Below, piece by piece: positions 1 through 20,682 of a stretch of DNA of 20,682 nucleotides. The translations under genes were made by a program, and so were the position numbers. The first letter of the stretch is position 1. Every line of letters begins with the position of its first letter. Origin of the DNA: a virus. The stretch is from positions 1 through 20,682 of the IMG/VR virus record IMGVR_UViG_3300042519_001536. One strand, given 5' to 3'. The notes below the pieces were generated by a model. It saw only the letters and a list, made by a program, of their open reading frames with translations. It was not told the origin of the DNA and searched no databases.

Positions 1-1611
1 AGCGAAGCAAAACTAAAAGTTTACACCGGTACAGGATTTGTTCCGGTAAGTTCAGCTAGTATTTCAAATTCTCAGCCCGCTCAACCGGGTGCCGGAGATT
101 TATGGTTTAACAACATTAGTAAACAATTATACTTTTATGACGGCGTTGGTTTTATTTTACTTGGTCCTGCTTATTCTCAGGCACAAGGACTCAGTGGATT
201 CAAAGTTGAAACTATTTTAGATTCGTTAAATGCATCCCGTGTTGTAACCTACTTATACAACAATGGAATTTTGTTAGGAATATTTTCCAAAGACGCATTT
301 ACGCCTAAATTAAACATAGAAGGTTTTGGCGGAAGTATTGTTCCTGGATTTAATGCTGGAACACTAGCAGGCATAAAATTCAATGTCACTGCAACTAACG
401 CAGATCGACTTGATAATGTTACTGCATCTCTTTATGCTCGTCGCGACCAAGCAAACAATTTTGCAGAACCGTTGATCATTACCAACAACAGTGGACTTAA
501 TGTAGGAGCTGGTACTGAAGGAGCATTTAACGTTGCTGCCGGTAATGTGAGATTGTATAACACAGCTTCAAATAAGAATCTTAGTTTTGCTGTACAAAAA
601 GGAGTTGTAAGCGAAACAGCGGTTAACATTGTTTCACCAACTCGAGAAGTAAAAATTTATGACGGATTTACTGATAGTTTAACCACAGTTGGGGGTAGTT
701 TAACAGTGGTAGGTGATCTTGTGGTTCAAGGAAATACAACCACAATTAATACCAGCGTACTTACTATCGAAGACAAAAATGTTGTTTTAGCCAGTCTCGG
801 TGATAGTTCTTCTAATACCGATGAATACGCCGATGGCGGCGGCCTCATTTTAAGAGGAACCAGTGACCATGAATTTACTTGGGATAAAAATGTTGGATGG
901 TTCAGCACAGAAAATATCAATTTAGCCGCAGGGCAAAATTATAAAATTGCTGGAAATACAGTGTTAACTTCAACACAATGTTTTTCAAGTTCTTTTCCTA
1001 ATTTAAACAATGTAGGAACTTTAATAAATTTGTCAGTAGACAATGTTTTTATAGACAATCAAAGAATATCTACCATAGGTTCTCTAGATCTAGAGCTAGC
1101 ACCCGACGGTACTGGAAACATTGTATTAATTGGTTCACCTTTGCTAACAGGATTGATTACTACTAGTCAAAATTCCCCTGTACAAACTACTGAAAATACT
1201 GGATCAATTGGTACCGCATTAAGTGCTACTGAATTATCCGAAGCTACCAACAAGAAATATGTTCTAAATGTGGTAAGAACTCGTTCATTGGTATTTAGTA
1301 TAGATGTATCAGATTTTCCAACCGACGGCGACATTGCTGCAATTTTAACCAGTTTGGCTCCTGTAAACGAATACGAAAACGGTACATTGGCTAGAATCTT
1401 GTGTACAAGGCTTGCAAACATAAGTTCTACCGCCACTACTAGTCTCGGAGCTCCAACTACTGCTGAATTTGTTACTCCAACAGGAACTGCATTTGCTATA
1501 ACAAATCAAACAATTGTGAGTCCTATTAATGTTTCTGCACAACCTATCAGTGTTTTTAGAACTGTTAAAACTTTTATACTACAGGCAGGTGTCTGGACAT
1601 TTAGCTCTTAA
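1..1611 (+). CDS. Fibre-like structural protein, 5' end missing (paralogue A)
   Basis: The reading frame is open from base 1 to the TAA at 1609-1611, so this is the C-terminal 536 residues of a longer protein; the apparent TTG start at 271 lies inside the frame. The first ~110 residues (GAGDLWFN...KQLYFYDG...LLGP, then a segment ending near GFGGSIVPGFN) align with residues ~95-190 of the next two fibre-like proteins, so the same N-terminal module is probably present upstream of the window. Bases ~691-965 encode a segment (LTVVGDLVVQGNTTT..., TIEDKNVVLASLG, DGGGLILRG, WFSTENINLAAG) that I recognise as a recurrent motif of marine T4-like phage fibre proteins. Composition is Thr/Ser/Asn/Gly-rich with no Cys cluster, as expected for a beta-rich fibre. 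A virion role, probably a tail fibre or tail-associated protein, is inferred; the receptor is unknown. Confidence 0.85.
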   Translation, partial: SEAKLKVYTGTGFVPVSSASISNSQPAQPGAGDLWFNNISKQLYFYDGVGFILLGPAYSQAQGLSGFKVETILDSLNASRVVTYLYNNGILLGIFSKDAFTPKLNIEGFGGSIVPGFNAGTLAGIKFNVTATNADRLDNVTASLYARRDQANNFAEPLIITNNSGLNVGAGTEGAFNVAAGNVRLYNTASNKNLSFAVQKGVVSETAVNIVSPTREVKIYDGFTDSLTTVGGSLTVVGDLVVQGNTTTINTSVLTIEDKNVVLASLGDSSSNTDEYADGGGLILRGTSDHEFTWDKNVGWFSTENINLAAGQNYKIAGNTVLTSTQCFSSSFPNLNNVGTLINLSVDNVFIDNQRISTIGSLDLELAPDGTGNIVLIGSPLLTGLITTSQNSPVQTTENTGSIGTALSATELSEATNKKYVLNVVRTRSLVFSIDVSDFPTDGDIAAILTSLAPVNEYENGTLARILCTRLANISSTATTSLGAPTTAEFVTPTGTAFAITNQTIVSPINVSAQPISVFRTVKTFILQAGVWTFSS

Positions 1612-1619
1612 GTTAAATA
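1612..1619 (+). promoter_or_regulatory. Weak T4-type late promoter candidate
   Basis: GTTAAATA matches the T4 late consensus TATAAATA at six of eight positions and lies in the gap before the gene at 1636. The ribosome-binding site AAGGAG (1622-1627) is so close that a transcript starting ~6 bases downstream would lose part of it, so this is the least convincing of the late-type sites in the window. Confidence 0.35.
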
Positions 1620-1635
1620 CATAAGGAGCGAATCA

Positions 1636-3447
1636 ATGCCATACATTATAAACAAATATAGCGGGTCAGAACTTGTTGTTCTTCAAGACGGAACTTTAGA
1701 TACTTCTACAAGTATTGGATTGGTTGGTAGAAACTATGTGGGCTATGGAGAAACCCAGAATGAAAATTTTGTGTTTCTCTTGGAAAATTTTGCCGGAACA
1801 AATCCTCCAGCTCGTGCTGTAGAAGGACAAACTTGGTACGACAGTGCCAATAACAAATTAAATACCTATGATGGAATCAATTGGGTGCCTGTGGGAGCTG
1901 CTACAGCTTCGGAAAATGCACCGCCCGGCCCAACTGAAGGTGCTCTCTGGTATAAAATCTCAACCAAACAATTGTACGTTTATTCTAATATATCAGGATG
2001 GACACTTGTAGGACCCGAGGGAGTATCTGGTTTCGGTGAAACGAGGATCAAAGCAGCAATTTTAAGAGATACTAACAGTGTCAATCATGCAGTGTTGTTG
2101 GTGTTGGTTAATGATGAAGTATTGTCCATACACAGTTCGGATACTTTTACAATCAATACTTTAGATGCTATTATTGGTTTTAATGAGTTACAAAAAGGTG
2201 TTACGCTATCAACAAACGCAGTGATCTCTGGCAATCTATCAGGTAATTCAACCACCGCTACTAGATTGCAGAACGGAAGATTTATTAACAGTGCGTATTT
2301 TGATGGCAATAATGATATTACTGTTACTGCTAATACTCCTAGTATTCTAACTAGAGGTACATATTTAACAGGCAGCAATTTTAACGGCAGTGCAGCGACC
2401 ACTTGGTCAGTAGATGCATCCTCAGTTAACACCATAGGTAAGGTAGTTGCTAGAGATAGTACGGGTAGTTTTGCAGGCGGAACGATAACAGCAGACCAAT
2501 TTATTGGACCATTAACAGGCAATGTTACTGCAATATCTGGTACAAGTACATTTTACAGTCTTGTAGCCAATAATATACAAGGTTTTACTTTCAGCGGTCT
2601 TGCCGCCCAGGCTAGCACATTAACTCCTGGAAGAGCCATCAACGGCGTGCAATTTAACGGATCACAAGACATCACAGTTACCGCCGCAGCCAGCACTTTG
2701 AGCGGATCAACATTAGCTGCTGGAATAATTGATTCATCTTTGACTTCAGTGGGAACATTAGCAGGAGTTTCAATTACAGATGCAGGCGCAACGATTGGAG
2801 ATGCAGGCGAAATTCATTTGTTTATAAATGGAAACTCTCCTACTCTAGCTATTACTAACGGGTTGGGTTTTACAATCAGTATCAACGATGCATTTCAAAC
2901 TGGTGATGAAGCAAGTTTTGAGTTTATTTCAAGCTCGGTGGCGCTAGCCGCAGGCGGCTCAGCAGATCCTACTTTTGTAGGAGATGTTTCAAGCAAATGT
3001 AATATAGGACTACCAGGACGAACGTTTGGCAGTGTGTATGCAGATATTTTTAACGGTGTTGCAACCAGCGCACAATATGCTGACTTAGCTGAAAACTATG
3101 TTGCAGATGCAGAGTATCCTCCTGGCACAGTGCTAGAATTTGGCGGCGAATTTGAAGTTACACTTGCACAAGATGGCACCAACAGAGTAGCAGGAGTTGT
3201 TACTACAAATCCTGCTTATTTAATGAACAGTAACTGTCAAGGAACATATGTGGCCGCTGTAGCATTACAAGGAAGAACACCCTGTAAAGTTAGAGGCTCA
3301 ATCAGAAAAGGTGATATGTTAATTAGCGGAGGAAATGGTTTTGCTAGAACTGTCCAAACTCCACAAATGGGCACTGTAATAGGCAAAGCACTTGGTGATT
3401 TCGATGGCACAGAAGGTGTAATTGAAGTTGCAGTGGGTAGATTATAA
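1636..3447 (+). CDS. Fibre-like structural protein (paralogue B)
   Basis: This gene encodes 603 residues with an ATG start behind AAGGAG (1622-1627, 8-base spacing). Three modules are visible. Residues 1-~190 are a conserved N-terminal module (GYGETQNENFVFLLENFAG, ARAVEGQTWYDSANN, GALWYKISTKQLYVYS, GFNELQKGVTL) shared with the next gene and, in part, with the previous one. Residues ~190-475 are a Thr/Ser/Gly-rich middle unlike its neighbours. Residues ~475-603 are a C-terminal module (ATSAQYADLAENY, PPGTVLEFGG, TNPAYLMNS, ALQGRTPCKVRGSIRKGD) also shared with the next gene. The C-terminal module loosely resembles phage fibre-tip domains, some of which self-cleave; no catalytic residue can be assigned here. 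By position and composition this is probably a tail-fibre or tail-associated virion protein; the receptor is unknown. Confidence 0.88.
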   Translation: MPYIINKYSGSELVVLQDGTLDTSTSIGLVGRNYVGYGETQNENFVFLLENFAGTNPPARAVEGQTWYDSANNKLNTYDGINWVPVGAATASENAPPGPTEGALWYKISTKQLYVYSNISGWTLVGPEGVSGFGETRIKAAILRDTNSVNHAVLLVLVNDEVLSIHSSDTFTINTLDAIIGFNELQKGVTLSTNAVISGNLSGNSTTATRLQNGRFINSAYFDGNNDITVTANTPSILTRGTYLTGSNFNGSAATTWSVDASSVNTIGKVVARDSTGSFAGGTITADQFIGPLTGNVTAISGTSTFYSLVANNIQGFTFSGLAAQASTLTPGRAINGVQFNGSQDITVTAAASTLSGSTLAAGIIDSSLTSVGTLAGVSITDAGATIGDAGEIHLFINGNSPTLAITNGLGFTISINDAFQTGDEASFEFISSSVALAAGGSADPTFVGDVSSKCNIGLPGRTFGSVYADIFNGVATSAQYADLAENYVADAEYPPGTVLEFGGEFEVTLAQDGTNRVAGVVTTNPAYLMNSNCQGTYVAAVALQGRTPCKVRGSIRKGDMLISGGNGFARTVQTPQMGTVIGKALGDFDGTEGVIEVAVGRL

Positions 3448-3459
3448 TAAATCTGCTCA

Positions 3460-3467
3460 GATAAATA
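3460..3467 (+). promoter_or_regulatory. T4-type late promoter
   Basis: GATAAATA matches seven of eight positions of the T4 late consensus TATAAATA and lies in the 44-base gap before the gene at 3492. A start ~6 bases downstream would give a leader of about 20 bases that includes the GGAG ribosome-binding site (3481-3484). T4 late promoters are read by host polymerase with gp55, gp33 and the sliding clamp; none of these genes is in the window. Confidence 0.6.
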
Positions 3468-3491
3468 ATAGAATAATATTGGAGTAGATTG

Positions 3492-5240
3492 ATGGCATAT
3501 CAAGTAGACAGATTTAATGGCACGTTTTTAGTCTCAGTAGAAGACGGTACCATTGATACCACTACTGATCTACGCTTCTTAGGTAAAAATTACGCAGGTT
3601 ATGGCGAAGTACAGAACGAAAATTTCTTACACCTTTTAGAGAATTTTGCCAACACTTCCGCACCACCAAGAGCTGTACTAGGTCAAGTTTGGTTCGACAG
3701 TGCAAACAAAAAAATTAAATTCTATGATGGATCTAGATTTAGAACATCTGGCGGATCGGAAGTTAGTGCAACAGCACCTTCCGGACTTGTTGCAGGAGAT
3801 TTTTGGCTAGACACTACTACTGAGCAATTGTATGTATCTAATGGTACATCCTTTGTGCTGGTAGGTCCTCAAATAGCAGAAGATCCAGGCGCCACTGCTG
3901 TAGAAGTAGTAGTAGTAAAAGATACTAGTAATGTAAATCACACAATTATTAAATTCACCGTTAGCAGCGATACACAATATATAATGAGTAAGACTGCATT
4001 TACACTAAATCCTTCAGTTAATCCTATTACCGGGTTTAGTGAAATCAAAAAAGGTCTTACTCTAATCAATACCCCGGCTACCGGAGTAACTACAGATGAT
4101 CATATTCATTGGGGAACCGCTTCTAATGCTTCTAAACTAGGAGGGTTTGCAGCTAGTGAATATCTTAGAAATACCAATGCATTATTTCCAAATGGTGCAA
4201 AGTTTTATGACGTCGGTTACACTTTAGGTGATACTGATGATTTAAAAGTGTTTGTTGAATCAGGCGATCAACCTGTTATTTCTAATCAATTAGGATCTTC
4301 TGGATCTCAAACAATCACTGTAAGAATTGTTACATCCGGCGGAGATAGAGATTATGTATTTGGCGCAGATGCTATCTACCCAGCAGCAAACAATGCAAGA
4401 AATTTAGGTGCTACATCTGCAAGATGGGCCACAGTGTTTGCTACCACATTTAATGGAGCTCTCACTGGCAACGTTACAGGTAATGTAACAGGTAATGTAA
4501 CAGGTAACTTGACAGGATCAGTTAACGGATCGTTAACTGGTAATATAGTTTCGTCTACAGGAGTTACTGTATTAAATTCTGGTGCAGGTGCAGGCACAGC
4601 GGTATATGTAGGATCAGTTAATGGAACAGCTAGTAATGCCTTGCAATTGAATAATAAAATACAAGATGTTACTGCTGCTGCTGATACAATTGCTTTAAGA
4701 GACGCTAGTGGCAACCTAGTGGCCAATCAATTCACAGGAACAGCTACTCAGGCAAACACATTGTTGTATAACGGAGCCTACAGAACTGCCGTACATACTT
4801 CAACAGCCAATACAATTGTAGCTAGAGATGCTAGCTCAAACATTTATTGTAACATACTCAACGGAACTGCTACCTCAGCACAGTATGCTGACCTTGCAGA
4901 AAAATATCTAACAGATCAAGAATACGACACCGGAACAGTGATAGTTGTAGGCGGAGAAAAAGAAGTCACTGCTAGCACCTGGGGTAAACGAGCCATCGGA
5001 GTAGTCAGTGCCAATCCTGCATTTATGATGAATCGAGATCTAGAAGGCGGTACATATATTGCCCTTAAAGGCAGAGTTCCAGTAAAAATAATAGGATCGG
5101 TTAAAAAGGGAGACAATCTAATAGCAGCCAATGACGGTTGTGCTTCTGTAGCAGTTCACCATTCTAGTGAAGTGTTTGCAGTTGCATTAGAATCTAATAG
5201 CAATACAGGTGTAAAACTTGTTGAAGCTGTAATATTGTAA
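3492..5240 (+). CDS. Fibre-like structural protein with GNVT repeats (paralogue C)
   Basis: This gene encodes 582 residues. The ATG at 3492 is preferred to the in-frame TTG at 3489 because GGAG (3481-3484) is correctly spaced for it and the protein then begins MAYQVDRFNG, matching MPYIINKYSG of the previous gene. Residues 1-~190 repeat the shared N-terminal module (GYGEVQNENFLHLLENFAN, PPRAVLGQVWFDSANK, GFSEIKKGLTL). Residues ~326-353 form a tandem four-residue repeat (GNVT, GNVT, GNVT, GNLT, GSVN, GSLT, GNIV). Residues ~459-582 repeat the shared C-terminal module (ATSAQYADLAEKY, GTVIVVGGEKEVT, NPAFMMNR, GRVPVKIIGSVKKGD). The middle differs from paralogue B, so fibre modules appear to be exchanged around fixed ends. 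A tail-fibre role is inferred; the ligand is unknown. Confidence 0.88.
   Translation: MAYQVDRFNGTFLVSVEDGTIDTTTDLRFLGKNYAGYGEVQNENFLHLLENFANTSAPPRAVLGQVWFDSANKKIKFYDGSRFRTSGGSEVSATAPSGLVAGDFWLDTTTEQLYVSNGTSFVLVGPQIAEDPGATAVEVVVVKDTSNVNHTIIKFTVSSDTQYIMSKTAFTLNPSVNPITGFSEIKKGLTLINTPATGVTTDDHIHWGTASNASKLGGFAASEYLRNTNALFPNGAKFYDVGYTLGDTDDLKVFVESGDQPVISNQLGSSGSQTITVRIVTSGGDRDYVFGADAIYPAANNARNLGATSARWATVFATTFNGALTGNVTGNVTGNVTGNLTGSVNGSLTGNIVSSTGVTVLNSGAGAGTAVYVGSVNGTASNALQLNNKIQDVTAAADTIALRDASGNLVANQFTGTATQANTLLYNGAYRTAVHTSTANTIVARDASSNIYCNILNGTATSAQYADLAEKYLTDQEYDTGTVIVVGGEKEVTASTWGKRAIGVVSANPAFMMNRDLEGGTYIALKGRVPVKIIGSVKKGDNLIAANDGCASVAVHHSSEVFAVALESNSNTGVKLVEAVIL
4467..4550 (+). repeat. Seven tandem 12-bp units coding for GN(V/L)T-type repeats
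   Basis: Seven in-frame 12-base units follow one another. Units 2 and 3 (4479-4490 and 4491-4502, GGTAATGTAACA) are identical; units 1 and 4 are close variants, and units 5 to 7 are progressively diverged. They encode a regular four-residue repeat beginning with Gly, fitting a repetitive fibre shaft. The gradient from identical to diverged units suggests expansion by slippage or unequal recombination. Confidence 0.85.
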
Positions 5241-5249
5241 GGATTTAAA

Positions 5250-6158
5250 ATGGCCGCAGGTACAGGATTAATAATTGAAGCAGTAGACTATAATACAATA
5301 AGAACAAAAATTATTGGTATTATGGGAACAGGGGCTGGTCAATCAGGCTACGGCCAAACACTGCTGAGTTCTCCTGTGGCTTTTGGTAATACAGTAACAA
5401 AAGCGCAATGGGACAATTTGAGATTTGACATATTCAATGCCAGACTTCATCAAGATGGAGTATCACCGACAATTGTTACTGCTACCTCAGGACAACCTGT
5501 ACGATACGGGGCAGGGCATCCCAACAATCAATATAACACTCAAGCAGATACCGCAATTGCAAATAAATTTAGTATAGGTACCGGTCAATTTGTTATCGAG
5601 TCAGCTACGTCGGCTACTCGAACCACAGCATGGAATTCCAGTCTTACAGCAACAGTGACAGTAACCTTTGCTACCGCTGATCAAGCTCGTCACTTTTTTA
5701 ACAGCGGCAGTAAGGTAAGATGTTCAAGTTCTAGAACAGGCGGCACAGCAAGTCCGCAAAATTCTTCATGGTCAAACATATTAGATTCCGCTGGAACCGT
5801 GGCGTTTGGCGGAAACACCGCAGTATTAAATTTTTACAATTTAACAAATAGTTACCAAACATTTTTTACTTTGAGCTCAAGTGCCCCGTATACATCAAAT
5901 CAATATAGAATTGAAGTGGTTTCTAACGTGGCCGATAATAGCATAGGTGGAGCCACTACTTTAACTTTTAGAGTCACTTACACTGATACCTATACATATG
6001 GTGGCGGCGGCAGCCCAAGTTTTCCAGATAATGTTGATGGCACATTAACTCTTACTGTAGATGAATTACGAGCATCGGGCACACTACAACCATTAGGCAC
6101 TGGTCCCTTTGTTATAACAAGACCTGGCTACTCCATCTCTGGTATATCTGGCTCTTAA
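5250..6158 (+). CDS. Hypothetical structural protein, first of a tandem pair
   Basis: This gene encodes 302 residues from an ATG behind AAGGA (5239-5243, spacing 6), nine bases after the previous stop, with no late-type promoter in the gap, so it is probably co-transcribed with the upstream fibre gene. The protein starts with a conserved block (IIEAVDYNTIRTKIIGIMG, GYGQTL, WDNLRFDIFNARLHQDG), then a long Thr/Ser/Asn-rich beta-type region containing FFNSGSKVR, SSRTGG, FYNLTNSYQTF and LSSSAPY, and ends with a repetitive tail (DGTLTLTVDELRASGTL, FVITRPGYSI). Its whole length is similar to the next gene. I recall related unannotated proteins next to fibre genes in marine T4-like phages. A virion role is inferred from position and composition; the exact function is unknown. 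Confidence 0.85.
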   Translation: MAAGTGLIIEAVDYNTIRTKIIGIMGTGAGQSGYGQTLLSSPVAFGNTVTKAQWDNLRFDIFNARLHQDGVSPTIVTATSGQPVRYGAGHPNNQYNTQADTAIANKFSIGTGQFVIESATSATRTTAWNSSLTATVTVTFATADQARHFFNSGSKVRCSSSRTGGTASPQNSSWSNILDSAGTVAFGGNTAVLNFYNLTNSYQTFFTLSSSAPYTSNQYRIEVVSNVADNSIGGATTLTFRVTYTDTYTYGGGGSPSFPDNVDGTLTLTVDELRASGTLQPLGTGPFVITRPGYSISGISGS

Positions 6159-6164
6159 CACCTG

Positions 6165-6172
6165 TATAAATA
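6165..6172 (+). promoter_or_regulatory. T4-type late promoter, perfect octamer
   Basis: TATAAATA is identical to the T4 late promoter consensus and sits in the 41-base gap between two structural genes. A transcript starting ~6 bases downstream would have a leader of ~22 bases with AAGGATTAAGGA before the ATG at 6200. Confidence 0.8.
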
Positions 6173-6199
6173 GTCTTATGAAAAGGATTAAGGACTACA

Positions 6200-7105
6200 A
6201 TGGCTGTTAATGATCTTATAAAGACCACAGACTACAATAATCTACGTGCTAACATAATTGATATTATCGGCAACGGTTCGGCTACCTATGGTTATGGTCA
6301 AACTTTACAAAGTTCTGCTAAAGTTGATCATGAAAAAATTAGTCAAACTGACTGGGACCTTTTGAGATTTGATATTGTTAATGCTAGAACACATCAAGAT
6401 GGGGTAGCACCAACGATTACTGATATTAATGAAGGTCAGACTCTTTCTTTCACCAATAACACACAGTACAACAGTCTAATCTCAACTGCAATATCAAATA
6501 GATTCAATATAGGTTCAGGTAGATTTTTAACAGAAAGTGCAGTAAGTTCTACTAGATCCACGCAATGGAATTCTTTGGTTGTGTGTGAAGTCACAGCAAC
6601 TTTTGCTAATGCTAATCTGTGTCGTTGGTTTTTTAACAGTGGGGGGCAGATTAGAATTCAATCTTCACGAACTGGCGGAGACAGTACTGCTCAAAACAAT
6701 GATTGGTCTAATTTAACTACCTCTGCTGGAATGCAAGCATTTGGTAGTCAAACTCCATCGGCCGGATTCAGTCCGATGAACGGTCAAAATTTTTATAAAT
6801 TAACCAATTCGTATCAAAATTTTTATACCTTATCTTCATCTGCTCCATATTCGGCAAATAGTTATAATTTAGATGCCAGATGCGATGTTGCAGATAATTC
6901 TGCTGGTACAGCTACTACTGTGTTTATTCGAGTTAGATTTGTTGATAATTATACTGATCCAGGTGCTCCCGGTCCCGATGACATTATTGACGGAACACTA
7001 ACAGTTACAGTCACCGAAAAAAGAGCCACCGGCTCTTTAGTTCCATCTGGAACTTTTACCATCACTAGACCCACATATTCAATTACCGCAATCGGCGGAA
7101 CATAA
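6200..7105 (+). CDS. Hypothetical structural protein, second of a tandem pair
   Basis: This gene encodes 301 residues from an ATG behind AAGGATTAAGGA (ending at 6193). It is a full-length paralogue of the previous gene: LIKTTDYNNLRANIIDIIG, GYGQTLQSSA, WDLLRFDIVNARTHQDG, FFNSGGQIRIQSSRTGG, FYKLTNSYQNFYTLSSSAPY, DGTLTVTVTEKRATGSL and ITRPTYSI align in order with the first copy. The main difference is an insertion of about ten residues near PSAGFSPMNG before FYKLTNS. It has its own perfect late promoter, unlike the upstream copy. A virion role is inferred; two copies could form hetero-oligomers or bind different partners. Confidence 0.85.
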   Translation: MAVNDLIKTTDYNNLRANIIDIIGNGSATYGYGQTLQSSAKVDHEKISQTDWDLLRFDIVNARTHQDGVAPTITDINEGQTLSFTNNTQYNSLISTAISNRFNIGSGRFLTESAVSSTRSTQWNSLVVCEVTATFANANLCRWFFNSGGQIRIQSSRTGGDSTAQNNDWSNLTTSAGMQAFGSQTPSAGFSPMNGQNFYKLTNSYQNFYTLSSSAPYSANSYNLDARCDVADNSAGTATTVFIRVRFVDNYTDPGAPGPDDIIDGTLTVTVTEKRATGSLVPSGTFTITRPTYSITAIGGT

Positions 7106-7127
7106 TTTTTCATCAACAACAGCAGCA

Positions 7128-7135
7128 TATAAATA
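7128..7135 (+). promoter_or_regulatory. T4-type late promoter, perfect octamer
   Basis: TATAAATA lies in the 56-base gap (7106-7161) upstream of the overlapping genes 7162-11710 and could drive that whole unit late in infection. The predicted leader is ~21 bases and contains GAGG (7152-7155). Confidence 0.8.
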
Positions 7136-7161
7136 ATATGCTACTATAACTGAGGATGATT

Positions 7162-7512
7162 ATGGACGACCGTTTACAAACTGCATTGGATTTTTCTAAG
7201 TATCGCCAAACACTTGCAATACAAAGAAGGCTTCTAAAAGAAAAACTACAAGCTAAACTAACCTATGGCGCCAGCGGAGGCATTTTTCATATTGATCATT
7301 CTTTAATTGTTTTTGTTCAATTGTGTATTGATCAAGGTAGAGTATCCGGTATACCATTAATTGATACCAATGAAAACCCAGTACTCATCGACGACTTGGT
7401 GAAATTTCGAGATGAAATTTTTGATAGATATTTTTCAGCCAGTTTTGAATATATGAGCGAATATGAAAAAATTAAAAAAAGTAGAACAGTTGAAAAATTA
7501 GTAGATTTATGA
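7162..7512 (+). CDS. Conserved hypothetical phage protein, alpha-helical
   Basis: This gene encodes 116 residues. The second in-frame ATG (7162) is chosen over the one at 7156 because GAGG (7152-7155) is six bases upstream of it but directly abuts the first. The N-terminal half (TALDFSKYRQTLAIQRRLLKEKLQAKL) looks helical and basic, followed by a GGIFHIDHSLIVFVQL segment and a charged tail (DLVKFRDEIFDRYF, YEKIKKSRTVEKLVDL). It resembles, from memory, a small protein conserved among marine T4-like phages with no assigned function. Its TGA overlaps the next ATG (ATGA), so it is translationally coupled to the glycosyltransferase-like cassette and shares its late promoter. Confidence 0.85.
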   Translation: MDDRLQTALDFSKYRQTLAIQRRLLKEKLQAKLTYGASGGIFHIDHSLIVFVQLCIDQGRVSGIPLIDTNENPVLIDDLVKFRDEIFDRYFSASFEYMSEYEKIKKSRTVEKLVDL

Positions 7513-8366
7513 AAAAAGGAATATTAATATTTGCTCACAACAGCAGAGATATTGATTATGCCTTGATGTCTTTAATATCTGCAAAATTTGCAAAAACGAA
7601 TCTGCAAGTTCCTGTGTCTTTGGTAGTTGACAAATTCACAATAGAATGGATGCAGACTTCTGGTATCTATGATCTTTCTCTAGAAACTTTTGATAAAATT
7701 ATAGAAATTGAAAAACCTGTTACTCAAAATATTCGAGTACTTAACGATGGATACACTTCTAAAACAGTTCCTTTTGTAAATTCAAATAGAGCTTCAGTTT
7801 GGGACCTTACACCATATGATAGAACATTGTTGATAGATAGCGATTTTTTAATTATGTCCGACAGCTTGAATCAATATTGGGATGCCGATACCGATGTAAT
7901 GTTATCTCCATCCATGCAAGATGTTAGAGGAGATAGAAAAGGTATTTTGGATTCTTGGGTTTCTGAAACTGGAATTCCGTTATATTGGGCAACTACAGTA
8001 ATGTTTACTAAAAATAGTGAATCTAAAATATTCTTTGACCTAGTAGATGTTATACGAACAAATTATAATTATTTTGCAGATTTGTTTAGATTTAACCCCA
8101 AACAATATAGAAATGACATTGCTTTCAGCATAGCAAAACATATGCTCAACGGATTTGACACAGGAGCTGAAAATCTCCCCCCGATACTAACACTGTTAGA
8201 TAAAGATCTAATTCATTCTGTTGGTAAAAATCAATTGCGTGTTTATTTAAATGATAACTTGTCTGAAGATCACGTGGTCATTGCATCTATTAAAGATCTG
8301 GATATCCATGTAATGAACAAACAGAGTGTAATTAGAAATGCAAAAGAATTTTTGGAGATATTATGA
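7509..8366 (+). CDS. GT-A-like glycosyltransferase (DSD motif)
   Basis: This gene encodes 285 residues and overlaps the previous stop by four bases. The start resembles a GT-A nucleotide-sugar fold (KKGILIFAHNSRDIDYALMSLISAKFAK, then VPVSLVVDKFTI). The candidate metal and nucleotide-sugar site is LLIDSDFLI, with the acidic triad at residues ~110-112 (DSD) following a YDR segment, as in GT8-like enzymes. Later segments (WATTVMFTKNSESKIFFDLVD, NDIAFSIAKHMLNG) resemble the acceptor-side part of such enzymes. It shares the pattern PxDxTxxxDxDxL with the next protein, suggesting distant paralogy. There is no signal peptide or membrane segment, so it should act in the cytoplasm. Transfer of a sugar to a virion protein, DNA or host glycan is possible; donor and acceptor are unknown. 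Confidence 0.75.
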   Translation: MKKGILIFAHNSRDIDYALMSLISAKFAKTNLQVPVSLVVDKFTIEWMQTSGIYDLSLETFDKIIEIEKPVTQNIRVLNDGYTSKTVPFVNSNRASVWDLTPYDRTLLIDSDFLIMSDSLNQYWDADTDVMLSPSMQDVRGDRKGILDSWVSETGIPLYWATTVMFTKNSESKIFFDLVDVIRTNYNYFADLFRFNPKQYRNDIAFSIAKHMLNGFDTGAENLPPILTLLDKDLIHSVGKNQLRVYLNDNLSEDHVVIASIKDLDIHVMNKQSVIRNAKEFLEIL

Positions 8367-9202
8367 CTTTTGGATATCTCATTGTAGTTTCTAAAAACGA
8401 TTCAGTTGACTATTTAAAATTAGCTTATGCTCTAGCATTGAGCATTAAAAATACTCAAAGAAAAGGATTTGACAAAGTAGCATTGGTAACTGATAATATT
8501 GAAGATGTTAAAAAACTAAAAAGTCCTTGGGTGTTTAACGAAATTATTGAATGGAATCAAGAAACTTTTTGGGATGGTCGAAGTTGGATGGATAAACTAA
8601 GTCCTTGGGACTATACCGTATGTTTAGATGCAGACATGTTGTTTTTTAGAGATTATAGTCATTGGGTTGAATACTTTATTGAGAATTCTGAACTATATAT
8701 TCCCAATAAGTCATATACCTATCGAGGAGAGATCGTAAAAGATTCGTATTATAGAAAAACATTTGAACATAACGATCTTCCTAATTTATATTCTTTTTAC
8801 ACATTTTTTAAAAAAGATTCTAAACTATCCGAAGAATTCTTTTCATTAGGTAGGCACATTTTAAAAAATCCTAATGAATTTAAAAATTTATTTTTAGAAA
8901 ATTATATTCCAAAAGTAGTAGGTACCGACGAAGCATTTAGTTTAGCTGCAAAAATTTTAGATATTCAAGACGATATCAGTTATGATTTAGAATTTCCTAA
9001 AGTAGTTCATTTAAAACCAATGATACAAAATTGGCCCTGGCCTGCTGATAAAGTTTCTGACCATGTTGGATTTTATTTTGATCTGAAGGGTAAATTAAAA
9101 ATTGGAAATTATCAGCAACAAGATATTGTTCATTATAACGAAAAAAATTATGTAACTGATGAAGTTATTAGTATTTTAGAGAAAATTCTATGGAAGAAAT
9201 AA
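8363..9202 (+). CDS. GT-A-like glycosyltransferase (DAD motif)
   Basis: This gene encodes 279 residues and overlaps the previous gene by four bases (ATGA). An N-terminal strand-helix unit (FGYLIVVSKNDSVDYLKLAYALALSIKN, KVALVTDN) precedes SPWDYTVCLDADMLFF, where DAD at residues ~89-91 is the expected metal-binding triad of a GT-A fold. Downstream, VVGTDEAFSLAAKIL and FPKVVHLKPMIQNWPWP resemble the C-terminal acceptor and metal-ligand region (conserved His) of GT8-like enzymes. The gene is visibly A/T-rich, with runs such as ttttttaaaaaa. There is no membrane segment. Together with its upstream neighbour it makes a pair that may act on the same acceptor in sequence; the substrate is unknown. 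Confidence 0.75.
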   Translation: MTFGYLIVVSKNDSVDYLKLAYALALSIKNTQRKGFDKVALVTDNIEDVKKLKSPWVFNEIIEWNQETFWDGRSWMDKLSPWDYTVCLDADMLFFRDYSHWVEYFIENSELYIPNKSYTYRGEIVKDSYYRKTFEHNDLPNLYSFYTFFKKDSKLSEEFFSLGRHILKNPNEFKNLFLENYIPKVVGTDEAFSLAAKILDIQDDISYDLEFPKVVHLKPMIQNWPWPADKVSDHVGFYFDLKGKLKIGNYQQQDIVHYNEKNYVTDEVISILEKILWKK

Positions 9203-9780
9203 TTGATTTTGACAGTTGGTTACAGCAATATACTGCACCACAAGTAGAATACTGGGCAATTTTTGAGCCCACTACCGGTGAAGTTACTGGAATTTATCCC
9301 GATCTTGCTGCTTATGATAAACAATATAAAATAAAAATTGATAGAGATCTAGCAGAAGATATACATAGCGGAATAATTCAAATGAGTTCCTGTTTTGTAG
9401 ATATGGATTCTGAAACAGTTGAAATCATTACCAAGCACAGTCTTGTTAAGATCGACGATGTACTGCATAGAGTTATTGATAAAAAATATGTGCCCGATCA
9501 AAAAAATGATATTATTATTCAATACAATGAATTAGAAAATAAAATAATTTTTGTTTTACACAATTCGATTAAAACTAGAAAGATTCAATGGGCCGGAAGT
9601 ACTGAAATGCAGTTTTTTATCACAGGCTATAATGATCCACACGATCTCTATCAGACAATAGTTTTTCAACTAAAAGATTTAGAACAAAGTTCTAAAGAAT
9701 TTATTTACACAGGATCTCACAATCAATTTAGTATTTTTACAAGAAGAATATTAAAAAATTATGTTTTTGAAAAAATATGA
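9190..9780 (+). CDS. Unrecognised cassette protein
   Basis: This gene encodes 196 residues; the ATG at 9190 lies inside the end of the upstream gene (13-base overlap) and its stop overlaps the next ATG, so it is an integral member of the cassette. I do not recognise the family. The N-terminal half (VEYWAIFEPTTGEVTGIYPDLAAYDKQYKIKIDRDLAEDIHSG) and the C-terminal half (IIIQYNELENKIIFVLHNSI, MQFFITGYNDPHDLYQTIVFQLKDL) both look rich in beta strands. It has no DXD motif, no Cys cluster and no membrane segment. It may be an acceptor, a scaffold or a virion protein acted on by the neighbouring transferases, but that is inference from gene order only. Confidence 0.78.
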   Translation: MEEIIDFDSWLQQYTAPQVEYWAIFEPTTGEVTGIYPDLAAYDKQYKIKIDRDLAEDIHSGIIQMSSCFVDMDSETVEIITKHSLVKIDDVLHRVIDKKYVPDQKNDIIIQYNELENKIIFVLHNSIKTRKIQWAGSTEMQFFITGYNDPHDLYQTIVFQLKDLEQSSKEFIYTGSHNQFSIFTRRILKNYVFEKI

Positions 9781-10655
9781 AAACTATAGAACTAGATATT
9801 GTATTTTTAAGCTATGACGAGCCAAATGCAGATTTGCATTATGCAGATCTATGCAATAAAGTTCCTTGGGCTAAAAGAGTACACGGAATAAAAGGCAGCG
9901 ATGAAGCACACAAAGAAGCTGCAAGACAATCAGAAACAGATTGGGTTATTACTGTAGATGCAGACAACATTGTTGACACAAAATTTTTTAACACAGAGTT
10001 TGATCCTGATCAAAAAAATTTACAAGTAGTCAGCTGGTTAGCACGTAATAAAATTAACGGATTACGATACGGAAATGGCGGGCTGAAAATATGGCGTAAG
10101 GATTTTATTCTTAATATGAAAACGCACGAAGCCAGTGACAGTGATCGTGGCCAGGTAGATTTTTGTTGGGAAAATGGGTACCAACAATTTAAAGAATGTT
10201 ATAGTGAAACAATTATTACAGGATCACCTTTTCAGGCCTGGCGAGCAGGATTCCGTGAAGGTGTTAAAATGACTTTGTTAGACGGAGTCAAAGTGTTGCC
10301 CGATGAAATTCAAGAACGTGTATGGTGGCATAATCTTCATAGATTAAAAATGTGGTCAACTGTTGGTTCACATGAAGAAAATGGAAAATATGCTGTGCTT
10401 GGCGCACGTATGGGAACTTGGATGACTAACTGCACAAATTGGAATTATGTTGATGTTAGAGATTTTGAAATCTTAAGAAATATTTATAACGAAAATGTTG
10501 ATCATGACACAGTTGAACAGGATATACAAAATTTTGGAATAAAAATTAATCAGCAATTAGGTTTTAATTACCCTTATTTGGATCCCAAACAAAGCAAGTA
10601 TACTTTAGACCTGTATAACGAAACAATGAATTTAACAAACACATATCTAAAATGA
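9777..10655 (+). CDS. Glycosyltransferase-like protein (VDADN motif), phage family
   Basis: This gene encodes 292 residues and overlaps both neighbours by four bases. The protein has DIVFLSYDEPNAD, WAKRVHGIKGSDEAHKEAA and WVITVDADNIVD, where DAD at residues ~61-63 follows a hydrophobic strand as in GT-A folds, then RYGNGGLKIW, FQAWRAGFREGVKM and HRLKMWSTVGSHEENGKYAVLGARMG. I recall this VHGIKG/DADN family as recurring in marine T4-like phages, often labelled glycosyltransferase. The following gene repeats the same ordered motifs, so the two are paralogues. It appears distinct from the two GT8-like proteins upstream. The activity is inferred from the motif; no substrate can be assigned. Confidence 0.75.
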   Translation: MKTIELDIVFLSYDEPNADLHYADLCNKVPWAKRVHGIKGSDEAHKEAARQSETDWVITVDADNIVDTKFFNTEFDPDQKNLQVVSWLARNKINGLRYGNGGLKIWRKDFILNMKTHEASDSDRGQVDFCWENGYQQFKECYSETIITGSPFQAWRAGFREGVKMTLLDGVKVLPDEIQERVWWHNLHRLKMWSTVGSHEENGKYAVLGARMGTWMTNCTNWNYVDVRDFEILRNIYNENVDHDTVEQDIQNFGIKINQQLGFNYPYLDPKQSKYTLDLYNETMNLTNTYLK

Positions 10656-11710
10656 TCTACGATATTTTTTATGTAAGCAAAAACACTGTCAACGACACTG
10701 ATTGGTTATCTTTTAACAAAAGATTTCCATTATCTCAAAAAATTGAAAATGTAAAAAATTTCTCAGATATTTCCAACAGAGCATTCACTAAGTTATTTTG
10801 GGTAGTTTGGGATGATATAATTGTTTTAGATGATTTTGATTTTAGTTATATTGTTACAAAATGGGATGAAAAATACATCCATGTTTTTAAAAATGCAGAC
10901 CATTATGATGGTGTAACATTATTCTCAAAACATTCAAATGTAAGTAACAAAGAACTTGAAAAAAGATTTTACATAAATCATAAAAAAATAGATATAATTG
11001 CTAGCGAACCAAAGAACACCGAACTCTATGATATAGTGTTTATCAGTTATAATGAGCCAACAGCTGATGCTAATTTTATAAATTTAAAATCAAAATTCCC
11101 AAGAACTAAAAGAGTGCATGGAATTAAAGGTATACATCAAGCCCACATAGCCGCCGCCAAACTAGCAAAGACCTGTATGTTTTGGGTAGTTGACGGCGAT
11201 GCTGAAATTGTTGAAGATTTTAATTTTGATTATAAGGTATCTGCCTACGAGCAAGATATTGTATACGTTTGGCGCAGTAAAAATCCTATCAATGATCTAG
11301 TGTACGGATATGGAGGAGTTAAACTATTGCCAACTTCAATGACTATAGGCATGGATGTATCTAAGCCAGATATGACAACTAGTATATCTAGTAAATTTAG
11401 AGCAGTAAAGTCTATATCAAACATCACAGCATTTAACACTGATCCGTTCAACACTTGGAAATCAGCGTTTAGAGAATGTTGTAAATTGTCCAGTAAAATT
11501 ATTGATAGACAAAAAAGCGAAGAAACATTACATAGACTCGATGTATGGTGTACGTTGGGTTCTGATAGACCGTTTGGACAAGAAGCTATTGCCGGAGCAA
11601 TAGCAGGCAAAGAATACGGAGAGTTTAATAAAGACGATCTAGAAGCACTTAAAAAAATCAACGATTTTGATTGGTTAAAAGAATATTATGAACAACAAAC
11701 AAAAAAATAG
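10652..11710 (+). CDS. Glycosyltransferase-like protein with duplicated N-terminal domain
   Basis: This gene encodes 352 residues and overlaps the upstream gene by four bases. Residues ~126-352 are a paralogue of the previous protein: YDIVFISYNEPTAD, TKRVHGIKGIHQAHIAAAK, FWVVDGDAEIVEDF (DGD at ~181-183), YGYGGVKLL, FNTWKSAFRECCKL and HRLDVWCTLGSDRPFG. Residues ~3-93 repeat the first part of that domain in degenerate form: YDIFYVSKNTVNDTDWLSF, then AFTKLFWVVWDDIIVLDDFDF (WDD at ~53-55) and VFKNADHYDGVTLFSK. The first copy lacks the VHGIKG motif and has lost the second half, so it is probably non-catalytic, perhaps serving binding or dimerisation. This is the last gene of the overlapping set; the 26-base gap after it holds a late-type promoter. 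Confidence 0.75.
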   Translation: MIYDIFYVSKNTVNDTDWLSFNKRFPLSQKIENVKNFSDISNRAFTKLFWVVWDDIIVLDDFDFSYIVTKWDEKYIHVFKNADHYDGVTLFSKHSNVSNKELEKRFYINHKKIDIIASEPKNTELYDIVFISYNEPTADANFINLKSKFPRTKRVHGIKGIHQAHIAAAKLAKTCMFWVVDGDAEIVEDFNFDYKVSAYEQDIVYVWRSKNPINDLVYGYGGVKLLPTSMTIGMDVSKPDMTTSISSKFRAVKSISNITAFNTDPFNTWKSAFRECCKLSSKIIDRQKSEETLHRLDVWCTLGSDRPFGQEAIAGAIAGKEYGEFNKDDLEALKKINDFDWLKEYYEQQTKK

Positions 11711-11723
11711 ATCTCAAACAGGA

Positions 11724-11731
11724 TCTAAATA
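11724..11731 (+). promoter_or_regulatory. T4-type late promoter variant abutting the start codon
   Basis: TCTAAATA matches the late consensus at seven of eight positions and ends five bases before the ATG at 11737. With T4 geometry (start ~6 bases after the octamer) transcription would begin at or next to the ATG, giving a nearly leaderless message. Confidence 0.5.
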
Positions 11732-11736
11732 ATCAT

Positions 11737-13122
11737 ATGAAATGGCGTCAAAAAAGAATAGATTTTAAAGAACAAATTCTAAACCCTATTAGCCCTAGTT
11801 ATTGCGCAGCCAAGTGGAGTCAAGTTACTATACACTTAGGGTCAGGACATACTCATAGTTGTCATCATCCAAGAACACATCTAATACCCCTAGAAGAAAT
11901 CAAACGTAGTCCTAGTGCCTTACATAATACGTCTTTTAAGATTGAACAGCGTTTAGATATGCTTAACGGCAAACGTCCTACAGAATGTGAATATTGTTGG
12001 CAAGTAGAAGACCGAGGTGAGGTACTTAGCGATAGAGTGTTAAAAAGTTACGAACCATGGAGTAAAGATAGAATTTCTGATCTTCAAGGGCTGAATCATG
12101 TTAATCCAAGCTATTTAGAAATTAGTTTTAGTAATGTATGTAATTTTAAATGTAGTTATTGTAGTCCAGATGTCAGTAGTAAATGGATGGAAGAAATTGA
12201 AAAGTTTGGAGCATATCCTACCAGTCAAAAATTTAACAATATAGAATGGATTAAGACACAGAACAAGATGCCTTTTTTAGAGCGTGATCTAAATCCATAT
12301 GTAGAAGCATTTTGGCAATGGTGGCCTGAACTTTACCCTACTCTTCATACATTTAGAATTACTGGTGGCGAACCGTTAATGACCAAACATACCTTTAGAG
12401 TATTAGACTATATCATAGAACATCCAAATCCGGAACTAGAGCTAGGTATAAACAGCAATCTATGCGTTCCAGAAAAGCTAATGGATGAGTTTATTGAAAA
12501 AATTCAACAAATACAAACAGCCAAAGCTGTTAAGAATGTAATGGTTTACACCAGCTGTGAGGCATATGGAGCTCAAGCCGAGTACATACGTTACGGCATG
12601 GATTATAAACAATGGTTATTAAATTGCGATCGTTATCTTAGCTCTGTTCCAGACTCACAAATTCATATCATGAGTACTTACAATTTACTAAGTGTAATCA
12701 GTTATCAACAGTTCTTAGAAGATATTTTAGTTTTGAAAAGAAAACATTGTAGTCCTCGGATTAATAACAATCATTCTGTATATATAGATATTCCCTATCT
12801 AAATTATCCTTCTCATCAAGTTGTAGGTTTATTATCGGAGGAGTTTATTATTAATATACAAGTACAGATTGATTTTATGAAAAACAACATCGATAAAAAT
12901 GAAGAAGATCGTATGGGATTTTTTATAAGTGAGGTAGAAAAATTACAGCGTGTACTTACGGTATTTGAATCTAAGATAAAAAACGGATACCCAGAAAAAG
13001 AACAATTTAGAAAAGACTTTGTTAACTTTGTCGATGAACATGATCGTCGTAGAGGCACAAACTTTAAAAATACATTTCCAGAACTTATGAAATTTTATAA
13101 CGTTTGTAAACAATTACCATAA
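11737..13122 (+). CDS. Radical SAM protein with N-terminal twitch-like domain
   Basis: This gene encodes 461 residues. The N-terminal region has four cysteines spaced as in an auxiliary iron-sulphur 'twitch' domain: C23, C42 (in SCHHPRTHLIPLEEI), C84 and C87 (ECEYCWQVED). The core radical SAM motif is ISFSNVCNFKCSYC with C135-x3-C139-x2-C142, followed by the TGGEP SAM-binding motif at ~209-213 and a conserved stretch near 270-292 (VMVYTSCEAYGAQAEYIRYG). This order, twitch first and then the radical SAM core, matches the family I know as twitch domain-containing radical SAM proteins, found in phages and marine bacteria with no defined reaction. Relatives with SPASM/twitch clusters often modify peptides. 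It follows the glycosyltransferase-like cassette but has a separate late-type promoter. No strong ribosome-binding site is seen; AGGA at 11720-11723 is 13 bases from the ATG. Confidence 0.88.
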   Translation: MKWRQKRIDFKEQILNPISPSYCAAKWSQVTIHLGSGHTHSCHHPRTHLIPLEEIKRSPSALHNTSFKIEQRLDMLNGKRPTECEYCWQVEDRGEVLSDRVLKSYEPWSKDRISDLQGLNHVNPSYLEISFSNVCNFKCSYCSPDVSSKWMEEIEKFGAYPTSQKFNNIEWIKTQNKMPFLERDLNPYVEAFWQWWPELYPTLHTFRITGGEPLMTKHTFRVLDYIIEHPNPELELGINSNLCVPEKLMDEFIEKIQQIQTAKAVKNVMVYTSCEAYGAQAEYIRYGMDYKQWLLNCDRYLSSVPDSQIHIMSTYNLLSVISYQQFLEDILVLKRKHCSPRINNNHSVYIDIPYLNYPSHQVVGLLSEEFIINIQVQIDFMKNNIDKNEEDRMGFFISEVEKLQRVLTVFESKIKNGYPEKEQFRKDFVNFVDEHDRRRGTNFKNTFPELMKFYNVCKQLP

Positions 13123-13146
13123 CAAACCGTCTAAAGCAGTTTGTTA
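13120..13146. terminator. Hairpin between convergent genes, possible bidirectional terminator
   Basis: TAACAAAC (13120-13127) and GTTTGTTA (13139-13146) form an eight-base-pair inverted repeat around an 11-base loop, spanning the stop codons of the two converging genes. A short T-rich stretch (GTTTTG) follows on the + strand; no comparable T run follows on the - strand. The stem is A/T-rich, so it could be a weak terminator or an mRNA 3'-end stabiliser. Confidence 0.45.
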
Positions 13147-13436
13147 GTTTTGTCAGTTATGTCTTGTTTTAGACGTTGAATATCAATAGAAAAATCTACT
13201 TTGGTAATATCTTCTCTATATTCTTGAAATGTGTCTAACAGTTTTTCAGCAACAATGTCATTAGTTGCATTATCTAGCTGCTCTTGAATATCGATTTCCC
13301 ATATTCTACCATTGTTAAATTCTAACCGGACGCTTTTTAAATATGCTACTGGCATAGTATTCATATACATATCTTCAAAAACTTCCGGCCATTCCTTGAT
13401 CAAATGAATGGGCGGCCTAAATAAATGTTTAGGCAC
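13131..13436 (-). CDS. Conserved hypothetical phage protein (FRPPIHLIKEWPEVFED family)
   Basis: This gene encodes 101 residues from a GTG start at 13436 that overlaps the upstream stop by eight bases; no ATG is available before the conserved N-terminus (FRPPIHLIKEWPEVFEDMYMNTMPVAYL), so the GTG is accepted. The protein continues with a strand-like VRLEFNNGRIWEIDI and a helical, charged C-terminal half (AEKLLDTFQEYREDITKVDF...LKQDITDKTN). I recall close relatives throughout marine T4-like phages; their function is not known to me. It is the last gene of the minus-strand run and converges on the radical SAM gene with an eight-base gap. Confidence 0.85.
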   Translation of the reverse strand: MPKHLFRPPIHLIKEWPEVFEDMYMNTMPVAYLKSVRLEFNNGRIWEIDIQEQLDNATNDIVAEKLLDTFQEYREDITKVDFSIDIQRLKQDITDKTNKLL

Positions 13437-14037
13437 TTTCGGCTTCTTTGGCCTTTGCCGCTTTCTTTGCAGGTGGATCTAAATCGTCTGCTTGCTTCCG
13501 TAGTCTTGCTGCTTCTTTGTACATGGCATCTGCTTGACTTCTAAAATTGCGAGCTATATCACGATCAGTAAGTACTTCATTGGCTGAGGCAGCTGCGCTA
13601 GCAGTTTCTTGAACTGGTGTTGCAGTTTCTTTCTTAGCAGGAGCACCTTTGGTAAACGTATACAAGTCATCTATTGCGCAATTTTTTTGTTCTGCAATAA
13701 ACGAATTTAGCTCATGCAATGAAATCTCTGAATTTGGAGTAGGTGTCATGATAATAGTATCAGTAGCCACTTTTATCAAACGATTATCTGCCTGTAGTGC
13801 CTGTAACATAGGGCGACCGTCGGGGAATGGTCGAGTGAAAAGGATTTCACCGAATTCCCATGCATCTTGTGCAACATCTTGATCTACAAGATCAATGATT
13901 GCATTGTGATATTGATCTGGCAAAGGAGATGTTTGCACAACCAATGCCATATTTGACTCACCGGGTAACGTTCTAAAAACCACAAGAACTTTTGATCCTG
14001 TGTTTTTTATCTTACCCACGTGTTTGAGATTTTTCAT
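13429..14037 (-). CDS. Conserved hypothetical phage protein, coiled-coil C-terminus
   Basis: This gene encodes 202 residues. The start at 14037 (MKNLKHVGKIKNTGSKVLVVFRTLPGES) is chosen over the upstream in-frame codon at 14058 because AAGGA lies five bases before it. Residues 1-~130 form the conserved part (VGKIKNTGSKVLVVFRTLPG, EFGEILFTRPFPDGRPML, LQADNRLIKVATDTIIMTPTP, FIAEQKNCAIDDLYTF). Residues ~135-202 are Ala/Glu/Lys-rich, with a predicted coiled coil (FRSQADAMYKEAARLRKQADDL) and a lysine-rich tail. It resembles a protein conserved in marine T4-like phages whose role I cannot name. It follows the gene ending at 14039 by one base, in one transcription unit. Confidence 0.85.
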   Translation of the reverse strand: MKNLKHVGKIKNTGSKVLVVFRTLPGESNMALVVQTSPLPDQYHNAIIDLVDQDVAQDAWEFGEILFTRPFPDGRPMLQALQADNRLIKVATDTIIMTPTPNSEISLHELNSFIAEQKNCAIDDLYTFTKGAPAKKETATPVQETASAAASANEVLTDRDIARNFRSQADAMYKEAARLRKQADDLDPPAKKAAKAKEAESA

Positions 14038-14038
14038 A

Positions 14039-14263
14039 TTATTCCTTTTTGGCTGCAACAGATTCTAGAAAGGTATTTAACTTATTGTAAGCCTTACCTA
14101 CTGCTTCTAATTCTGCAGCTTTGAATGCACCTCGACTACTAGCAACTTCTAAAATACTACGCAAGGAAGCTAGATCGCTGAGATTAAGTTCAGCACCGGC
14201 AGCACTTGGTGGTTGTTGAGTTTGTTCTTGTTCTGGTGATGATGTTGTTACTTCTTGGTCCAT
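14039..14263 (-). CDS. Small conserved hypothetical phage protein
   Basis: This gene encodes 74 residues. The ATG at 14263 is chosen because AAGGAG is six bases upstream and the first base of the ATG is the last base of the upstream TAA; the in-frame start at 14287 would run far into the upstream gene. The N-terminal third is Gln/Glu/Ser/Pro-rich and probably disordered (SSPEQEQTQQPPSA); the rest is a helical segment (LSDLASLRSILEVASSRGAFKAAELEAVGKAYNKLNTFLESV) that I recall from many marine T4-like phages. The function is unknown; the short helical form could be a structural or scaffolding partner of the next gene product, but that is only suggested by adjacency. Confidence 0.82.
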   Translation of the reverse strand: MDQEVTTSSPEQEQTQQPPSAAGAELNLSDLASLRSILEVASSRGAFKAAELEAVGKAYNKLNTFLESVAAKKE

Positions 14264-14535
14264 TAGTTTCTCCTTAGATATGGGCATGCTAACATAAAAT
14301 ATGTCAGTTCTTTATGATCTTCAAACCCCGCAAACATTGCAGATTTCAATTTGCTATCGTTTTCTATACTTGAAAGTTTCACGACAGCATATCTACCTTT
14401 TAATTTGATTCGAATCCAGTTTTCAATTTCGTCTGTAAAAAAATCTATTTCTTCGAGTTTAATTTTTCCAAAATGCGGAGGCATCACTCGAAGTGATCTT
14501 TTCTTTAAAATGTCTAAAGGATTATATTCGATCAT
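14263..14535 (-). CDS. Conserved hypothetical phage protein
   Basis: This gene encodes 90 residues from the ATG at 14535 (MIEYNPLDILKKRSLRVMPPHFGKI). The longer reading from a TTG at 14559 is rejected because its first codons overlap the late-type promoter at 14544-14551. The protein is charged and mixed alpha/beta (KLEEIDFFTDEIENWIRIKLKGRYAVVKL...) and ends with YFMLACPYLRRN. No known domain is recognised. It is the first gene of a sub-unit with its own late-type promoter, and the next ATG overlaps its stop by one base. No ribosome-binding site is visible, consistent with a nearly leaderless late transcript. Confidence 0.8.
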   Translation of the reverse strand: MIEYNPLDILKKRSLRVMPPHFGKIKLEEIDFFTDEIENWIRIKLKGRYAVVKLSSIENDSKLKSAMFAGFEDHKELTYFMLACPYLRRN

Positions 14536-14543
14536 TGTAAAAA

Positions 14544-14551
14544 TATTTATA
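14544..14551 (-). promoter_or_regulatory. T4-type late promoter on the minus strand
   Basis: On the minus strand this reads TATAAATA, a perfect late consensus, in the 33-base gap between 14535 and 14569. The ATG at 14535 begins eight bases after the octamer, so a normal late start point would leave a leader of only ~3 bases. It would drive the four genes from 14535 down to 13131 late in infection. Confidence 0.7.
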
Positions 14552-14568
14552 GATAACAAATAATTTGA

Positions 14569-14961
14569 TCAGGATTCTTGGCTAAGCCTTTGATGCATGG
14601 CTTTGGCGTAGCCCATTTTTCTTACATCTCCTGAAAACAAATACAGTTCAAAGGCAGATTTTTCTCTTAAAACAACAATATGTTTTTTAGTTAAATGATA
14701 TGGCGATTCGATAAATTGATCTAACCAAACTAGTATTTGTGGAGTTATACTAATTTCTTTCAATATTTCAACTTTGTATGTTTTGATTTGAGAATAAGTT
14801 TCTACAAATTCTAGCCCTTGATCTGTAAGTCTTAGGCCGCCACAGTCTTTACCTCTGACATTTTGCCACCAGGTAGTGCGGAATTTTTTTATGATATTCT
14901 CGTCAAAGGGTTGACCAGCGGCTTTGAGGAATACCGAAGTATAGGTATCCTTTAAATCCAT
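14569..14961 (-). CDS. Conserved hypothetical phage protein
   Basis: This gene encodes 130 residues from an ATG placed directly after the upstream TAA. The sequence has FRTTWWQNVRGKDCGGLRLTDQGLEFVE in the first half, ITPQILVWLDQFIESPYHLTKK in the middle and FELYLFSGDVRKMGYAKAMHQRL near the end. The pattern (helix, DQGL turn, strand-rich core) is compatible with a winged-helix-like fold, but I cannot confirm that. I recall close relatives in marine T4-like phages as conserved hypotheticals. It is the last gene transcribed before the late-type promoter at 14544. Confidence 0.84.
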   Translation of the reverse strand: MDLKDTYTSVFLKAAGQPFDENIIKKFRTTWWQNVRGKDCGGLRLTDQGLEFVETYSQIKTYKVEILKEISITPQILVWLDQFIESPYHLTKKHIVVLREKSAFELYLFSGDVRKMGYAKAMHQRLSQES

Positions 14962-15246
14962 TTAGTCTACTCGTTCTCCGGCATTTAATTTAAATACTGC
15001 AAAGTCTGTGGTCTTAAACAACTTGTTCAGTTTCTTGGCTAAATTTCTTGCGTGTCCGGGATTACTAAAACTAACTTTTTTGTACTTTGGGCCAGGATAA
15101 CTGGATACCATACTACCACTTTTCAAGTTAAAAGGCTGATCTTTGTAAAACACAGCCCAAATGGCATCACTGTTGAGAATTTGCTCAACTTTGTATGTTT
15201 CCTTGTCAGTGTATTCAAGAATAACTTTGGGTTTAGGTCGACTCAT
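14962..15246 (-). CDS. Conserved hypothetical phage protein (SYPGPKYKKVSFSNPGHA family)
   Basis: This gene encodes 94 residues from ATG (MSRPKPKVILEYTDKETYKVEQIL). It has strand-rich N-terminal and central parts (AIWAVFYKDQPFNLKSG) and a distinctive motif, SYPGPKYKKVSFSNPGHARN, followed by a helix (LAKKLNKLFKT) and a final strand. I recall this as a conserved protein of marine T4-like phages without assigned function. It is preceded by a 39-base gap holding a sigma70-like promoter, a late-type octamer and a hairpin, so it is probably the first gene of a transcript. There is no clear ribosome-binding site. Confidence 0.85.
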   Translation of the reverse strand: MSRPKPKVILEYTDKETYKVEQILNSDAIWAVFYKDQPFNLKSGSMVSSYPGPKYKKVSFSNPGHARNLAKKLNKLFKTTDFAVFKLNAGERVD

Positions 15247-15250
15247 ATCT

Positions 15251-15275
15251 ATACGTGTTATTATAAAGCACGTAT
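15251..15275 (-). other. Inverted repeat in the leader before 15246
   Basis: ATACGTG (15251-15257) and CACGTAT (15269-15275) form a perfect seven-base-pair stem with an 11-base loop containing the -10-like TATAAT. A transcript from the late-type octamer would include most of it in its ~25-base leader. It could be a protein-binding dyad or a leader hairpin. Confidence 0.4.
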
Positions 15276-15288
15276 ATATTTATGTCTA
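15260..15288 (-). promoter_or_regulatory. Sigma70-like promoter
   Basis: On the minus strand, TAGACA (15288-15283, five of six to TTGACA) is followed after exactly 17 bases by TATAAT (15265-15260, perfect -10). The expected start is ~15253, seven bases before the ATG at 15246. This looks like a host-polymerase early promoter for the gene at 14962 and those downstream. Confidence 0.55.
15277..15284 (-). promoter_or_regulatory. T4-type late promoter variant on the minus strand
   Basis: On the minus strand this reads CATAAATA, seven of eight to TATAAATA, lying inside the spacer and -35 region of the sigma70-like promoter. Use of both would allow early and late transcription of the same gene. 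The leader would be ~25 bases. Confidence 0.45.
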
Positions 15289-15537
15289 ACTAAAGTTGCC
15301 ACCGTCAAACTTAACATTGATGTTGGTTGTAGATTCACGTATTTCCACCAGCATCGCGTGTATTTCCTGAACAGTTTTTCCTAATTTAGCAGTCATCACA
15401 GCTAATTCTTGAGTAAGCTCTCTCGCTTCTTGAATTGTTAATCTTATATCTTTTTGCTGACCACGCTCTGCAACTGCTATGCGTTGAATAAGTTTTTCAA
15501 CACCCGGTAACGTATTTGGAATATTATTTTGAGACAT
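15286..15537 (-). CDS. Conserved hypothetical phage protein, coiled coil
   Basis: This gene encodes 83 residues from an ATG 14 bases inside the end of the upstream gene. It starts MSQNNIPNTLPGVEKLIQRIAVAERGQQKDI and continues as an almost uninterrupted amphipathic helix (EARELTQELAVMTAKLGKTVQEIHAMLVEIRES), ending with NVKFDGGNFS. I recall it as a conserved small protein of marine T4-like phages. The heptad-like pattern suggests oligomerisation. It has no membrane or metal motif, and its function is unknown. Confidence 0.85.
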   Translation of the reverse strand: MSQNNIPNTLPGVEKLIQRIAVAERGQQKDIRLTIQEARELTQELAVMTAKLGKTVQEIHAMLVEIRESTTNINVKFDGGNFS

Positions 15538-16000
15538 TAGCCAATACCTGTTTCATTTCAATTTCAGATTGAAACGGACCTTGAAACTCATACCTTTGTA
15601 ATGTTATTAATTTAGGACAAAAACTTTTTACCCATCCTTTATCGAACCGTATCACATAAAAGCCTGCACAGTACAAACTCTTGCTATCTCCACTCTTTGT
15701 AAACAACGGTAATTTTCTTTTTATATCATACATTGCATTATGAGGCTCAGCACTTGTGGCATAACCGTGAACTTCGTTAGGTAATGCATCGTTGGCTTCT
15801 TTAATAATTTTAGCCACAAAGAAATTTTTACCAAATTGTTTAGTAAGACTTTCTTTTGTGTCGTAGATTTGTACACCTAATTCGTTACTCATGACAAATC
15901 TATCATCTTCGTTTTTTCTTAGAGTGGCAAATTTTTCACCGTCTCGTTCAACAATCCAGAATTTGTTTTCTATAATTGGTTTAGCGTGTAAGTCTGTCAT
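15524..16000 (-). CDS. Conserved hypothetical phage protein (KFWIVE family)
   Basis: This gene encodes 158 residues from the ATG at 16000, chosen because GGGAG (16007-16011) sits six bases upstream and the family, as I recall it, begins near MTDLHAKPIIENKFWIVERDGEK. Conserved parts include KFATLRKN, GVQIYDTKESLTKQFGKNFFVAK, and later SLYCAGFYVIRFDKGWVKSFCPKLITLQRYEFQGPF. The mixed strand/helix pattern is globular and cytoplasmic. The frame stays open upstream to ATGs at 16069 and 16084; the one at 16069 has GAGG seven bases upstream and would add 23 residues containing three cysteines (CPYEDTCESKTNDC). Which start is used cannot be decided here. The function is unknown. Confidence 0.83.
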   Translation of the reverse strand: MTDLHAKPIIENKFWIVERDGEKFATLRKNEDDRFVMSNELGVQIYDTKESLTKQFGKNFFVAKIIKEANDALPNEVHGYATSAEPHNAMYDIKRKLPLFTKSGDSKSLYCAGFYVIRFDKGWVKSFCPKLITLQRYEFQGPFQSEIEMKQVLANVSK

Positions 16001-16006
16001 AGTGTT

Positions 16007-16011
16007 CTCCC
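16007..16011 (-). promoter_or_regulatory. Ribosome-binding site GGGAG deciding the start at 16000
   Basis: On the minus strand GGGAG lies six bases before the ATG at 16000. It is the best Shine-Dalgarno match near this gene and supports initiation there, either alone or as an internal second start. Confidence 0.6.
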
Positions 16012-16043
16012 AGCAGTCATTAGTTTTTGATTCACAAGTATCT

Positions 16044-17051
16044 TCATACGGACAAAGTTTTAATTTCATTTGAATACCTCGCATTTAGTGGCTCGGCATA
16101 GGCCTGTGCCTGATCGGCAATTTTTTTAAGATCGTAAAGATTACAAAATTTCATTAATCTAATTCCAACTTGACTAATATTTTTATTAGCAGTTGTTGCT
16201 GTTAAAATAGTTTCTGTGATAATGTTTTTAATTTCTTCGGGCTGTGCAGAGAGATCGATTAAAATACGATTGCGTTCATAATCATCTAACACACGATGTT
16301 CTTTACCTTCGTGGTCGGACCAACGTTGCAACATGAGATTGTTCCACGCATAGCCTTTTGAGTCTCGGTCACCATAGGCTTCACGGAGACCAACCTTATT
16401 CTTTGTGCCTTTTTCACGTACTCCCGGATATGCAGAGAATACGTTGTCTGAGGTATCGCCTCGCATACACTTCTCAAAGAGTAACCACTGGGGGTCCGGA
16501 ATGGCTTTTGGTTCTTGAGTTTTTTTATCAATGACTCTTTTACCTTTTGCATCAAAAATACCTTCGTGTGTAATAGTAGTTTCCATAACACCATTAAATT
16601 GGCGTACATTAGGTGCAATCAATTGTACAAAGTCTGTATCGGTCGAAATAATAACATGATCATCGTTTGGATGTGTCTGTATCCAACCAGCAATTAAGTC
16701 ATCTGCTTCTAGGCGTGAATGTTGTAGCACTGTGCAATTTGTCTTTTCTGTGACAAATTCTTTAAAGGTATCAAATGCTTCCCAAAATACTTTTTCTTCT
16801 TCTGCTTCACGCTCTGTATGTGCGGCACGACTAGCAACTCTTTGTGCCTTATAAGGCTTGTAATGATCTTTACGCCAGCTTCGACCTTCTAAACAAAACA
16901 CCACATGACTTCCACCAAAGTCTTGCCAAGCCTTTTTAATACTGTTTAGTGTAATATGAAAGGCCATACCTAATTTGATATCAGCATCACCGTTGATTAC
17001 ATGCCTAGCACGAAAGAAAGTGTTTGCAGTATCAACTAAAATATATGTCAT
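16044..17051 (-). CDS. rnh: RNase H / 5'-3' exonuclease of the FEN family (T4 Rnh-like)
   Basis: This gene encodes 335 residues, close to T4 RNase H (305). The acidic metal-binding set of FEN/5'-exonuclease enzymes is visible: D7 in ILVDTANTFFRA, E115-D117-D118 in RLEADDLIAGW, D138 and D140 in IISTDTDFVQL, and D199 and D202 in CMRGDTSDNV. The latter is followed by a PGV segment at the position of the helix-three-turn-helix DNA-binding part. In T4 this enzyme removes RNA primers and flaps from lagging-strand fragments; the same role is inferred here. It overlaps the upstream gene by four bases (ATGA). The extra length lies mainly in a segment around 165-185 and in the C-terminal helical part. 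Catalytic residues all appear intact. Confidence 0.92.
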   Translation of the reverse strand: MTYILVDTANTFFRARHVINGDADIKLGMAFHITLNSIKKAWQDFGGSHVVFCLEGRSWRKDHYKPYKAQRVASRAAHTEREAEEEKVFWEAFDTFKEFVTEKTNCTVLQHSRLEADDLIAGWIQTHPNDDHVIISTDTDFVQLIAPNVRQFNGVMETTITHEGIFDAKGKRVIDKKTQEPKAIPDPQWLLFEKCMRGDTSDNVFSAYPGVREKGTKNKVGLREAYGDRDSKGYAWNNLMLQRWSDHEGKEHRVLDDYERNRILIDLSAQPEEIKNIITETILTATTANKNISQVGIRLMKFCNLYDLKKIADQAQAYAEPLNARYSNEIKTLSV

Positions 17052-17515
17052 AGATTCTTTTTTCTAACAGAATTAATATCAATAACGCCAGTGTTCACAG
17101 CGCCGCCGAAATCTCCGTCAACTACTACATTAGCACATAGTTCACGGAACCAACGATCTACAATCTCTTCGTCTTTATCACCGTCGAAACCATAGCCCTC
17201 TTGCTTTAATTTTAACACAAAATGATCGTTCCAGTCAAGCTCAAAAAAGCCATTCCTAATATTGTCTTTGTTTATGTGTGTATTTAATACACCTACCCAT
17301 GGTTCTTTGAGCCTAGTAGCCCGATCTTTTGGTGCTAACTTGGCCGATTCTTCTTGCTCTAGAGCAAGATTTGCTTTCTTTTCGGCTAGGGTAATTTCAT
17401 CAGCCTTCTGATCAGCTAGTTTTGTAGCTTCATCTATTGCTGTTTTGGTATCGATAAGTTGTTGCTCTAGTTTATCAATACCCATTATTTTTTTAAAGAA
17501 TTTTGTTAGCATCAT
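17048..17515 (-). CDS. Conserved hypothetical phage protein with N-terminal coiled coil
   Basis: This gene encodes 155 residues. The ATG at 17515 is chosen because it forms an ATGA overlap with the QueE stop and has a G-rich GTGGGG just upstream; the next codon is also ATG, and an in-frame GTG lies at 17524. Residues ~15-65 are a coiled coil (LEQQLIDTKTAIDEATKLADQKADEITLAEKKANLALEQEE, split here by description only at its heptads). The C-terminal domain contains KEPWVGVLNTHINKDN, GFFELDWNDHFVLKLKQEG and DEEIVDRWFRELCANVV, which I recall from other marine T4-like phages. Its location between QueE and RNase H does not settle a function. It has no membrane segment. Confidence 0.83.
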   Translation of the reverse strand: MMLTKFFKKIMGIDKLEQQLIDTKTAIDEATKLADQKADEITLAEKKANLALEQEESAKLAPKDRATRLKEPWVGVLNTHINKDNIRNGFFELDWNDHFVLKLKQEGYGFDGDKDEEIVDRWFRELCANVVVDGDFGGAVNTGVIDINSVRKKNL

Positions 17516-18366
17516 GTACCCCACTCGTTTTTAAATAATGGAACTTGTAGTCTATCGCTATAGCGCCAGCCACGCTTCATTGCCGCTAGTGCTACATTCT
17601 TTGCGTTAAGTGTATATACACTTTCCACTCCGCCCACTGGCATTAAGTAAACGTGCCCTTTAAATCCCGCTTCTTTAAATTCCTCAACAGCGTGTTCTGC
17701 ATCGATAACATCTTCTGCTGTTGCTACTACAAATTTAAGATATGCTGTACCTACTTCTTCGTATTCACAAACAACTTCTGGGCGAATAGCCTCAAACCAA
17801 TTCTCACCACTTGCAGGAAGTTTAGCACTTACTGAAAATGTAAGCTCTTTACCCACTTCGCTATTCCACTTTCTCAAGTATTCTTTAAATTCCGGAGTAA
17901 GTTTTTGAGTACCATTTGTTTCAAATGTAATTTCCTTCAACGCCTTCATTTTAGAATTGTTAAGCAAGTCTGGATAAGCACGTTGCCAACCCAGCAAAGG
18001 TTCGCCACCTGTAATAACCAAGTGTTCATCCTTCCACTCGTTATGCGGAATAATTTCCATAATACGATCTGTAATTGCTTCGCTAGTAAGCATTGGCGAC
18101 AAATCTTTAAACTCTGGCATCCAAGATGCATAAGAATCACAACCTGTGCTAACTAGTGGAAGCTCTTCATACTTTTGAAAAGGTGTAACTAATGAATGTG
18201 TAGCTGCAATACCAGCAGCCTCCATACTCAATTCACCACGCGACATACCAAACCCAGCACACTTAAAGTTACAACCAAATGTGCGTAGAAATACACTAGG
18301 AACACCCATATAGCGTCCCTCACCTTGAATGCTGTAAAACAACTCTGCAATTTTAATCTTACTCAT
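17512..18366 (-). CDS. queE: 7-carboxy-7-deazaguanine synthase QueE-like radical SAM enzyme
   Basis: This gene encodes 284 residues. The start FYSIQGEGRYMGVPSVFLRTFGCNFKC is the QueE signature, and TGGEPLLGW (from ~119) and FETNGT (~148-153) are typical radical SAM/QueE core motifs. QueE converts 6-carboxy-tetrahydropterin to 7-carboxy-7-deazaguanine, a precursor of preQ0, queuosine and 7-deazaguanine DNA modifications. The usual CX3CX2C cluster is interrupted: C32 and C36 are normal, but the expected third cysteine is 40 residues on, at C76 in STGCDSYASW, which mirrors the WCDTxYAW of ordinary QueE. The intervening segment starts AGFGMSRGELS. Variant spacings are known in QueE, so this is probably active. 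The gene overlaps MazG upstream by four bases. No QueC, QueD or FolE is in the window. Confidence 0.92.
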   Translation of the reverse strand: MSKIKIAELFYSIQGEGRYMGVPSVFLRTFGCNFKCAGFGMSRGELSMEAAGIAATHSLVTPFQKYEELPLVSTGCDSYASWMPEFKDLSPMLTSEAITDRIMEIIPHNEWKDEHLVITGGEPLLGWQRAYPDLLNNSKMKALKEITFETNGTQKLTPEFKEYLRKWNSEVGKELTFSVSAKLPASGENWFEAIRPEVVCEYEEVGTAYLKFVVATAEDVIDAEHAVEEFKEAGFKGHVYLMPVGGVESVYTLNAKNVALAAMKRGWRYSDRLQVPLFKNEWGT

Positions 18367-18650
18367 ACGTTAATTTCACCTTCAAAAATATTTGACCACT
18401 GTTTTAGTTTAGCAATCTTGTTGTCGGCGGCAATGATCACTTCTTCTTTGTCTACTAGATTGTGGTCTATACAAAGATTGATCATGGCCTGTAAATCTCC
18501 TAGCTCTTCCGCCAAATGCTGTCTATTAGTAAGTGGCTTACCTGGTTTAACATTATCTAAACCAAAGCGATTAATTTTACTAATAGCAACAATTACTTCT
18601 GCACATTCTTCTTGAGTAATGTCTAGAATTTCTTTTTCTTTATTATTCAT
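18363..18650 (-). CDS. MazG-like nucleotide pyrophosphohydrolase
   Basis: This gene encodes 95 residues from the ATG at 18650; a GTG at 18665 is an in-frame alternative that would overlap the upstream stop, and neither has a strong ribosome-binding site. The all-alpha NTP pyrophosphohydrolase signature is present: EExxE in TQEECAEVIVAI (E14, E15, E18), and ExxD in LAEELGDLQAMINL (E49, D52), which together bind the Mg ions. The short length fits single-domain phage MazG-type enzymes. These hydrolyse (d)NTPs, or possibly other nucleotides, to monophosphates; in phages a role in dNTP pool or alarmone control has been proposed. It sits between an AbrB-like gene and QueE in a nucleotide-metabolism run and overlaps QueE by four bases. 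Confidence 0.87.
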   Translation of the reverse strand: MNNKEKEILDITQEECAEVIVAISKINRFGLDNVKPGKPLTNRQHLAEELGDLQAMINLCIDHNLVDKEEVIIAADNKIAKLKQWSNIFEGEINV

Positions 18651-18657
18651 ATTACTA

Positions 18658-18822
18658 TTATACACTCTTTTTTGCTAAAGACCAAGAACCATTTTTATTA
18701 TCAGTCCAAATTAATTCATCACCTTCTTTCCAGCCCGTTTCTTTGAGCATATCTTCGGGGAAGGGCAATATTAAGTCACCTGTTTCGGGGTCGTCTTGTA
18801 GTTCAACTGTCCAATTTTTCAA
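18658..18822 (-). CDS. Small AbrB/MazE-like protein, TTG start
   Basis: This gene encodes 54 residues. The start is TTG at 18822, supported by AGGAG (18829-18833) six bases upstream; no ATG is present at the right place, and the longer reading to 19017 would lie inside dCMP deaminase in another frame. The sequence WTVELQDDPETGDLILPFPEDMLKETGWKEGDELIWTDN is the swapped-hairpin AbrB/SpoVT type pattern (L-PFPEDML-GWKEGD-L-W). Such proteins bind DNA as dimers in bacteria or act as antitoxins; here no toxin partner is adjacent, so a regulatory role is only a possibility. It overlaps the end of the dCMP deaminase gene by 20 bases. Small proteins of this type are familiar to me from marine T4-like phages. 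Confidence 0.82.
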   Translation of the reverse strand: MKNWTVELQDDPETGDLILPFPEDMLKETGWKEGDELIWTDNKNGSWSLAKKSV

Positions 18823-19315
18823 TGTTAACTCCTGATTTTTTAAGGAACTCAATCCCAGCATCATCTCTATAGTTCTCACCATAGTAAACACTATTAATGC
18901 CAGACTGATATATAAGTTTGGCACATTCAATACACGGGGCGTGAGTAATAAAAATATCAGCCCCAAACCCACTGTCATTAGACTTCGCCAGTTTTGCAAT
19001 AGCATTTGATTCTGCATGAAGTACTTCTGGTTTGGTTTTTAATCCGTATCTGTATTCTTCTTCTGCATCTTCGTTGTATTCTGTATAGGGATATAGTGCA
19101 TCAAATTCTTCCGGACTAAGCCATCCGCCAGCACCGCTATCATATATTCTATCTTCGCAGTTGTTATCCCAACCCGCCGGCATACCGTTGTAGCCAATTG
19201 AAATGATACGATCATCTTTGACCACAATAGCACCAACGTGAAGTCTTTTAGCATGACTAAGTTCTGCGAACACCTTTGCGGTTTTCATATAGGTTTGTTT
19301 GAACTTTTCCTTCAT
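18803..19315 (-). CDS. dCMP deaminase
   Basis: This gene encodes 170 residues with the zinc-dependent deaminase motifs HAE (H100-A-E102 in EVLHAESNAIAKLAKS) and PCxxC (P127-C128-x2-C131 in HAPCIECAKLIYQSGI). The N-terminal part (KRLHVGAIVVKDDRIISIGYNGMPAGWDNNCED) is the substrate-side region typical of deoxycytidylate deaminase. The enzyme turns dCMP into dUMP, feeding thymidylate synthesis; T4 encodes one (cd). The start at 19315 is preferred because GGAAGAAAG precedes it, while an internal ATG at 19288 has none; this gives a 59-base overlap with the upstream membrane-protein gene. An insert of about 30 residues between ~57 and 95 separates the two halves of the fold. A cytoplasmic enzyme in a nucleotide-metabolism run. 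Confidence 0.93.
   Translation of the reverse strand: MKEKFKQTYMKTAKVFAELSHAKRLHVGAIVVKDDRIISIGYNGMPAGWDNNCEDRIYDSGAGGWLSPEEFDALYPYTEYNEDAEEEYRYGLKTKPEVLHAESNAIAKLAKSNDSGFGADIFITHAPCIECAKLIYQSGINSVYYGENYRDDAGIEFLKKSGVNIEKLDS
18829..18833 (-). promoter_or_regulatory. Ribosome-binding site AGGAG for the TTG start at 18822
   Basis: AGGAG on the minus strand, six bases from TTG, lies inside the end of the dCMP deaminase gene. It is the main evidence for translation of the AbrB-like protein from a TTG codon. Confidence 0.7.
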
Positions 19316-19496
19316 TTTCTTTCTTCCATTCTTGTTGCTTGAGTTCTCGACATTGCTTCCTTACTTCCATGGGAATGTCAGGATGCCATTCGGCTATACC
19401 GCAGTCGTATACTCTGTATTCGGGCATTGGAGTTAGACTAAGTATCAATATCCACAACAGAAATCCTACCGCAAATCCTATTAGATATTTTATCAT
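19257..19496 (-). CDS. Small single-pass membrane protein
   Basis: This gene encodes 79 residues and overlaps the upstream gene by four bases (ATGA). Residues ~4-23 (YLIGFAVGFLLWILILSLTP) form one hydrophobic membrane segment or uncleaved signal anchor; the rest is a hydrophilic tail with YRVYDCGIAEWHPDIPMEVRKQC and then a Lys/Glu/Gln-rich helix. I recall the CGIAEWHPDIP motif from small proteins of marine T4-like phages. Two cysteines in the tail could form a disulphide if it faces the periplasm. The function is unknown; roles in lysis timing, superinfection exclusion or envelope modification are all possible but unsupported. The last 59 bases are shared with the dCMP deaminase gene in another frame. 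Confidence 0.8.
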   Translation of the reverse strand: MIKYLIGFAVGFLLWILILSLTPMPEYRVYDCGIAEWHPDIPMEVRKQCRELKQQEWKKENEGKVQTNLYENRKGVRRT

Positions 19497-19687
19497 AGTC
19501 TATCACTTAGTAATAGATTACACATTAATGCATCTTGTTCTGTTTTAAAAAAGAATTTCATATAGTCTGCAGAAACTTCAGTAGTATATCGATTACCCGG
19601 TAATCCAAAATGTTCAATGACCATGGCACAACTTGCATTCCACCATTTATTTTCTTGTGAGTTCCAGGTTAAATTAACAACGTTCAT
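19493..19687 (-). CDS. Small hypothetical protein
   Basis: This gene encodes 64 residues from an ATG 14 bases inside the end of the upstream gene. It reads MNVVNLTWNSQENKWWNASC...GLPGNRYTTEVSADYMKFFFKTEQDALMCNLLLSDRL. The second half (YTTEVSADYMKFFFKTEQDALMCNL) looks like a small alpha/beta unit. No family is recognised. It has no membrane segment and no metal-binding motif. Its TGA overlaps the ATG of the membrane-protein gene, so it belongs to the same transcript. Confidence 0.72.
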   Translation of the reverse strand: MNVVNLTWNSQENKWWNASCAMVIEHFGLPGNRYTTEVSADYMKFFFKTEQDALMCNLLLSDRL

Positions 19688-19865
19688 TTGATAAATCTCT
19701 GAAAAATCTATGTATAAAACTTTCTTCTAGACACGAATATTCGAGACTGTCTTTAATGCGTTTATAATGTATCCAAGTTTGATCTTCTATTACAACTGTG
19801 TCGATAACTTGAAAAGTTTCAAAGTTGCTGCTACGCCATTTTTCGCCCATATTAACTTTTTGCAT
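19674..19865 (-). CDS. Small hypothetical protein
   Basis: This gene encodes 63 residues. The ATG at 19865 is favoured because AAGGG lies a few bases upstream; the internal ATG at 19850 is an alternative. The start lies 14 bases inside the end of the cupin-like gene. The sequence MGEKWRSSNFETFQVIDTVVIEDQTWIHYKRI suggests a small beta-barrel-like domain, followed by CLEESFIHRFFRDL. No family is recognised with confidence. It is co-transcribed with its neighbours by position. Confidence 0.7.
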   Translation of the reverse strand: MQKVNMGEKWRSSNFETFQVIDTVVIEDQTWIHYKRIKDSLEYSCLEESFIHRFFRDLSNERC

Positions 19866-20319
19866 TTTTAGCCCTTACAGATAGATATGTTTCATTATGA
19901 ATCCATCTGTTATTTACTAAAAACCCCCATTCACGTTTCTGGGGACCGGGCATAAACAATGTCCATGCAGTTACGCTAGGATCAAGCTCAATACGATGAT
20001 AAGAGTTAGCCCTACATATACGAAAATGGCCGGGTCCTCGCCATTTACATATCTCACCAAATTTACGACCCTGTTGGTCAAATTGAGGAACCCATTCATA
20101 ATAACCGCCTTTAAGTATTAGTGTTGCATATGGCCAGGGATGATCATGAACATCGTCCGGATCTGATTTAAGAAACTTGTGAATAAACACATTAAACGGA
20201 AACCAATTTCTATCTTTTAGAAAGACATAATATCTTTCGAGATATGGTTGATCGTTTATACGATCCATTATGATTCTTTTACGTTCTACTCGTTCTAAAA
20301 AGTTTAGAAACCATTTCAT
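19852..20319 (-). CDS. Cupin-like protein with possible metal site
   Basis: This gene encodes 155 residues from an ATG that overlaps the upstream stop (ATGA) and has GAGG seven bases upstream. The cupin pattern is visible: H58-D-H60 in DDVHDHPWPYATLILKGGYYE, with E75 a plausible third ligand, then RGPGHFRICRANSYHRIEL with H108 as the second-motif histidine, and a final TAWTLFMPGP strand. This arrangement is like that of cysteine dioxygenase and related metal-binding cupins. The N-terminal ~25 residues are a basic helix. The substrate is unknown: an oxygenase, an isomerase or a sugar-binding role would all fit. It is likely cytoplasmic, in a run of small genes. Confidence 0.78.
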   Translation of the reverse strand: MKWFLNFLERVERKRIIMDRINDQPYLERYYVFLKDRNWFPFNVFIHKFLKSDPDDVHDHPWPYATLILKGGYYEWVPQFDQQGRKFGEICKWRGPGHFRICRANSYHRIELDPSVTAWTLFMPGPQKREWGFLVNNRWIHNETYLSVRAKNAKS

Positions 20320-20531
20320 TTGCTGGCCTCCAGAAATTCATTTAGTCTATGCACAGCCTCGTTGAAATCTATGGCCCATATCTTAGCTTCGAGTATTCCT
20401 TCGGCGATGTGTATATTAAAAGGAATTACACCATTCAGTCTAAAGTTTTCAGGAACTTCTGTAGTAACAACAAACTCATGTAAGTTCTTTGCTCTAAAGA
20501 TTAAATTGTTAGCCATATCGACTGAGTTCAT
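20316..20531 (-). CDS. Small hypothetical protein
   Basis: This gene encodes 71 residues. The ATG at 20531 is chosen because GGAG is correctly placed upstream and it forms an ATGA overlap with the partial gene before it; a longer reading from 20555 would lie inside that gene. The sequence runs FRAKNLHEFVVTTEVPENFRLNGVIPFNIHI, then an alternating strand and helix (AKIWAIDFNEAVHRLNEFLEA), a compact alpha/beta shape. No family is recognised. The next gene's ATG overlaps its stop. Confidence 0.75.
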   Translation of the reverse strand: MNSVDMANNLIFRAKNLHEFVVTTEVPENFRLNGVIPFNIHIAEGILEAKIWAIDFNEAVHRLNEFLEASK

Positions 20532-20682
20532 AGTTTTTCTCCGCAATGTGGACACAGTTTGGTTGTAGCATTACGCATTTCTTTTAGTGTCTTGTTTAGT
20601 TTACGAGAATCAGCAATAATCCTGCGTATACTCTTACGATCCCTATCGTGTTTGGCCTTGCCCAATTCTTCTTTAAGGTGTA
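20528..20682 (-). CDS. Partial protein ending in a CPHC zinc-ribbon half
   Basis: The C-terminal 51 residues of a gene running off the right edge are seen; the frame stays open from 20680 to the TGA at 20530-20528. It reads as a basic helix (KHDRDRKSIRRIIADSRKLNKTLKEMRN) followed by KLCPHCGEKL at the very end. The CPHCGEKL end is half of a zinc ribbon; the other two cysteines, if any, lie outside the window. The sequence does not reveal the function. Confidence 0.65.
   Translation of the reverse strand, partial: HLKEELGKAKHDRDRKSIRRIIADSRKLNKTLKEMRNATTKLCPHCGEKL

Follow-up and report, generated by a model that had tools for sequence, protein, structure and literature searches.

The window analysed here (the whole stretch of 20,682 nt, record IMGVR_UViG_3300042519_001536, from an uncultured T4-type phage lineage) encodes a unit of six overlapping genes followed by a gene for a radical SAM enzyme (rSAM), and the order of these genes recurs beyond chance among relatives picked through module genes. 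Our preferred reading, tentative and at a little under an even chance, is a late, obligately linked glycan-assembly module that would decorate a virion appendage protein and be tailored by rSAM, in an uncultured branch of the T4 superfamily. The six-gene unit and rSAM make up a defined set, in which the N_Twi_rSAM family is tied to putative glycan enzymes by gene order and by a fusion, and the relatives of one of its members, GT4, expose a repeat-array glycosyltransferase architecture.

Layout and predicted promoter of the unit

The features of the region are listed in Table 1. The five ORFs from GT1 to GT4 overlap their neighbours by 4-13 nt, as originally predicted for an overlapping unit at 7509-11710; the unit starts earlier than predicted, however, in that g7156 shares 4 nt with the GT1 ORF and belongs to the coupled unit as its first gene. 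The rSAM ORF starts 26 nt past the GT4 ORF. No match to tRNA or Rfam models was found within the window, and a sigma-70 scan gave fewer sites in the window (32) than in shuffled sequences (37.3).

Table 1. Features of the unit and of the genes directly upstream, in window coordinates
Feature	Position	Strand	Basis or remark
Two tail-fibre-like genes, candidate acceptors	1636..5240 (1636-3447, 3489-5240)	+	tail-fibre PHROGs among matches
Two paralogous genes, candidate acceptors	5250..7105 (5250-6158, 6200-7105)	+	51% identical; directly before unit
T4-type late promoter motif (presumed) TATAAATA	7128..7135	+	exact motif; start 28 nt before g7156
g7156, 118 aa, function-unassigned first gene of unit	7156..7512	+	ORF; GT1 next in the homologues listed
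GT1, putative glycogenin-like GT-A, DSD 110-112	7509..8366	+	weak profile match
GT2, GT1 paralogue, DAD 89-91	8363..9202	+	hhalign to GT1
Orphan, 196 aa, predicted mostly beta	9190..9780	+	AlphaFold2 model; precedes GT3
GT3, putative single-domain GT-A protein, DAD 61-63	9777..10655	+	homology to GT4
GT4, predicted N-terminal degenerate half-GT-A repeat, one copy in window	10652..10999	+	hhalign of repeat and catalytic domain
GT4, predicted catalytic GT-A domain, DGD 181-183	11000..11710	+	AlphaFold2, fold search
rSAM, radical SAM enzyme with N-terminal twitch domain (N_Twi_rSAM)	11737..13122	+	NF033640

The exact motif at the head of the unit, which we take to be a T4-type late promoter motif, was found within 90 nt upstream in 51 of the 141 distinct g7156 homologues among the matches listed, compared with 60 of 20000 random 90-mers, and upstream of none of the listed homologues of the other genes (0/168 for GT1, 0/171 for GT2, 0/167 for the orphan, 0/173 for GT3 and 0/177 for GT4). 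This pattern supports the claim of one coupled unit, and the unit would be expressed late from the g7156 promoter. A late-type promoter of its own had also been predicted for rSAM, and this candidate was rejected: the element at 11724 (TCTAAATA) carries one mismatch and is not conserved, and the relaxed late motif precedes only 3 of the 242 rSAM genes among the matches listed.

Relatedness and predicted folds of the encoded proteins

The four glycosyltransferase-like proteins fall into two pairs, with GT1 homologous to GT2 (hhalign 97.5%, E 7e-12) and GT3 homologous to GT4 (hhalign 99.9%, E 2e-36); GT2 with GT3 was the one cross pair compared, and no relatedness was detectable by profile comparison. 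None of the four reached a curated Pfam or NCBIfam cut-off. When GT1 and GT2 were combined into a joint profile, all 19 matches in PDB were glycogenins (best, glycogenin-1, E 0.0034, region 16-118 only); against the PDB sequence profiles, GT1 alone matched FAP20 (E 0.06) ahead of glycogenin (E 0.64) and GT2 alone gave no match. For the GT8 model PF01501, neither window protein gave a match at E 1 or a score at the gathering level, and one of 80 aligned GT1/GT2 proteins matched, at E 0.002. Residues D110, D112, H267 and K271 of GT1 (170/170) and D89, D91, H216 and K218 of GT2 (168/168) are kept throughout the matches listed; both proteins thereby carry the DxD and C-terminal H...K that we take to be the GT8 glycogenin-type motif. 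GT1 and GT2 weakly resemble glycogenin and may be GT-A-like.

GT3 scored below the gathering scores of the Pfam GT2-family models (PF13704, 15.9 versus 27.5 bits; PF00535, 13.9 versus 23.3 bits), for which GT4 gave no match; PF00535 was matched at E <=0.01 by 2 of 48 aligned GT3/GT4 proteins (best 0.0031). Against the PDB sequence profiles, GT3 alone gave nothing and GT3 and GT4 together gave one match, at E 0.9. The AlphaFold2 model of whole GT4 (pLDDT 94.8, pTM 0.87) gave fold matches to B4GALNT1 (Z 11.4), WrtF (10.4), ThuS (10.3) and the PBCV-1 capsid glycosyltransferase (9.5); its residues 123-283 scored Z 9.3-11.4 to GT-A transferases and nucleotidyltransferases, the latter (such as IspD) reaching Z 10-11 against the GT4 model too, and the top Foldseek matches were transferases. 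A GT-A fold is thus confidently predicted for GT4 from its model, and is putatively assigned to GT3 by homology. Among the matches listed, conservation within the five-gene core is highest for GT3, whose 167 distinct proteins form one cluster at 60% identity, with D61 in 167/167 and D63 in 166/167; the catalytic residues of these families are essentially invariant.

GT4 is a two-part protein, a repeat followed by the catalytic domain, and among the matches listed its relatives carry zero to eight degenerate half-glycosyltransferase repeats ahead of one catalytic domain. Repeat and catalytic domain are related (hhalign 98.1%, E 6.7e-14), and the profile of each matches the domain of the other. 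An expanding array of predicted-dead half-GT-A repeats would, if true, represent a new protein architecture.

rSAM scored 333.5 bits with NCBIfam NF033640 (N_Twi_rSAM; cut-off 170; residues 19-454), and is the only single protein of the window above a curated cut-off in the Pfam/NCBIfam searches, in NCBIfam; the Pfam Radical_SAM model gave 27.9 bits, just below its cut-off of 29.5. Two divergent rSAM copies of relatives pass NF033640 as well (302.7 and 302.4 bits). Among the matches listed, the CxxxCxxC cysteines (C135, C139, C142) are found in 186/186 proteins, and C23, C42, C84 and C87 in 182/186, the other four being gapped; CxxxCxxC with the N-terminal twitch cysteines presumably constitutes the N_Twi_rSAM motif. 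The NF033640 family, of which rSAM is a member by score, has a record that gives no function; here, its members lie constantly near GT3/GT4 and in one case are fused to GT4.

In PHROGs, whose families carry no cut-offs, rSAM matched radical SAM families and GT2 matched phrog_1903 (function unassigned, E 0.0022), and the other unit genes gave matches only at E >0.01. In tblastn searches of 50,697 phage records no match was obtained for GT1 and GT3 at E 1e-5 or for GT2, GT4 and g7156 at E 1; rSAM gave two weak matches, to Vibrio phages.

The orphan was modelled as mostly beta (AlphaFold2; pLDDT 84.0, pTM 0.57), and its C-terminal half weakly resembles an Ig/FN3 sandwich in that model. The top PDB match of the fold search was DUF3244 (Z 5.8); no PDB entry matched at E <=0.001 or reached Z 8. 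At E <0.001 the search gave three BFVD models, all uncharacterised or unnamed, and PDB sequence profiles gave chance-like matches only. Conservation within the five-gene core is lowest for the orphan, whose homologues split into 38 clusters at 60% identity (among the matches listed).

The gene content originally predicted for 7509-13122 (an orphan, a radical SAM gene of twitch type and, from two families, four GT-A-like genes) was borne out by the ORFs, hhalign and NF033640, as were the two GT-A-like pairs with intact DxD by profile matches, the fold of GT4 and invariant residues.

Conservation of order and linkage

Relatives were collected in four module-anchored viral scans (best 80 of 414, 487, at least 589, and 546 confirmed stretches), and the order tests describe relatives picked in this way, each by a search with one module gene out of four. 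As a control, two further scans started from genes that lie outside the module (20 loci; best 80 of 429). The module-anchored set comprises 298 loci in 149 groups, 131 of which have all five core genes. The order g7156-GT1-GT2-orphan-GT3 was observed in 129 of these 131 groups among the matches listed, which is beyond chance, and in the two exceptions g7156 had been dropped by a length filter. Likewise among the matches listed, g7156 is followed by GT1 in 151/151 distinct homologues for which 1.5 kb of sequence was available, and the orphan by GT3 in 160/160; the successive pairwise orders are kept in 151/151, 168/171, 162/163, 160/160 and 134/140, and the 10 departures are all accounted for by over-extended starts, a single split GT2 or a single GT4-rSAM fusion. 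Five very divergent contigs keep the order as well (5/5, g7156 included).

The module had been described as an accessory cassette, a label that does not fit the core. With m13429 of the minus block as anchor, 25 groups offered 9.5 kb or more of sequence; 22 of them showed a module gene therein and the remaining three carry GT1-GT2 elsewhere in the record (among the matches listed). The module is not accessory, because all 25 groups anchored on this outside gene carry it, and its presence there suggests that the sugar decoration would be a central and non-optional part of the phage life cycle. The upstream gene 6200 as anchor gave the module in 9/9 groups among the matches listed. In 120 of 121 groups among the matches listed, the gene immediately before g7156 is a homologue of 5250/6200 (matching 6200 best in 88 groups and 5250 best in 32), a constant neighbour that agrees with the predicted placement on the virion side. 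Of the predicted 'fibre proteins next door', the genes at 1636 and 3489 qualify by their PHROG matches; 5250 and 6200 have no PHROG match, and 6200 matches Pfam Collar only at E 0.12. The neck model PF11649 gave no match in five records, in a search run without positive control.

The rSAM side varies among relatives, as does the stretch downstream of GT4, which in some relatives includes genes for an epimerase, UDP-Glc/GDP-Man dehydrogenase, DegT and a 2OG oxygenase. The predicted linkage of rSAM was borne out: a gene matching the rSAM profile, on either strand, lies downstream of GT3 in 42/42 groups with 6 kb of sequence among the matches listed, and one contig (appearing as loci L025 and L267) carries a GT4-rSAM fusion. 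Two Bdellovibrionia MAGs without Gp23 carry GT3-GT4-rSAM and lack GT1, GT2, the orphan and g7156 in the available stretch; in the one MAG examined for them, the neighbours of this trio are of chromosomal type, and therefore the trio is not virion-specific.

Candidate roles and related systems

In the scheme that we infer for enzyme activities, acceptor, order of steps, expression and the roles of orphan, repeats and rSAM, the glycogenin-like GT1 and GT2 and the GT2-family-like GT3 would attach core sugars to an appendage of the virion; the likeliest acceptor would be a fibre, or a protein associated with fibres, whose gene lies just upstream. The beta-rich orphan would act as co-factor or be the decorated part, and GT4 (a variable array of dead half-glycosyltransferase repeats with one live domain) and at least one N-twitch radical SAM enzyme would tailor the decoration in a lineage-specific manner. 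The scheme is favoured by the fixed order, the constant upstream neighbour, the late motif, the invariant motif residues, the fold of GT4, the constant linkage and single fusion with rSAM, and the epimerase, dehydrogenase, DegT and 2OG oxygenase genes of some relatives. Weighing against it are the two genes right before the unit, which match no fibre family, the GT3-GT4-rSAM trio of Bdellovibrionia, the scores of GT1-GT4 below all curated cut-offs, the match of GT1 alone to FAP20 ahead of glycogenin, the nucleotidyltransferases among the fold matches of GT4, the weak fold match of the orphan, and the exact late motif, present before only 51 of the 141 g7156 homologues among the matches listed. 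An extension of this scheme, which we consider unlikely, is a diversity-generating system of virion maturation, with glycocin/RiPP-like tailoring aimed at the phage appendage: the invariant GT1-GT3 would build the core glycan, and GT4 arrays, growing and shrinking by half-glycosyltransferase units, and swapped N-twitch radical SAM enzymes would vary the decoration between phages; such changes would, if real, alter what hosts or defences recognise.

The main rival, with perhaps one chance in three, is that a host-surface glycan (O-chain or similar) is remodelled late in infection, blocking re-adsorption of progeny or superinfection, with the fibres sharing the host-recognition region. Published work on pelagimyophages interprets the glycosyltransferases next to their tail fibres, most commonly GT8, in this way, in the part of the account available (PMC7029224). 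The epimerase, dehydrogenase and DegT genes of the variable part would, as sugar-nucleotide genes, fit a surface polysaccharide equally, and the Bdellovibrionia trio with its chromosomal-type neighbours also points to a host glycan. On such a reading turnover with the host would be expected, yet the core is constant over the 131 groups and GT3 forms its single cluster (among the matches listed), and the family matches in the unit name no membrane or lipid-carrier gene. Phage glycosyltransferases are often DNA-modifying, and glycosylation of phage DNA, like that of hydroxymethylcytosine by the T4 alpha- and beta-glucosyltransferases, is a further rival, in favour of which stand the dCMP deaminase, MazG-like and QueE-like genes of the window. 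The T4 DNA glucosyltransferases are GT-B enzymes, whereas GT4 is predicted as GT-A; the thymidylate synthase model PF00303, which presumably covers dCMP hydroxymethylase, matched 0 of 5 records (111-199 kb, possibly fragments) versus 9 of 14 control genomes, and the module, headed by a late motif, lies next to virion genes. A T4-like DNA-glucosylation set was rejected on the fold of GT4 and the lack of a PF00303 match in those five records, and we regard DNA as a quite improbable acceptor. Phage fibre genes commonly have accessory islands as neighbours, and the variable stretch downstream of GT4 would suit a set of unrelated accessory genes lying together by happenstance; however, no independent gain or loss of core genes was seen in 149 groups, 5 divergent contigs and 25 outside-anchored groups (among the matches listed), with the core genes occurring together as predicted. 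Independent accessory genes were rejected by the order tests for the core, for which this explanation is the least probable of all, and are possible for the extras downstream of rSAM.

For the virion-decoration module that we prefer, the claim that no pathway of this composition has been described holds in part. Pelagimyophages are T4-like and, like the window, combine fibre genes with several glycosyltransferases and radical SAM cassettes; as far as the available part of PMC7029224 goes, their host recognition cluster, between VrlC and gp14, is hypervariable, whereas the five-gene core is fixed here. The ingredients are known from pelagimyophages; in the parts available of the literature on the nearest systems, no description of the fixed module or of GT4 arrays was found. 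As many as 12 radical SAM genes, which the authors link to Fe-S assembly, have been described in T4-like viral genomes from the environment; these are radical SAM-rich as here, and glycosyltransferases are unmentioned in the available portion of that account (PMC5332604). According to the available text of PMC12619734, moraphages are large phages of aquatic habitats that widely share four orthogroups of putative glycosyltransferases; they are placed outside the T4 families studied there, and most have Bacteroidota as predicted hosts. Capsid and tail glycans of mycobacteriophages are reported in the same text; for the gene cluster of Corndog, the section available of PMC4351075 gives an O-methyltransferase beside the glycosyltransferase genes and mentions neither a radical SAM gene nor half-glycosyltransferase arrays. 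In both accounts, as far as available, the mycobacteriophage glycosyltransferase genes sit inside the virion gene block, as they do here.

Gene layout and conservation of the gene order

The window (20,682 bases of an IMG/VR virus record; G+C content 36.5%) carries the genes listed in the table, in which GT stands for glycosyltransferase-like and rSAM for radical SAM; g7156, GT1, GT2, the orphan and GT3 form the five-gene core. From g7156 through GT4, neighbouring genes share overlaps of 4-13 nt. No capsid gene was recognised within the window; its kinship with T4 is judged from its relatives, Gp23 being encoded in five of six long virus records. The minus-strand exonuclease has its closest matches in jumbo phages, e.g. 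PA5oct (52%), and a 7-deazaguanine route is possible for the QueE-like, MazG-like and dCMP deaminase genes.

Features of the window
Feature	Position	Remarks
1636, 3489	upstream of g7156	tail-fibre PHROGs among matches of both
5250, 6200	between fibre-like genes and g7156	no PHROG match; mutual identity 51%
g7156	start 7156	118 aa, first of overlapping run
GT1	start 7509	
GT2	start 8363	
orphan	start 9190	
GT3	start 9777	
GT4	start 10652	
rSAM	11737-13122	26-nt gap after GT4
minus-strand block	after rSAM	exonuclease, QueE-like, MazG-like and dCMP deaminase genes
replication block genes	17512-18366 and 18363-19315 (-)	QueE-like radical SAM, MazG-like pyrophosphohydrolase, dCMP deaminase

IMG/VR was scanned with GT3 (414 confirmed stretches, best 80 used) and with three further profiles, led by divergent members of the g7156, GT1 and orphan families (487, at least 589 and 546 confirmed; best 80 each used), which combined gave 298 loci, all chosen for a module gene. 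With each distinct protein counted a single time, and only if at least 1.5 kb of sequence lay beyond it, g7156 was followed by GT1 in 151/151, GT1 by GT2 in 168/171, GT2 by the orphan in 162/163, the orphan by GT3 in 160/160 and GT3 by GT4 in 134/140 cases; of the ten exceptions, one is a split GT2, one a fusion of GT4 with rSAM, and the rest reflect over-extended ORF starts. Merging of similar loci left 149 groups, 131 of which hold all five core genes, with the order intact in 129. Five order-differing loci list just GT1-GT2-orphan-GT3, because g7156 matches of 80 aa or less were filtered out. A 5250 or 6200 homologue lies directly upstream in 120 of the 121 groups with room. Conservation within the core is highest in GT3 (1 cluster at 60% identity, 23 at 80%) and lowest in the orphan (38 and 75).

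Anchors outside the module were also used. For m13429, a gene of the minus-strand block (429 confirmed stretches, best 80 used), 25 groups extend at least 9.5 kb toward the module; this stretch contains a module gene in 22 and an rSAM gene in 24, and for the three groups without a module gene there, GT1-GT2 was located in another part of the record. The 6200-anchored scan yielded 20 loci in nine groups, all nine with the module.

Protein families and GT4 repeat arrays

Profile comparison identified GT1 and GT2 as mutual homologues, and likewise GT3 and GT4; no relationship was detectable between GT2 and GT3, and none of GT1-GT4 reached curated cut-offs in Pfam or NCBIfam. Against solved structures, a joint GT1 and GT2 profile (80 sequences) matched glycogenins only (best E 0.0034); with GT1 alone this match was weaker and ranked below an unrelated protein. 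The predicted GT4 model (pLDDT 94.8, pTM 0.87) has a GT-A fold at residues 123-283. Its nearest structure is B4GALNT1 (Z 11.4, rmsd 2.8, 137 aligned), followed by WrtF (Z 10.4), ThuS (Z 10.3) and the PBCV-1 capsid transferase (Z 9.5); nucleotidyltransferases such as IspD also match at Z 10-11, and in Foldseek transferases rank first (K4 chondroitin polymerase, E 2.1e-5). Among distinct relatives, the DxD residues are conserved in 170/170 for GT1, 168/168 for GT2, 167/167 and 166/167 for GT3, and 123/125 for GT4 (proteins of at least 320 aa; the other two gapped). The rSAM protein is an N_Twi_rSAM member (333.5 bits, cut-off 170) with its cluster cysteines conserved in 186/186.

Distinct GT4 proteins mainly consist of the catalytic domain alone (41 proteins) or of this domain preceded by one (53), two (21), three (29), four (13), five (4), six (2) or eight (1) repeats, besides 13 partial or cut forms. 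The repeat unit corresponds to the first half of the catalytic domain in degenerate form (hhalign 98.1%, E 6.7e-14, 96 columns). The longest array, in a 1084-aa homologue (L251:8396-11647), comprises eight half-GT repeats and one terminal catalytic domain, which retains DxD. Several of the units are near-identical and lack DxD, from which we infer recent tandem growth.

Late-promoter motif and radical SAM linkage

The sequence TATAAATA, which we take to be the T4 late motif, occurs within 90 nt upstream of 51/141 g7156 homologues, compared with 60/20,000 random stretches, and upstream of no GT1-GT4 or orphan homologue; g7156 is therefore probably the start of a single late unit. The late promoter originally predicted for the rSAM gene itself was not borne out, as among 242 rSAM genes the exact motif was found before none, and its relaxed form before three.

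With both strands considered, all 42 groups with at least 6 kb have an rSAM-profile gene downstream of GT3 (one copy in 16, two in 14, three in 8 and four in 4), and on a single contig GT4 is fused in frame to a radical SAM enzyme (L025:9030-11453, 808 aa). In relatives, additional genes occupy up to about 8 kb between GT4 and the minus-strand block. A Pfam search of ten representatives (six without match) identified further rSAM genes, one type being B12-binding, as well as genes for NAD epimerase, UDP-Glc/GDP-Man dehydrogenase and 2OG-Fe(II) oxygenase; a 335-kb T4-type contig carries DegT and UDP-Glc/GDP-Man dehydrogenase. These genes suggest activated-sugar supply and further tailoring.

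Distant relatives and candidate function

A single GT4-profile scan of bacterial and archaeal genomes yielded six loci. Gp23-type phage contigs are present in three of the MAG bins concerned, in two with Gp23 and the match on one contig. All five contigs examined from the three bins have the order g7156-GT1-GT2-X-GT3; three of them have an X that is weakly orphan-like (23-36 bits), and in the other two X (292 and 296 aa) could not be recognised; in one contig each, GT1 was detected by the joint profile only, GT3 is truncated at the contig end, and a 95-aa ORF separates X from GT3. An rSAM gene directly follows GT3 in three. A Neisseriaceae MAG contig encodes a GT3-GT4 fusion (528 aa). Two Bdellovibrionia MAGs, in neither of which Gp23 was found, carry a GT3-GT4-rSAM trio without other module genes in the stretch examined; in L304, whose neighbours were examined, these look chromosomal (MoxR, DUF58, S49 peptidase, T2SSE). 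These two genomes have 33 and 31 N_Twi_rSAM matches, 19 each above cut-off, and in the former 13 cluster in about 30 kb of one contig.

The GT motifs, which are intact, together with the late motif, the neighbour on the virion side, the constant linkage to rSAM and the single fusion, point to a module that would make a glycan late, to be modified by radical chemistry. Judged by module position, the acceptor is most likely a virion appendage. Action on a surface glycan is kept as a serious rival by the chromosome-like contig bearing the trio and by the sugar-nucleotide genes of the variable stretch; modification of DNA is unlikely, given the GT-A fold of the GT4 model and the absence of a PF00303 (thymidylate synthase) match from five records of 111-199 kb, possibly fragments, where 9 of 14 control genomes gave one. 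The fixed five-gene core and the half-GT arrays were not found described in the open-access literature consulted. Those accounts report that in pelagimyophages, as in the window, glycosyltransferase genes and radical SAM cassettes lie in the fibre region (PMC7029224), and describe an ocean T4-like genome with 12 rSAM genes (PMC5332604) and four widely shared glycosyltransferase groups in moraphages (PMC12619734).

Phosso, Vibrio 2.275.O, PA5oct and K566 gave no match to the GT1/2, GT3/4 and g7156 profiles, of which the first two were positive on the group's own records (8/8 and 4/4) and g7156 was without positive control. The MCP of one relative (G007) is 69-74% identical to those of Phosso, Vibrio 2.275.O and PA5oct, and the cultured Vibrio phage K566 has three annotated radical SAM genes in a 10.6-kb stretch.
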